From positions 1 to 54,731 of the forward strand of contig JAKQKQ010000168.1 in the NCBI GenBank assembly GCA_029560585.1: a stretch of 54,731 nucleotides of DNA. The letters are read 5' to 3'. Positions within the stretch are counted from its first letter, which is position 1. The number at the start of each line of letters is the position of its first letter. This DNA comes from Verrucomicrobiota bacterium. GTDB lineage: Bacteria; Verrucomicrobiota; Verrucomicrobiia; JADLBR01. The notes under the pieces were generated by a model. That model had not been told where the DNA came from. It saw only the letters and a program-made list of their open reading frames with translations, and did not search any database. A program made the position numbers and the translations under genes. Positions 1 to 54,731 of this stretch are shown piece after piece.

Positions 1-148
1 GCCCCGGACCCCGCGCCACGCTGGCCGTCGGCACCCAGATGTCTTCCTGAAGTTCACCTCGCTCGCCCAGCGCCATATCACTTTGACCCGCGCATGCCCC
101 AGCGGTTCATTCGGATCGACCGTTTTTCAACGGGCTGTTAACCCACCC

Positions 149-724
149 TCACTTCATCTTTGATGGCAGTTTGATCCTCTCGCCCGCCACCATGAATCGA
201 CCCTTGCCAAGATGATGGATTGTCCGGGGCTCCTTCTCGGCAGGATCCACCCACGCCTTGAGGACCTCGAGGAAGAAGAAGCAGTACTTCGCCACCATGC
301 TCGAGTCCAAGACCCTGCACTCGAGATTCGCGTAGCATTCGGCGATCAGTGGCGCACCGACAAACCTGGCCTCCACGGGCGTAAGGCGAAAGCGTTTGAA
401 CTTGTCCACCTTGCGCCCCGAGGTGTTCCCACATCCCACTGCCTTGGCCACAAGTTCCACGGTCGGGATGTTGATCACACATTCCCCCGTGGCCCTCAGC
501 GTCTGGAAAGACTGGTTCCGGTCGCTGATGACGCAGCCCACGATCGGCGGCTCAAATTCGATCATCGTGTGCCATGACATCGTCATGATGTTTGGCCGGT
601 TGTCCCGCGCCGTCGTGACCATGACCACCGGGCCGGGCTCCAAGAGCCCATACACCTTGGCCAGTGGATAGCTCTTCTTCTTTCTCTTCACGGCACCGTC
701 TGCGATCAATTTACGAGGGCGCAC
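149..724 (-). CDS. Flavin reductase-like (FMN-binding split-barrel) protein
   Basis: A 191-residue protein resembling the flavin reductase-like domain family, which binds FMN in a split beta-barrel and reduces flavin with NAD(P)H or acts as a flavoenzyme of unknown substrate. The stretch VVMVTTARDNRPNIMTMSW, followed by EPPIVGCVISDRNQSF and GECVINIP, is the usual order of FMN-contacting strands in this family. No signal peptide; probably cytoplasmic. The start is a GTG; the only nearby ATG is out of frame. It is convergent with nothing and stands alone, divergent from the downstream oxidoreductase. Family placement is by motif reading, and the substrate is unknown. Confidence 0.75.
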   Translation of the reverse strand: MRPRKLIADGAVKRKKKSYPLAKVYGLLEPGPVVMVTTARDNRPNIMTMSWHTMIEFEPPIVGCVISDRNQSFQTLRATGECVINIPTVELVAKAVGCGNTSGRKVDKFKRFRLTPVEARFVGAPLIAECYANLECRVLDSSMVAKYCFFFLEVLKAWVDPAEKEPRTIHHLGKGRFMVAGERIKLPSKMK

Positions 725-794
725 CCATCACTGCAAACATAGGATCGGAGTGGACGCCCGATGCCCCAATCCCTACAATAGTTGCCACCACGTT

Positions 795-2186
795 ATGAAG
801 ACCCAGTCCACCCTCTCCCGACGATCATTTATCAGACGCCTTGGACTCGCGGGCGCGAGCGCGCCATTCTTCACGCGCCACCTGCTGTCCGCCCCACCGA
901 GCAAGATCCTCCGGCACGCCAGCTTTGGTTCCAACGGCATGGCCTTCGCCGACATCAACATGCTCCTCGCCTGCGACTGGGTGAAGCTCGTCGCGGTCGC
1001 CGAAGTCGATCTCAAGCGTCTCGAGAAGGTGAAGGAGAAGGTTCCCGACGTTAGGGTCTATCAAGATTGGCGCGAGCTCCTCGACAAGGAGGCCAACAAC
1101 ATTGACTCGGTCAACGTGTCTACTCCCGACCACATGCACGCGCCGATCGCGATGTCTGCCCTCCATCTCGGCAAGCATGTCTACTGCCAGAAACCGCTCA
1201 CCCACGATCTCTACGAAGCGCGCCAACTGGCCAACGCGGCTCGCGGCAAAGGCGTCGTTACCCAAATGGGCATCCAGATCCACTCCAACATCGAGTATCG
1301 CCTCGCCGTCCAATTCGTCCAAGACGGCCTCATCGGCAAGATCAAGGAGGTCCATTCCTGGAGCGGAAAGAAATGGGGTGATGCCAGTCCGCCGCCCGAC
1401 AAGGCCGATCCCGTGCCCGAGGGTTTCGATTGGGACAAGTGGCTGGGCGTGTGTGCCGCACGACCCTTTATCGGTGGGGGCTACTATCACCCCGGCCAGT
1501 GGCGCAAACGCCTCGACTTCGGCACAGGCACGTTCGGCGACATGGGTTGCCATATCTACGATCCTGTCTTCAGCGCGCTCGCCCTCACGGCGCCGATAAC
1601 CGTGCGCTCCGACGGTCCCCCGCCCACTCGCTGGGATTGGAACACGAACGCGCGCATCCAGTACGTCTTCCCCGGCACGAAATTCACCGAGGGGGACACG
1701 GTGTCGGTCATGTGGTACGACGGCGACGAGCGCCCGCCCAATGAGGTGATGGCCCTCGTGGCAGATGCAAAACCGACGGATCCTGGCCCAAATGCCAAGA
1801 CGAAGAGAAAGAAGACAGAATTTCCGCCCAACCAGGGATCCATCTTCGTCGGGACCAAGGGGGCCCTCTTGTTGCCTCACATCGGCAGGCCCGTGCTCTG
1901 CCCGGTTGCGCAGTTCAAGGACTTCCAACAGCCAAAGCTGCCCGTTATCAGCCACTGGGAGCAATTCGCCGAGGCCTGCGTCGGTCGCGGACAAGCGTCA
2001 GCCGGCTTCGATTACTCGGGACCGCTCACCGAGGCCGTGCTGCTCGGCAGCGTCGCGGTGCGCTTCCCGAAAACCACGCTGCAGTGGGATGCGGCGAATC
2101 TGCGATTCACCAACTGCGCCGACGCGCAACCATTTATACGCCGCCAATATCGGAAGGGCTGGGAGGTCCCCGGCCTCTCTGGCTGA
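795..2186 (+). CDS. Tat-exported Gfo/Idh/MocA family oxidoreductase
   Basis: A 463-residue NAD(P)-dependent sugar or cyclitol oxidoreductase of the Gfo/Idh/MocA type. The ATG used here gives MKTQSTLSRRSFIRRLG, a twin-arginine (SRRSF) signal followed by a hydrophobic stretch, so the enzyme is probably folded in the cytoplasm and exported; an upstream in-frame ATG would bury this signal. The N-terminal Rossmann part is near RHASFGSNGMAF. The sheet-end motif usually written EKP appears as CQKPLTHDLYEA. The C-terminal domain has GTFGDMGCHIYDP. Tat-exported members of this family are abundant in Verrucomicrobiota and Planctomycetota, where they accompany glycan degradation. The specific substrate cannot be read from the sequence. 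Confidence 0.88.
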   Translation: MKTQSTLSRRSFIRRLGLAGASAPFFTRHLLSAPPSKILRHASFGSNGMAFADINMLLACDWVKLVAVAEVDLKRLEKVKEKVPDVRVYQDWRELLDKEANNIDSVNVSTPDHMHAPIAMSALHLGKHVYCQKPLTHDLYEARQLANAARGKGVVTQMGIQIHSNIEYRLAVQFVQDGLIGKIKEVHSWSGKKWGDASPPPDKADPVPEGFDWDKWLGVCAARPFIGGGYYHPGQWRKRLDFGTGTFGDMGCHIYDPVFSALALTAPITVRSDGPPPTRWDWNTNARIQYVFPGTKFTEGDTVSVMWYDGDERPPNEVMALVADAKPTDPGPNAKTKRKKTEFPPNQGSIFVGTKGALLLPHIGRPVLCPVAQFKDFQQPKLPVISHWEQFAEACVGRGQASAGFDYSGPLTEAVLLGSVAVRFPKTTLQWDAANLRFTNCADAQPFIRRQYRKGWEVPGLSG

Positions 2187-2276
2187 TCCTTTACGGCCTG
2201 TGAGCAAAGACTTCTCCCCGGATGCGTGCCGGTGCCGCCCGCTGACACCGCCACACCGACAACCCATGCCACACCC

Positions 2277-3407
2277 ATGAAACGCGCCCGCCCAGCATTG
2301 ATGGCTCTGCTGGCGACCGTTGCCACTTCGCCCGCCGCAGATCCCAATTACCTCACGATTAAGGCCGTGAAGAGCGCCGCATCGCGCTGCACCATTCCGC
2401 CGTGCATCCAGACCATCACGGGCGCCGATCGCTGGCACGAGCGTCGCGGCCCCACGTGGAACGGGGAAAACGATTGGGAAGTCTTTTTCACCATGTCCGC
2501 CGACCAGCGCGATGCCCCCCTGCCCCGCCTCGCGTTGGTGTGCCCAGGCGTCACGGTGCAACGCGTGGTCATCGGCCACACCGATGTGAAATTCACGCCG
2601 GATGCGGAACGGTTGGTATTTGATGCCGTGCCCGACCGCAGCGTTGGCACGTTGATCAATAATACTCTGCCCGATCCCGAGGGCGACGGCTTGCCCATCG
2701 GACTCTATCACAACTGGAGAATTCGCGCGGACGGCCCATTCGCGGGCAAACCGTATCCCGAGGCCGAGACGCGCGCCGTGCATAATTACCTGCTCGCGGC
2801 CCGCGAGGCGCTCCGCCTGATGGGGGGCATGGGGCCCAAAGACAAACGTGCTTTCGACGGCTACATCAGCCTACTCAGTTTCGAAGTCGCCTGCGGGAGG
2901 GGCCACAACGATTCTCCCCCCCATGTCCACATCATGCTCTATGTGCCCGCGTATTCCCCCGGGTCGCAGGTGCCGCACTTCTACATGGACGAGAGCGGAC
3001 GGATCGTCCGAAACAGCTTCACCGAACTCGGCGTCAGCGGTTCCAGGCGAGCCGGGAACTACGGTCCCGGCGACGTCTGCCAGATGTACGACACACATGG
3101 CAACCTTGGCCTGGAGTGCGTCATCACCAAGGACGGAGGCCTCATCCTGCGCAAGAAGGCGGGCGCCGACGAATACCTCCTGAGTGGCGATGAGCAGGCC
3201 GGACCCGCGGAGAGAGTCTGCGTTCTTTCGAAAGGCACCAGACTGGTGGCGTGCACGTCACACGACGATGCCGCCCAAGGCGTCATGACCGCAACCGTCG
3301 AACGCTTCCAGGACGGTTCGCCCGTGTCCTCCATAACACAGACCATGCGTTACGACCCATTCACCGGCCGCGTGGCAGGGATCACTACCGTGCCACCGCC
3401 CAAGTGA
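2277..3407 (+). CDS. Secreted protein of unknown function
   Basis: A 376-residue protein that I do not recognise. The chosen ATG gives [24 protein letters not shown], a Sec-type signal peptide with a plausible cleavage after ATSPA; a longer upstream in-frame start would remove this signal. The mature part has no obvious membrane segment. It contains conspicuous His/Asp-rich stretches ([16 protein letters not shown] and PHFYMDESG) that could bind metal, and a beta-rich C-terminal third. It follows the oxidoreductase by 90 bases on the same strand and may be co-transcribed with it. Real coding is supported by the signal peptide and continuous frame. Confidence 0.65.
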
Positions 3408-3552
3408 GCCCGGCTCCCAGGCGCGCCGGATACCCGCGGAGTCCCGCGCTGGCGGGACGATATCTCATGCAGCGGCCTCTCTCACGTCGATCGGTTCCGA
3501 AAAACCGCCGTGCGCCGGTTGTTGGCACCGCCGCCCGCGCTACATTCCAGAC

Positions 3553-5859
3553 ATGACAGCGTCCCACCCGACGCACAGCTGCTGCCACCACCGCCCAGAT
3601 CCCGCGCCGACGGCGTCCTCCCCTGGACGCAGGTACTTCTGTCCGATGTGCCCCGGTGTCGGTTCAGACGAGCCCGGCGCGTGTCCCAAATGTGGAATGG
3701 CATTGGAGCGAAATCCGACGCTGGCCCCGTCCGCCCCCGACAAGGAAACCTACACCTGCCCGATGCATCCCGAGGTCGTCCAGGATCATCCTGGCAATTG
3801 CCCGAAGTGCGGCATGGCTCTGGAAGCGATCCGCGCATCGGCGGCACCCGAGGATGTCGATCCGGAACTGAAACAGATGCGCCGTCGGCTCGCGGTCGGA
3901 GCCGTCTTTGGGATTCCGGTCTTCGTGCTGGCGATGGCCCACATGGTGCCCCACTTGCGAGAGATCGGGTGGATGAACGGGAGCGCTGCACGATGGGCCC
4001 AACTCCTTCTATCGACACCAGTCGTCCTCTGGTCCGGCTGGCCGTTTTTCGAGCGCGCCTGGCACTCCCTCCTTCGTCGCCAGTTGAACATGTTCACATT
4101 GATCGCCATTGGCGTGGGCGCGGCCTACCTGTTCAGCCTGGCCGCTATCATCGCGCCGGGAATTTTCCCGCACTCGTCGTTCCACGGGCGCACCGTCGGC
4201 ATCTACTTCGAGGCGGCCGCCATGATCGTCGTGTTGGTCTTGTTAGGCCAGGTGCTCGAACTTCGCGCCCGAGGGAAAACCGGGAGCGCCATCCGCGCCT
4301 TGCTAAGGCTCGCGCCGACGACCGCAAGGGTTATCGTCGGCGAGTCCGAGAAAGACATTCCCCTCGACCAAGTCCGCGTTGGCACGCAACTCCGGGTCCG
4401 CCCCGGCGAAAAGGTTCCGGTCGATGGCGTCCTGCTCGAAGGACAATCCGCCATCGACGAGTCCATGTTGACTGGCGAGGCATTGCCTGTCGCGAAGGCC
4501 CCGGGGGACCGGGCGACCGGCGGCACTCTCAATACCACGGGCAGTTTCATCATGCGGGCCGAGCGCGTTGGCGCCGACACCGTTCTCTCGCGCATCGTCC
4601 AGATGGTCTCTGATGCGCAGCGAAGTCGGGCACCGATCCAAAGTCTCACCGATAGAGTCTCCGGTTATTTCGTTCCGGCCGTCTTGGTGGCGGCGCTCCT
4701 CACCTTTGTCGCGTGGGCGTGGATTGGCCCAGAACCGCGCCTTTCCCATGCGCTCGTCAATTCTGTCGCCGTCCTCATCATCGCGTGCCCCTGCGCCCTT
4801 GGACTGGCCACGCCCATGTCCGTGATGGTCGGCATTGGCCGAGGCGCGCAAGAAGGCGTCTTGATAAGGGATGCGGAAGCCATCGAACGCATGGAGGCGG
4901 TAAACACCGTCATCGTCGACAAGACCGGAACGCTCACCGAGGGCAGGCCCCGGCTCGTTCGCGTGGTGCCCTCCCCCGGCTTTGACGAAAGGGAGATCCT
5001 GATCGCCGCAGGCTCGCTCGAACGATACAGCGAGCACCCTCTCGCCGCTGCGATCGTTCGCGGCGCCGAGGAGCGCGGCCTACCGCTTTCATCGGTCACA
5101 GATTTCACCTCTGTCGCGGGCGGGGGCGTCATCGGCAAACTGGGGAACGGCGAGGTCGCGGTCGGCAGTCTCGCGTTTCTGCGGGAACGCGGCGCATCCG
5201 CGCCGCGGACGCTCGAAGATGATGTGATGGCATCACAGGCAGACGGACAAACCAGCGTGCTCGTGGCCATCGGCGGTCGTGTCGCCGGCGCGGTTCTTGT
5301 CGCCGACCCCATCAAACAATCCACTTCGGCCGCCGTGGAGCGCCTGCACCGGCTCGGACTCAAGATCATCATGCTGACTGGCGACAACGAGCGCACCGCT
5401 CGCGCCGTGGCCACCCGGCTCGGCATCGATCACGTCGAGGCCGACGTTGACCCGCGGCACAAGCACGAGAGAGTGATCGAGCTCCGCCGGCAGGGTCACA
5501 TCGTGGCGATGGCAGGCGATGGCATCAACGATGCGCCGGCCTTGGCTGCCGCGAACGTCGGAATCGCCATGGGCACGGGAACAGATGTCGCCATGGAGAG
5601 TGCTGGCATCACGCTCCTCAAAGGCGACCTGCGCGGCATCGGCAAAGCGATCACCCTCAGCCACGCTGTCATGCAAAATATCCGTCAGAATCTCTTCTTT
5701 GCCTTTGCCTATAATGCGGTGGGCATACCCATCGCCGCCGGAGCGCTCTACCCTTTATTCGGGCTTCTCCTCAGCCCGATCATCGCCGGCGCTGCAATGA
5801 GCCTGAGTTCGGTCTCGGTCATCGCAAATGCACTCCGCATGCGAAAACAGAAGCTCTAG
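3553..5859 (+). CDS. copA: Copper-type P1B ATPase with two N-terminal Cys-rich metal-binding modules
   Basis: A 768-residue heavy-metal-translocating P-type ATPase, an inner-membrane pump most likely exporting Cu+ or Ag+. All core motifs are present: the transmembrane CPC in [11 protein letters not shown] (about residue 412), phosphorylation site DKTGTLT (about 456), the SEHPLA nucleotide-domain motif, MLTGDN and [11 protein letters not shown] (about 655). The C-terminal helices contain [11 protein letters not shown] and [16 protein letters not shown], typical of Cu+-type pumps. Instead of ferredoxin-like MxCxxC domains the N-terminus has two copies of a YxCPM...CPKCGMALE module (about 28-51 and 67-90). 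A His/Cys-rich extreme N-terminus (HSCCHH) may add metal binding. It is a single gene without a visible regulator. Confidence 0.95.
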
Positions 5860-5898
5860 CCCGGATATTTCACAGCCTGCCGACTGTGAAATTCCGGG
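5860..5898. repeat. Near-perfect palindrome just after the ATPase gene
   Basis: Arms CCCGGATATTTCACAG and CTGTGAAATTCCGGG pair with a single unpaired base around an 8-base loop. It begins one base after the ATPase stop and has no T-run, so it is more likely a REP-type element or mRNA-end hairpin than a classical rho-independent terminator. The TTTCAC core recurs in the next palindrome about 150 bases on. Confidence 0.6.
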
Positions 5899-6043
5899 CT
5901 CTGGGAAAACCGCGCCATGAGAGCCCTTTATTGGGAAAGGTCTGGCAAAGACTGGGATTCTTCGCGGTTGCAGAGTGTGTTTCGCGGATCGGTGGCACCA
6001 GACCCTCCAAAATCGCGTTTTTCGGAGCGCGGTTTTCCTTTGA

Positions 6044-6081
6044 GCCTGCATGTTTCACGCGGAAGCGTGAAATATGCAGGC
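6044..6081. repeat. REP-like hairpin, 17-bp arms
   Basis: Arms GCCTGCATGTTTCACGC and GCGTGAAATATGCAGGC enclose a GGAA tetraloop and pair throughout apart from one G.U pair. It is in the gene-free stretch between the ATPase and the tRNA (about 430 bases), in which I see no supportable gene. Confidence 0.6.
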
Positions 6082-6150
6082 TAGCCAGACACTTCGAGCG
6101 CCGTTCGCGGGCGCGGCTCCTGCCCAGACCCAGGATTCGGGTCGGCAGGT

Positions 6151-6205
6151 CCTTGGACTGCGGTGGCAGAGCCCCGGACCGGGGCGGCGCCACCGCAGCA
6201 AGTCC
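6151..6205. repeat. Compound REP-like palindrome
   Basis: Outer arms GGACTGCGGTGGC and GCCACCGCAGCAAGTCC (a four-base insertion in the right arm) surround an inner perfect palindrome GCCCCGG-A-CCGGGGC. Dispersed palindromes with a GGACTGCGGTGGC-type core are, from memory, common in Verrucomicrobiota genomes. Here it is one copy, so its repetition cannot be verified. Confidence 0.55.
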
Positions 6206-6292
6206 AGAACGGCTGCTTCTTCTTTGGGATCCTCCAACCCGAATTCCCCCTTGCATGCCTCCCAAGTTCTGCCATTCTTTTGGCCCCAACTT

Positions 6293-6366
6293 GGAGTCGT
6301 AGCTCAATTGGTTAGAGCACCGCCCTGTCACGGCGGGGGTTGCGGGTTCGAGCCCCGTCGACTCCG
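6293..6366 (+). tRNA. tRNA-Asp (anticodon GTC)
   Basis: A full cloverleaf can be drawn: acceptor GGAGTCG with CGACTCC, D-stem GCTC/GAGC, anticodon stem CCGCC/GGCGG around loop CTGTCAC with anticodon GTC, T-arm GCGGG-TTCGAGC-CCCGT, and discriminator G. The 3' CCA is not encoded. The 3' half from the T-arm onward is the left copy of the attachment repeat, so the gene is kept intact by the integrated element. A run of six T shortly after the gene may terminate it. Confidence 0.97.
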
Positions 6367-6376
6367 CTCCTTTTTT
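6344..6376. other. attL core
   Basis: A 33-base stretch from the tRNA-Asp T-arm through the acceptor end to a run of six T, identical to the copy at the right end of the prophage. Sequence identity stops immediately after the T-run on both sides. Confidence 0.95.
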
Positions 6377-6476
6377 CCCCGCTCAAGTCCCCTATCCCAA
6401 AGGACTTTGCGCGATTTTACCCATGAGAATCGCGGATTCAAAAATCGCCTAAAAAATCCCAAAAAAACCCAAAAAG

Positions 6477-6495
6477 TTGTCACAAGTTGTCACAA
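6477..6495 (+). promoter_or_regulatory. Tandem TTGTCACAA sites near attL (probable integrase arm sites)
   Basis: Two exact copies of TTGTCACAA with a 10-base period lie about 100 bases inside the left attachment site. The same word recurs in tandem pairs just inside attR, as expected of arm-type binding sites for a lambda-type tyrosine integrase. No gene is seen between attL and the first lysis gene. Confidence 0.65.
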
Positions 6496-6527
6496 ATCCG
6501 GGATGACGGGTCCTGAACCCGTAGCCC

Positions 6528-7115
6528 TCACGACCGCGATAGCAGCACGTAAGGGAAGGCTGCGCCCTCCAACTTCGACACGACAACATATCGCCGCAGT
6601 TCGGATGTCACCAGTTCGTAGAATGCCTTCCACTGGTCCGGCCAGATCGTCTGGCAGCCCCACGATGACGGAGACCGGTACGACCCCCGGTGGATGTTGA
6701 TCCCGAACTCGCCGGTCTCCTCGTAGCCGCCCCGGCCGCTGGCGGGATCGCGCAGCACGGTCACCGGTCCCGCTTGGCGGAAGGCGGGATGGCCTGACGG
6801 GCTACCCCACTTGTGCCAGCCCGGCTTGTACCGCCACACGCCGGGCTTGAGGGAGGCGAAGGGCTTGCCCACGCCCGGATTCCAGCCACTGCCCACCGGA
6901 TCTACGTTTCCGTTGAAGGCGGCGAAGGCGGTCGGCGTGGCCACGATGATCGCGTCGTCGTAGATGCCCCGGTCGTTGCCAGGGCGGCCCATGTCGGAGA
7001 ACCATCCGGGCCAACCGACCACCGCCACCGGATCGCGCACGCCGCGCTCCAGGAGGATCTCGGCCACCCGCTTCTCGGAAACTTTCGGACGCTGCGATGG
7101 GACAATGGTGCTCAT
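6528..7115 (-). CDS. Phage cell-wall hydrolase candidate (L,D-transpeptidase-like HxG...SxGC motif)
   Basis: A 195-residue protein, last gene of the phage operon. Its C-terminal half has EFGINIHRGSYRSPSSWGCQTI, an arrangement of His and Cys (IHRG, then S-WGC) that resembles L,D-transpeptidase-type catalytic centres and similar phage proteins. A role in lysis or wall processing is inferred from this motif and from position beside holin-like and cysteine-peptidase-like genes. The ATG chosen overlaps the preceding stop codon as ATGA; longer upstream frames run into the preceding gene. No signal peptide is visible, so if it acts on the wall it would need a holin. Biochemical activity is not certain. 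Confidence 0.6.
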   Translation of the reverse strand: MSTIVPSQRPKVSEKRVAEILLERGVRDPVAVVGWPGWFSDMGRPGNDRGIYDDAIIVATPTAFAAFNGNVDPVGSGWNPGVGKPFASLKPGVWRYKPGWHKWGSPSGHPAFRQAGPVTVLRDPASGRGGYEETGEFGINIHRGSYRSPSSWGCQTIWPDQWKAFYELVTSELRRYVVVSKLEGAAFPYVLLSRS

Positions 7116-7621
7116 GGGCGTGGCAGGGGGTTGGGGATCTCGATGCGGACGGGGCTGATCCAGGCGTCGCGGACCGAGCACTCGAAGGGCTGCATGCGGG
7201 CGTGGAGGGGGCGGCCGGCTTTGGCGGCGATGGCGAAATCGATCTCCGAGCAGAACCAGACCTCCCTGCCCTCCCGCTCGCGCTGGAGTTCTGCGGCAGT
7301 GCGGTCGCGGCGGGCGAGGAAGGCTCCGATGCCGGCATAGTCGTAGCCCTTGCCGTCCTGGGCGGCGGCGAATCCCGCTGCGAGGGCCTCGCTTTTGGAC
7401 GTTGGCGGCTCGATGAAGGTCAGCGCCCGCGCGTGGGCGTCCGCAGGCATCGGATCGCGCCAGACCACCCGATTGATCTCGCCCAGGGCCTCGAGGATCT
7501 TCCACCGCCCGTTGGGCAGCAGGAACGCCGTCTTGACGTGCGCGAAGGGGCAGCGCTGCCACCAGCGCAGCGCGGCGGCACCGGGACCATCGCCCCGCTC
7601 GAAAAGGGAAACGATCATCAC
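7112..7621 (-). CDS. Permuted NlpC/P60-like (YiiX-type) cysteine hydrolase candidate
   Basis: A 169-residue protein with an early FAHVKTAFLLPNGRWKILEA segment (His before a strand pair), then KGYDYAGIGAFL, then VWFCSE near residue 125. In circularly permuted papain-like hydrolases the catalytic His precedes the Cys, and WFCSE is the usual nucleophile context, so a peptidase or amidase acting on peptidoglycan or a lipid is likely. Start and stop overlap both neighbours by four bases (ATGA), giving a tight three-gene lysis unit with the holin-like gene upstream and the transpeptidase-like gene downstream. Confidence 0.6.
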   Translation of the reverse strand: MMIVSLFERGDGPGAAALRWWQRCPFAHVKTAFLLPNGRWKILEALGEINRVVWRDPMPADAHARALTFIEPPTSKSEALAAGFAAAQDGKGYDYAGIGAFLARRDRTAAELQREREGREVWFCSEIDFAIAAKAGRPLHARMQPFECSVRDAWISPVRIEIPNPLPRP

Positions 7622-7842
7622 GACTCCCGCGCCGCCTTCTCGACCAAGCCCCAGCCCCAGCCCAGAAGCAGCAGGGCAGCCGCCACCCAGGTCTCCTCCT
7701 TCGTGGGATCAAGCAGGCCGTGGGCCGCCAGCCACCCCGCCTCCGCCGTCAGGGCGTGCCGGACCGAGGAGCCGAGGATGGCCTTAACGCGGGGGGATGT
7801 CAGGAATTTGGTTGCGATCTTCGAGGCGAGAGTCCATGTCAT
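7618..7842 (-). CDS. Small holin-like membrane protein
   Basis: A 74-residue protein with a hydrophobic helix near its C-terminus (WVAAALLLLGWGWGLVE) and a basic N-terminal amphipathic part. Size, membrane segment and its place directly before two wall-hydrolase candidates fit a phage holin or holin-like protein; I cannot assign a holin family. It overlaps the next gene by ATGA. Confidence 0.55.
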   Translation of the reverse strand: MTWTLASKIATKFLTSPRVKAILGSSVRHALTAEAGWLAAHGLLDPTKEETWVAAALLLLGWGWGLVEKAARES

Positions 7843-7964
7843 GAATCAGGAGCGGTGTCAAAGTGCGAACCGACCGCGAGACGTGCTCGCCAAAAGGGGA
7901 CAGCTCATCCACATTTTCCTCAGGCCGATGGAGTAGTGATCACGCTAGTCGGCAATGAATCCAG

Positions 7965-10238
7965 ATGAGGCGCGCAGATGCAATATTGAAGCGAGTGGGT
8001 CCGGTGAAGTTGACCCGCTGGCAGGCTTTCGTGGCAGACCAGATGCCTGAACTGCCGCTCGGCGGGCCCGTGACCCGCCTCGATCCGGTGTCTGGTCCAC
8101 GCGCCATCGAAAACGACGCATTTCCTTTCGAGGCGCTGAGCGCAATCGCCGAAACGGAGAGCTGGCGCAAAGAGATCAACCGTCCGACCACCCACATCCA
8201 TAAATGGTGGGCGCAGCGCCTCGGGACCGTTTTCCGCGCAATGACCATCGGCGCGTTCGCGCCTTCGGGCGCGGACATCCTCGATCTCTTCTACCGTCCG
8301 CTCCGAATCCCGGATGGCACCATCTTCGATCCCTTCATGGGCAGCGGCACGACACTCGCTGAAGCCGTCAAGCTCGGCGCGCGAGCAATTGGCCGCGACA
8401 TCAACCCGGTCGCCTTCTTCCTTGTGAAGTCCGCACTCTCGGTCCATGACCGCAAGGCGATACTGGAGACCTTCAGCGCCATCGAGCGCGACGTGGCCGA
8501 TGAGATCCGCAGCTATTACCGCACCACATTACCGGACGGACAGTCCGCCGATGTTCTCTATTACTTCTGGGTCAAGGTGGTTGATTGCCCATCATGCGCG
8601 GCGCCGGTCGATCTATTCTCCTCGCTGATCTTCGCCCGGCACGCGTATCCGAAGAAGTTCCCGCAGGCGCAAGCCGTGTGTCCCTTTTGTGGAAACATCA
8701 ACGAAGTCCATGTCGAGGCCCGCGGCGCGCAGTGTTCCTCCTGCACCAAATCCTTCAATCCCGGCCATGGACCGGCGAAGGGGCAAAACGCGACGTGTCC
8801 GGCCTGTGCGCACAAATTCCCGATCGCCAGAACGATCCGTGCGACCGGCAAGCCGCCGACCCACCGAATGTACGCCAAGCTAGTCCTGCTGCCTGACGGC
8901 AACAAGGCGTATAGTTCGATCACGCGCGAAGACCGAGAACTCTTCGCGAAAGCGGAACGCACACTGGCCAACTGCAACGACCCATATCCCATTGTGGCCA
9001 TAGAACCCGGCTACAACACCAACCAGGCACTCGGCTACAACTACCGCCACTGGCACGAGATGTTCAATGCACGCCAGCTCCTGTGCCTCTCCATTCTTGC
9101 CGACCGGATCCGTCAGATCGGCGATCCAGTCTTACGCGATCTGTTCGCCTGTCTCTTGTCGGGCACACTCGAGTTCAACAACATGTTTGCCTCCTACAAG
9201 GGTGAGGGGACCGGCGCGGTCCGCCATATGTTTGCACATCATATCCTCAAGCCGGAGCGCATGCCGCTCGAAGCAAATATTTGGGGCACGCCCAAGAGTT
9301 CGGGTTCGTTCTCTACCATGTTCGAAGGCCGCATCCGCCGCGCGCTCGACTACGCCGATTGTCCCTTCGAACTGCGCGTGACCCAGGCCAAGAGCAGCCA
9401 AACCACGCAGAAGGTCTTCGGTCTTTCCGAGAAGATCGGCGCGCCCGTTGCCGAGACTTACGCCGAGTTCGCGCGCGGACGGCGCGTCTACCTCTCCTGC
9501 GGGGATTCGGCATCGACCGACCTGCCGAAGCAGTCCGTCGATGTGGTCCTCACCGATCCGCCATTCTTCGACAACGTGCATTACTCGCAGCTCGCCGACT
9601 TCTTCCATGTCTGGCAGCGGCACATCCTGGGCGGGGAGGGCGTACGCGCGAAGGACACGACGCGCTCGGAACGCGAGGTGCAGAATGCCGATGAAGACGA
9701 CTTCACCGATCGACTCGCCGCCGTTTTGCGTGAAGCACACCGTGTCCTCAAAGACGACGGGTTGCTCGCTTTCACCTATCACCATTCCCGTCCCGAAGGT
9801 TGGCGCTGCGTCTTGCGCGCCCTCATGAATGCCGAATTTGGCATCACGGCTGCGCATCCGATCAAAGCCGAGATGTCGGTGGCGATGCCCAAGCACCAGG
9901 CGAAGGAACCGATCGACCTCGACATTATCCTTGTGTGCCGCAAGCGAACTCAGCTTGTCACGCACCAATGGAACGGCGACTTTGGGGGGACGGTCGCGCC
10001 CCCCGTGATGGACCAAGTGAGCCGTCTGCGCGCCTCAGGCCGAACGCTCAGCCGCAACGATGTGCGCATAATCGTGATGGCGCAACTCCTGCGACAGATT
10101 TCACGCTCAGCGACCGTGGAATCCGCTCTCAATCTACTCGAAGAGGCCAAAGGCGAAACAGACGCGCTGATCGACCGTATCCACGCGACGCACGGCGAGG
10201 CACCGGACCAACGGCGCGGGCAGAATGGGAAGGAATAA
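7965..10238 (+). CDS. DNA methyltransferase with inserted zinc ribbons (R-M modification subunit)
   Basis: A 757-residue SAM-dependent DNA methyltransferase. HIHKWWAQRLG (about 77-87) and the SAM motif DPFMGSGTT (122-130) come first; the catalytic TDPPFFDNVHYS (530-541) is far downstream. Between them lie four CxxC pairs (208-211, 239-242, 257-260, 278-281), forming two probable zinc ribbons, and a presumed target-recognition region. This layout resembles DUF1156-type adenine or cytosine-N4 methylases. The gene is on the opposite strand to the phage core and is followed after three bases by a PD-(D/E)XK nuclease, indicating a restriction-modification pair. The base and site methylated cannot be predicted. 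Confidence 0.85.
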   Translation: MRRADAILKRVGPVKLTRWQAFVADQMPELPLGGPVTRLDPVSGPRAIENDAFPFEALSAIAETESWRKEINRPTTHIHKWWAQRLGTVFRAMTIGAFAPSGADILDLFYRPLRIPDGTIFDPFMGSGTTLAEAVKLGARAIGRDINPVAFFLVKSALSVHDRKAILETFSAIERDVADEIRSYYRTTLPDGQSADVLYYFWVKVVDCPSCAAPVDLFSSLIFARHAYPKKFPQAQAVCPFCGNINEVHVEARGAQCSSCTKSFNPGHGPAKGQNATCPACAHKFPIARTIRATGKPPTHRMYAKLVLLPDGNKAYSSITREDRELFAKAERTLANCNDPYPIVAIEPGYNTNQALGYNYRHWHEMFNARQLLCLSILADRIRQIGDPVLRDLFACLLSGTLEFNNMFASYKGEGTGAVRHMFAHHILKPERMPLEANIWGTPKSSGSFSTMFEGRIRRALDYADCPFELRVTQAKSSQTTQKVFGLSEKIGAPVAETYAEFARGRRVYLSCGDSASTDLPKQSVDVVLTDPPFFDNVHYSQLADFFHVWQRHILGGEGVRAKDTTRSEREVQNADEDDFTDRLAAVLREAHRVLKDDGLLAFTYHHSRPEGWRCVLRALMNAEFGITAAHPIKAEMSVAMPKHQAKEPIDLDIILVCRKRTQLVTHQWNGDFGGTVAPPVMDQVSRLRASGRTLSRNDVRIIVMAQLLRQISRSATVESALNLLEEAKGETDALIDRIHATHGEAPDQRRGQNGKE

Positions 10239-10241
10239 ACC

Positions 10242-11036
10242 GTGTCGAATGCATCAGCCATTTTCAAAGCCTGTGTGAAGGCTATCCAGAGCGGTGATCT
10301 GATCGAGCGCGAAGGTCGCAGCGACAAGGAGTTTCATTTTCAGAACTGGTTCAAGCAACGCATGGAATCCTCGGGCCTTCAGTTCGATTCACCAGGCCGC
10401 AACTCATATCCGGATTTTTGTTTGGTGCATTTTGCCGAGGGATTCGAACTCAAGGGCCTCGCATATCCCGGCCGCGAGGCCGATTACGATTGCAACTCCC
10501 AGGTTCCCTGCGGTGAGCACAACGGGCGGCAGGTCTATTACGTGTTCGGTCGCTATCCCGTGGACCCTGATGGCAATCGTTATCCCGTGCTCGATCTCGT
10601 GCTGTGTCACGGGAGCTTCCTCAACGCTGACAACACCTACGTCCACAAGAACAGGAGCTTCCGGGGCTTCGGTAGTTACGGCGACATCCTCGTGCGTGAC
10701 CGGAAGATGTACGTTGCGCCCACGCCCTTTGCGCTGGCGGAAGGCACCGCCCACCGCCGCACCCTCATCGTGCCCGAAGGCCATGCGGTCGATGGCGACA
10801 TGCTTGTGGTCGGCACACTCACACGCCGCGAAGTCGATCAGGTCGTGGTGGCCTATAGCTTCGATCTCCGTACAAACGAGATTGCTACTACTCACGTTCC
10901 GAATCCTCATGCCGGTCGCGAGCATGTATTTAATGCCTACCGCGTCCCCGGCGAACCGCAGGATCCCGTGACCATGCGGACGCGCAACCAAATTCACGCT
11001 GAACTCGGGACGGCCCCGGAGGACGATGGGGATTGA
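10242..11036 (+). CDS. PD-(D/E)XK restriction endonuclease candidate
   Basis: A 264-residue protein with the nuclease signature NSYPDFCLVHFAEGFELKG: D58 followed by E69-x-K71, the canonical metal-binding and catalytic spacing. An upstream EFHFQNWFKQR helix resembles the helix preceding this core in type II enzymes. It begins with GTG three bases after the methyltransferase stop, so the two are surely co-transcribed; this pairing is the main reason to call it the cognate endonuclease. A weak hairpin with ATGGGGA/TCCCCAT arms spans the stop codon. No relative of known specificity was recognised. Confidence 0.78.
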   Translation: MSNASAIFKACVKAIQSGDLIEREGRSDKEFHFQNWFKQRMESSGLQFDSPGRNSYPDFCLVHFAEGFELKGLAYPGREADYDCNSQVPCGEHNGRQVYYVFGRYPVDPDGNRYPVLDLVLCHGSFLNADNTYVHKNRSFRGFGSYGDILVRDRKMYVAPTPFALAEGTAHRRTLIVPEGHAVDGDMLVVGTLTRREVDQVVVAYSFDLRTNEIATTHVPNPHAGREHVFNAYRVPGEPQDPVTMRTRNQIHAELGTAPEDDGD

Positions 11037-11154
11037 TGTCCCCATGAATCTTCCGTCGACGCCGACGCCTGGTTTTGCGCGGTGGATGTTGGCCGATCCG
11101 AAGGAGCCAAGCCAGCAATGGGCGGATGCCGAACAAGTCTTCGACCCAAGACCA

Positions 11155-11345
11155 CTTCCACCGCTCTCGATAACACCAGTACTGCTCCGGCAGCCACCTA
11201 GACGACACGCTGTACGACCTCGACCTTCTCCGGAGTTCCTCGATTGGGTCTCAGGCCGGGTTCTGCTCGGTGGGACCGAAGGCCCTGACCTCTATGCGCT
11301 CGATGCGGCGGTGCATCTCCTCGCAAAATCGTCACCATAACCTCG
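11155..11345 (-). pseudogene. Broken copy of the holin-like (XhlA-type) gene
   Basis: Read on the minus strand, this stretch gives EEMHRRIERIEVRAFGPTEQN, then an in-frame stop, IEELR, and after a frame change EKVEVVQR. This parallels the intact gene about 0.9 kb to the right (EEVLRRIERIEVWAFGPTEQN, IEELRKKVEAVQR). It is a decayed duplicate at the edge of the restriction-modification insertion. From here to the next gene (about 230 bases) nothing else is supported. Confidence 0.75.
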
Positions 11346-11578
11346 GGCGAACGCGAAGATCCGGCTTGCCATGGGCCTTGCGCTGCTCCAGCCTTCCACC
11401 AGGGCGTAGGGGGCATTGCCTAACCCTGCGCTTTAGGGTCCGCGCGGCGGCATGTTCTTTCCCCTTTATCCCAAGCACCCCGCGCGGGCCCGATTTATCA
11501 ATATTCTTGCGACCTCTCGCCTGCTCATATTCAATACCAGCGGTGGAGGAGCCCTGTTTCTGACGCCCTTCTAGCGCT

Positions 11579-11986
11579 ATGGATATTCCAGACGTCCAAG
11601 ACAGTGTTCAGCCCGTTCGGACGACCGAAGCGTCTTTGCGTTTTGGGCGTATCCTTCGCGATGTCATCTTGATTCACGTCGTCACATTCATCGGCGGCTG
11701 TCTCGTCGGTCTGTTTGTGGATCCCCGAGCGGAAGGCGGAAAGACTGCCTTCGCTGTTACCAATTTGGTGTTTGGGACTGTTGGATTCATCCTTTGTGGG
11801 CGATGGGCCGTCGGCGGTCGATGGCGTCACCTTGCGTGCGTGGCTGTTGGCCTGTGGCTTTCCGGACTGATCTATGTTGTCCTGGGGCGCCAAAGCCCAC
11901 TCCCATGGCTTTTCAGCGTCTTTCCTGTGGCGCTGATGATGTGGCTTGGCGGATCTCTCACGCCGGCCTTTAGCAAGAGATCGTGA
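11579..11986 (+). CDS. Small multi-pass membrane protein, unknown function
   Basis: A 135-residue protein with about four hydrophobic segments: VILIHVVTFIGGCLVGLFV, FAVTNLVFGTVGFILCG, LACVAVGLWLSGLIYVVLG and WLFSVFPVALMMWLGGSL. It is plus-strand, isolated, and has a base composition visibly less GC-extreme than the phage core, so it is probably cargo brought in with the neighbouring restriction-modification genes. Possible roles such as superinfection exclusion are speculative. Confidence 0.55.
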   Translation: MDIPDVQDSVQPVRTTEASLRFGRILRDVILIHVVTFIGGCLVGLFVDPRAEGGKTAFAVTNLVFGTVGFILCGRWAVGGRWRHLACVAVGLWLSGLIYVVLGRQSPLPWLFSVFPVALMMWLGGSLTPAFSKRS

Positions 11987-12029
11987 TTCCGTTCTCGTCT
12001 GATTGCCATGACCACCGCTACGCGGCCCG

Positions 12030-12251
12030 TTACGCCCTGACCAACCACTTCACCAGCGCCGCGATCAGCACCGGCTGAAGGATGACCAGCGCCCCTGTGG
12101 TCAGCCAGATGGATCGCTGGACCGCCTCGACCTTCTTCCGCAGCTCCTCGATGGCTCCCCTCGCCCCGTTCTGCTCGGTGGGGCCGAAGGCCCAGACCTC
12201 GATGCGCTCGATGCGGCGGAGCACCTCCTCGCGGCAGTCGTTGCAGTTCAT
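12030..12251 (-). CDS. XhlA-like protein (coiled coil plus C-terminal membrane helix)
   Basis: A 73-residue protein with an N-terminal helical, charged part (VLRRIERIEVW, IEELRKKVEAVQRSIW) and a single C-terminal hydrophobic helix (LTTGALVILQPVLIAALVKWLV). This is the layout of XhlA-type haemolysin/holin partners. It closes the tail-to-lysis run before the R-M insertion and has a broken duplicate on the other side of the adjacent membrane-protein gene. Confidence 0.6.
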   Translation of the reverse strand: MNCNDCREEVLRRIERIEVWAFGPTEQNGARGAIEELRKKVEAVQRSIWLTTGALVILQPVLIAALVKWLVRA

Positions 12252-12258
12252 GGGCAGC

Positions 12259-12654
12259 TCAGCCTCCCGTTCGGTTGGTCGAGATCAGGATGACGTTCGT
12301 CGGCCCGACGAAGCGCTCCGACAGCCTCCGCCACCGGCGCACCAGCCAGGGCGGGCGATCCTCGCCGATGCCGAGCAAACGCTCGACGGACACCAGGTCT
12401 CCCTTGAGGATGCCGAGGTTGGAGTGGGGCATGACCTCGGTCCTCTCGATGGGGGCCATGACCCTGGCCTGCGCCCGCAGGCGGGCCGGTCGCTCCGCCG
12501 CGAGCGGATCCTGTGGGGCGGGCGGCGTCACGGGCGAGGGATCGACGAATCCCGGCACCGGTCCCCGTCGCACGGTCGCGGGAGGCGCGTTGGTCTGCGC
12601 GTGCGCGAGAGACGCGGCGAGCGCTAGCGCGACCGCCATGCCCCAGCGGATCAT
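12259..12654 (-). CDS. Small secreted phage protein, unknown
   Basis: A 131-residue protein beginning MIRWGMAVALALAASLAHAQTN, a clear Sec signal peptide with AHA-Q cleavage. The mature part is Pro/Arg-rich, then RRWRRLSERFVGPTNVILIST. The start overlaps the previous stop (ATGA), which supports it against longer in-frame reads. Position beside the holin-like gene and the signal peptide would fit a spanin-like or periplasmic lysis accessory, but no lipobox Cys is present. Confidence 0.55.
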   Translation of the reverse strand: MIRWGMAVALALAASLAHAQTNAPPATVRRGPVPGFVDPSPVTPPAPQDPLAAERPARLRAQARVMAPIERTEVMPHSNLGILKGDLVSVERLLGIGEDRPPWLVRRWRRLSERFVGPTNVILISTNRTGG

Positions 12655-13340
12655 TCCGCCACCTCCTGCTCGATGTAGAGCCGCAGCCGGAGGCGGTGCA
12701 GCCAGTCGGCCCGCTTGCCCTCGATGGGCTGGCCCGATTGCACCAGGCCCCGGATCTCCTGCCGGATCGCGGCCTGCGCCTGCGCGGCACCGAGCGCCTT
12801 GACCTCGCCCAGGAACCAGTTCTGGTAGGCGGGGATCGAGACCCCCTTGGCCCGGACGCGGTTGAACCAGTTGGTCACCATGCCGGGGGCATTCAGCCGC
12901 CTCGCCCCGCCCATGACCGCGAAGCTCCCCTTGTCGTCCTCCTGAACGAGCGCGAGGAACTCGGCGACCTCGGCAGGCTTGGTGGCGTGGAGCAGCACCA
13001 TCTTCTCCGCGGCCAGCGGGCTCTTGGCCTTGCCCGCCCGCGCCAACACGGCGACCTGCGCGACCATCTCCGCGCGGTTGGCCGCGTTGCTGGCCCACAC
13101 CGACCGTGCCACGACGAACTCCGATTCTGCATCGCTCCAAGCGGCCACGGGCTTGGCCGCAATCTCCGCGTGCAGGGCCTTGAACGCGGGCGCGTCCCAA
13201 TCGTTGGTGACGAACATCTTTCCCGGCTCCTTGACCCGCGTGTCCAAGAGCGCCTTGGCCCGCCCGTCGATGGTCCCCTGCCCCTGCGCGGCGACGAGCG
13301 CGACCGCCATGAGCGTCGATGCGATGATGTGTGTCTTCAT
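12651..13340 (-). CDS. Secreted phage protein, unknown function
   Basis: A 229-residue protein with signal peptide MKTHIIASTLMAVALVAAQGQ and a mainly helical mature part. A long in-frame extension upstream exists but runs over the preceding gene, and the signal peptide marks this start. No enzyme motif is visible. It is one of three consecutive exported products in the tail-to-lysis part of this prophage, which is unusual for a phage late region. Confidence 0.6.
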   Translation of the reverse strand: MKTHIIASTLMAVALVAAQGQGTIDGRAKALLDTRVKEPGKMFVTNDWDAPAFKALHAEIAAKPVAAWSDAESEFVVARSVWASNAANRAEMVAQVAVLARAGKAKSPLAAEKMVLLHATKPAEVAEFLALVQEDDKGSFAVMGGARRLNAPGMVTNWFNRVRAKGVSIPAYQNWFLGEVKALGAAQAQAAIRQEIRGLVQSGQPIEGKRADWLHRLRLRLYIEQEVAE

Positions 13341-13348
13341 AGGATTCC

Positions 13349-14158
13349 TCACGGCCTCTGGTGCTGATTGGTGATCTGGAGCGTGGCGGCCCCGCCCACC
13401 CAGAACTCGCGGGCCTTCCTCGGCCTCGGATCGTATGTCACCCACATCGGCACCACCTTGTACCAGGGGGCCTGTGTCAATGGCGTGGAGCCATCCCGCG
13501 CGCGGATGGTGGGGTGCGAGGTGTTGTCCTGGAGCGTGTAGGCCCAGGAGAGGTTGTTGGTCGGGTGGAACCACGCCCTCGTGTCGCGCACCATGACCAC
13601 CCAGCGGAAGGGGAACGAGGCGTCGGCATCCGAATCCCAGGCCGAGATCGTATCGTAGAGCGAGTCGCCATGGGTCGGGGACAGGTGCTTCCACTCCGCC
13701 AGCCAGGTGATGTCCCAATAGGCGTGGACCTGGCAGTAGAAGACGCGGGGGTACCAGTTCGTGGTGAAGCTCTCCCAGGAGGGCGTGCCGTTGAGCGCCG
13801 GGTCGGTGGTGGTGTAGCAGAAGACCGGGTTGTGCCCGCCGAAGTGGATCGGCCCGTTGGTCCAGCATTTGAGCGTGATGTCGCTCCAACGCGGGTAGCC
13901 GTCGGCCTTGAGCGCTTCCGGGTCCTCGATGGTGAAAACCGCCCACCAGTTGGTCTCCGGCTTGGCCACGCCGGTGAGCCCGTCCCCCTTGCCCACGAAG
14001 TTGCTCGCCGTCACGGTCCCCCGCAGCCCGATGTTGGTGACGTTGGCGATGCCCGTCGCCGTATTCACGCTCACCCCGCGCCAGTTGATCGACTGCGCGG
14101 TGAGCGCCAGCACCGCCATCCCCGCGGCCAAGAAGAGGAGTTCCCTGCGCATCGTCAC
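13349..14158 (-). CDS. Exported phage protein, possible tail fibre or adhesion protein
   Basis: A 269-residue protein with a hydrophobic N-terminus (MRRELLFLAAGMAVLALTAQS), which reads as a signal peptide if the ATG two codons in is used. Next comes a repeat-like strand region, NTATGIANVTNIGLRGTVTASNFVGKGDGLTGV, of the kind found before fibre or spike domains. The C-terminal part is aromatic-rich without known motifs. ATGA overlap with the upstream gene. Assignment as fibre is tentative. Confidence 0.45.
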   Translation of the reverse strand: MTMRRELLFLAAGMAVLALTAQSINWRGVSVNTATGIANVTNIGLRGTVTASNFVGKGDGLTGVAKPETNWWAVFTIEDPEALKADGYPRWSDITLKCWTNGPIHFGGHNPVFCYTTTDPALNGTPSWESFTTNWYPRVFYCQVHAYWDITWLAEWKHLSPTHGDSLYDTISAWDSDADASFPFRWVVMVRDTRAWFHPTNNLSWAYTLQDNTSHPTIRARDGSTPLTQAPWYKVVPMWVTYDPRPRKAREFWVGGAATLQITNQHQRP

Positions 14159-14976
14159 TCCCTCAGCGCCCAGAGTCCACGACTACTCGCGGCGTCGTAA
14201 TCCGTGGGCTTGATCAGATTCACCCCATCGCAGACCGTCACCCCCGGATCGGGGTCCTCGATGTATTTGTACAGCGAGGGCGGCCCCTCCCCGACATCGA
14301 CGATCAAGAGCGGCCTGCCGTACTCCAGGTGCGCGGTCGGCTGGCCGTCCAAGTCGGTGCTCGCCCCGCCGGTCAGGCCCGTGATCCAGAAGCCGTGCTG
14401 CAGGCCGTTGCCGATGTAGCCGAGCTGAGCCGGGGTCTCGGACTCGCCGCGCGCGTGGTCGTTGTAGACGCGGCACTTGAGGTTCATCGACGAGAGCTTT
14501 TGGCCGCCCACGGTGACCTCGATGTCCAATTCGATGTCGATGTACGGCAGTTCCGCCCCCGTCCCCTTGCCGATGGCCGCGTTGATGCCCACCGTCTCGA
14601 AGTCGATCACCGCGTCGTAGTGCGGGTCGGTGCCGGCGTCCTCCTGGGCCCAGACCGTCTGGCGGATCATGACCGGGCCGCCGTACTGCGCCACGCCCCC
14701 GACGACCAGGTGGCCCTCCACCGCGATCCCCCACCCCTCCGGCAGGGCGATCAGCTCGTCCGCCCCGTCCAGCTCCTCGTTGACGAAGCGGATCTGCACC
14801 GGAATCTGGTCCCCGCGCTTCGCCGGCCAGAGCAGGATCGGGGAGCGGTCGCCGGAACGGAGATAGACCTCGCCGGTGTCGAGGTTGGCGAAGAGGTTCC
14901 TGGCAAATACCTCCAGCACCGAGGAGCCGCTCGCGCCCTCCAGGAACAGGGCCGGGATCTGTCCGGAGAAGGGCAT
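14155..14976 (-). CDS. Probable tail or tail-tip protein, unknown family
   Basis: A 273-residue, beta-rich, soluble protein (for example IDIELDIEVTVGGQKLSSMNLKC). I do not recognise the family. Its position after the tape measure and two tip-region genes, and the one-base overlap with its upstream neighbour, place it in the tail tip or baseplate group. Confidence 0.55.
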   Translation of the reverse strand: MPFSGQIPALFLEGASGSSVLEVFARNLFANLDTGEVYLRSGDRSPILLWPAKRGDQIPVQIRFVNEELDGADELIALPEGWGIAVEGHLVVGGVAQYGGPVMIRQTVWAQEDAGTDPHYDAVIDFETVGINAAIGKGTGAELPYIDIELDIEVTVGGQKLSSMNLKCRVYNDHARGESETPAQLGYIGNGLQHGFWITGLTGGASTDLDGQPTAHLEYGRPLLIVDVGEGPPSLYKYIEDPDPGVTVCDGVNLIKPTDYDAASSRGLWALRE

Positions 14977-15242
14977 CAGCCGCCGCCCTCCTTGGCCTTC
15001 ATCTCCTGCTCTATCCGCTCGATCCGTTTCGCCCGCGCCTCGCGCACCGCCGCCGCGCCCGCGGCCGTCGGGAACCGCCTCCTGAAGGCCATCATCCCCA
15101 GGTCGGCGGCGGACGCCGCCTCGCCGTGGGCCTTGTTCGCCGCCACGGCCCCGTTATAGAGCTGGAGCCACGCCCCCGCGTCGGTCACGTCGGACTCCGC
15201 CCGCTCGCCCCTCGGCCTCGGTCCCGGTTTGAGACGCCTCAT
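14976..15242 (-). CDS. Small basic phage protein, unknown
   Basis: An 88-residue protein beginning MRRLKPGPRPRGERAESD, with a helical, charged C-terminus (RIERIEQEMKAKEGG). The ATG overlaps the upstream stop as ATGA, which selects it over a longer frame that would start inside the upstream gene. Confidence 0.6.
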   Translation of the reverse strand: MRRLKPGPRPRGERAESDVTDAGAWLQLYNGAVAANKAHGEAASAADLGMMAFRRRFPTAAGAAAVREARAKRIERIEQEMKAKEGGG

Positions 15243-16654
15243 GCCGCCTCCCCGTGCGGGCGGTGGGTGATGGAGTTGACCGTCAGCAGCGCGTGCCACG
15301 TCCCGTTCGGCAACTGCGCCAGGCTCGCGCTGTCGTAGACCTCGTATGTCGATGGCGCCAGGTACCACCCGATCACGATCGTGTCGCCCCCGCTGGCGTG
15401 GAACGCGATGTCGTTGTCGATCGTCACGATCCCGTTATTGGATGCCCCGTAGACGTAGTAGTTGTTGACCACGCGCGCCCCGGCGCACCCCATGTGATCC
15501 AAGAGCCCGTAGAGTTCGCCGAGGTGATCCCAATACTCGGTGCTGATGTAGTTGACCTGGTGCGCCACGGGCCGGCCGAGCGTCCCGGCCTCGACCAGCC
15601 CGATCGCGAGCACGAATCGCGGCCTGCCGTAGCTGTTGTACGTGTTCCACGGGGGAGGGTTCTGCGCGAGCACGGTGCCCGCGAAATTCAGGTCGATGTC
15701 GAACACGTCGGTCTCCGATCCGGGGATCTGGATGCTGCGCGACCAGAACGTGCACGGCTCATCGTATCCGCCGCCCGACACCAGATAGTCCGCGTTCCAC
15801 TGCTCGGTGTAGGTGTGCGGGGTGCCGATGGGCCGCAGCGTTCTCGCGGGAAGCGATACCGGGCAGCGCATGTTGTGCAGGGCGCCGGTCAGCTCCTGGG
15901 CGAGGTCGCCCCCGATCACCTTCGGCACGTCGTCGGGATGGGTGGCCACAGTGACCGTCACGGAATCCTCGAGGCTCGGGTCGGCCACGCTCCGGCAGAC
16001 GACCTGGCACTCGCCCGACTTGACCCCGATGATGACGCAGTACTGGTCGGTCTGCTGGGGGGCGTTGAGCACCCTCTGGTAGTCGCTCACCGCGCCCCCG
16101 CGCTCGATGCGGCAGATCGAGGGATCGGAGGACTCGAAGACCACTCGCTTGTCGTCGAGGTTCTCGATGACGGCCGCCAGCGTCTGGAACGTCCCGATCC
16201 GCTGGCCCTGGTAGGTCTGGTCCTCCTGCCATTCCCAGAGGGTGATCTCGTCGTAGCTAGCGGTGATGGTGCCCGCCGTGCCGTCGAGGAAGTCCAGCCG
16301 CGCGGCCCGGTTTCCGAAGGTCGCGTAGTCCGCGGCCAGCACGAAGCGGCAGCGGTTCTCGGCGAAGGCCGTGCAGGAGACCGCCTCGACGAGGGAGAGG
16401 TTGTCGCTCTCCGGATCCTTGGCCCAGACCTTGAGGGTGGCGGGTTTCTCCGCGGTGGCGACCATCGCCTTGAAGTCGCCGCGCTCGTCGGTGACGCGGT
16501 ACACGTCGATGGCGTTGGCCCCGGAGCCCGCCGGCCGCAGGATTAGCCCGTCGGGGTCAAGGGCCTTGAGCCGGTCGCCCTCCCGCTCGTACTTGTACCA
16601 CCTCCCGTTGGAGGAGTTGAGCACCGCGCGGGCGATGTTGGACGGCTCGGGCAT
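15239..16654 (-). CDS. Tail tip protein with possible bacterial Ig-like domain
   Basis: A 471-residue beta-rich protein. Around residues 170-240, RVVFESSDPSICRIERG followed by CQVVCRSVADPSLEDSVTVTV resembles the strand pattern of Big_2-type Ig-like domains used by phage tail and surface proteins. No signal peptide. It lies between tape-measure-linked genes and other tail products, so a role in the tail tip or host recognition is inferred. No catalytic motif seen. Confidence 0.55.
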   Translation of the reverse strand: MPEPSNIARAVLNSSNGRWYKYEREGDRLKALDPDGLILRPAGSGANAIDVYRVTDERGDFKAMVATAEKPATLKVWAKDPESDNLSLVEAVSCTAFAENRCRFVLAADYATFGNRAARLDFLDGTAGTITASYDEITLWEWQEDQTYQGQRIGTFQTLAAVIENLDDKRVVFESSDPSICRIERGGAVSDYQRVLNAPQQTDQYCVIIGVKSGECQVVCRSVADPSLEDSVTVTVATHPDDVPKVIGGDLAQELTGALHNMRCPVSLPARTLRPIGTPHTYTEQWNADYLVSGGGYDEPCTFWSRSIQIPGSETDVFDIDLNFAGTVLAQNPPPWNTYNSYGRPRFVLAIGLVEAGTLGRPVAHQVNYISTEYWDHLGELYGLLDHMGCAGARVVNNYYVYGASNNGIVTIDNDIAFHASGGDTIVIGWYLAPSTYEVYDSASLAQLPNGTWHALLTVNSITHRPHGEAA

Positions 16655-16680
16655 CTACCACTGCCTCCCCTGTCAACGGC

Positions 16681-16836
16681 TCACTTCTTCAAGCTCACCA
16701 AGATCTCGTCCTCGGTCTCGGTCACCACGAAGCCGTCCCCGAAGCGGACCCGCTTGCGCCGCAGGATCGCGTCTTTGAGCGCCTTGAGGAACGCGACGTG
16801 GAACCGCGGCTTCTGGCTCTTGAGGTCCTCGCCCAT
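16681..16836 (-). CDS. 51-residue phage protein
   Basis: A short frame, MGEDLKSQKPRFHVAFLKAL..., basic in the middle (ILRRKRVRFGDGF) and acidic at the end. It fills the gap between two tail genes with the same strand, a one-base gap to the upstream stop and GC-rich third positions. Function unknown. Confidence 0.55.
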   Translation of the reverse strand: MGEDLKSQKPRFHVAFLKALKDAILRRKRVRFGDGFVVTETEDEILVSLKK

Positions 16837-16837
16837 A

Positions 16838-17599
16838 TCACTCCCAGTAGGCGGTGTCGCCCGCCCCGTCCTTCTGCTGCCCGCCGTCCCCGCCGGTGAT
16901 GTAGCACACGTACCAGGGGTCCATCATCTGCGCCCACTCCTCCTCCTGGGTCCAGAAGCCGCCCGATTCCCCGGACCGGCTCCCGGTGCGCCGCCAGCGG
17001 AAGGGCGGGTTGATCATCGAGGTGTTGAAGCCGTAGCGCGCCAGGATCGCCCCGGTCTGGCCGACGTCCACCTTGAGGATCTCGACGTTGAAGAGGCGCG
17101 GCGGCGCGCCCGCGCTGCGGGTCTCGCTGTGGGGAAGCCCCGAGTAGTACCGGTACTTCTTGGTGGGGGCGTAGTAGTGGACCGTCACGCTGAACTCCGC
17201 CTGCGAGATCCAGATGCCGCTGGAGGCGTTCATCTTCACCGTGAAACTCCCGGACTGGAGCGATGAGCCGGTCTCGACCAGCCCGCGCGGGTAGCGCGAG
17301 AAGCGCATGGTCTGGTAGGCCCAGAGGTCGTCGTAGACCATCGTGATGCGGCTCTTGCCCAGCCGCGACTCGTTGACCCGGTTCTCCGAGAGCCGCAGCT
17401 TCGGGAATCGACGGTGCCTCGTCCCCTCCCGGTGGATCAGCCGATAGGGATTGGCGTCGAAGGATTCGTAGACCTCCTCGCGGTGCTCCCGGCCCGTCGC
17501 GCTGCGGACGTGGGACACCTCGCCCGTGAAGACCAGTCCCCGGTGCTGGCCGTAGACGACGTAGGCACCGCGATCGGATTCGTTGGAATCGTCGCCCAT
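16838..17599 (-). CDS. Tail protein downstream of the tape measure, unknown family
   Basis: A 253-residue protein immediately after the tape measure gene, sharing one base with it (stop TGA and start ATG overlap). Soluble and beta-rich, with RGLVFTGEVSHVRSATGREHREEVYES at the start and YYAPTKKYRYYSG in the centre. Position corresponds to distal tail or minor tail proteins of lambda-like phages; no family was recognised. A much longer in-frame read into the tape measure gene is an artefact of GC-rich sequence. Confidence 0.6.
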   Translation of the reverse strand: MGDDSNESDRGAYVVYGQHRGLVFTGEVSHVRSATGREHREEVYESFDANPYRLIHREGTRHRRFPKLRLSENRVNESRLGKSRITMVYDDLWAYQTMRFSRYPRGLVETGSSLQSGSFTVKMNASSGIWISQAEFSVTVHYYAPTKKYRYYSGLPHSETRSAGAPPRLFNVEILKVDVGQTGAILARYGFNTSMINPPFRWRRTGSRSGESGGFWTQEEEWAQMMDPWYVCYITGGDGGQQKDGAGDTAYWE

Positions 17600-19512
17600 C
17601 ACTCGCCTCCCCCGCTGGCCGCGACGATGGCCGCCTTGAGCTCGTTGACCGCCTGGAGCAGTTGCCCGATGCCGTTGGCATCCCCGCCGCTGGCGCCCTC
17701 CGCGCCCTTGCCGGCCGCAGCGTCGGCCACCGACTGCGCGTAGCTGCCGCTCTCCCAGGCCCCGGAGTTGAACGCCCCGGCCCCCGCGACGTTGCGGTGG
17801 GAGTCCATGTACTGCCGCCCGCCGTCGCGCCCGCTCACCATGTCGGCCTCCTCGGTGGCGCCCTTCCGGAAAGCGCTGATCCGGGCCTCGGCCTTCCGCG
17901 CGTCCTTGTCCTCCCCCCGGACCTTCTTCTTGGCCTCCCCGGCGGTCATGCCGTCGCGCATGTACTCCTCGATGCGCTCGTTCTTCGATTTGCCCCCAGG
18001 GCCTGCAGATGCTTGCGCGAGGTTGGCGCGGGCCGCCATGAGGGCGACGTAGGCCTCCGCCTCCCGCCTGCTGCCCCGCGCCATCTCCAACTCCTTCTCG
18101 GCCGCCGCAACGCGAAGCCGCGCCTCCTCGACGGCGTGCTCCTTCCCGTCGGCCTTCAACTCCGCGATGGCCACCTCCAGCGCCAGTTCCCGCACCTTGG
18201 CGGCCTCCCCCATCCGGTCCTCGCGGAGCTTCGCCTCCCTCTCCTTCTCCCGCCCGGCTTCCTCCTCCTCGCGCCTCTTCTGCTCGGCGATCTTGCGGCC
18301 GAGGTCCTCGATCTCCTTGAGGAGCCCCTGCTCCTCGGTGCGGAGCCTGATCGTCTCCTCCTGGTCGGCGTTGCCACGAGCGATCCGGTTGCGCAGCTCG
18401 GCCAGCTTGCCCAGGAGGTTCTCGAGGTTCTGTTCGTCGGTGCGGTTGGCGGCGTCCCTGGCCTCCTTCGCCCTCCAGTAGGCATCGGTGAGCCGCTCGA
18501 TCCCCTTGCGGCGCTTCTCGTCGTCCCCGGCCCCGCCCTCCGCCAGCGCGCCCTTCGATCGGTCGATCATGCCCTTGGGCCGGTAGTTCGCCCCCTCGGT
18601 CATGAAGCCCGCGTCCTCGGCGTTGGCCCCCATCCACTTGGCCATCTCCTCGCCGTGGATCTTCTGGTAGAGCGCCCGCTCGACGGCGACCCTCCCCCGC
18701 TTGTCCAGGCCCTCCGGGATGATCCCCGAATCCTTCTCTGCGGCGAACCGCTCCCTCGCCGCCGCCCCCACCTCCTCGCTGGCCTTGAGGCTCGCGGCGA
18801 ATTTCCGCCATCCCGCGTAGGTGCTCCAGACCCAGTCCTGGAACCGCGACTTCATGTTCTGGAGCATCAGGTTCCACTGGTCGGCCACCACACCCATGCC
18901 CATCAGCGCGGCATCGCTGGCGGGCTTGATCGAGGCGAATAGCTCGCGCAACTCCTCCGGGCTGCGCTGCAGGAGGTTCACCAGCTCCGTCCCGCCGCGC
19001 GAGAGAAGGTCCTGGACGACCAGGAACCCGCGACCGTTGGCCTCGGCCCGCTGGTAGCCGCCCGCCAGCGCCACGATCATGTCGGGCAGGTCCATCCGGG
19101 AAAGATCCCGCCCGCTCAGGCCCATGATCTTGAGCGCCTCGGCCTGCTCCCTGCCGCCCTCGGCGGCCTTGCCCAGGTTCACGCGCAACTTCACCGCCGC
19201 CTTGACCACCGCATCGAAGTCCGCACCCATGAGACTCGCCGCGCCGCCGACCTTCACGAGATCGGAGGGCATCTCGCGCAAGGTCTCGGCCAGGTCGCTC
19301 ACCCTGTCGGCGTCGGCCACCGCGCTTGTGACGGCGCGCCCGACCGCGTAGAGCGCCGAGGCGATCCCCGCGCCCACCGCCGCGCCGGAAAAGACCTTGG
19401 AGAACTCCGAGCCCAGCTTCTTGTTGAAGTCGCGGGCCTCCTTCCGCATCCGGGCCAGGCCCCGGTTGAAGTCGGAGTCGTCCAGGCGCGACCTGGTGAC
19501 CAGATCAGCCAC
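17599..19512 (-). CDS. Tail tape measure protein
   Basis: A 637-residue protein with the usual tape measure layout. The N-terminus is RLDDSDFNRGLARMRKEARDFNKKL. A small hydrophobic Ala/Gly segment follows (about 44-66, SGAAVGAGIASALYAVGRAVTSAV). Then comes a long helical region with heptad-like charged stretches, densest at about 370-480 (EDLGRKIAEQKRREEEE and following). Tape measure length sets tail length, and this one is short for the family. It follows a gene in the place of the tail-assembly chaperone and precedes tail-tip genes. Confidence 0.85.
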   Translation of the reverse strand: MADLVTRSRLDDSDFNRGLARMRKEARDFNKKLGSEFSKVFSGAAVGAGIASALYAVGRAVTSAVADADRVSDLAETLREMPSDLVKVGGAASLMGADFDAVVKAAVKLRVNLGKAAEGGREQAEALKIMGLSGRDLSRMDLPDMIVALAGGYQRAEANGRGFLVVQDLLSRGGTELVNLLQRSPEELRELFASIKPASDAALMGMGVVADQWNLMLQNMKSRFQDWVWSTYAGWRKFAASLKASEEVGAAARERFAAEKDSGIIPEGLDKRGRVAVERALYQKIHGEEMAKWMGANAEDAGFMTEGANYRPKGMIDRSKGALAEGGAGDDEKRRKGIERLTDAYWRAKEARDAANRTDEQNLENLLGKLAELRNRIARGNADQEETIRLRTEEQGLLKEIEDLGRKIAEQKRREEEEAGREKEREAKLREDRMGEAAKVRELALEVAIAELKADGKEHAVEEARLRVAAAEKELEMARGSRREAEAYVALMAARANLAQASAGPGGKSKNERIEEYMRDGMTAGEAKKKVRGEDKDARKAEARISAFRKGATEEADMVSGRDGGRQYMDSHRNVAGAGAFNSGAWESGSYAQSVADAAAGKGAEGASGGDANGIGQLLQAVNELKAAIVAASGGGE

Positions 19513-20152
19513 GGCGCTTCCTCCTGACCACCTTCGCCCCCTCGGGCAGCCCGCCCCGCCGCGTCCCGGTGATCCCGCGGGCCTCCAGCGAGGCGATCTG
19601 CTCCTCCTCGGCCTCCGTCACCCACCGGCAGCCGTACTCGCCTTCATTCAACGCGGCGGCGTAATGCAGGAGCTGCCCGTAGCGCAGGAACCACGCCCAC
19701 TCGGGGTCCTTGCCGAAGGCCCTCGCGACGGCCGTCACCATTCCGAGGTGGAAGGGCGTGGTGCAGGGCTTGCCCTCCTTGGCCCGCTCCTTGAGCTCGG
19801 GCACCACGACAGAGTCCTCGCGGTAGTTCGCCCACGCCAGCCGCGCGCGGTGGACCGACCTGGGCGAAAGCGCCATGCGGCGGATCGCGGCGATGTCCCG
19901 CCTGTCGGGCCTCCGCCAATCGATGGACCAGAGTTCCTCGAACGACCCGCACGCGCAGACCTTCGCCGCCCCCACGAGATCCGGGAGCGTCGCCGCCGAT
20001 GGCGTCCAGGGGAGAGGGTTGTCGATCGCCCGCAGCGCCACCGAGTGCGCTGCGCAGAAGGGTTTCAGATCGCGCCCGAAGATCCGGTGCCCGTCACAGG
20101 GCAGCAGGAACGCCGCCGCCAGCCGACCCGCCACGAGGGATTGGAGCGCCAT
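19505..20152 (-). CDS. Phage protein in the tail-chaperone position
   Basis: A 215-residue protein whose stop overlaps the tape measure start by eight bases. In lambda-like phages this slot encodes tail-assembly chaperones, sometimes with a -1 frameshift product. Here a single frame covers the gene and I see no convincing slippery site. It has a Cys pair early (LLPCDG, KPFCAAH, KVCACGS) and a basic C-terminus (RRGGLPEGAKVVRRKRRG). Family not recognised. Confidence 0.5.
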   Translation of the reverse strand: MALQSLVAGRLAAAFLLPCDGHRIFGRDLKPFCAAHSVALRAIDNPLPWTPSAATLPDLVGAAKVCACGSFEELWSIDWRRPDRRDIAAIRRMALSPRSVHRARLAWANYREDSVVVPELKERAKEGKPCTTPFHLGMVTAVARAFGKDPEWAWFLRYGQLLHYAAALNEGEYGCRWVTEAEEEQIASLEARGITGTRRGGLPEGAKVVRRKRRG

Positions 20153-20161
20153 GGCCCATCG

Positions 20162-20530
20162 TCAGGTGATCTTCTTGAAGGCGACCAGCGTGCAGGAGGC
20201 CTCCTCGAAATCGCGGACCTTGTCGCCGATCTTCTTGTTGGTGACGATGTACTTGATCCCGTCCACCGTCACCGTGCCCAGCGCGTCGAACTTCGCCTCG
20301 TCGGTGAGCAGGCCCTGCACGTCGTAGTTGCGCTTCCACCGGTCCGGCTTCTGCTGGCCGAGGGCGGCGGTCTCCCCGTCGCGGTCCACGGCCTCTGCCT
20401 GGGCCTCGGGCTCGCGGGCCCGGTCCACGGAATTGACCTCGATGCCGATGTCGTCGGACATCGCCTTGAGGGCCGCCTTGAGGCCCATCGTGACCGCGAG
20501 GGAACCGTGCTTGTCGAAAGCATCCGCCAT
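20162..20530 (-). CDS. Small tail protein, possible tail tube
   Basis: A 122-residue protein (MADAFDKHGSLAVTMGLKAAL...). Strand-rich C-terminus, ALGTVTVDGIKYIVTNKKIGDK. Its size and position, between head-tail joining genes and the chaperone/tape measure pair, suggest a small tail or tail tube protein, but no motif confirms it. Confidence 0.45.
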   Translation of the reverse strand: MADAFDKHGSLAVTMGLKAALKAMSDDIGIEVNSVDRAREPEAQAEAVDRDGETAALGQQKPDRWKRNYDVQGLLTDEAKFDALGTVTVDGIKYIVTNKKIGDKVRDFEEASCTLVAFKKIT

Positions 20531-20545
20531 ATCCCCCGGCGCGTG

Positions 20546-21310
20546 TCAACGCCGGCGGGAACCTCGGGACTTCTTCTCCGGGCGAAAGCCCGCCAGTTCC
20601 TTCCGCATCCCCTCGACATGGAAGTGGGCGGCGGTCTGGATCGCGCGATTCAGGATCGCGATGAGTTCCGGATTGTAGTCAGAACCCTTCCCCACCCAAT
20701 CGAAGAACTTGAGGTCTCGCCGAAGGTCCATCGCGAATCGCCCGCGGCCCCCGCCGTGCTGGGCGACGTAGGCGGCGAATGCGATCGAGAGCTTCTTGAG
20801 CGCCGGGATCAGCGCGCTCTTGAGCTTGCCGACGTGGCCCTCCAATTCCTTCACATGCGCCTCGACGGCCTCCGGATTCATGACGATCCGCAGCGGTGGC
20901 GGTGGTCTCCAGCTGTGGCGCTTATATCCGCGCATCGCGCGGCCCTGATCAAACGGAGTGATCGTCACCCCGGCCAGCCGGGAGCCGCCTTTCTTCAGGA
21001 TCTCCCGCATCGCCCGGATGTCGCCCCGGAAGTAGGCGGACCAGAAGGCGGTGCGCAGCGGTCTCTTCATCTCGCGCAGGTATCGGTTGAGTCTCGCCCC
21101 GCGCGGGTACCCGTAGGCGTAGTCGCGCCGGATCCCGCGCCTGGCCGCGCCTGCCGAGGACGGAGGGATCACGCCCAGCACGCGCCGGAAGAGTCCGCGG
21201 GCATATTTCTCGAACGTCTTGCCGGAGAAGTCGTCGTGCTCGGCCTCGATGTCCCGGACCGTCCGGTCCCAGTCGGTCAGGTCCACCTCGAAGGAAACGT
21301 CAGACGCCAC
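20546..21310 (-). CDS. Probable head-tail connector or minor tail protein
   Basis: A 254-residue protein, helical and basic, beginning MASDVSFEVDLTDWDRTVRDIE and with a Gly-flanked middle (AAYVAQHGGGRGRFA). The N-terminal pattern (strand, then helix with DRTVRDIE) is reminiscent of HK97-gp10-type neck proteins, and its place fits. Low-certainty family assignment; reality of the gene is well supported by position and continuous frame. Confidence 0.5.
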   Translation of the reverse strand: MASDVSFEVDLTDWDRTVRDIEAEHDDFSGKTFEKYARGLFRRVLGVIPPSSAGAARRGIRRDYAYGYPRGARLNRYLREMKRPLRTAFWSAYFRGDIRAMREILKKGGSRLAGVTITPFDQGRAMRGYKRHSWRPPPPLRIVMNPEAVEAHVKELEGHVGKLKSALIPALKKLSIAFAAYVAQHGGGRGRFAMDLRRDLKFFDWVGKGSDYNPELIAILNRAIQTAAHFHVEGMRKELAGFRPEKKSRGSRRR

Positions 21311-21311
21311 G

Positions 21312-21731
21312 TTACGCCGCCGGGATAGCGACGCCCGCGGCCACCGGCTTGAGCACCATCTTGGTCGCGCTCTTGGCCACGCCCAGGATCGTCGGGTACC
21401 AGCCCTCCGCCAGGTCCGTGCTCGGGGCGATGTCCCCCGCCGCGTCCGCGCCGACCACGAGGATCTCCCCCACGCTCAGCGCGCAGCCGGGGGTGAAGTC
21501 GTCGTCGTCGTAGACCAGGAAGCCCGGCTGGCCCGCCGCGCCGCCGTTGAGCGCGATGCCCTCGGCGGCGTAGGCCGTCGCGCTGTTGGCGTCCGCCTTG
21601 TAGTACCGCCCATCCGCCGCCTTGCGGTACAGGGGCATGCCCGCCGTGACCGCCTCCCCAAAGATGATGTCCTTCTTTTTGCCGTTGCTCCCCGCCAGGA
21701 CGTTCGCCGCAGTGATGACCTTTGCCGCCAT
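21312..21731 (-). CDS. DUF2190-like capsid decoration or fibre protein
   Basis: A 139-residue small beta-rich protein: AVTAGMPLYRKAADGRYYKADAN, AAEGIALNGGAAGQPGFLVYDDD, ALSVGEILVVGADAAGDIAPS. The 'G-P-V/MPLY ... A-GIAL ... VYDD' rhythm is like DUF2190-type capsid decoration or fibre proteins. It lies among head-tail genes. Function is inferred only. Confidence 0.5.
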   Translation of the reverse strand: MAAKVITAANVLAGSNGKKKDIIFGEAVTAGMPLYRKAADGRYYKADANSATAYAAEGIALNGGAAGQPGFLVYDDDDFTPGCALSVGEILVVGADAAGDIAPSTDLAEGWYPTILGVAKSATKMVLKPVAAGVAIPAA

Positions 21732-21753
21732 GACTCACCCCGCGTGTCAATCC

Positions 21754-22164
21754 TCAGGCGTCCAGCGCCGCCGCCCAGACCTTGAATTTCAGCGTCCTCA
21801 CCCACTCGTGACGGGTCCGGGATCGCTCGATGTCGAAGTCGGCAACCCCGAACACCCTCGCCCTCGGCCCCGAGAGCATGTCTGGCAGCGCCGAGTCGCG
21901 GAGTTTCCGCAGGACCTTTCCCCACGCGTCGGCCAGGGCCTCCGGGCTGTTGATCTTCTCGGCCTCCATCATCACGTCCACCCGGCAGGAAAGGAGCCAC
22001 CGCCCCGGCCGCTTGTCATCCTCCGCCGCGCCATCGACCATCGCCACGATGCGGGTGTCGGGCGCGTCCTCGTCGGAATCGACGCAGGCAACCGGGATCC
22101 CCGTCCCAGCTTCATCGAGGACCGCCTTCAGCCTCTCCTCCACCGCGTCGCAGGGGTCGGTCAC
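21754..22164 (-). CDS. Tail terminator-like protein
   Basis: A 136-residue alpha/beta protein, DAVEERLKAVLDEAGTGIPVACVDSDED..., with RWLLSCRVDVMMEAE and FGVADFDIERSRTRHEWVRTLKFKVWA. Strand-helix order, size and position after the head-closure gene match tail terminator/joining proteins. Its start overlaps the previous stop by ATGA. Confidence 0.5.
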   Translation of the reverse strand: MTDPCDAVEERLKAVLDEAGTGIPVACVDSDEDAPDTRIVAMVDGAAEDDKRPGRWLLSCRVDVMMEAEKINSPEALADAWGKVLRKLRDSALPDMLSGPRARVFGVADFDIERSRTRHEWVRTLKFKVWAAALDA

Positions 22165-22478
22165 GTGATCAACTCCGCGTGGATGGTGACGACGGGCCAG
22201 TTCGAGTTGTCCGCCACGCCCGTCACCTTGTAGCTCTTGCCGTCGGCGGTGAGCCGATCGCCGCGCGTCGGCAGCGGCAACCCGATCTCATCGCGCAGCG
22301 CCTTCATCATGACGCCCGAGGAGGGGTCAAAGCCGCCGGCCACGAGCCCAAACTCGACCGCGGGATTGCCGATGAGCGCGCGGAATCGCCTCTGCCCCCA
22401 CGCCACCGCCACGCCCCTGCCCTCCTCGCCCAGGAGACGGGCCATGTCGGAGGCGACCTCATCGGCCAGCGTCGCCAT
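22161..22478 (-). CDS. Head-tail joining (gpFII-like) protein candidate
   Basis: A 105-residue protein beginning MATLADEVASDMARLLGEEGRGVAV, with strands RLTADGKSYKVTGVADNSNWPVVTIHAEL at the end. A beta-barrel with the 'G-DRLTADG--YKVTGV' hairpin is common in small head-closure proteins of the gpFII group. The position, two genes after the coat protein, is right. Confidence 0.5.
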   Translation of the reverse strand: MATLADEVASDMARLLGEEGRGVAVAWGQRRFRALIGNPAVEFGLVAGGFDPSSGVMMKALRDEIGLPLPTRGDRLTADGKSYKVTGVADNSNWPVVTIHAELIT

Positions 22479-22487
22479 GGGAATGGG

Positions 22488-22814
22488 TCACCGGGGCTTT
22501 CGGACGCCCTTGCGCCTCGGCGCGGGATCCGCGACCGGAGAATCCTCGTCGAGGGTTTCGGGTGGCGCCTGATCCGGGGCGACCTCGTCGCCCGGGACCT
22601 CGGTCGCAACGACCGCAACCGACTCCCTGCCCCGGAGTCGCCTTCGCTTGATCAGCCCATTGTCCCGGCCCCAGACCTCGATCCGCTCGATGCCGGCGGC
22701 ATCCTCCGCCTGGAGCCTCTTGGCGGCGCGGATCTGCTCGCGCAGGGGGACCTCGGGCCCGACCAGCACGCGCGGGCCCGCCTCGCCATAGCCGATGGTG
22801 ACGCCCTGATTCAT
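22488..22814 (-). CDS. Small phage protein after the coat gene, unknown
   Basis: A 108-residue protein with an ordered N-terminal half (VLVGPEVPLREQIRAAKRLQAEDA, GIERIEVWGRDNGLIKRRRLRG) and a disordered acidic-to-basic tail ending PAPRRKGVRKPR. It shares one base with the coat protein stop. Unknown function; may be a head accessory. Confidence 0.5.
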   Translation of the reverse strand: MNQGVTIGYGEAGPRVLVGPEVPLREQIRAAKRLQAEDAAGIERIEVWGRDNGLIKRRRLRGRESVAVVATEVPGDEVAPDQAPPETLDEDSPVADPAPRRKGVRKPR

Positions 22815-23731
22815 CACGCCGCCCTCGTGAACCGGCGCAGCGCCTCTTTCTCGCCGATGCCGAAACCGTAGTTGCACTCGATGACCCGCTTGCCGGTGTC
22901 CTTGCCCGGATCGCCCCACGCCCGGTACTCCAGGGTCAGGCCGGAGTCGGGGTCGGTGTAGATCTCGTAGGCGGTGAGCTGCTCCCGCACGCTGGGCTCG
23001 GGCTCGATGGGGGCCTGCCCGACCAGAACGGCGCTGGGGAAGCAGATGAAGCCAGCGAGGTTCTCGCCGTTGTCCGGCAGGATCGGGGCCCGCTCGTAGT
23101 CGAAGCCGCCCACCCGCGCGCCCAGGCTCGCGTCGCGCCAGACGCGCGTGTCGCCGGAGTTGCCCGCGAACCGCGCCTGGGGATCGGCCTTGAGGTAGTG
23201 GTCAAAGTCGTTGTTGAGCACCATCCCCCGGCCCGTCTCTGGCCACATGAGGTCGTTGCTCGCCTTGCTGGCCTCCAGCACCTCCAGGAAGTCGAACTCG
23301 TCGGGGGAGACGTTGACCACCGGCGCGCCGAAGTCCGCGGCCTTCACGATCGAGAAGATGTCCTTGATGACATCCTCGGCGAGCTTGCGGCCCTTGTTTC
23401 GGCCCAGCTTCTCGAAGTCGATCATCGGCATCCGGTTCCAGGTCCGGCTCTTGATCGCCATGGACTGGTACTTGCGCTTGTCGATCTTCACCGGCCGGGT
23501 CTCGATGTCGCCGTCCTCCTCGGCCTCGTACCCGTCCTCATCGTCGAAGTCCTTGCTCGCGGAGGTCGCCAGCGGGTAGTAGGGCACGTGCACGGTGTCG
23601 GTGCCCTTGAGAGGCACGTTCTCGAACTTGGTCGAGAAGAGCCGCAGCGGCAGGATGATCCTCTTGAACGCCTCCATGGCGCCCTCCAGGATCGTGTGGA
23701 TCTTCAGGTCGTCGGCTACGTTGAACGGCAT
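22814..23731 (-). CDS. Major capsid (coat) protein
   Basis: A 305-residue protein beginning MPFNVADDLKIHTILEGAMEAFKRIILPLRLFSTKFENVPLKGTDTVHVPYYPL. The pattern 'outer helix, then VPLKGTDTVHVPYYP strand' is typical of HK97-fold coat proteins of the P22/podovirus-like branch found in many lambda-like genomes. It sits directly after scaffold-like and protease genes and before head-tail genes. An ATG at the far end with upstream AAGGAAGGGACAA supplies a ribosome binding site. No cleavage site was identified. Confidence 0.75.
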   Translation of the reverse strand: MPFNVADDLKIHTILEGAMEAFKRIILPLRLFSTKFENVPLKGTDTVHVPYYPLATSASKDFDDEDGYEAEEDGDIETRPVKIDKRKYQSMAIKSRTWNRMPMIDFEKLGRNKGRKLAEDVIKDIFSIVKAADFGAPVVNVSPDEFDFLEVLEASKASNDLMWPETGRGMVLNNDFDHYLKADPQARFAGNSGDTRVWRDASLGARVGGFDYERAPILPDNGENLAGFICFPSAVLVGQAPIEPEPSVREQLTAYEIYTDPDSGLTLEYRAWGDPGKDTGKRVIECNYGFGIGEKEALRRFTRAA

Positions 23732-23761
23732 ATCGGTTGTCCCTTCCTTGTTTCCCCCGCG

Positions 23762-24256
23762 TCAGTTCCGCCCGGACTCGCCCAGGAACGCCCGGATGTC
23801 GTCCCGGCGCTCCCGCATGAACTCGGCCTTCCTGACCGGATCTTTCTTCGCCTCGCTCCAGGCGGCCTCCAGCGACCCGCCCGAGAGCGCCCCGGTGGGG
23901 CTGATCGCCTCGCCCGCCCCGACCGCCAGCGGATCGCCGGTGGCGTCGGCCACGATCTTCGCGGCCCCCTGGCTCGCGCGGAGGGGAAGCGTCTTCTCGG
24001 ACTCGGCCTTCTCCTTCTCGGCCTTCTCCTTGGCGGCCCGCGCCGCGTCGCGATCCTGCTCCGCCTGGGCCTTCTCGCCCTTGAGCCTCTCGTTCTCAGA
24101 TTTGAGCGCGTCGCGCTCGCCCTCGGCGGCCTCGGCCCTCGCGGTCAGCGCGGCGTTCTCGGTCCGCGCGGCATCGAGGTCGGCGCTCACCTGCTGCAGC
24201 TGCTTGCCCCCGGTGATGAGGTTCTTCAGTTCGGCCAGAAATTGCTGGAAGTTCAT
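23762..24256 (-). CDS. Scaffold-like coiled-coil protein
   Basis: A 164-residue protein almost entirely helical. Residues about 20-90 are an uninterrupted Lys/Glu/Ala coiled coil (QVSADLDAARTENAALTARA, then EKAEKEKAESEK). The C-terminus is basic/acidic mixed, EAKKDPVRKAEFMRERRDD. Lying between the prohead protease region and the coat gene, it is the natural candidate for the head scaffold, probably cleared by the S49 protease encoded upstream. Confidence 0.65.
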   Translation of the reverse strand: MNFQQFLAELKNLITGGKQLQQVSADLDAARTENAALTARAEAAEGERDALKSENERLKGEKAQAEQDRDAARAAKEKAEKEKAESEKTLPLRASQGAAKIVADATGDPLAVGAGEAISPTGALSGGSLEAAWSEAKKDPVRKAEFMRERRDDIRAFLGESGRN

Positions 24257-24284
24257 GTGGCTTCGCTCCCTTTCTCCGAATCGG

Positions 24285-24875
24285 TCACTCCCGCTGGCCG
24301 GAGACGACGTTGAGGTTGGCGACCGAATTGGTGTGCCCGGTCAGCTGCACGAGCAGCGGCTTCTGCGCCTGCCCCACAGCGAGCAGCCCCGGCCCGATCT
24401 CGACGTGGCGGGTCTCGTTGCTCGCCGAGCCGCACGGCAGGACGATGTCGGCCGCCACCTCGTAGAGGATGTCCCCCGCGGCCAGCGATGCGCCCGGCGC
24501 GGGACTCAGCACGACGTAGTTGGTGTCGGCTGCGGCGACCGAATGCAATTCGTAGGCCTCCGCGCTCACGTCCCGGGAGACGACCGAATCCCCGTTGGTC
24601 AGCCCGTAGGAGGCGTTGGCCACCGCGCAGGTCCCCGCGATCCCCTCGGTGGCGGCCAGCAGCACGCCATCGGCGGCCGCGAAGAAAGTCAGGGTGGCCG
24701 CGTTGGTGTCGGCGGTGACGTTGGCGTAGGTGACGCGCGGCTTGGAGCCCGCGGGGATCACCGCGTAGGACACCCGGCTCGCGCCGTAGTCGGAACCCTT
24801 CTTGGAGAACTCGCCCGCGCCAAAGAGCGGGACCGCGAGCAACAGGCACAGGATCGTGGGGATGGGCTGCTTCAT
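24285..24875 (-). CDS. Exported beta-rich protein in the decoration-protein slot
   Basis: A 196-residue protein with N-terminus MKQPIPTILCLLLAVPLFGAGEFSKKG, a good signal peptide. The rest is strand- and Ala/Thr-rich (VTYANVTADTNAATLTFFAA). It lies between the prohead protease and the scaffold-like gene, where lambda-like phages encode the head decoration protein; a signal peptide there is odd for a cytoplasmically assembled capsid. It may be a decoration protein with an N-terminal hydrophobic helix, or an exported accessory gene inserted in the head operon. No family recognised. Confidence 0.5.
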   Translation of the reverse strand: MKQPIPTILCLLLAVPLFGAGEFSKKGSDYGASRVSYAVIPAGSKPRVTYANVTADTNAATLTFFAAADGVLLAATEGIAGTCAVANASYGLTNGDSVVSRDVSAEAYELHSVAAADTNYVVLSPAPGASLAAGDILYEVAADIVLPCGSASNETRHVEIGPGLLAVGQAQKPLLVQLTGHTNSVANLNVVSGQRE

Positions 24876-24893
24876 GTTGATCCCGGCGGGGTG

Positions 24894-25709
24894 TCAACCG
24901 CGCACCATCTCCAGGAGCGCCGCCTCGGCGTCCTCCCGGCCCCCGATGAAATCGATCGCGCCCCGGTCGCGGGCCTCGTCGCCGAGGAACACCTGGCCCC
25001 GCATCGTGCCGGGGGCCAGCTGCCGGTGCGCGGCGACGTGGCCCTCGAATTTCGCGTGGCTCTTCTCCACCGCATCCTGGATCGAGGCGCGCTGGTCGTC
25101 GGTGAGGCCCGTCCACGGCAGCCAGGTGGTCTTGAGGTCCCCCTCCCGGTTGTGGAACGCCTCGACGCGGATCCCGGCGTCGGCCAGCCAGCCCGACATG
25201 TCCGCGAAGAAGGTGAAGGTGCCGATGCTGCCAGTGTAGGCGGTCATGGAGCTTCCGATGGCGCCCGCGCCGGCGGCGAGGAAGTAGGCGGCGCTGGCCA
25301 TCATCTGGTCGGTGTAGGCGAGCACGTGCTTCTCCCCGGCCAACGTCGCGATCTCCTGGGCTGCCTCCAGCGCGCCAAGGGTCGAGCCCCCCGGCGAGTC
25401 GATGTCCAGCAGCACGCCCGCCACGTTCGGGTCCTCGCGCAACGCGCGGGCCGCGACGATGATCTCGTCATAGGCGGTGTCCGGCCACCACGAGGCGTCC
25501 TTCGCCAGCACGCCCACGATCGGCAGCCGCGCGATCCCGCCTGGCCGCATCTCGGCCTTCAGCGATGCGCGGTGGGTCGGTGCCTTCCCCTTGGCCTTGG
25601 AGAGCACCCGCGCCATCTCCTCAACCCTCGGCTGGCCGCTGGCGTGCAGCGCCCACGGGTGGGCCCCGAGCTTCCACGCCGCGCCCGATAGTTCACTTCC
25701 CGGAATCAT
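24894..25709 (-). CDS. S49-family prohead protease (SppA/lambda gpC-like)
   Basis: A 271-residue serine peptidase of the S49 type that matures phage proheads. Residues about 95-165 hold the core: VAGVLLDIDSPGGSTLGALE, then YTDQMMASAAYFLAAGA with probable nucleophile S139, then SMTAYTGSIG. It starts inside the 3' end of the portal gene (17-base overlap), a frequent arrangement in lambda-like head operons. The natural substrates would be the scaffold-like and possibly portal proteins encoded next to it. A longer in-frame read across the portal gene was rejected. Confidence 0.85.
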   Translation of the reverse strand: MIPGSELSGAAWKLGAHPWALHASGQPRVEEMARVLSKAKGKAPTHRASLKAEMRPGGIARLPIVGVLAKDASWWPDTAYDEIIVAARALREDPNVAGVLLDIDSPGGSTLGALEAAQEIATLAGEKHVLAYTDQMMASAAYFLAAGAGAIGSSMTAYTGSIGTFTFFADMSGWLADAGIRVEAFHNREGDLKTTWLPWTGLTDDQRASIQDAVEKSHAKFEGHVAAHRQLAPGTMRGQVFLGDEARDRGAIDFIGGREDAEAALLEMVRG

Positions 25710-27189
25710 CCTCGTCCTCCTCCCCCTTGGCGGACTTGTCATCCCCCGATGGCTCAGCCGCCGCCCCGCCGTTGACCGGCGCGGTGAAGACCGAGGCATC
25801 GACCCCCTCCTCGATCGCGATCTGCTCCTTGAGCTTGGCCTCGCGGGCCCGCTCGCGGAGATGGTCCTCGAGGCCCTTGCCCGCCGGACCCAACCAATCA
25901 GAGAGGTTCTTGGCGCCGATGCGGTAAAGGCGCTCAAAGTTCTGGGCGTCGCGGCCCTCATCCACGGTGATCTCCGCAGGCCGGGTGTGGCCCCACTTAT
26001 ACCACTCCGGGTCGAAGTCCAGCCACCCGGCATCGATGAAGCTGCCCACCGCGAAGGCGTCCAGCCGCAGCGCAAGGGGCGCGAGCAGGTCCTGGCGACA
26101 GCGCACCGCCGCCACCGCCTTGTTGCGCACCAGCCTCACCGTCGCCCCGCCGATCTTGCTCGCGTCCCAGGCGATCTCGATGGGCCAGCGCAGCCCAGCG
26201 AAGCAGCAGCGAAGGATGTACTCGACGAAGCGGTGCCAGGTCTCCGGCGGCCGGGAGGAGATGAAGGATTCGAGTTTCGACCCACTGTTGGACCGGAAGT
26301 AGCGCACCAGCCCGCCGAGCATCGTCTCGTAGTGGACCATCCCGCCGTCGGCGGCCCTGGACGTCACCACCGGCGAACCCTCCTCCTCTGGGTCGGGCGC
26401 GTTGCCCGCCTCGTTGTATTCCAACAGCGAGATCGCGCTGGCGGCCTTGATCGCGAGCTTCTCGAAATCCTGCGTGTCTTTGAGGTCGTGCAGGTCGAGG
26501 ACCGCGTGCGTGATGGCCGGAAGCCCCGTGCCCCCGTCCCACCACTCCGGGTCGAAGACCTGCATCATCCGGTCCCGCCCGATGACCCGGTCCTCGTCCT
26601 TCCGGGTGGCCGGCATCTCATAGGCGACCGGGCGGCCGTAGCCGGTCATGATGACCCCGTTGGTCGAGATCATGCCCCGGTACTTGCCGTCCTTGATCTC
26701 CCCGGACCGGCGGCTGGCGATCCGGTGGCCGGGGATGAACTGCACCAGCGGGTAGCCGCCCTCGGTGCGGAAGGTGTAGGCGAAGCTCCGCCCGTCCCGG
26801 TCCATGCAGAGCGAGGCGAGCGCCAGGCCCTTGTTCCAGCCGAACGGGTAGCCCAGCACGTTGCAGGAGCGGTGCCAGTCGGCGAGCATCGCCCCCGCCC
26901 GCTCGCCCCACTTCCGGTCCGTGCCCAGGAACCGCGGCTGCCAGGCGGTGCCGAAGGCGTAGTCGGCCTTCTCCAGCGCCGCGCCCTTGACGATCCCTAG
27001 GTTGGCGAACAACCGCTGCGAGTCCGACACGATCCTGGCGAAGGTGTACGAATCGATGTGCCGCCAGGTGTCCTTGGTCTCGATGCGCCACGACGAACGA
27101 TCGCGCCACCTGCCCCAGTCCCCCGCGTCCCAAAGCGCGGAGCGGCTGACGCCGTTCCTCCATGCCCTCTGGAAATCGACCGGGTTCAT
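25693..27189 (-). CDS. Portal protein (lambda gpB-like)
   Basis: A 498-residue portal with the lambda-type N-terminus. MNPVDFQRAWRNGVSRSALWDAGD contains the paired Trp/Asp region. Next are WRHIDSYTFARIVSDSQRLFANLGIVKGAALEKADYAFG and, in the middle, PLVQFIPGHRIASRRSGE. A C-terminal Glu/Asp-rich tail is expected to be trimmed. Its ATG overlaps the stop of the gpW-like gene (ATGA), excluding the longer frame. Portal dodecamers form the DNA entry vertex. Confidence 0.85.
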   Translation of the reverse strand: MNPVDFQRAWRNGVSRSALWDAGDWGRWRDRSSWRIETKDTWRHIDSYTFARIVSDSQRLFANLGIVKGAALEKADYAFGTAWQPRFLGTDRKWGERAGAMLADWHRSCNVLGYPFGWNKGLALASLCMDRDGRSFAYTFRTEGGYPLVQFIPGHRIASRRSGEIKDGKYRGMISTNGVIMTGYGRPVAYEMPATRKDEDRVIGRDRMMQVFDPEWWDGGTGLPAITHAVLDLHDLKDTQDFEKLAIKAASAISLLEYNEAGNAPDPEEEGSPVVTSRAADGGMVHYETMLGGLVRYFRSNSGSKLESFISSRPPETWHRFVEYILRCCFAGLRWPIEIAWDASKIGGATVRLVRNKAVAAVRCRQDLLAPLALRLDAFAVGSFIDAGWLDFDPEWYKWGHTRPAEITVDEGRDAQNFERLYRIGAKNLSDWLGPAGKGLEDHLRERAREAKLKEQIAIEEGVDASVFTAPVNGGAAAEPSGDDKSAKGEEDEDDSGK

Positions 27190-27437
27190 GCTTCCTCGAA
27201 GGACACCCGCGTCCGGGTGATGTTCCGGCCGTAGGTCTCGGGGTCGAGCCGCCGAAGCGCGTACCGGCACTCCTCTAGGACCTTCTCGGGGGGCATGGAA
27301 AACTGCTTCTGCGCCGAGGTGCCCCCCTCCCCCCACTGCATGATGGTCTTCTGCTCTAGGACCAGTTGCTTCGCCTTCTCCTGGATCGCCCGCACCTCCG
27401 CGACGGTGAAACCGGTGGTGAAGAGACCCTGCGCCAT
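27186..27437 (-). CDS. gpW-like head-tail joining protein
   Basis: An 83-residue helical protein, MAQGLFTTGFTVAEVRAIQEKAKQL..., ending PETYGRNITRTRVSFEEA. Its size, helical character and location between terminase and portal genes match lambda gpW, which sits between A and B. The stop overlaps the portal start (ATGA). The N-terminal 'GFTVAEVRAIQEKAKQLV' resembles that family's first helix. Confidence 0.7.
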   Translation of the reverse strand: MAQGLFTTGFTVAEVRAIQEKAKQLVLEQKTIMQWGEGGTSAQKQFSMPPEKVLEECRYALRRLDPETYGRNITRTRVSFEEA

Positions 27438-27536
27438 GACACCCGGTGGGGGGTGTCAATCCGTGGCGCCCCCGCATCCGGGCAGAAGGCCTTGACCTGA
27501 CCGCGCCGCGCCCGCCACGATCGATCCGGCCCAACC

Positions 27537-27821
27537 ATGCTGCCCGAGAACCCAGACTGGCCCGCGACCGTCGCGGAGGCGGCCGAGAAGATCATCGCGG
27601 CCCTCGACGCCAAGGCCCGGCACGAGATCCACCAGGCGTCCGAGGAGGACCTGATAACGTTCCATCTCGGGCTGGGGGCCGGGATCCGCAACAGTTTCGG
27701 GCTCTGGGGCGGCAACACGGCCCTCCTTCAGTCCAGCGGCTGCGCGGACGCCGATGGCTGCTCCATGAAGATCATCGAGGCCGTCTGGCGCAAGCTGCAA
27801 GAGGCCGGCGAGGCCAACTGA
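27537..27821 (+). CDS. DUF6794-like small protein (cargo)
   Basis: A 94-residue protein on the opposite strand to the packaging genes. The core EEDLITFHLGLGAGIRNSFGLWGGNTALLQSSG, followed by CSMKIIEAVWRKLQE, matches the pattern of DUF6794 proteins (FH-GLG--IRN-FGLW-N), which are widespread in bacteria and have no known function. It is inserted between the gpW-like and terminase genes next to a PEP-CTERM gene. Its plus-strand position marks it as a moron. Confidence 0.75.
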   Translation: MLPENPDWPATVAEAAEKIIAALDAKARHEIHQASEEDLITFHLGLGAGIRNSFGLWGGNTALLQSSGCADADGCSMKIIEAVWRKLQEAGEAN

Positions 27822-27967
27822 CGGGCGTTCAGCCCGGCCCCCCGCGCCCCCTCCACCGCCTCTCGCCCCGGTAGCCTGGCATGCACCGACCGGGACCGCC
27901 GTCGCCTCGCCCGCACGGTCTCAACTTGCAACCGAGATCCCCGCGCAATAGCCTCGCCGCGGTTGGG

Positions 27968-28699
27968 ATGAACTCCAGAACACGAGCGCTAATGCGGCCC
28001 CGCACCGAGCCACCTCGGACTGCACTTCCCATTGCCGCCTGGCAAGTTGCTCCCCTCTTGGGACCGGCACTGGCGCGATTCCTTCTTGCCGTCCTGGTGC
28101 TGTGCCCCCTGTTGTCCAACGCCGCCCTGGTACGGGTTGACTTCAGTGTCGCGATCGACACCGACGATCTTGATCGGTATCCCGTCTTCGGCCTCAATGG
28201 CACGAACCTTCCTTTCAAGGGGTCAATCACCCTCGACACTTCCAACGTCCCCCTCGTAATCCCGGCGGGAACCATCGATGGCGACGACCTCTACGCGTCG
28301 GACTTCTACGGGTATGGTGCTGCCGCGATCATCGACATGGACATCTCCTTCGGAACCAAAACGTGGGATGTCTCTGCCATCGACAGCATCAAACCGACTC
28401 CGAGCTTCCGGGCCGAGATATGGTTCGATGCCCACTTGGAGAGTGCCTCGGGGCCTTCCTTCATGTGGGCATATTTCACCGACAGCGACAGCACTCTTCG
28501 GCTCGGGGAGTCATGGGCACCCCCAACTCAGTTCGGGGACACCGTTCGGATGGTGGACTGGGCATGGAGGTCAGGCTCGGCTTTCGGATCGAATCTGTTG
28601 ATCGAGCGCGTGTTCATTCCAGAACCGAGACAGGGTCGCATCATCGGCCTCACCGCGATGCTCATCGGTGCGGTAACCCTACGCCGCCGGAAGCGGTGA
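27968..28699 (+). CDS. PEP-CTERM surface-sorted protein (cargo)
   Basis: A 243-residue exported protein. The ATG used gives a basic N-region, then FLLAVLVLCPLLSNAALVRVDF, a signal peptide with SNA-A cleavage. The C-terminus is the tripartite exosortase signal: IPEPRQ, hydrophobic GLTAMLIGAVTL, and RRRKR. The mature part is a beta-rich sandwich-like sequence without known motif. Exosortase systems move such proteins to the envelope or matrix in PVC bacteria. An earlier in-frame ATG exists but buries the signal. It ends four bases before the convergent terminase stop. It is cargo of bacterial rather than phage type. Confidence 0.8.
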   Translation: MNSRTRALMRPRTEPPRTALPIAAWQVAPLLGPALARFLLAVLVLCPLLSNAALVRVDFSVAIDTDDLDRYPVFGLNGTNLPFKGSITLDTSNVPLVIPAGTIDGDDLYASDFYGYGAAAIIDMDISFGTKTWDVSAIDSIKPTPSFRAEIWFDAHLESASGPSFMWAYFTDSDSTLRLGESWAPPTQFGDTVRMVDWAWRSGSAFGSNLLIERVFIPEPRQGRIIGLTAMLIGAVTLRRRKR

Positions 28700-28703
28700 C
28701 CCG

Positions 28704-30638
28704 CTAATCGTTCCCGACCGCTTCCACCGCCTCCCTCCCCAAGAGCCTCAGCATGTGCCCCGCCGCCACGGCCATCGCCTCGCAATCCCAGTAGTGGTTG
28801 GGGCGCTTGCCGATCTGCACCCATCGCCACTGGCCCGCGTGCTTTTCGCGGCGCTCGCTCTCCATGTGCTCGAAGTATTCCTCGGGGGCGTCGTCGGGGA
28901 TCTCCCATGTCGCGCCCTGTGAGGGGTCCTGGTTGCGGCGGAGCCGGTCGAGGGCGTCCTTCATCGCGAGGTTGGACCAGTAAAACTGGCGGGCGACGCG
29001 GCCCCGGCCCATCGAGACCTTCCGCACCGGCGACCATGGCCGGAAGATCGGATCCACGTGGACCCGCTTGCGGCCCCTGTTCCTCTGCTTGTGCGCCCAG
29101 GTGTTGCGGCCGTCGCCGATGAGCGCGGTCCATCCCCGCTCCGCGCACCAGCGGAACACGTCGTAGCCCCGCTGGTCGCCGGCGTCGATGAACACGAGCG
29201 ACGGCAGGATGCCGAAGCGCCCCACGATCAGGTCGCAGTCCTCAAGGGTGTGGGCCCGCTCCATCCAGATCGCCCGCGAGCTGCCGTCCATGGCGAATGA
29301 GCGGACGACCACGTAGAAGCAGACCTGCTGCACGTCGATGAAGGCGGCGCGGCAGGGCCCGAGGGGCCTGGCCTTCTCCCATTCTTTGCGCTGCTCCTCG
29401 GTGGCGTCCTCGGGCAAAGGTTCCTGCGGCATCTCCGGCCAGCCCTTGCGGCCGATGGCGGCCTCCTTCTCCCAGGCGGGCGGCCCGCCCTCCGCGTTCA
29501 TCCGGTAGCCTGTCTTGCGAATCTCGACGCGGTAGTCCTCGCCCCGGTCCTCGTAGGTCTGGGCGAGGCGCTTCATGCGAAACTCCCTGATCAGCGACGT
29601 GTCCCCGCGCCGGTAGGCCGCCACCGCCTTGTGCCACTCCTCGACCAGATCGCGCCAGTCCATGTGCGCCATCGCGTTCCAGCGAAAGCCGGGCCGGTCC
29701 TCCGGGGCGTCGGGGTTGCGGGGCTCGAACCGCCATTCGCGCAGCAGGTCCTTCTGGAGTTCCTTCGAATACGGCATCCGCTCCCCGCAGTGCTGGCACT
29801 CGTAGGCCACCGTTTTCCGCAATTCGCGCCAGCGCCACGAGCCGTCCGGGTTGCGTGTGCGCTCGTTGTCGTCCCACACGATCCCGCCGGGGCGGTTGGG
29901 GTCCTTGTCCCATCGGAAGTCGAACCATCCCCGGCAGCAGGGGCACCGCACCTCCAGCTCGCGCTGATCGCTGTCGCACCACGCGAGGTCGGCCTCGTCG
30001 CCCTCCTCCGCGCCGGTGGAGAGGTTGAGGATGATCCGCGAGGAGCGGAACGACGTCGTGCGCTTGCGCAGCTGCTCGAGGTGCCCCTGCGGGTAGAGCC
30101 AGACCTCGTCGTTGACCTGGATGGCGACCGACAGGCTCTGGAGGTTGGAGGGCGTCGCGGCCCCCTGGACGATCAGGAACATGTGGTTGAAGAGGATCGT
30201 GGTGGTCCGCTTCTTGTGGCGGTTGACCGGGAAGTAGCAGCGCAGCGGCTCGCAGCGCTCCAGCATCGGCATGAGGCGGAACTCCGCGAAGTCTTTGGCC
30301 TTGTCGTCGGTCTGCGCGTTCCATTGCGCCGGTCCGGGGCGATGCTTGATCATCCAGGCCAGCGCCACCTGGGCGATGAGGGATTTCACGCTCTGGACGC
30401 TGGCCTGGATGGTGACCTCGATCCCGGTGCGGTTGCGCAGCACCTCCAGCGGTTCCTTGGCGTAGGGGTGGAGGGATATGTCGAAGGCTCCGGGGTGGGA
30501 CATCTCCTCGCCGACGGTGATGTGCTCCGCGGCCCACTCCCAGATGGGGCGGTCGTCCACGACCGGCACGCAGTCGAAGATGGCGTGGAGCAGCGGGTCG
30601 GGCCCGCGCCTCCTACCTGTAGCCGTGTGCGATCTCAT
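28704..30638 (-). CDS. Terminase large subunit (GpA family)
   Basis: A 644-residue packaging ATPase/nuclease of the lambda GpA family. An altered Walker A region QASVQSVKSL (about 78-87) aligns with the family's QkSaQvGKT. Two CxxC pairs (RCPCCRGW and ECQHCGER) form the zinc site seen in GpA proteins. The nuclease half contains AAFIDVQQVCFYVVV and VFIDAGDQRGYD, with Asp residues suited to metal binding. The start is inside the 3' end of the small-subunit gene. GpA-type terminases usually package from cos sites, but no cos site could be located by eye. Confidence 0.88.
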   Translation of the reverse strand: MRSHTATGRRRGPDPLLHAIFDCVPVVDDRPIWEWAAEHITVGEEMSHPGAFDISLHPYAKEPLEVLRNRTGIEVTIQASVQSVKSLIAQVALAWMIKHRPGPAQWNAQTDDKAKDFAEFRLMPMLERCEPLRCYFPVNRHKKRTTTILFNHMFLIVQGAATPSNLQSLSVAIQVNDEVWLYPQGHLEQLRKRTTSFRSSRIILNLSTGAEEGDEADLAWCDSDQRELEVRCPCCRGWFDFRWDKDPNRPGGIVWDDNERTRNPDGSWRWRELRKTVAYECQHCGERMPYSKELQKDLLREWRFEPRNPDAPEDRPGFRWNAMAHMDWRDLVEEWHKAVAAYRRGDTSLIREFRMKRLAQTYEDRGEDYRVEIRKTGYRMNAEGGPPAWEKEAAIGRKGWPEMPQEPLPEDATEEQRKEWEKARPLGPCRAAFIDVQQVCFYVVVRSFAMDGSSRAIWMERAHTLEDCDLIVGRFGILPSLVFIDAGDQRGYDVFRWCAERGWTALIGDGRNTWAHKQRNRGRKRVHVDPIFRPWSPVRKVSMGRGRVARQFYWSNLAMKDALDRLRRNQDPSQGATWEIPDDAPEEYFEHMESERREKHAGQWRWVQIGKRPNHYWDCEAMAVAAGHMLRLLGREAVEAVGND

Positions 30639-31224
30639 GGAGTTCTTGGAAGGCGAGGCGGATCGCCATCTCGTTGCGGGCGCGCTCCTCTTCGGTCTTG
30701 GCGCCATCGACCAGGTGCGAGCGCAGGATGCGGGCGGCCTCGGCCCAAGCGAAGGACACCTTCTCCACCACCTCGGCGCGGGTGACGTACTCGCGGCGGC
30801 GGATGGCCAGCTCGAACTCGGCGCGCTCGTTTTGGATCTCGTAGCGCCGCACGATCTCCGCCTCGCGGCGGGGCAACTGCTCCTTGGCGCTGTTGCTGGT
30901 GCCCAGGCCCCGCTCCTCGATGAACCGCGCCCAGGCCGCCGCGTCCTGGGAGTTGTCCGGCCTCGCCCTCGGCGCGCCGGGCATCTTCGCCCACAGCCGG
31001 AACGCCTCCCGGGAATACGGCAGGACGTCGGCGAGCCCGCGGAATCCCTTCACCCATCTCGGGGCCTCGGCGGTTTGGTTCCTGCGCCGTTCCTCGAGGA
31101 CCGCCCTCTCGCGCGCGGTGAGGGTCTTGCCCGCCTGGAGCTTCCTGACGATGTTGGCCAGGTCCGCGGAGAGCAGTTTCTCGACCTGCTCCGCGTCGAG
31201 GTCATCGATGGTGCGGCCGCTCAC
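30613..31224 (-). CDS. Terminase small subunit (probable)
   Basis: A 203-residue protein directly before the large terminase gene and overlapping it. It contains VKGFRGLADVLPYSREAFRLWAKMP, a winged-helix-like DNA-binding segment such as in Nu1-type small subunits, and long charged helices toward the C-terminus. The GTG start chosen overlaps the upstream stop as GTGA; an ATG 45 bases further upstream lies inside the methyltransferase gene. Confidence 0.72.
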   Translation of the reverse strand: MSGRTIDDLDAEQVEKLLSADLANIVRKLQAGKTLTARERAVLEERRRNQTAEAPRWVKGFRGLADVLPYSREAFRLWAKMPGAPRARPDNSQDAAAWARFIEERGLGTSNSAKEQLPRREAEIVRRYEIQNERAEFELAIRRREYVTRAEVVEKVSFAWAEAARILRSHLVDGAKTEEERARNEMAIRLAFQELHEIAHGYR

Positions 31225-31940
31225 TTCACCGCGATCCAGCCGGCGAAGTTGAGCAGCCTCCAGAAGCAATCAACGGAGCGGAATCCGCAGCCCCGGAGCA
31301 TGTCCTCGTTCCAGGCGGCCGTCACCGGCACCAGCACGCCCTCCAGCGAGAAGCGCTTCCGGTCGATCTCCTCACGCGAGTAGCCGTTGCGCTCCTTGAG
31401 CGCGAGGTACTCCTCCACGAAGAGGCGGTTGAGGCCCGGGCCCGACCCCAGGACCTTCTCGACCAGCACGAACGCGCCCCCCGGCTCCAGGGCGTCGAAA
31501 ACCCGGCCAACGATCTCCAGCCGGTACTCGATGGGAGTGAACTGGAGCGTGAGGACCGAGAGGACGACCGAGGCGCGGCATTCGGGGAAGGCGTTGCGCA
31601 AATCCATGTCCAGAATCTCGACCATCCCGAAGCGGATGTGGTCGGCGAAGCGCTCGCGGGCGGCGGCGAGCATCGGTTCGGACACCTCCACCCCGATGAA
31701 GCGGTTCCGGCCGCCGAGTCGCTCCACCAGCGGGGCCAGCGCCTCGCCGCGCGAGCAGCCCAGGTCAACGATGGCGGTGTCGGGCCGCGCGTGGCGGGCG
31801 GCGATCCGCGCCACCGCGTCGCGCATCACGGCGTACTGCGGGATGCTGCGGGCCAGCATATCGTCGAAGCAGCCCGTCACCGCCTCGTCGAACGCCCACT
31901 TCTCCCCCGGCATGTGCCCTACGCTGGTAGACGTCTCCAT
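31221..31940 (-). CDS. CmoA-like SAM-dependent methyltransferase
   Basis: A 239-residue Rossmann methyltransferase that follows the CmoA (carboxy-SAM synthase) pattern almost throughout. It has WAFDEAVTGCFDDMLARSIPQY at the N-terminus, SAM motif DLGCSRGEAL, VLSVLTLQFTPIEYR, LVEKVLG, ERNGYSREEIDRKRFSLEGVL and a CFWRLLNFAGWIAVK ending. CmoA makes carboxy-S-adenosylmethionine for wobble uridine modification in tRNA. No CmoB-like gene is present, so the phage enzyme could feed a host CmoB or have been repurposed. It overlaps a HAD-like gene by 22 bases and the terminase small subunit by four. Confidence 0.75.
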   Translation of the reverse strand: METSTSVGHMPGEKWAFDEAVTGCFDDMLARSIPQYAVMRDAVARIAARHARPDTAIVDLGCSRGEALAPLVERLGGRNRFIGVEVSEPMLAAARERFADHIRFGMVEILDMDLRNAFPECRASVVLSVLTLQFTPIEYRLEIVGRVFDALEPGGAFVLVEKVLGSGPGLNRLFVEEYLALKERNGYSREEIDRKRFSLEGVLVPVTAAWNEDMLRGCGFRSVDCFWRLLNFAGWIAVK

Positions 31941-32338
31941 GGCCTCTCCCCCACCGGCATCGCCGGGATCCCGTACCTCTCGTACATCGCCCTGGTCCTC
32001 GGGTTGCTCTCGATGGCGAACATCTCCTCGGGCTCGAAGCGCCGCAGCAGGTGGGCCCGGAGCACGTGCTCCTTGAAGGCGGGCGGCCCGAGGTTGCGGT
32101 CGTTGAAGAAGGCCTCCTGCGGCGACCAGCCCGTCAGCGCCCGGATGCGCTCAAGCGTCGGCTCGCGCCAGCGCTCGGGCCTGGCTGTCACCAGGATCAC
32201 ATGATGCGGGCGGAGCAGCTTCACCAGCCACAGGCGGTAGGTCTCCTCCTGCAGGCGCTTGGCCATCGGCGGGGGCGAGACCCCGCGCTCGGGGGAGTTC
32301 TCCGCCAGCGTGTAGTTGAGGTCCAGGAGCACGATCAC
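31919..32338 (-). CDS. HAD-like hydrolase with degenerate catalytic motifs
   Basis: A 139-residue protein beginning VIVLLDLNYTLAEN. This is HAD motif I with the second Asp replaced by Asn (DxN). ILVTARPERW serves as motif II and MFAIESNPRTRAMYERYGI stands where motif IV (DD/ED) normally is. It resembles small phosphatases such as the 3'-phosphatase half of polynucleotide kinase, but the missing Asp leaves activity uncertain. The GTG start overlaps the upstream stop (GTGA). Confidence 0.65.
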   Translation of the reverse strand: MIVLLDLNYTLAENSPERGVSPPPMAKRLQEETYRLWLVKLLRPHHVILVTARPERWREPTLERIRALTGWSPQEAFFNDRNLGPPAFKEHVLRAHLLRRFEPEEMFAIESNPRTRAMYERYGIPAMPVGERPWRRLPA

Positions 32339-33849
32339 AGCGCCACCCCCAATCGTTTGGCGAACGCCGCCCGCGCCTCGGCGGCCAGCCCCATGCGGCT
32401 CCCGTCCGGATACGGGAGGTCGAATTCGAAATCCACCGCCTCCCGCAGGCGGGCGGGGTCCACCGGCAGCGGCCCGGAGCAGATCGCCGTCACGTTGTTG
32501 CTCATCTCCGCGACCTTGACCGACCGGAAGTGGGGGCCGAACAGGTCGAAAAATTCCCGCTCGGTGTGGTACTTCTGGACCTTGGGCCTGTCCTGGAAGT
32601 CCCCGATGCGGATGCCGGGCTCGTAATCCAGCCGGAAGCAGATGTTCGCCGCGTTGGACTCGTTCATGAACGCCTTGCCCCGGACCTGCCGCCAGCCGGT
32701 CTCGGTGACGCTGGAGGCGCAGGCATACAGGCGGGTGAAGGGCCGGCACAGCGCCGCGCAGACCGCGACGATCTTCTCCCGGTCGGCCCGGAAGGGCACC
32801 GAGTTGAGCACGCTGCTGATGAAGACCGACGTCCACTCGACGCCATCGGCCACGGCCTCCAGGAACCCGCGGGCCATCTCGATGCTTTCGCGGGCGCTGA
32901 TCTCGTTCCCGGAAAGCCGGTAGGGCTCGAAGGGCGTGCACGCGATGCCCGCCTCGCGCAGGAGCATCGTCTCGGTGAGGTGGCCGGCCCCGAAATCCAG
33001 CACGCAGTTGCCGTGCTCCTTGACCCAGCGGCCCCGGTCGGTCGGTTTGCGGATGTCGAAGGTGCCGCAGGGCGCCGAGCCGTGGACCGCGAAGGTGAAG
33101 CCGTTGCCCAGCCCCGCCCTCACGCGGCGGGCCCGGCGAAACGAGTTGTGGCGGAGCAGGTCGGCGTAGCGGGTGTGGATGTCGAAATCCATCGAGAGCA
33201 GGTTCATCATCGCGCGGGCGAACTCCGCCTCCTGGTCGGTCACGTACACGACCGGCGCGGTGTCCTCTCCCCGCTCGGCGAGCATCTCCAGCCGCCCGAT
33301 GCCGTTGACCACCGTCCCGTCGGCGCGGCAGACCAGCGGCATCTCGACCCCGTTGCGGTCCAGGGTCCGGGCGAGGTTGCGGGCGTAGCGGATCCACTTC
33401 CCGGCGTTGACCCGGCACAGGTCCTTGACCTTCGCCCTGGCGGGGGCGAGACAGCGCAGAAATTCGCCAGAGTCCGGCGACTTGTCCGGGATCGCCTCCG
33501 CCAATCCCCGCAGGTCGATCCCGTCCAGCTCGCGGGTCGCGCCGCCGGGGGTCGAGTGGAAATCGAAATCGTTGGTCGCCCGGTTGAAGACGATGTTCAG
33601 CGCCTTGCGCCGCTCCAAGGGCATCGCCCCCACCCGGAACACCGGGACGCGGGCGGCGCCCATGCGGGCCGCCACCAGGTGCCGCTGGTGGCCCGAGAGG
33701 ATCTCCCCATCGGCGTCGGCGTAGATCGGGGCGAGGAACCCCAGCTTGCGAAGCGAAAGCTCGATCAGGTCCAGCCGCCGGGGATCGACCTGGCGTGGAT
33801 TGTAAGTGCTGCCACGAACGGCATCCAGGGGCTCGGCGGTCACCCTCAT
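32335..33849 (-). CDS. ParB-like domain fused to a methyltransferase-like domain
   Basis: A 504-residue protein. Residues 1-90 form a ParB/Srx-type N-terminal domain (LSLRKLGFLAPIYADADGEI, SGHQRHLVAARMGAARVPV). A second partial ParB-like unit follows near 165-210 (VNGIGRLEMLAERG). The C-terminal half contains CVLDFGAGHLTETMLLREAGI, a SAM-binding motif I, in a Rossmann-like context. Such ParB-methylase fusions occur in phages and may act on DNA. It overlaps both neighbours by four bases within a five-gene cassette upstream of the terminase. The substrate is unknown. Confidence 0.7.
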   Translation of the reverse strand: MRVTAEPLDAVRGSTYNPRQVDPRRLDLIELSLRKLGFLAPIYADADGEILSGHQRHLVAARMGAARVPVFRVGAMPLERRKALNIVFNRATNDFDFHSTPGGATRELDGIDLRGLAEAIPDKSPDSGEFLRCLAPARAKVKDLCRVNAGKWIRYARNLARTLDRNGVEMPLVCRADGTVVNGIGRLEMLAERGEDTAPVVYVTDQEAEFARAMMNLLSMDFDIHTRYADLLRHNSFRRARRVRAGLGNGFTFAVHGSAPCGTFDIRKPTDRGRWVKEHGNCVLDFGAGHLTETMLLREAGIACTPFEPYRLSGNEISARESIEMARGFLEAVADGVEWTSVFISSVLNSVPFRADREKIVAVCAALCRPFTRLYACASSVTETGWRQVRGKAFMNESNAANICFRLDYEPGIRIGDFQDRPKVQKYHTEREFFDLFGPHFRSVKVAEMSNNVTAICSGPLPVDPARLREAVDFEFDLPYPDGSRMGLAAEARAAFAKRLGVAL

Positions 33850-34499
33850 AGCCCGAGCCTCCCCCGGATCGCGGCCAACACCGCGTCCTTGTCGAAACCG
33901 ACCTCCTGGCGCAGCGCGTCGGCCCAGGCGCCGAACTCGGCCTGGGTGACGCGGAACCGGTACATCCCGACCGCGATCGTCACGTCGCCCTTCTCCAGGT
34001 CGCCCACGTCGTCCCCCCCGCCCGCTTCGGGCGCGGCGTCGGCTGGCCGCAGCAGCGAATCGAGGTCCGCGGGCTCGAAGCCCGCCAGGAGCGTGTCGAA
34101 GTTCTCATTGCGCCAGCCCTCCGCGATGCGCTCCAGCTCGTTCAAGTCCACCGTGGCCAGTTCGGCGAGCCGGTTGTCGGCCACCAGCACCGCAAGCTCG
34201 TCGTCCTCGCCCGCGAAGTCCTGGTAGTCCACCGGAACGATCTTTAGCCCGAGGTGTTGCGCGGCCATGAGCCGCCCGTGGCCGGAGACGATGAGGCCGC
34301 TGCGCTTCGAGACCGTGATGGGATGCCTCCACCCGAAATGCCGGATGTTCTTGGCCAGAAGCTCCACCTGCCGCCCCGGATGGGTGTTGGGGTTGCGCGG
34401 GTTGGGCCTGAGATCCTCGACCGGCACCAGCTTGCCGAACTCGCACCAGACCTCCACCCCATCGGCGAGGGCCTTGGCTTTCGGTGCCGTCTTGCTCAT
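33846..34499 (-). CDS. ParB/Srx-fold nuclease-like protein
   Basis: A 217-residue protein with a clear ParB N-terminal domain: VEDLRPNPRNPNTHPGRQVE, LAKNIRHFGWRHPITVSKRSG and IVSGHGRLMAAQHLGLKIVPV, with GHGR in the CTP/phosphate-binding position. The rest is helical and ends with a small C-terminal domain. ParB-like proteins are common beside terminases in phages; they can be CTPases or nucleases. The start overlaps nothing but has a nearby ATG choice fixed by MSKTAPKAKAL. Confidence 0.78.
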   Translation of the reverse strand: MSKTAPKAKALADGVEVWCEFGKLVPVEDLRPNPRNPNTHPGRQVELLAKNIRHFGWRHPITVSKRSGLIVSGHGRLMAAQHLGLKIVPVDYQDFAGEDDELAVLVADNRLAELATVDLNELERIAEGWRNENFDTLLAGFEPADLDSLLRPADAAPEAGGGDDVGDLEKGDVTIAVGMYRFRVTQAEFGAWADALRQEVGFDKDAVLAAIRGRLGL

Positions 34500-34516
34500 C
34501 GGATATGCGCGGCCTG

Positions 34517-35149
34517 TCAAAGCCTCGCGAGGTCCACCGCGCTCTCCAGGTCCGCCAGCGCGGCCCGGACGCAGCCCCCGCTGCCCACCGCGATCCGGGC
34601 GGCGGTTGCGTCGTCGATGTCCCACCGCGAGGCCAGGAGGTCCGCGATCTCACCTGTGTCCGGTGGGAGAAGCTTGATCGCCTGGAAGCGGGTCTGGAAA
34701 CGCTCGGTGAGCAGGTCCAGTTGCAGGTTGCTGGTGCCGATCACCGCGCGACCGGGCGGGAGCGCGTCAAGGTAGGACAGCAGCAGGTCCTGGGCGTCGC
34801 GGGTGCAGCGGTCCAGCTCGTTGATGATCCGCACCGACCAGGGGGAGAACAGGTTCCCGAGGCCCAGCGATCCCATCCAGCCCTTCACCGCCTCGACCGT
34901 CACCAGCTTGCCGTTGACCTCGTCCACAGCCAGCGGGCTCCCCGCCAGCTCGGCGGCCACCATGCCGGCCACCGTCGTCTTGCCCACGCCGGGCGGGCCG
35001 TAGAGCAGCACCTTCATCGTGCCGCGCTCCCCGGCCCGCAGCCGGCGGGCCTTGGCCAAGAGCGCCTCCGCCGCGCGGCGGGCGGGGCCGATCAGTTCAT
35101 CGACCGACCCCGGCCGCCAGTTGAGCGGCGACACCTCCGCCGCGATCAC
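34517..35149 (-). CDS. AAA+ ATPase (clamp-loader or RuvB-like)
   Basis: A 210-residue AAA+ ATPase. VLLYGPPGVGKTTVAG (Walker A, about 48-61), SVRIINELDRC (Walker B, about 105-114), and AVIGTSNLQ (sensor 1) are in order. The Asn in INELDR replaces an Asp of the usual DE pair. It resembles replication factor C small subunits or RuvB in its core but is short, lacking a collar domain. The GTG start makes a GTGA overlap with the upstream stop. Probable role in phage replication or in the ParB-linked cassette. Confidence 0.72.
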   Translation of the reverse strand: MIAAEVSPLNWRPGSVDELIGPARRAAEALLAKARRLRAGERGTMKVLLYGPPGVGKTTVAGMVAAELAGSPLAVDEVNGKLVTVEAVKGWMGSLGLGNLFSPWSVRIINELDRCTRDAQDLLLSYLDALPPGRAVIGTSNLQLDLLTERFQTRFQAIKLLPPDTGEIADLLASRWDIDDATAARIAVGSGGCVRAALADLESAVDLARL

Positions 35150-35592
35150 CAGCCCTCCCTCCGCACCCGCGCCTTGATCGTGTTGACCGAGACGCAGAAA
35201 CGTTGCGCGGTTTTCTTCGGGCTGCGGCATTCCTTGTAGAAGCGCCGGATCTCCGCCCAGCGGACATCGCCATCGCCGTTGGCGGGGGCCTCCGGCTTCT
35301 CGAACGCGTCGAACCGCACGACCTTCGCCTCGGGCTCGGGCTGCGCGACGGGCGCGGCGGGCGATGCCGCCGTCGGGGCGGCGATGGGCTCGCCCCTCAT
35401 GATCGCCTCGACGATCTCCCGGATGACCGGCACCGGGATCTCGGTGACCGTGAACACGACCCCCGCCAGGCTCTGCCGGCCGATCTGCGCCTTGAGGAAC
35501 TTGATCGCCGCCCCGCGGGTGCGGCCCTGGAACTTGCCCTCGAAGAGGGTCGCGCCCTTCTCCTCGCAGACGATGTAGTAGAGCTTGTCCAT
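35146..35592 (-). CDS. Phage protein with C-terminal helix-turn-helix-like segment
   Basis: A 148-residue protein. The N-terminal 60 residues are compact (MDKLYYIVCEEKGATLFEGK). A Pro/Ala-rich linker leads to a C-terminal WAEIRRFYKECRSPKKTAQRFCVSVNTIKARV, which reads as a small helix-turn-helix of the resolvase or Sigma70-r4 type. Its stop overlaps the AAA+ start. Regulatory or DNA-binding role inferred. Confidence 0.6.
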   Translation of the reverse strand: MDKLYYIVCEEKGATLFEGKFQGRTRGAAIKFLKAQIGRQSLAGVVFTVTEIPVPVIREIVEAIMRGEPIAAPTAASPAAPVAQPEPEAKVVRFDAFEKPEAPANGDGDVRWAEIRRFYKECRSPKKTAQRFCVSVNTIKARVRREGW

Positions 35593-35593
35593 G

Positions 35594-35938
35594 CTACTTC
35601 GCCTCCATGGTGAGGGTGACGTTCTCCGCGTCGCCGATGAACCACTTCTGGATGTAGATGGTCCCGATGACCGGCGGCTTGCCGGGTTCGGTCTGTTCCT
35701 CGAAGCGGACGGTGTTCTTGGTCTCCCGGAGCCTCTTGAACTCCAGGGTGGTCTTGGTGGTGCTGTTCTCCGGCATGTGTTTCTCCAGTTCCAGTGCTGG
35801 CGGGTGATGGTGGGACCGGCCCGGACGCCAGCGGTTCGGGCGGGGAAACTGTTTCTCGATGCGGCGGCATGCGCGGCGCGCTGCGATCTCGTCGGCGATG
35901 ACCTCGTCGTACTCGGGGCATTCGTGCGGGGTTCTCAT
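35594..35938 (-). CDS. Small phage protein, two possible starts
   Basis: A 114-residue product if read from the ATG that overlaps the previous stop (ATGA). A second in-frame ATG 162 bases further in, preceded by a GGAG site seven bases upstream, would give a 60-residue protein whose sequence (TVRFEEQTEPGKPPVIGTIYIQKWFIGD) is a family often seen in phages as a short stand-alone protein. The extra segment (MRTPHECPEYDEVIADEIAARRACRR...) has coding-like third positions. Both forms may be made. Function unknown. Confidence 0.6.
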   Translation of the reverse strand: MRTPHECPEYDEVIADEIAARRACRRIEKQFPRPNRWRPGRSHHHPPALELEKHMPENSTTKTTLEFKRLRETKNTVRFEEQTEPGKPPVIGTIYIQKWFIGDAENVTLTMEAK

Positions 35939-36279
35939 CCGAGCCCCCGTTCGAAATCGCGCATGCCCTTCCACGCGGCGTAGTCGGTCTGCAGGCTCAC
36001 CAGCACCGCCTTGATCACGTCGCCATGCTGGGAATATCCGAAGCCCGCCACCGCGTCCCGGCCCTCGGTGATCGCGGCCATGCGGCGGGCGCAGCTCTCG
36101 CTCTGCATGTACTCGGCGGGTCCGGTGATCGCCCCCGTCGCGGGGTCGTAGCTGAACCGCCCGCAGGTCTGCGGACCGGCGGCAATGATCGCGGCCCTCG
36201 CCCGCTCCGCCTCCTGGCGCCTCGCCTCCGCGATGATGGCCTCGGCGCTTATCTCGTATCCGATCGGTGTTGTGCTCAT
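35935..36279 (-). CDS. Phage protein with GPAEYM motif
   Basis: A 114-residue protein (MSTTPIGYEISAEAIIAEAR...). The central CGRFSYDPATGAITGPAEYMQSESCARRMA includes the GPAEYM box seen in small proteins of related phages, from memory of such families. It is the last minus-strand gene before the plus-strand radC block. The 313 bases between them are divergent-promoter space. Confidence 0.55.
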   Translation of the reverse strand: MSTTPIGYEISAEAIIAEARRQEAERARAAIIAAGPQTCGRFSYDPATGAITGPAEYMQSESCARRMAAITEGRDAVAGFGYSQHGDVIKAVLVSLQTDYAAWKGMRDFERGLG

Positions 36280-36412
36280 GGTGGTGTAGCAACAGGTTCC
36301 GTGCCACCCGCCGCCGTTGGGTGAAATAGATGGCAAGGCGTTGGATCGCAGGGCGGTGACGGCGCAGGCCAATCACACCACCGGCGGTTGCCTGCGTCAC
36401 CTGTCGCTCGAC

Positions 36413-36453
36413 GGGACAGGTCTGTTCAGCGGAGGGACAGATCCGTTCAGCGG
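36413..36453 (+). repeat. Tandem 20-bp imperfect repeat upstream of radC
   Basis: Two copies, GGGACAGGTCTGTTCAGCGG and GGGACAGATCCGTTCAGCGG, separated by a single base, in the divergent intergenic region before radC. They differ at two positions. They could be an operator; no promoter could be fixed with confidence. Confidence 0.5.
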
Positions 36454-36592
36454 CGCGACGGTTCTCCCCGTGAGAAAGTCCCGTGCCACCGCGACGGCTT
36501 TCTCCGCGCCATCAAGTCCCTCGAACCGAGGGCGGTGCCATCAATCGTACCCGCCGCCCCACCTTGGCACGTCACCTGTTGCCTCTCATCGC

Positions 36593-37282
36593 ATGAAGCT
36601 ACACGAGATGCCCAACGAACAGCGGCCCCGCACCCGCCTCTTCGAGCGAGGAACCGGAGCCCTCCGCGACGCGGAACTGCTCGCCGTCCTCCTCCCCACC
36701 GGACCCAAGGGCGCCTGCGCCCTCCAGGTCGCCGAGGAACTCATGGCCCGGTTCCGCGACCTCCCCTCCATCGCCCGCGCCCCGGTCGAGGAACTGGCCA
36801 AGGTCCCCGGCGTCGGCGAGGTCAAGGCCGCCCAGATCCACGCCGCCATCGAGATCGGCGTCCGGCTCGCCCGTCGACGCGCCGCCGCCAACAAGTTCGA
36901 CGACGCCTCCCGGATCGCGGAACTGGTCGGCCCCGAGATGCGGCTGCTCCCCTCCGAGAGCGCGCGGGTCGTCCTGCTCAACGCCAAGCTCCACCTCATC
37001 GCCGCCGAGGAGGTCTCCCGCGGGCTGCTCGACCAAGCCCTGGTGCACGCGAGGGAAGTCTTTGCGCCGGCAATCGCCCGCAGGGCCTACGCCCTGGTCC
37101 TCGTGCACAACCACCCGTCAGGGGACCCCACGCCGTCGGAAGCCGACATCCGAATTACCAGATCGCTCAAGGAATCCTCCAAGGTCCTCGACATCCCCCT
37201 CCTGGACCACGTCATCATCGGCGCGCCATCGACGGCATACCCCGAGGGCTGGTTCTCCTTCAAGGCGGCGGGGTACCTTTGA
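36593..37282 (+). CDS. radC: RadC/JAMM-family DNA-repair-associated protein
   Basis: A 229-residue full-length RadC family protein. The N-terminal helix-hairpin-helix is KVPGVGEVKAAQIHAAIEIG. The C-terminal JAMM/MPN metalloprotease-like site is VLVHNHPSGDPTPSEAD (HxHP...D complete). The ending is AYPEGWFSFKAAGYL. Phage and plasmid radC copies are frequent and their function is unsettled. It is on the plus strand, against the phage core, and its 3' end is duplicated 1.6 kb downstream. A longer in-frame start over the divergent promoter region was rejected. Confidence 0.88.
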   Translation: MKLHEMPNEQRPRTRLFERGTGALRDAELLAVLLPTGPKGACALQVAEELMARFRDLPSIARAPVEELAKVPGVGEVKAAQIHAAIEIGVRLARRRAAANKFDDASRIAELVGPEMRLLPSESARVVLLNAKLHLIAAEEVSRGLLDQALVHAREVFAPAIARRAYALVLVHNHPSGDPTPSEADIRITRSLKESSKVLDIPLLDHVIIGAPSTAYPEGWFSFKAAGYL

Positions 37283-37358
37283 CGCGACGGTCACACTTCC
37301 CCAACGCACCTACCCCGCCAACCTGGAATAGGCCGAGCGGAAACCAGTGCGCCACGTT

Positions 37359-38717
37359 TCAGGGCGAAGAGACCACGATGGCGCACCGAAACCCAACATT
37401 GCTCGAACGAGCGTCGGGGTGAACCGGTACGCGAGACGACGACGCGAGAAAGCCGGCATTAGGCAGGGCCCAATATCCACCCCGCAAAACGCGCCGCACA
37501 TTGCCCTCTTGGATGTCGGCCATTTCGTCGGCCTTCGGCTCATAGCTACCGCCGCCGGCCTTGCTCTTCTTGAGATGGGTGTCGGCGTACCAGTCTTGGA
37601 CCCATTCGCGCACGTTGCCACCCATGTCACAGAGCCCTGCTTTGTTCGCCTTGTAGCTCCCCACCGGGGCGGTGCGTGGATGATTGTCCTTGTACCCCTT
37701 CAGAGCGGTCCCTTTAGGATCGTCGGGTCTGCCCCGCACTACTTCCTCCCCACCAATGTTCTCCACGTTCCGGGGCGGCGGCCAATCGTCACCCCAGGGA
37801 TACTTCTCCTTGCCCACCGCCGTGTCCCACTCCTCGTCGGTCGGAAGGCGGTATTCCCGACCCTCCTTGATCGAGAGCCACGCGCAAAAGGCATTCGCGT
37901 CGTCCCAGTTCACCATCACGACCGGATCCTCCGGCGTCTGCTCGAACGTCGCCTTCTGACTCCAAGTGTACCCGCTGTCCTTGACGAACATCCCAAAGTC
38001 CTTCACTCGCGTCTCCCACACGCAGAGGAGCACCCCGGTGTCCTTGATCGGAACGAACGGCATGCCCAGGGAGTTGATGAACGGGCGATCCTTTGTCGCG
38101 TCCGCGGGCCTCGATGTCGTGTCCCCCAACAGCCGCGGGGGCACACCGCCCTGGCGACCGCCGACCCCTTGACCAACCACGGTGGCAACGACCTCAAACG
38201 TCCCCCCCTTCAATGACTGAATTTGCTTCTCCAATTCCAAGGCCGCATCAATCCGCGTTGCGCGGGTTAACTCCACCTTCATGCGGTCCAACGCCTTGAT
38301 CGCCTTTATCGTCTCTTGCTCCAGCGCCCGCTTGGCTTGCCGCTCCCCAGCCCGAAGTGCCGCATCCAGATCTCTCCGAACTGTCGCCACCTTCGACAGG
38401 GAGAACCTCCCTCCCGCTTCGAACCCTGGCGTGCTCCTGCCGCCCTCCCACGCCTCACGCTCGGCGCGCACCGCCTTCACCGCTTCCAGATCCCCGCTTC
38501 GCGCCACGTCGATCTCCAAGGCTCTCAGGTCGGCGACGTATTTCGCCCTTTGGCGCTCGGCGGACTCACGACTCTTGGCCAAAATGTCCGAAACGGGCTC
38601 CAGAATCCGGGCCACATAGGACCGCTCGGATTCACTCAGGGTGCCCCCGCCCTGAGCCAGCAGAATCCCCGGGACCAGCAAACTCACGCTCGCCACCAAT
38701 CGCCCGATCGATCTCAT
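37359..38717 (-). CDS. Exported SUMF1/FGE-domain protein without catalytic cysteines
   Basis: A 452-residue protein. The chosen ATG yields signal peptide MRSIGRLVASVSLLVPGILLAQGG. Residues about 25-190 form a helical, charged region with Arg/Glu-rich coiled coil. The C-terminal SUMF1-type domain has SLGMPFVPIKDTG, VVMVNWDDANAFCAWL, YRLPTDEEWDTAVG, YPWGDDWPPP, MGGNVREWVQDW and VLRGGYW. The Cys pair that forms formylglycine in FGE enzymes is absent after LRGGYW, so this is a structural or binding SUMF1 domain. It is of the type abundant in PVC bacteria, not in phages. Minus strand, between radC and a second radC 3' fragment. Confidence 0.85.
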   Translation of the reverse strand: MRSIGRLVASVSLLVPGILLAQGGGTLSESERSYVARILEPVSDILAKSRESAERQRAKYVADLRALEIDVARSGDLEAVKAVRAEREAWEGGRSTPGFEAGGRFSLSKVATVRRDLDAALRAGERQAKRALEQETIKAIKALDRMKVELTRATRIDAALELEKQIQSLKGGTFEVVATVVGQGVGGRQGGVPPRLLGDTTSRPADATKDRPFINSLGMPFVPIKDTGVLLCVWETRVKDFGMFVKDSGYTWSQKATFEQTPEDPVVMVNWDDANAFCAWLSIKEGREYRLPTDEEWDTAVGKEKYPWGDDWPPPRNVENIGGEEVVRGRPDDPKGTALKGYKDNHPRTAPVGSYKANKAGLCDMGGNVREWVQDWYADTHLKKSKAGGGSYEPKADEMADIQEGNVRRVLRGGYWALPNAGFLASSSRVPVHPDARSSNVGFRCAIVVSSP

Positions 38718-38874
38718 ATTCGGAATCCCCCGTGAGTTGCGCTGACTCCCTCCGACGACACCCAACATTCCGGGAGACATGAACTGTCCAGTCCCGCGAT
38801 CACCCTCACAAAATGCCAACGCCGGCCCACAAGAGCAAGGCTGATCCGGGTCGGCAACGCAGCGCATCAAACCT

Positions 38875-39011
38875 GACATCGCATCACCCGATCCCTCCGC
38901 GAATCCTCCAAGGTCCTCGACATCCCCCTACTCGATCACGTCATCATCGGGTCCCCATCCTCTGCGTACCCCGAGGGCTGGTTCAGCTTCAAGGCGGCGG
39001 GGTATCTGTGA
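38875..39011 (+). pseudogene. radC 3'-end fragment
   Basis: Corresponds to the last ~138 bases of the intact radC in this prophage, including the segment ending at the same stop codon (PEGWFSFKAAGYL becomes PEGWFSFKAAGYL-like with a silent end). By eye there are about 14 differences over the last 111 bases and one single-base deletion further upstream, so it is a diverged allele rather than a fresh copy. No 5' part is present. Confidence 0.82.
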
Positions 39012-39201
39012 ACCACTGCACCGTTGACGGTGCTTGACTCGGTGCGCACGGAGAAGAAACTTTCCTCATGTATCGGGGAATTTCCGCCGCTTTTCGCTCG
39101 CCAATATACTCGGCTGGACCCGGCATATGCGGCCGATCGGTCGGCACAATCAAAGTTGGGCTGTAAACGTCCACGGCATCCGGAATTTCCAGCGTGAACA
39201 T
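38989..39201 (-). CDS. Possible small phage protein with GPAEY motif
   Basis: A 70-residue frame beginning MFTLEIPDAVDVYSPTLIVPTDRPHMPGPAEYIGERKAAEIPRYM. The MPGPAEYIGERKAAEIPRYM part recalls the GPAEYM box of the phage gene on the other side of radC. The last third reads over the radC fragment on the opposite strand, so the natural C-terminus has probably been lost. It may be a decaying gene. Confidence 0.35.
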   Translation of the reverse strand: MFTLEIPDAVDVYSPTLIVPTDRPHMPGPAEYIGERKAAEIPRYMRKVSSPCAPSQAPSTVQWFTDTPPP

Positions 39202-40093
39202 CTGTCGTCACTCACTTACAATCATCTTGCTGCTCGCGGCGCTGGCAGCGCTTCGTGCAGATCCAAGCCGACCGGATGCCTCAGGTCCCCTGGGTCAGAC
39301 GGGCCAGTGGGTTTTGAAGCCCGCTTTCTCGGATGAGTTCGCCGCGGCCACGCCCGATCCGAGGAAATGGACCACGAGGCCGGCAAGCTGGGGTCCATGG
39401 ACTTGGGATGAGAACAACGCCACGCAGGAAAACGGCAATCTTGTGCTGCGCATGACCTATGATCCGCACACGCGCGGCAATCAGCAGCAGAGATTCTTCT
39501 ATAAGTCAGGAATACTTCGCTCAAAGCTCAAGAGAACCTATGGCTATTACGAAGCGCGGATCAAGGGATGCAGCCTATTCCCCGGAGCCTGCCCGGCCTT
39601 CTGGCTGTTTAGCGACGGCAAGGCGACGGAGGGCGAGGTGCGTTACTGCGAAATCGACATTGTTGAGTTGCAGATGCACGAATTGAATCGGTCAACCCAA
39701 GTGCGCGACCCGGTCAATCACATAGACATGAATCTCCATCTGCGGCTCGCCGACAAAGATGGAAAGATCAGATGGGTGCGGCCATTGATGGACCCGGAAT
39801 TGTGCGCCAATTCGTGGATGGCCCCATGGGATCCCCGTGATGCCTTTCACGTCTATGGCTGCGATGTCACTCCAGAAACCATCGTGTGGTATGTCGACGG
39901 CAAAGAAGTCGCGCGGAAGGCGAACAAGTACTGGCATCTCGCCATGAACCTCGCGCTTTCACTGGGCTTGCGCTATCCGCACCTCGGATGGGTCGGCCAG
40001 GAAATGAAACCCATCCCGCAAGCCGCGACCGAAAAGGGATTCCCAACCTCGATGGAAGTGGACTACATTCGGGTGTGGGAGCGCAAGAAATAG
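39194..40093 (+). CDS. Secreted glycoside hydrolase family 16 (beta-bulge type)
   Basis: A 299-residue GH16 endo-beta-glycanase. Signal peptide MNICRHSLTIILLLAALAALRAD. The jelly-roll core includes SDEFAA, KSGILRSKLKRTYGYYEARIKG, and GACPAFWLF. The catalytic strand is CEIDIVELQ (nucleophile E153, acid/base E158) in the ExDxxE form. That form marks laminarinases, agarases and carrageenases rather than lichenases (ExDxE). WYVDGKEV and VDYIRVWE are typical late strands. The start is GTG; no ATG is available nearby. It overlaps a small reverse frame by eight bases. Substrate probably a marine or plant beta-glucan or galactan; exact one unknown. A surprising cargo for a phage. Confidence 0.88.
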   Translation: MNICRHSLTIILLLAALAALRADPSRPDASGPLGQTGQWVLKPAFSDEFAAATPDPRKWTTRPASWGPWTWDENNATQENGNLVLRMTYDPHTRGNQQQRFFYKSGILRSKLKRTYGYYEARIKGCSLFPGACPAFWLFSDGKATEGEVRYCEIDIVELQMHELNRSTQVRDPVNHIDMNLHLRLADKDGKIRWVRPLMDPELCANSWMAPWDPRDAFHVYGCDVTPETIVWYVDGKEVARKANKYWHLAMNLALSLGLRYPHLGWVGQEMKPIPQAATEKGFPTSMEVDYIRVWERKK

Positions 40094-40272
40094 CGATCTC
40101 AGGGCGACACAGGGACTCGATCAGCAAACAAACCCATCATGAGACCCAAGTCGCGCATCTCGTCATCCCGACTAAGCGGCTCATTGGGACCGACCCGTGG
40201 CGATCAGCCTCGGCTCCCACATCACCTGGCGCCCCAGTCATCATCTCCGGCCATTGTACCGCTCCCTAGAGG

Positions 40273-40402
40273 ATCGGTTTTCTGGCAAGTTGGGCCGGTT
40301 TCCTGGTTTTTCTCAAGAGCAGCCCCGATGGGCAACCTACTTGGATTCCGATGGTTCTGTCAGTTTTCGCGCCTCCGGCTCATCGGATTTTCTGGCAAGT
40401 TG
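40273..40402 (+). repeat. Direct repeat pair in the gap after the GH16 gene
   Basis: ATCGGTTTTCTGGCAAGTTG and, 109 bases later, the same word with one extra A after ATCGG. The second copy runs into a palindrome GGCAAGTT-G-AACTTGCC at 40394-40410. About 400 bases between the GH16 and SUMF1/PEP-CTERM genes hold no supportable gene; these repeats are the only structure seen. Confidence 0.5.
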
Positions 40403-40490
40403 AACTTGCCACTTCACATGGGTTTTCGGGGGGGTGGTGGGGTTCCCCCGCCGTCTCTTGGGCTTTAGAAGACTCCCTACCGGGGTCCTG

Positions 40491-41522
40491 TCAACGTCGT
40501 CGTCGGCACCAGACGCAGGCCGCGAGCCCCACTAACGCCATGGCCACAAACGTCCCGGGCTCGGGGATCATGGCGACGCGAAACCCGAGGCGGCCGAAGT
40601 ACTCGCCCGTGGGCGGGCTGCGGTCCCGGTACGACGACCGGAGGCCGTATTCGTCGTAAAGCCAGTCGCCGCCCCGCAGGCCCCGATCTGCGTCGATGAG
40701 CGTCTCGTTCAACTCCCACACGTTGCCTCCCTGGTCGAAGGTCCCGTAGTAGCTGGCGGCCAGAGTATAGGCGCCCACGTCGGTCAAATAGTTCGTGCCG
40801 CTGTAGTCGCTCGTGCTCCCGGTCTTCGCGAAGCCATCGTTGAGGAAATCATCGGGCGAGCCGTCGTCACGGTAGAAGTTCGCGCTGTTGGCGTCGGTCC
40901 CGTTGGGCGGGCGGCTGTTGGGGATCGCATCGCTCTGGGTCGGGTAGAGCCAGTAGTTTGTCGTCCCGCTGGCGGTCGGGTCGTAGTACGCGGCCTTGTA
41001 CCACTCGTTCTCGGTGGGGATCACCCAAGTGGCATTGGCCGCGCGGGCGCTGATGTTGGTCGTTGTCGAACCATTCGTGAACAGCGTATAGCTTCCGTAT
41101 TCGGTGGTTCCCGCACCGCCCTGCCCGTTCTCAAGCCAGTTCACGAATCGCGCCGCATCATAGAACGAAATGAAGACCACCGGCACGTTCTCGTAGCCGG
41201 ATTTCACCGAGTACGTGTAGCTGCCGCTCGAACCCGAGCGCGTTATTCCCCCGCGAGCATCGGAATCCATGCTGCTGTTGTAGAGCCCATAGGTATCTGT
41301 TGCGGCCACCGAATTTAGGAACTCCGCGTATTGGCTGTTCTGCACCTCGTGCTTTCCAATGGCGTAGGTGTACGCAACGCTTCCGATGCCGGGCACCACG
41401 CTGGTGTTGAGCGGGTCGGGCGCATTGCCAGGGTCGCCCACCGTTACCATCTCCATTGTCAGGCCCAAGCTCAGGCTTGGAATCGAGAGGTAGAGCACAG
41501 AAACAAAGACGAGCTCACGCAT
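40491..41522 (-). CDS. SUMF1-domain PEP-CTERM protein
   Basis: A 343-residue exported protein. Signal peptide MRELVFVSVLYLSIPSLSLG. A SUMF1-type domain follows (VTVGDPGNAPDP, AYTYAIGKHEVQNSQYAEFL, PVVFISFYDAARFVNWLE, WVIPTENEWYKAAYY, GNVWELNETLI, GLRGGDWLYDE, RLGFRVA), and a C-terminal PEP-CTERM tail (IPEPGTFVAMALVGLAACVW, then CRRRR). The FGE cysteines are lacking. The ATG has AGGAAA upstream and a well-formed promoter. Domains and tail are those of PVC host proteins; possible role in surface or matrix structure. The longest in-frame read starts inside the next gene and was rejected. Confidence 0.88.
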   Translation of the reverse strand: MRELVFVSVLYLSIPSLSLGLTMEMVTVGDPGNAPDPLNTSVVPGIGSVAYTYAIGKHEVQNSQYAEFLNSVAATDTYGLYNSSMDSDARGGITRSGSSGSYTYSVKSGYENVPVVFISFYDAARFVNWLENGQGGAGTTEYGSYTLFTNGSTTTNISARAANATWVIPTENEWYKAAYYDPTASGTTNYWLYPTQSDAIPNSRPPNGTDANSANFYRDDGSPDDFLNDGFAKTGSTSDYSGTNYLTDVGAYTLAASYYGTFDQGGNVWELNETLIDADRGLRGGDWLYDEYGLRSSYRDRSPPTGEYFGRLGFRVAMIPEPGTFVAMALVGLAACVWCRRRR

Positions 41523-41562
41523 AAGTTTTCCTTTTCGAAACTGGTCTATCGATTGCGCGAGT

Positions 41563-41591
41563 TTGATAAGAACCGCCTGCTTCTTTGTCAA
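41563..41591 (-). promoter_or_regulatory. Sigma70-type promoter for the PEP-CTERM moron
   Basis: Read on the minus strand: TTGACA, a 17-base spacer, then TATCAA, about 40 bases before the ATG of the SUMF1/PEP-CTERM gene. The -35 begins just after the stop of the upstream phage gene. A private promoter for a cargo gene is the hallmark of a phage moron. Confidence 0.7.
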
Positions 41592-41602
41592 GTGTCTCAG
41601 CG

Positions 41603-42184
41603 TTACAACATTGCGTACAAATCCACCAGCGGCTTTATCTGTTCCTTCAACGCCTGCCGGTCCTCCCACCGGTCCGGGGGCTCTGAGGAGATCCGGGCGT
41701 TGAGGTAGACGGTGACCTTGGCGAGGTGGGGGTACGGGTTGAAGACGCGGGCGGTGTCGCCGTCGCGCTGCTTGGCCTCGGGGGGAGGGATGACCCCGGC
41801 GAGCTGGTACGCCTGGCGGATGGACTTGGCCTGTGCGGTGACCTGCTCGAGGGGGATCTGGGCGAGGCGGATGTAGCGATAGGCGGTCATGTAGTCGAAG
41901 CCGAGCTGCTTCTCGACGAACTCCTGCCAGGGGGGCAAAACTTTCACATGTGAAAGATTTGCTCGATCTGCCCCGTTCGTGCCCGATTTGTCCCCTCCCC
42001 TGACCTCGGGGTACTTGGCGCGGATGGCCAGCAGCACGGCACCGCACTCGTGGGCGAGGCGCACGGATTTGCCCACGCTGGCGACGGCGCTCTTGGCGGC
42101 CTCGTCTGCCTCACGGTAGAGGCGCTTGGCCTCGGCGATCTGCCTGGCGTCGATGGTGGCGGGCGTGTCATTTTTGGTGCTCAT
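41603..42184 (-). CDS. DUF3102-like phage protein
   Basis: A 193-residue protein with an N-terminal helical part ([32 protein letters not shown]) and the recognisable [31 protein letters not shown] segment, a helix-turn-helix-like block seen in DUF3102 proteins of phages and plasmids. Probably DNA-binding and regulatory. It overlaps the next upstream gene by 17 bases. Confidence 0.65.
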
Positions 42185-42689
42185 GGACCTCTCCTTTCAG
42201 GATGCCGTCGTGTCTCCATGCACCCTTGGGGCGGTGTCTACCGCGCGCGACTTTGCGCTGGCGCTGGCGGTAGGTCTGGCGGGCCTCGGCCCTCTTCATC
42301 CCGCGGGCCTCGGGCAGCCGGAGGCGCTCGCAGAAGCAGACGACGCGCTTGGAGACCGCGGCCCTGGTGACGCCGAAGCGCCTTGCGATCTGGGTCTCGG
42401 AGAGGGGATTTCGGTTGATCGCGTAGAGGCAGCACTGGATGCCGAGGGCGGGCTTGTCGTCGGTGGCGAGGTCGGCGAGCACCAGCATGAACGCCGCGAC
42501 GATGCGCGCGGCGATCTGGGCATCGACCTCTTGGCGGATGTGGCCGAGGATGGCGCCCGGATCGCGCGATGCGGCCACCTCGCGGAGCCTGTCGGCCGGC
42601 GTGTCGATGGCGTCTGCCGGATCGGGCCAATAGGAGGCGTGGATGGAGTCGGCGGGGTCGCGGAAATCTTCTTCGCGGGGCTTGGCCAT
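42168..42689 (-). CDS. Phage protein with sigma-like helix-turn-helix
   Basis: A 173-residue protein. The segment [30 protein letters not shown] (about 95-125) is a canonical helix-turn-helix. The basic C-terminus is rich in Arg/Lys/Gln ([20 protein letters not shown]). Likely a DNA-binding regulator or small replication accessory of the early operon. Confidence 0.65.
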
Positions 42690-42692
42690 GGG

Positions 42693-43061
42693 TCACTTCC
42701 TTTTTCGGGTCGGGGTGCCGCGGTGGCGGCGGAGGTAGTCCTCGAGGAGGATGCAGGCCTCGTGGGCATCGAGGACGTCGTCGAAGCTGAACCGATCGAC
42801 GGGCAGCGGCGCGTTGCGGGCCTCGTATCGCGGGCCGAAGGGGAGATCGCCCAGGATGGGGTGGCGGACCCAGACCTGGTGGACGGTGCGGACGAACAGG
42901 GTGGGTGCTGTCTCACCCGCGCCTTTTGAGACAGGCCGATTACCGAGACCGACGCCTGTCTCAATCTCAAACCCCCCTATAAGGGGGGTTTTGAGATTTT
43001 GAGACGGGCTTGTCTCTGAGACTGAGATTTGTTTTTGAGACCGCGAGATTTCGTGAGTCAT
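42693..43061 (-). CDS. Small phage protein encoded over a repeat-rich region
   Basis: A 122-residue protein. Its N-terminal 50 residues (MTHEISRSQKQISVSETSPS...) are encoded by an array of GAGAC words and a strong hairpin, and look unstructured; the C-terminal 70 (VRTVHQVWVRHPILGDLPFGP, FSFDDVLDAHEACILLEDYL) look folded. The start may lie downstream of the array; the ATG used is the farthest upstream. Placed directly after the primase-helicase gene. Confidence 0.55.
   Translation of the reverse strand: MTHEISRSQKQISVSETSPSQNLKTPLIGGFEIETGVGLGNRPVSKGAGETAPTLFVRTVHQVWVRHPILGDLPFGPRYEARNAPLPVDRFSFDDVLDAHEACILLEDYLRRHRGTPTRKRK
42910..43041. repeat. GAGAC iteron-like array with central hairpin
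   Basis: Eight GAGAC/GTCTC words in 132 bases (starts at 42910, 42928, 42945, 42958, 43001, 43012, 43018, 43037), several preceded by TTTT as TTTTGAGAC. Between the fourth and fifth lies an inverted repeat at 42964-42997 (ATCTCAAACCCCCC, loop TATAA, GGGGGGTTTTGAGAT). Overlapping the 5' end of a gene beside the primase-helicase, this may be a replication origin or an operator array. Confidence 0.65.
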
Positions 43062-43075
43062 TTTTGCCTTTCCCC

Positions 43076-45001
43076 TTATCGGTTTGCGCGGACGTAGATG
43101 CCCGCCTCGGACTTCTGGACCTGCCCTGTGGCGACGAGTTTTTCGAGGATCCGATAGAAAGAGGCCCGGCTGAGGTCGTGGACCTCCTGCACCGCGGCGA
43201 GCCATGCCTTGGGCGACATGCCCTCCGCGCCGAGGCGCTCCAGCAGGTCTGCGGCCGGCACCGCCTCGGGCCTGCCGACCTTCTTGAGCTTGCCGGCGTC
43301 CAGGGAGACGGGCTGGAAGAGGGGGAAGCTCCAGCGGATCACGAAGGGCGCGAGGTGGGGGAAGTTGCGCAGGGTGGCCTCGACGGTGTAGCAGAAGGGC
43401 TCCTCGTGCGGGGTGAGGGTGAGGATGGAGTCGGGGTCGCGGGCGAAGACGCCCGATCCGCCGATGCGGTCCACCGACTGCTTGCCGGACTGGTTGCCCT
43501 TGGAGAAGTGCGCGCCGAAGACCACGGCGGCGCCCGTCTGGGTGGCGAGCCTCTCGACCTCGTTGAGCAGCTCGGCCACGTCCCCCGCCCTGTTCTCGTC
43601 GCGACCGCCGAGGCCCTTATAGATCGGGTCGATGATGATGAGCCCGTAGCCGCGGTCCCGGATGCGCGCGATGATCTCCGGCACCAGCGCATCCAGGGAG
43701 GCGGCGTGGCCGCGGAGGTTCCACACGTCGAGCATCCCGGGGATCACCGGGCAGATCTTGGCGGTGACGACGTCGCCCAGGCGGCGGGCGTAGAAGTAGG
43801 GCTGGATCTCGAAGTTGATGTAGAGGACTCGGGCCTGCGCCGTCTGCAATCCCCACCACGGCAGCCCCGATGCCACCGAGGCGGCGAGGTCGGTGAGCGC
43901 CCAGGTCTTGTACGACTTGGAGCCCCCGCCGATCACCATCTTCGATCCCTGGTGGAGCACGCCGGCCACCAGCACGGGGGGCCCGGGCTCCTCGGCGTGC
44001 TGGGCCAGAAGGTCGCTCGCGTCCACGATCCGGGGGAGGCGGGAGTTCGCCTCCGCGTGCCACTCCCCGAAAGATGCCGCGCCGATGCCGGTCGCCAGGA
44101 GGGCCTGCCGCGCGTCACCGCGCGCGACTCCCGCGAGCCGGCTGAAGCGCGAGGGGTTCTTGTTCTTGGCGCAGGGCGGGCAATCGGCGAAGTACTCGTG
44201 GAGCGCGGCGACGCGCTCGCGGTACTCCTGGGCGTTCTTCGCGTCCACGCGCACCCAGGCGTGGAGCGAGCGGCCTCCTGAGTTGATCACCGCGGTGACC
44301 GGGAGGCGGGAGTCGCGGATGATGGGCCACTGCCGATCGACGGGCAGGTCGTCCCATTCCAGCAGGGCGTGGCGGAAGGCGGTCACGTCGGCGTCGGCCT
44401 TGCCTCCCGCCTTCACCGGGTTGATCCGCACGAAAACGCCCGCGCCCGGTTCCCTGGGCCAAGGATCGGCGCCGCCCTCCAGAAGCTTCAGCCATTCGTC
44501 GCGCGTGCGGGTCTCGCCCGCGCAGGCGGGGTGGTCTCGGCCATCCTCTCCCATCGCCCCGGCCGCGATCGAGATCACCTCATCGGGCCCGTAGGCCGCC
44601 TCGAGGTGGAGGTACGTCGCCATGATGCCCTCCCTCGCCTCCGGGGGTGTCGCGACACTCGCGGGCGCAGAGAAACGCCGCGCGGGGGCCTTTGCGGGCG
44701 GCGTTTGGGCATCGGCGTTGTGCGTCACGGGGCGCGCCGGTTGGCCTCGATCCATGAACCGGTGCAGGTGTCTGATGGGCTGGCGCGGTTGTTTCCGGAA
44801 CGCGGAGCGGATCGCCTTGCGCGCCTCCGGTTCGGGAAGCCCGTCGCGCGCCGCGCAGGGCAATAGCGCCGCCTCGGCCTCGTCGCCGCCCGCCCCCGCG
44901 TCCCGGAACTGGCACGCGGCGGCAAAGAGCGCGGTGTTGCGCTCGCCCTCCGGGGTCTTCTCGCTGAGGTAGCGCCGGGTGGCCGCGGGGAGGTCGTTCA
45001 C
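43076..45001 (-). CDS. Primase-helicase (PriCT, AEP-like primase and RecA-like helicase)
   Basis: A 641-residue multidomain replication protein. Residues 1-70 resemble a PriCT domain (FAAACQFRDAG, LPEPEARKAIRSAFRK). About 190-300 resemble an archaeo-eukaryotic primase core (LLEWDDLPVDRQW, INSGGRSLHAWVRVD, KNPSRFSRLAG). About 340-560 are a RepA/RecA-like helicase with Walker A GGGSKSYKTWAL (358-369) and Walker B LIIIDP (454-459). A C-terminal winged helix (SPKAWLAAVQEVHDLSRASFYRIL) follows. The start is GTG. It would unwind and prime the phage genome at the origin. Confidence 0.82.
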   Translation of the reverse strand: MNDLPAATRRYLSEKTPEGERNTALFAAACQFRDAGAGGDEAEAALLPCAARDGLPEPEARKAIRSAFRKQPRQPIRHLHRFMDRGQPARPVTHNADAQTPPAKAPARRFSAPASVATPPEAREGIMATYLHLEAAYGPDEVISIAAGAMGEDGRDHPACAGETRTRDEWLKLLEGGADPWPREPGAGVFVRINPVKAGGKADADVTAFRHALLEWDDLPVDRQWPIIRDSRLPVTAVINSGGRSLHAWVRVDAKNAQEYRERVAALHEYFADCPPCAKNKNPSRFSRLAGVARGDARQALLATGIGAASFGEWHAEANSRLPRIVDASDLLAQHAEEPGPPVLVAGVLHQGSKMVIGGGSKSYKTWALTDLAASVASGLPWWGLQTAQARVLYINFEIQPYFYARRLGDVVTAKICPVIPGMLDVWNLRGHAASLDALVPEIIARIRDRGYGLIIIDPIYKGLGGRDENRAGDVAELLNEVERLATQTGAAVVFGAHFSKGNQSGKQSVDRIGGSGVFARDPDSILTLTPHEEPFCYTVEATLRNFPHLAPFVIRWSFPLFQPVSLDAGKLKKVGRPEAVPAADLLERLGAEGMSPKAWLAAVQEVHDLSRASFYRILEKLVATGQVQKSEAGIYVRANR

Positions 45002-45229
45002 TCAGCTTCCTCCCCCCGCCCTCGCCAGCATCCGGTGCCGTCTCCACAGGGAGAGATCCTCGAGGACGTCCCCGGCCTCAAGGGAGCCGATCCCCAGGCA
45101 GGCCGGGCAGCGGGCCACCGCGACCTCGAAGTCCCTTTCCCCGGACCGGATCGCGCGCGTGCCGCTGGCGTGGTAGCCACGCCCGGAACAACGGTCGCAC
45201 CTCACCCTGGCATCCCCGCGCCCGATCAT
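45002..45229 (-). CDS. Small zinc-ribbon (DnaJ-like CxxC) protein
   Basis: A 75-residue protein with two CxxC units, VRCDRCSGRGYH and ARCPACLGIGS, like half of a DnaJ zinc centre. The start overlaps the helicase stop by ATGA. It lies between helicase and primase-helicase genes, and probably supports replication. Confidence 0.65.
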   Translation of the reverse strand: MIGRGDARVRCDRCSGRGYHASGTRAIRSGERDFEVAVARCPACLGIGSLEAGDVLEDLSLWRRHRMLARAGGGS

Positions 45230-46749
45230 GCCGCCCTCCTGCCCCACCGCGCGCCGAGGAACCCCGAGGCCTCCTCGAAAGTCGCGGACTCCGGGGCGGG
45301 ATGGCCGAGGGCGCGGAGGTACCTGATCTGCTTGGGCGTGGCCATGCCCTGCCTCCTGCGGGTCACCAGGCAATCGATGATGGCGGAGGCGTGGCCGCGG
45401 TCGCGGATCGAGTCCGTGTCGAAGCCGGCGGCCGAGAGCATGGCGAGCTGCCCCCGCGAGGGCCGCTTCTCGTGCCAGCCCATCGTCGGCTCGTACTCGG
45501 CGAGCGCCACGTCGTGGAGCGACAGGCAGAACTCGACCGCGTCGATCATCCGGCCCTTGCGCCTCGCGTGGGCCTCCAGCTCCGCCCGGAGCTTCTCCTC
45601 GCGGTCGGCGGTCGTCTCGCGGGATAGCTCCTCGAGGTCCTTCTCCTCGTCCCCGCCGCCGGCAGCAAGCCGCGCGGTCATCTCGGCGGCGATCTCCTCG
45701 CTGGCCGCGACCAGGTGCGCGGGCCGGATGAGGTTGTGCTTCTCGTGGAGCCACAGGAAATCGAGCAGCAGCAGGTTGTCCTTGCCGGGGGCGACGCGGG
45801 TGCCACGCCCCACCATCTGCGAGTACAGCGCGCGGGACTGGGTCGGGCGCAGGATCACCACGCAATCGATGCCGGGGTCGTCGAAGCCCTCGGTGAGCAG
45901 CATCGCGTTGCAGAGCACGTCGAAATCCCCGCGCGCGAATCCGTCGAGCACCGTGCGGCGCTCGGCCATCGTCCCGTCGACGTGCTCGGCGGCGAGGCCC
46001 TCGGCGCGGCAGATGTCGCAGAATGCGCGGCTGGTGCGGATCAGCGGCAGGAACACCAGCGCCCGGCGGAACGAGGCGTGGTCGCGGATCGCGCGGGCGA
46101 TCTCCCGCAGGTAGGGCTCGACCGCCTCGCCCAGGTCGGCCTCGGAGTAGTCCCCCGCCACCTTCCGCACCGCGCCCAGGTCGATCCGGACCGGGATCGC
46201 CTTGCACGCGATGGGCGAGAGATAGCCCTGCCGGATCAGTTCGAACAGCGACACCTCGTAGGCCACGTTCTCGAAGAAGGTCCCGAGGTTGCGCTTGTCG
46301 CCGCGATCCGGGGTCGCGGTCACGCCAAGCACGTGCGCCCCGCCGAAGTGGTCAAGCACCGTGCGCCAGGAATCGGAGATGGCGTGGTGGGCCTCGTCGG
46401 CGACCACCAGCGAGAAATGCTCCGACGGCCAGCGGTCCAGCCGGCGGATCATGCTCTGGATGCTGGCGACCACCACCGCCGCGCCCGGCCCCGCCCTGTC
46501 CGCCGCCCGCTCGATCTCGGCGCGAAGGCCGGTGGCCGCGTGGATCTTGTCGGCGGCCTGGAGGATCAATTCCTCGCGGTGGGCCAGCACGAGCGTCTTG
46601 CCCCCGCGGTCCGCCTCCCATCGCGCGAGGTGCGCGAAGACGATGGTCTTGCCCCCGCCGGTGGGCAACACGAGCAGCTGGCGGGAGAATTCCCCCCATC
46701 CCCGCTCCACGGCATGGGCGCAATCGGACTGGTACGGGCGAAGCTCCAT
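45226..46749 (-). CDS. DEAD/DEAH-type superfamily 2 helicase
   Basis: A 507-residue helicase with the SF2 motifs in order: RPYQSD (Q-like), LPTGGGKT (motif I, about 28-35), LAHREEL (Ia), VADEAHH (motif II, DEAH at 118-121), VLGVTATP (III), and in the second domain RALVFLP, VLCNAMLLTEGFD (V) and QMVGRGTR (VI). The C-terminal 120 residues carry a coiled-coil stretch and a short domain (ATPKQIRYLRALGHP) seen in phage copies. Role in phage recombination or origin unwinding. Confidence 0.92.
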   Translation of the reverse strand: MELRPYQSDCAHAVERGWGEFSRQLLVLPTGGGKTIVFAHLARWEADRGGKTLVLAHREELILQAADKIHAATGLRAEIERAADRAGPGAAVVVASIQSMIRRLDRWPSEHFSLVVADEAHHAISDSWRTVLDHFGGAHVLGVTATPDRGDKRNLGTFFENVAYEVSLFELIRQGYLSPIACKAIPVRIDLGAVRKVAGDYSEADLGEAVEPYLREIARAIRDHASFRRALVFLPLIRTSRAFCDICRAEGLAAEHVDGTMAERRTVLDGFARGDFDVLCNAMLLTEGFDDPGIDCVVILRPTQSRALYSQMVGRGTRVAPGKDNLLLLDFLWLHEKHNLIRPAHLVAASEEIAAEMTARLAAGGGDEEKDLEELSRETTADREEKLRAELEAHARRKGRMIDAVEFCLSLHDVALAEYEPTMGWHEKRPSRGQLAMLSAAGFDTDSIRDRGHASAIIDCLVTRRRQGMATPKQIRYLRALGHPAPESATFEEASGFLGARWGRRAA

Positions 46750-46755
46750 GGCCCC

Positions 46756-46962
46756 TCAGATCTGCGTCCCCTTCGCCGGCCGGAAGTGCCGCCGGATGTG
46801 CGCGTCAATCTCGGACTGCGGGATGAAGATGTGGCCGCGGGGCCCGCCGGGCCGGACGCATCCGATCTCCCGGCGGGCCACCATGGCGCGCAGCGTCTTC
46901 GGGCTGAGGCCGAATTTCGCGGCGGCATCCCGAAGCGTGAGCAAGTCCTGGGTCGATTTCAT
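46756..46962 (-). CDS. Excisionase-like helix-turn-helix protein
   Basis: A 68-residue protein: LLTLRDAAAKFGLSPKTLRAMVARREIGCVRPGGPRGHIFIPQSEIDAHI, a MerR/excisionase-type winged helix. It could be the Xis/Cox directionality factor or an early regulator. Its distance from the integrase (over 6 kb) weakens a simple Xis assignment. Confidence 0.72.
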   Translation of the reverse strand: MKSTQDLLTLRDAAAKFGLSPKTLRAMVARREIGCVRPGGPRGHIFIPQSEIDAHIRRHFRPAKGTQI

Positions 46963-46969
46963 TCGCCCC

Positions 46970-47377
46970 TCAGAACGGGATGTCGTCCCGCGCCTTGTCG
47001 GCGACCGCCAGCGACTCCTTGTCGGTGAGCCAGGCCTCCACCGAGTTGAAGACCTTGCCGGGGTCCTTGCGGCCCGGCCTCCTCCCGATGCGCACGCGGG
47101 CCACCGCCCGCTCGCACATCTCGGCGGTCACCTCGACGAACTGGCCCTTCTCCGGCGCGAGCCCGCAGGCCTTCAGGAACGTGTCGATCCTCCAGCCCGC
47201 GTTCTCCGTGAAGGTGAGGGTGTCGTAGACGGTGGCCCCGTTGACCTCGAGCTTGAGGTCGATCTTCGGGTTGCCGTTCTGGCTGGTGCCCTCGCGGGCC
47301 TCGGCCACGAACGCGATGTAATCGCCGGGTTCGAGCAACTGGAAGCCTCCCCGGTCCTGGAACTGTACCTTTGGCAT
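46970..47377 (-). CDS. DUF669-like single-strand-binding-type protein
   Basis: A 135-residue protein, beginning MPKVQFQDRGGFQLLEPGDYIAFVAEA, with GNPKIDLKLEVNGATVYDTLTF and a C-terminal acidic tip ARDDIPF, as in single-stranded DNA-binding proteins. DUF669 proteins accompany recombination ATPases in phages. It follows the Sak4-like ATPase and coiled-coil genes in one operon. Confidence 0.75.
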   Translation of the reverse strand: MPKVQFQDRGGFQLLEPGDYIAFVAEAREGTSQNGNPKIDLKLEVNGATVYDTLTFTENAGWRIDTFLKACGLAPEKGQFVEVTAEMCERAVARVRIGRRPGRKDPGKVFNSVEAWLTDKESLAVADKARDDIPF

Positions 47378-47411
47378 GTGATGTCTTTCCTTTCTGGTTG
47401 GTTGTTGAAAC

Positions 47412-48155
47412 TCACGCGGCCCGGCGCGTCGTGACCTTCGAGTCCTTGAAGATCCGGAGTCCCGGGCACTGGCGCAGGCCGCCTTTGATGGCCCCGCGGA
47501 TCGCGGCGCCGTTGGGCTCGATGAGGCAGAGGTCGGGACGCGATTCGAAGAGCTTGTTGACGTCCTCGACCTCGTATTTCCACGAGCCGCGCTCGACGAT
47601 GCCGGCGGGCCGCATCCTGGCGTTGACCTCCGCCTGCTTGCTCTCCACCAGCGCGGCGTTTGTCTGCCGCACGAGTTCCCCAGCCTTCTCCTCGGCGGCC
47701 TTCCTCTCCGCCTCGGTCTTGGCCGCGGCGGCTTCGGCCTCGAGCCTGGCCCTCTCGCGGTTGGCGTCCTCGATGAGTTGCTGGCGTTTCTCGCGCTCCT
47801 CGCGCTCCCTCTTGGCGATCTCCGCCTGGAGGGACGTGCGGTACGCGCCGATCAGTCGCCCGATCCGGTCGGCCTCGGCCTCCAGCGGGCCGGAGAACTC
47901 CGACGCGATCGCGTCGATCCTCCGCCCGACCTCGAGCACGGGATCCTTGACCGCCTTGCGCGCCCGCTCGACCCCGCGGGCCATCTCCTGCAGGCGCGCG
48001 AGCACCTCGGCCGCCGCCTCCTGGTCGAAGTTGTTGGCGACGGCGAGGATCTCCCCCGCCTCGACCAGCAGGGCGTGGGATTGCTCCCGCACCTCGGGCT
48101 CGATGGCGATCTGGACGTCGTCGACGCCGGTCACCGCGATGAGGGCGGCGCTCAC
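47412..48155 (-). CDS. Coiled-coil phage recombination-operon protein
   Basis: A 247-residue protein dominated by a long coiled coil (about 100-180: KREREEREKRQQLIEDANRE, then AEAAAAKTEAERKAAEEKAG). It is preceded by a helical part containing ARKAVKDPVLEVGRRIDAIASEF, a pattern recurrent in phage proteins next to recombinases. Its ATG overlaps the ATPase stop. Possibly an exonuclease-partner or Gam-like protein; function not established. Confidence 0.62.
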   Translation of the reverse strand: MSAALIAVTGVDDVQIAIEPEVREQSHALLVEAGEILAVANNFDQEAAAEVLARLQEMARGVERARKAVKDPVLEVGRRIDAIASEFSGPLEAEADRIGRLIGAYRTSLQAEIAKREREEREKRQQLIEDANRERARLEAEAAAAKTEAERKAAEEKAGELVRQTNAALVESKQAEVNARMRPAGIVERGSWKYEVEDVNKLFESRPDLCLIEPNGAAIRGAIKGGLRQCPGLRIFKDSKVTTRRAA

Positions 48156-49141
48156 GACGCCACCCCCGCCGCGGCAGCCGCCTGCTGCACCGCCCGGAGG
48201 AACGCAGCCGGCCGCTTGAGCACCTTGCGGATGTTGGAAATGTCCAGGGAGGCGAGCGGGGCACCCTCCTTGAGCCAGCCCTCCCGCACCATCCAGGCCA
48301 GCGCCTGCTCGCGATGCGGTGCGACCAGCTCCGCGAACTTCTCCCGCTCGGGGCCCTCGTCATCGGCGGGGGCGTCATTTGCCGGGGCCTTCGGCGCGGG
48401 CGCGGGGTTGGCGAGCGGACGAATCGCCGGGGCCGCGGGCCTGGCCGGTTCGGCGGCCGGGATCTCCCCGCCGTCGAGCCACGCGCCGACCTGCTTTCCG
48501 ATGTCCTCGGTGACCTGGAAGATCCGGTCGGTGAACATGCCGGTGCGGTCCTTGGAGACCTGGGCGGTGTGGTCGTGGGCCACGTCGAAGACGATGGTGA
48601 ACTCGTACTCGCCCTCGTCCCGGAACACCGGCGCGAGCCCCACCTTGCGCGGGACCTGCTTGCCTTTGATGTCCTCCTCCAGCACGTACTCCACCTTCGA
48701 GCGCATGCAGGCGATCAGGTGGATGTCGGACTGCAGGATGGCCGCGAGCCCCGCGTCGTACTTCTTGCCCGCCTGGTTCCAGTTGGTGAAGGAATTGCCG
48801 CCGCGCGAATCCAGCGAGCCCTTGAACTCCAGCACGCCCTTCCAGAGGTGCGATGCGGAGTCGATGATGAGGCAGTCGTAGCTCGCGGCCGTCGCCGCCC
48901 CGATGGCCGCGACGAATTTCTCCACCTCGAAGGGCGGGTCGATGTCGCACACGTCGAACCGGAACCGGTCGGAGTAGAGCGACGCCGAGCGGTTCTCGGT
49001 GTCGATGACCGCGATCTTGCCGCCCGGCCCGACCAGCCCGGTGGCCAACCGAAGTGCCGACATCGTCTTTCCCGAGCCCGGAGGGCCGGTCACGGCGAGC
49101 TTGAGCTTGGCGCGCCGCCGCTGCGCCTGAGTGAATTGCAT
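48152..49141 (-). CDS. Sak4-like RecA-fold recombination ATPase
   Basis: A 329-residue ATPase. Walker A GPPGSGKT (19-26), IAVIDTENRSASLYSDRF (the RecA-like 'DTE' strand), Walker B CLIIDSASHLW, and NSFTNWNQAGKKYDAGL. These mark the AAA_24/Sak4 group of single-strand annealing proteins of phages. A Pro/Ala-rich linker and a small C-terminal domain complete it. Works with the DUF669 SSB-like protein and nuclease encoded on either side. Confidence 0.8.
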   Translation of the reverse strand: MQFTQAQRRRAKLKLAVTGPPGSGKTMSALRLATGLVGPGGKIAVIDTENRSASLYSDRFRFDVCDIDPPFEVEKFVAAIGAATAASYDCLIIDSASHLWKGVLEFKGSLDSRGGNSFTNWNQAGKKYDAGLAAILQSDIHLIACMRSKVEYVLEEDIKGKQVPRKVGLAPVFRDEGEYEFTIVFDVAHDHTAQVSKDRTGMFTDRIFQVTEDIGKQVGAWLDGGEIPAAEPARPAAPAIRPLANPAPAPKAPANDAPADDEGPEREKFAELVAPHREQALAWMVREGWLKEGAPLASLDISNIRKVLKRPAAFLRAVQQAAAAAGVAS

Positions 49142-49599
49142 CTTGGGATTCTCCCCTTGGGCGTGGTTCTGAAGCGCCCCGCGCGCCCGCCCTTGCGCGC
49201 GAGACGGAAATCGATTCCCCCGCCGGTCCTCAGCGCCGAGAGCAGCGCTCCCAGGTACGCGACCCCGACCATCTCCCCCGTCACCCGGAACACCCGCCAG
49301 CCCAGCGCCCCGGCCGCGTTGTACTTCTCGCAGTCGTCGCGGAAGCCCAGGGGCCGGTTGTGCCGCCCGCCGCGCTGGCCGTCCTCACCGACCTTCCATG
49401 CCCCGCCCTCGATTTCGAAGGCGATCAGATCCTCCGGGGAGGCGAAGTCAAAGCGCCAGCCCCGCGGGCGAGCGAAGCGGTACTCTCGCTCCAACGGCGG
49501 CCCGCCCAAGATGCGCCAGATCAGCGCGAACTTGGCTTCCAGGGTGGAGCCAAGCTTTTCCTGAGACGACGCCGTCCGTTGCCTGCGGTTGGTTGCCAT
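49090..49599 (-). CDS. PD-(D/E)XK-type phage nuclease
   Basis: A 169-residue protein. LEREYRFARPRGWRFDFASPEDLIAFEIEGGAW includes the D...E-x-E arrangement (RFDF, then FEIEGG), and a later FRDDCEKYNAAGALGWRVFRVTGEMV box. These are seen in small phage nucleases with a Vsr/Holliday-junction-resolvase fold. The ATG at MATNRRQRT is preferred; an upstream in-frame ATG would add 19 residues. The stop overlaps the Sak4-like gene by 52 bases. Confidence 0.75.
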   Translation of the reverse strand: MATNRRQRTASSQEKLGSTLEAKFALIWRILGGPPLEREYRFARPRGWRFDFASPEDLIAFEIEGGAWKVGEDGQRGGRHNRPLGFRDDCEKYNAAGALGWRVFRVTGEMVGVAYLGALLSALRTGGGIDFRLARKGGRAGRFRTTPKGRIPRCNSLRRSGGAPSSSSP

Positions 49600-49697
49600 C
49601 TGGCAGAAGCGCCAGATTTCATGAGGCAGCAAAAAAGGGGCTGCGATTGCTCGCAAACCCCTGGCGGGAACACGCTTTCAGCGATTTCAACCGGATT

Positions 49698-51782
49698 TCA
49701 TCGGTGGCGTCCCAGGTGCTTTGCCGCCTCATCTTTGATGCCAGGTTTCCTCTGCTCGAAGGAGGCTTTCCCCTCGGGGCTGGCCGCTAGGTACGCGCGA
49801 ATCGTGGTGTCGCGATCTGCGGGATCATCGGCCCAGTCACGTTCGACGGCAGAGATCTCTTCAGTCACGGTCATCCCCTCCTCGTTGGCGTGGCCACCGC
49901 CTTTCGTGAATCGCATTGCTGGGGATGATGCGTTACAGGGGGGCAGGTTGTTCTTGCGGAGTTTCTCGTCAATGCCCCGGACGCGCCGACTCAGGGTCGC
50001 CGCGCTCTTCACCACGCCCGATTTCCGAAGCGATTCGAGGGCATTCTTCTGACTGCCGCCGGAATTGCGGACCGCACGCCAAATCGTCTGCTCTTCTGGG
50101 GTCAGGATGTCGGCGATTCGGTTATAAATCTCAAGAGCAGCTGCTTCCGGTGCAACTCGTGCCTCGGCTAGGTCGGCTTGCATGACGGGAACGCCCCGAA
50201 CGTGCTCGTGCACCGTCGCGACGGTCTTCTCGATTCTCGCGACGGCACCCGAAATGGGATTGGTCATCTGCTGCAACTCTAGGATGCCGGCTTGGACCGT
50301 TGCAAGTGTGGGCCCTTTATCCGCCGCGTCACCAACAAGGTGCGCCCGCGTTGCGATGAGTTGGAGAAGGCTCCCATCGGCCAAAGGGAATCGCAGGTCG
50401 TCAAACCGGCGCCTCACCTCATCCAGGCCCTGCAAAACCTGTTCGCCGTGGCGGCGACAAAGGGCCCAAACGGCATCGACGGCGGCATCTTCCTCCATCC
50501 CGACGAACGGTGTCACATCGCTCAGTTCGGCAAGTCGCTCCATGAAGAACCCGTCGTCAGTCGCGGTGGCAAAATGGACAGCCTGGCGCACGTAGTCGAG
50601 CGCAGTCGTCCGCGCTTCGTCGGCCTCGATTCGGTCCCTGAAGATGTCCGCCGAGTAGATGCCCGCGTTGTCGATCTCATGAAGTCCGGCGGCATAGGCC
50701 GCAATGCGCCTGTCAACGCACTGAAAGCAGCATCCGCAGTGTGTTGCGCTGCCCACCAGGCGGTTGAAGGTCTTGCTGCACGACACCGAACTATTGATGA
50801 GGTCCCTCCCGCCCACTTTGTCCAGAAGTGCAAAGACGTCGGCCTTAGTCTTCGTCCAGAAGGGATTGAGCACTCTCACTGGCCCGCCGCGGACCTCGGC
50901 GAAGAAGTCCGCCATGAGCGCGTGCGTCTGCGGGTGCGTGGTGCGGCTCGCCCGCGCATTCATCAGGTCCTGCCGGCGGAGGAAGTTGAGCGAGGTCACC
51001 CCGTTCTCAAAGGCGAAGAAAGAATCAAGACCGATTCGGTGGGCGACGGCAAAGGCGATGGAACCGAAGAGGAACGCGCGGGTCCGCTGTGTCTCCTCCA
51101 CACCGCGCACGTGGGCGAGACCGCAATCGAATGAGTAATGGTGGACCCGTCCCGGATGGTTCGCACACAAGACCCTAACAAGCGCCGCCTGGGTCTTCTT
51201 GGTGCTCGGCTGCCCCGACCGATGGCTGATGAGGTAGATGTCCTCGCTGGTGGTCGCCAGGCGCTCCAACACCCCGGCCAGAGAATCCAAGCCGCCCGAG
51301 AACAGGGCAACGCTTGCGGGACCTCGGGGCGCGATGGCGAACTCCTCTCGGTCGAATAGCGACGTTGGCGGCGTCGTGTGCCCTTCCAGAAAATCAAAAG
51401 AGTATTCGCAGTCGCCCGTCATGAACCGGATGGCCGCGCTGAGTTTCTCCTTCACGCGCGGCTGATTCCAGAATTCAGCATCCCGGACCCTCATGGAGAA
51501 CAGCATGGCGCGTGGCCAGGCGTGATACTCCACGGCGTCCTTCGCACCGCGGAACGTCGCCCGGTCCGCGGCGAAGACGTAGGCGGCAAGTTCCAGCAGA
51601 TCCAGAATCCGATCCGGAAGGTGGTAGAGCTGATCGACGAATTTCGGCAACCGCAGTGTGACCAGTCGTTCAGGGTCGTCATTCAGATAGTTGAGCGCTG
51701 TGACGTGCGCGCCAGCTGGGACGGACTTCGGCCGCGGCGCGCCGTTGCAGAGAAATACTCGCAGGGGGCAAGCGTCCTTCAT
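49698..51782 (-). CDS. QueC-like (PP-loop) protein with long C-terminal extension, candidate defence protein
   Basis: A 694-residue protein. Residues 1-150 are the N-terminal domain typical of QueC-like defence proteins (LELAAYVFAADRATFRGAKD, MLFSMRVRDAEFW). The PP-loop SVALFSGGLDSLAG (SGGLDS at 162-167) activates substrates as adenylates. The zinc site is C335 plus CGCCFQC at 349-355, as in QueC. The partner motif VRVLNPFWTKTKADVF is also present. Residues 360-694 are an added helical region with a possible winged helix at about 560-615. QueC makes preQ0, but no queuosine genes are near. Its start overlaps the partner stop (ATGA). Antiviral or exclusion function is inferred. Confidence 0.8.
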   Translation of the reverse strand: MKDACPLRVFLCNGAPRPKSVPAGAHVTALNYLNDDPERLVTLRLPKFVDQLYHLPDRILDLLELAAYVFAADRATFRGAKDAVEYHAWPRAMLFSMRVRDAEFWNQPRVKEKLSAAIRFMTGDCEYSFDFLEGHTTPPTSLFDREEFAIAPRGPASVALFSGGLDSLAGVLERLATTSEDIYLISHRSGQPSTKKTQAALVRVLCANHPGRVHHYSFDCGLAHVRGVEETQRTRAFLFGSIAFAVAHRIGLDSFFAFENGVTSLNFLRRQDLMNARASRTTHPQTHALMADFFAEVRGGPVRVLNPFWTKTKADVFALLDKVGGRDLINSSVSCSKTFNRLVGSATHCGCCFQCVDRRIAAYAAGLHEIDNAGIYSADIFRDRIEADEARTTALDYVRQAVHFATATDDGFFMERLAELSDVTPFVGMEEDAAVDAVWALCRRHGEQVLQGLDEVRRRFDDLRFPLADGSLLQLIATRAHLVGDAADKGPTLATVQAGILELQQMTNPISGAVARIEKTVATVHEHVRGVPVMQADLAEARVAPEAAALEIYNRIADILTPEEQTIWRAVRNSGGSQKNALESLRKSGVVKSAATLSRRVRGIDEKLRKNNLPPCNASSPAMRFTKGGGHANEEGMTVTEEISAVERDWADDPADRDTTIRAYLAASPEGKASFEQRKPGIKDEAAKHLGRHR

Positions 51783-52564
51783 GCGGCCTGCTCCTCTCGC
51801 CGCAGCTCATCCCGCATCTTCCCGAAAGCAACGGAAAGAAACCCCTCGATCTCCCGCTCGCTGGGAACCCTATCGCGGGCATGGCCGTTGAACCAGCCCG
51901 CCGCAAACGACTGCGTTATCTTCGCCGTCTCAAAAGCGTGCCTCGATACGCCGTCGACGTGGGACCTTATGCCTTCCCGGAACCGCTCGCGGTGCTCCAG
52001 TGTGGGGCAGGTTGCCGATGCCGCTCTTTCGAGGAAGTAGTTTAGATACCGCTCCGTGACCTTGCCGAAAAAGAGACGCGCCAAGTCGCAAAAGCCAGAC
52101 CCTTCGCCCAGCGGACGCCACGAGTCAAGAAACTCGCTCGACGGTTTGAAGAGCGGCATTTGTTGACTGGCGTTCTGCTTGTACCAGTTTCCAATCGCGT
52201 CCGCCGCCGCACCGATGGTGATCTGCCCATACTCAGTCGCCGCCTGGTGCGGGGGGATCTGTTCCTTCAGCGATCTGACGATGGACAGAAGCGTCGCTCG
52301 TTCCGCAATGGGGATCCCGGACGCCCTCAGCGCCTGGTGTGGGTCTTCCGCCCGGCACGCTCGGGCAAACTTCACAAGGAAGGCAAAGGCTGTCTTGACC
52401 GCGTCGTCTTGGAAGAGGGTTTCGTACTGGCGGCGGACGTTCTCTAACGTCTGTGCGGCAAGGGTGCCGACCGGAACTTCATCGGAGAAAACCCCGCCCA
52501 TCTGGCCAACCAGGCGCGTCCACCTCGTTGATTTCGGCAGGATTCCGACTCTTTCGTGTCCCAT
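51779..52564 (-). CDS. Unrecognised partner of the QueC-like protein
   Basis: A 261-residue, mostly helical soluble protein (MGHERVGILPKSTRWTRLVGQMG...). FLVKFARACRAEDPHQALRA and FFGKVTERYLNYFLERAAS stand out. I recognise no family and no catalytic motif, and it does not look like QatA, QatB or QatD. Its stop overlaps the start of the QueC-like gene by four bases, so the two are translationally coupled and probably form a complex. The 271 bases upstream, up to the integrase stop, hold no gene. Confidence 0.7.
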   Translation of the reverse strand: MGHERVGILPKSTRWTRLVGQMGGVFSDEVPVGTLAAQTLENVRRQYETLFQDDAVKTAFAFLVKFARACRAEDPHQALRASGIPIAERATLLSIVRSLKEQIPPHQAATEYGQITIGAAADAIGNWYKQNASQQMPLFKPSSEFLDSWRPLGEGSGFCDLARLFFGKVTERYLNYFLERAASATCPTLEHRERFREGIRSHVDGVSRHAFETAKITQSFAAGWFNGHARDRVPSEREIEGFLSVAFGKMRDELRREEQAA

Positions 52565-52835
52565 GGGGCAGCTTTCGGTTCCGTCCCGCTATGCCAGAGT
52601 GTTGCCGCAGATGATCCGAAGAGTCGCCGGTTCACACTTAGCCAGGCGCGATCCCGCGGCAACCTCCTTATCTCCCAATAGGTTAGCGAGTGAACTGGGG
52701 CTTGGCGAGCGCCCATTGAGGCTCGCGCGTCAGCAGGCCGTGAGATCCGGCGCCCCTCATGCCCCAAAACGCATCCTCGATCCCCGCCGCCCCGCGCCCC
52801 CGGTGGACACCGACCATGGAGAACGACGCCCTGAC

Positions 52836-54152
52836 TCAACCTGCCGTTGCCAGAGTCAGCACGTTGGAAGCGGATCCTTCGGGCCTCACCGCAAACCACG
52901 CCTTTCCCTCATCGGTCGTCCTCAGCTCTAGGTATGAGTGGCGAATGATCGTCTCGGAGTTCCCGGCCTCCAGGGCGACCTGGGAGAGGTTCTGGGTGAC
53001 GGCGGTGCGGTAACTGATGAACGAGTCCCGGAGCACGTCGTGGGGCCATTCGAGGCCGATGGCCTTGGCCAGCGCCGTCACCCGCGCGGAGGTCTTCGTG
53101 TTGCAGATCCGCCCCCCGGCGGCCCGGTGTGGCGCGAGCCACTCGGCCAAGTTGGGCTGGATGGGGATGAGGCGCCGGGCGGCGGTCTTGGCCTTGTGCT
53201 TGGCGACCTCGATCACGCCCCGGTCCCAATGGATGTCGGCCCATTCGAGGCGCTGCATCTCCAACGGACGGATGCCCGCGAAACCCCCGATGGCGATGAA
53301 CGGCACCAGATCGGGTTGCGGGCGGATCGCGGGCCTTCCGGGTCCCTCCTTAACGCCGTGGGCGGCGGCCAGCAGGAGGCGGGACATCTCCCCCGGCGTG
53401 AACACCCGGATGCGCTTGCCGGGGTCCTTCATCCGCTTCACGAACGTCGCCTCGACCTCCCGATCCCGCGGTAGGTAGCCGCGCGACCGCGCGAAGTTGA
53501 ACAGGGTCACGATATCCGTCCGATAGTTGTTCCACGTCTTCGGCTTCGCACGAAGGCGCGCGAGGGCGTCCTCGATCATGCGCCCGGTCACCGCCTGGAC
53601 CGGCGCCCGGAATCGGCCCGCGAACCACCCGAGGCGGTATCGCAGCGTCGAGACATAGCGCTCCGAGAGACCGGTCTCGATCCGGTCCTTGATGAACTCC
53701 TCGACCAGATCGGGGATCCGCTTCGATGGGATCTCCTTCGAGTGCTTCTCCCGCCACCAGCGCGCCACCTGGAGCAGCGATGCCGGCTGCACCAGCTCCC
53801 ACGCCTCGGCATACTCCTTCGCGGCGACGTCGATCGGGATGCCGGTCCGTTTCACCGCGGCCACCGCCACGCCGAACCGCTCCCGGTCCCCCACCCGCAT
53901 CTCGGTCATCTCGGCGCGCCCATCGGTGAGATCCCGCGCCATGGCCTCCGCCGCCTCCTTGGCCGCATCGAGGGAGGCGCGCGCCAGCCGACGCCGCGCC
54001 CCGCCCTGCCGCCACGCGGCCGTGAAATGCTTCTTTCCGGTCCGGTAGATGAGTATCCGGACCGAATCGACCCAGATCTCGATGGGCCATTTCCCTGTGA
54101 CAGCTTGTGACAACCGCCGCTTTTTTCGGGCCCCGCGCTCGCTGATCTTCAC
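52836..54152 (-). CDS. int: Tyrosine integrase
   Basis: A 438-residue site-specific recombinase. SAM-like core-binding helices around 135-235 (LVEEFIKDRIETGLSERYVS). Catalytic domain: GIRPLEMQRLEW (R295), HKAKTAARRL (Lys near 320), HDVLRDSF (H371, R375) and AGNSETIIRHSYLEL with nucleophile Y407. The third His is replaced by Asn in AGNS, as in some PVC-group integrases. The start is GTG close to attR and its first codons contain integrase-arm-like words. It inserts the phage into tRNA-Asp and would excise it with a directionality factor. Confidence 0.92.
   Translation of the reverse strand: MKISERGARKKRRLSQAVTGKWPIEIWVDSVRILIYRTGKKHFTAAWRQGGARRRLARASLDAAKEAAEAMARDLTDGRAEMTEMRVGDRERFGVAVAAVKRTGIPIDVAAKEYAEAWELVQPASLLQVARWWREKHSKEIPSKRIPDLVEEFIKDRIETGLSERYVSTLRYRLGWFAGRFRAPVQAVTGRMIEDALARLRAKPKTWNNYRTDIVTLFNFARSRGYLPRDREVEATFVKRMKDPGKRIRVFTPGEMSRLLLAAAHGVKEGPGRPAIRPQPDLVPFIAIGGFAGIRPLEMQRLEWADIHWDRGVIEVAKHKAKTAARRLIPIQPNLAEWLAPHRAAGGRICNTKTSARVTALAKAIGLEWPHDVLRDSFISYRTAVTQNLSQVALEAGNSETIIRHSYLELRTTDEGKAWFAVRPEGSASNVLTLATAG
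54095..54113 (-). promoter_or_regulatory. Inverted pair of TTGTGACAA/CTGTGACAG words
   Basis: CTGTGACAG and TTGTGACAA with a 10-base period, the reverse complement of the TTGTCACAA sites at attL, inside the start of the integrase gene. Likely part of the integrase arm-binding array, and possibly autoregulatory. Confidence 0.55.
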
Positions 54153-54159
54153 GCAGTAT

Positions 54160-54179
54160 TTGTCACAAATGTGTCACAA
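54160..54179 (+). promoter_or_regulatory. Tandem TTGTCACAA/GTGTCACAA sites near attR
   Basis: TTGTCACAA followed at an 11-base period by GTGTCACAA, directly upstream of the integrase start and 50-70 bases inside the right attachment repeat. Together with the inverted pair and the attL pair they form a three-cluster set fitting integrase arms. Confidence 0.65.
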
Positions 54180-54227
54180 AAAATCAAGGATTTTCTGTAA
54201 GTCATTGTGGCCCAAGACGCGTATCAA

Positions 54228-54260
54228 GGGTTCGAGCCCCGTCGACTCCGCTCCTTTTTT
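54228..54260. other. attR core
   Basis: Identical over 33 bases to the left repeat: a partial tRNA-Asp 3' end (T-arm onward) without the 5' part, so it does not encode a second tRNA. Host sequence resumes after the T-run. Confidence 0.95.
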
Positions 54261-54386
54261 GGCCACAAACGGAGGCTCGGGCCCTAGTCCACCTCGCACC
54301 CGGCAAAGCCAGAGGCGCCTGCGCCGTGGCTCGCGTGCAGATTCATCGCAGTGCGATGCCTCGTTTGATCCTGACACATTCGCCGG

Positions 54387-54410
54387 GAGGGCGAGATCTG
54401 GCTCGCCCTC
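54387..54410. repeat. Hairpin in the right flank
   Basis: Perfect 9-base arms GAGGGCGAG and CTCGCCCTC around a 6-base loop (ATCTGG). There is no T-run. Part of the gene-free region after attR (about 470 bases) in which I support no coding sequence. Confidence 0.5.
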
Positions 54411-54553
54411 GAAACCACAAACCGTTACGGGCGATTTCCGAGGCAGAAAAGCGCCGGTAAGGCGCCGAAGCCACCAACTTTGGTCATGCAAGTGTCTGGG
54501 GTTTCGGCAAAACACGTGGTCCAACCCCACTGAAATTCCGCGATCTACACGCA

Positions 54554-54592
54554 ATCGCCCGCGCCCCCGTCGAGGAACTGGCGAAGGTCCCC
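54554..54592 (+). pseudogene. Short radC-internal fragment outside attR
   Basis: 39 bases matching the prophage radC hairpin-helix region (IARAPVEELAKVP) with two mismatches, followed directly by a stop. It is a remnant of another radC, outside the attachment repeat. Confidence 0.6.
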
Positions 54593-54671
54593 TGACCTGA
54601 CCCCCGCGGTGGGACAGGTCAAAACTGAAGTTCCACCGGTTCCTTAGTGTCTCCGTTTGGTTGTGGTTTTG

Positions 54672-54718
54672 CAATCCGGGGCGCAGGGAGCCCGGAGGGC
54701 GACCGAAGCCCCGGATTG
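54672..54718. repeat. REP-like palindrome at the right edge
   Basis: Arms CAATCCGGGGC and GCCCCGGATTG are perfect over 11 bases with a 25-base spacer that itself has CCCGG/GGGC pieces. A dispersed palindrome is likely; its copy number cannot be judged from one window. Confidence 0.5.
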
Positions 54719-54731
54719 TTGCCGCCCGCGA

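Follow-up and report, generated by a model that had tools for sequence, protein, structure and literature searches.

What does a gene pair encoding a QueC-family enzyme and a protein of no recognised family do beside a phage integrase? The question arises from a contig of a Verrucomicrobiota bacterium (JAKQKQ010000168.1, assembly GCA_029560585.1), of which the whole stretch of 54,731 nucleotides was analysed and is called the window below. An earlier interpretation, made from the letters alone and referred to here as the sequence-only reading, proposed an undescribed two-gene antiphage module that joins a defence-type QueC enzyme to a new kind of partner. Only in 2025–2026 was it recognised that QueC-type enzymes chemically tag proteins at their first glycine. 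In type IV CBASS, the CD-NTase starts with MGGS and Cap9 attaches 7-deazaguanine to its Gly2 (PMC13279940). QatB of the Qat system starts with MGTS, and its G2D substitution abolishes defence; QatB and QatC alone protect against lambda vir, and mutants of the PP-loop and of the Thr pocket lose this defence, while the reaction of QatC is not yet known (PMC13279940).

Both open reading frames were found where the sequence-only reading had placed them, the partner gene being followed by the enzyme gene on the reverse strand (Table 1), and the ATGA coupling was likewise confirmed: the start ATG of the enzyme frame overlaps the stop of the partner frame at 51779–51782. Phage replication and recombination genes lie on the same contig as the pair, besides portal, terminase and integrase genes, and the element is therefore a prophage. 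Between the phage terminase and phage primase genes there are also two proteins with FGE-sulfatase domains (37359–38879 and 40491–42047, both on the minus strand), one of them with a PEP-CTERM motif, together with a GH16-like protein (39194–40093, plus strand). These genes may be cargo related to the surface or the tail, possibly diversity-generating targets, or else host DNA lying within the element.

Table 1. Features of the gene pair and of the surrounding prophage in the window.
Feature	Coordinates	Strand	Basis or remark
Partner, 261 aa, all-helical, QatB-like predicted fold	51779..52564	-	ORF; AlphaFold2; Foldseek
Disordered N-terminal tail MGHERVGILPKSTRW, putative glycine acceptor G2 after Met removal	52520..52564	-	MGH in 47/47
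QatC-like QueC-family enzyme, 694 aa	49698..51782	-	PADLOC, NCBIfam, PDB sequence and fold
PP-loop SGGLDS, residues 162-167, ATP pyrophosphate site	51282..51299	-	S162, D166, S167 in 37/37
RTTHP, residues 280-284, QatC-type substrate loop	50931..50945	-	invariant in 37/37; aligned with QatC STRTTHP
Zinc site C335, H348-C349-G-x-C352-x-Q-C355	50718..50780	-	invariant in 37/37
Variable C-terminal module, residues 480-694	49701..50345	-	predicted helix-turn-helix at ~562-610; rest of low confidence in the model
Tyrosine integrase adjoining the pair	52836..54152	-	PHROG phrog_1 integrase, 9e-20
Phage terminase large subunit gpA	28704..30707	-	PF05876, 7e-32
Phage portal protein	25693..27534	-	PF05136, 1.4e-15

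Within the QueC family the enzyme is QatC-like: its ATP site and zinc site are intact, and its substrate loop is of the QatC type. The QatC model of PADLOC matches residues 55–393 (E = 1.1e-41), and solved QatC chains in the PDB match by sequence at about 1e-19 with the enzyme alone and at 1e-54 with a 37-sequence profile. For the predicted structure, the best solved fold is QatC 9y01_B (E 4e-17, TM 0.73 over the target), followed by QueC. The defence-type assignment made earlier is thus borne out by sequence and by fold, as are the SGGLDS PP-loop and the zinc cysteines that had been pointed out. The PF06508 score of 27.5 against a cutoff of 22 places the enzyme in the QueC superfamily, with whose canonical members it shares the PP-loop ATPase fold and the zinc site (folds 2pg3 and 3bl5), and the NCBIfam QatC score of 164.6 bits lies under the equivalog cutoff of 280. 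The phage family phrog_1550 ('QueC-like queuosine biosynthesis') matches residues 147–368 (4.6e-13) and so covers the enzyme core only, not the partner or the C-terminal module. In the 37 enzymes compared, QRxR, ENG, TK and DRR motifs are invariant as well. Position 279 is S in the window and T in 31 and S in 6 of these sequences, and T281 aligns with QatC T280. The pocket accordingly reads (S/T)xT as in QatC (T278, T280), without the Tyr and Asp with which QueC and Cap9 read CDG. Like QatC, the enzyme combines an N-terminal domain, PP-loop, zinc site, (S/T)RTTHP loop and C-terminal helices; unlike QatC, the enzymes of the pair carry an extra C-terminal stretch of 115–270 residues, and in a tree they form a group separate from canonical QatC with weak support.

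The partner had been described as a protein without a recognised family, and searches against Pfam, PADLOC, NCBIfam, PHROGs and PDB sequences indeed gave no match, the QatB models of PADLOC and NCBIfam returning nothing at E up to 1. A match to invertase/GH100 (E 0.066) was rejected as chance. The AlphaFold2 model, built with 39 sequences, is all-helical (pLDDT 89.9, pTM 0.90), with residues 1–14 free of secondary structure. When this model was compared with 350,542 PDB chains by Foldseek, QatB 9y02_A ranked first with a probability of 0.99, and every other listed chain stood at 0.23 or below; viral models gave no match. The TM-scores of the QatB alignment are low (0.38/0.43), its rmsd is 7.2 Å and its E value 0.038, and homology to QatB is therefore likely rather than proven. 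Profile comparison of the two proteins (1.6% with 9 sequences; 18% with 39, p 0.0013) is suggestive only. Kinship is considered likely because position, enzyme type and N-terminal glycine are shared, the partner gene lying directly upstream of the enzyme gene and overlapping it as in QatB–QatC. With a predicted fold that matches QatB first, a glycine start and this operon position, the partner is probably not of a new kind. The sequence-only reading had itself held that a match to a known Qat subunit would count against it, and there is such a match, with modest scores, at the level of the predicted fold but not of sequence. The partner is not recognised by sequence and differs from canonical QatB in that its tail has about 14 residues instead of 30–90, and its MGH start shares only the glycine with MGTS.

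The (M)GH start was found in all 47 partners examined and is kept even in partners that are only 19% identical. Its codons vary, GGC, GGT, GGG and GGA all being used for glycine and both histidine codons for the next residue, and selection therefore acts on the protein. Further along the tail, G7 (42/47), L9 (44/47), P10 (40/47) and W15 (36/47) are conserved; in this count L025 is shifted by one codon, and its start is MGH too. The conservation of the MGH start could also have another cause. In L085 (2472–2772), a partner copy starts with MGHSRLGNLPRTRK, again MGH, and is cut off by a stop codon where the conserved W15 would stand, so that it is likely a decaying copy.

Genome and viral-contig searches found relatives within the window's own phylum, in MAGs and genomes of Verrucomicrobia, and also in Omnitrophota, one Selenomonadales MAG, a plasmid of Leptospira and numerous IMG/VR contigs; among plasmid and phage records there was only one partner homologue, on a Leptospira noguchii plasmid. 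In the viral-contig scan the window enzyme alone found no relatives, whereas alignment queries did. The partner precedes the enzyme gene in every one of the 80 loci whose sequence reaches 800 nt or more upstream of that gene; these loci form 46 clusters below 90% identity once IMG/VR contigs entered twice are removed by clustering. The coupling is therefore not chance, and the pair is a conserved unit, as had been supposed. No QatA (KAP ATPase) was detected near any pair, 35 of the 46 clusters having at least 2.5 kb upstream, nor any QatD (TatD nuclease), 41 of the 46 having at least 1.2 kb downstream; the positive control was found in each case. The pair differs in this from qatABCD. On a Natrinema plasmid (L013, 2879–5212), a QatC-like gene of haloarchaea is preceded by two small genes, of which the first starts MGSASASS, with no QatA or QatD match; this may be a further relative of QatBC whose partner is split.

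Several pairs have defence genes as neighbours, namely HmaC (L003), PDC-S06 (L005), type IIG restriction-modification (L006), HKD and Snf2 (L024) and MTase_II/REase_II (L048), and phage genes for integrase, tail, anti-repressor and exonuclease lie near others. Both kinds of neighbourhood are places where defence genes sit. The sequence-only reading had placed the pair between integrase and recombination genes, where temperate phages carry exclusion genes; across the family, the pair sits in prophages and defence islands.

The sequence-only reading had also seen an extension of about 330 residues with a possible winged helix. The enzyme does continue for about 335 residues past the zinc site, of which about 120 are common to the whole family and the last 215 or so form a variable module that includes the predicted helix-turn-helix. 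The module of the window gave no match in a Pfam search. Beyond about residue 480 the 37 enzymes diverge: 15 have in common a winged-helix-like module accompanied by a helical stretch, and 13 a second winged-helix-like module, a designation that for these two large groups reflects sequence appearance and a weak Trans_reg_C match, with no significant family match. An OmpR-type winged helix (PF00486) is found in 3/37 and a DpnII/MboI nuclease (PF18742) in 2/37, and the window, L003, L033, L034 and L090 have distinct modules of their own. The nuclease domain is fused in L004, L005 (PF18742), L006 and, by alignment, L008, with L005 and L008 additional to the 2/37. In this last locus (6001–8645 of Leptospira noguchii plasmid p1), the pair, annotated as hypothetical proteins, adjoins an IS element and has the DpnII/MboI-like module.

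Some related genes appear damaged. In L003 (8760–8880) and L005 (8720–8840), two related qatC-like genes have lost their frame at almost one and the same position, between ENG and VTSLN, through different lesions, which reflect either assembly error or real inactivation. A programmed frameshift at this place was rejected, because the lesions are not alike and the frame is uninterrupted in the window and in most members. In L007 (9480–9620), a qatC-like gene in a viral contig ends at about residue 264 beside a sequence like the 3' end of a tRNA or tmRNA (GGTTCGACTCC...CCA), as though an attachment site had been the point of truncation; no gene was found by ARAGORN at exactly this position.

An enzyme of this family might instead make or attach 7-deazaguanine or another small molecule in some other pathway, such as DNA or tRNA modification or cofactor synthesis, with the partner as a scaffold and no part in defence. 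Several pathways do make use of enzymes from the QueC superfamily (PMC13329287), and CDG would be available to the enzyme, since QueD and QueE matches were found in most of the hosts checked. The earlier statement that no queuosine genes are nearby is correct as far as the tested neighbours of the pair are concerned, but not for the genome, in which a canonical queC-queE-queD operon lies on another contig, C213. A queuosine pathway elsewhere that uses this protein had been named as a finding that would speak against a defence module; the pathway is present, but with its own QueC. Given this separate canonical QueC beside QueE and QueD, the pair's enzyme, which is three times longer, is therefore not the queuosine enzyme. 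The (S/T)xT residues at the CDG-reading positions, the lack of a deazaguanine DNA-modification gene among the neighbours examined and the host of locus L024 (G207, 94% complete), in which TGT is present and QueC, QueD and QueE were not detected, also make service in another pathway quite unlikely. This one incomplete genome further gives a hint that CDG need not be the attached group.

The C-terminal modules suggest two other roles. The pair would be a toxin-antitoxin-like or abortive unit if the module were the effector and the QueC-like domain and partner only restrained it, and the fused nucleases, the tight translational coupling and the mobile-element context agree with this. Most modules, however, are winged-helix-like without an apparent catalytic site, and the enzyme shows no variation in its catalytic and zinc residues, although a mere inhibitor would not need them, so that such a unit is unlikely. 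It is very unlikely that the winged helix binds DNA while the QueC-like part and the partner tune prophage expression rather than serve defence. The pair does stand beside an integrase in the window and in L023, and winged-helix or OmpR-type domains are present, but other copies sit in defence islands beside restriction and Hma genes, and some members carry a nuclease in place of the winged helix.

The reading preferred here, with a probability of about two in three, is that the pair is a prophage- and island-borne antiphage module of QatBC type that modifies the N-terminal glycine of its partner. It is probably a subtype of the QatB–QatC core that lacks QatA and QatD and in which the C-terminal domains are swapped. 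The proposal of an undescribed two-gene antiphage module stands insofar as the defence library tested contains no system model for the conserved pair, and no description of this subtype was found in the literature searched, outside which most subscription papers and preprints fell; it does not stand insofar as the pair is probably a QatB–QatC subtype. The likeness to Cap9 and its CD-NTase is that a QueC-family enzyme is paired with a protein starting Met-Gly. In contrast to type IV CBASS, the partner has no CD-NTase family match (Pfam, PADLOC) or fold match, the enzyme is long and without the Tyr/Asp CDG pocket, and no CD-NTase occurs among the neighbours scanned.

By analogy with QatBC and Cap9, Gly2 of the partner, after Met removal, would enter the active site of the enzyme, which would activate a small carboxylate with ATP and join it to the amine of this glycine. 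The C-terminal module, in most members DNA-binding-like and in some a nuclease, would supply within the same polypeptide a sensing or attack function for which separate proteins may serve in other systems. The prophage would use the pair to exclude competing phages. A bolder version, possible but rather doubtful, is a self-contained immunity that modifies N-terminal glycines, in which the QatC-like ligase carries its own swappable sensor or effector module and the attached group is not 7-deazaguanine. This last point is put forward because the pocket is without the CDG-reading residues and one host is apparently without CDG synthesis.

A two-gene family carried by prophages, with a QatBC-type core to which nuclease or DNA-binding-like domains are already fused in nature, makes a small test system, and the fused domains hint at the target of the modified complex. 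The pair would widen QueC-based immunity well beyond qatABCD and, if the proposal of a self-contained immunity is true, swappable winged-helix or DpnII/MboI modules would do the work of separate effector proteins.
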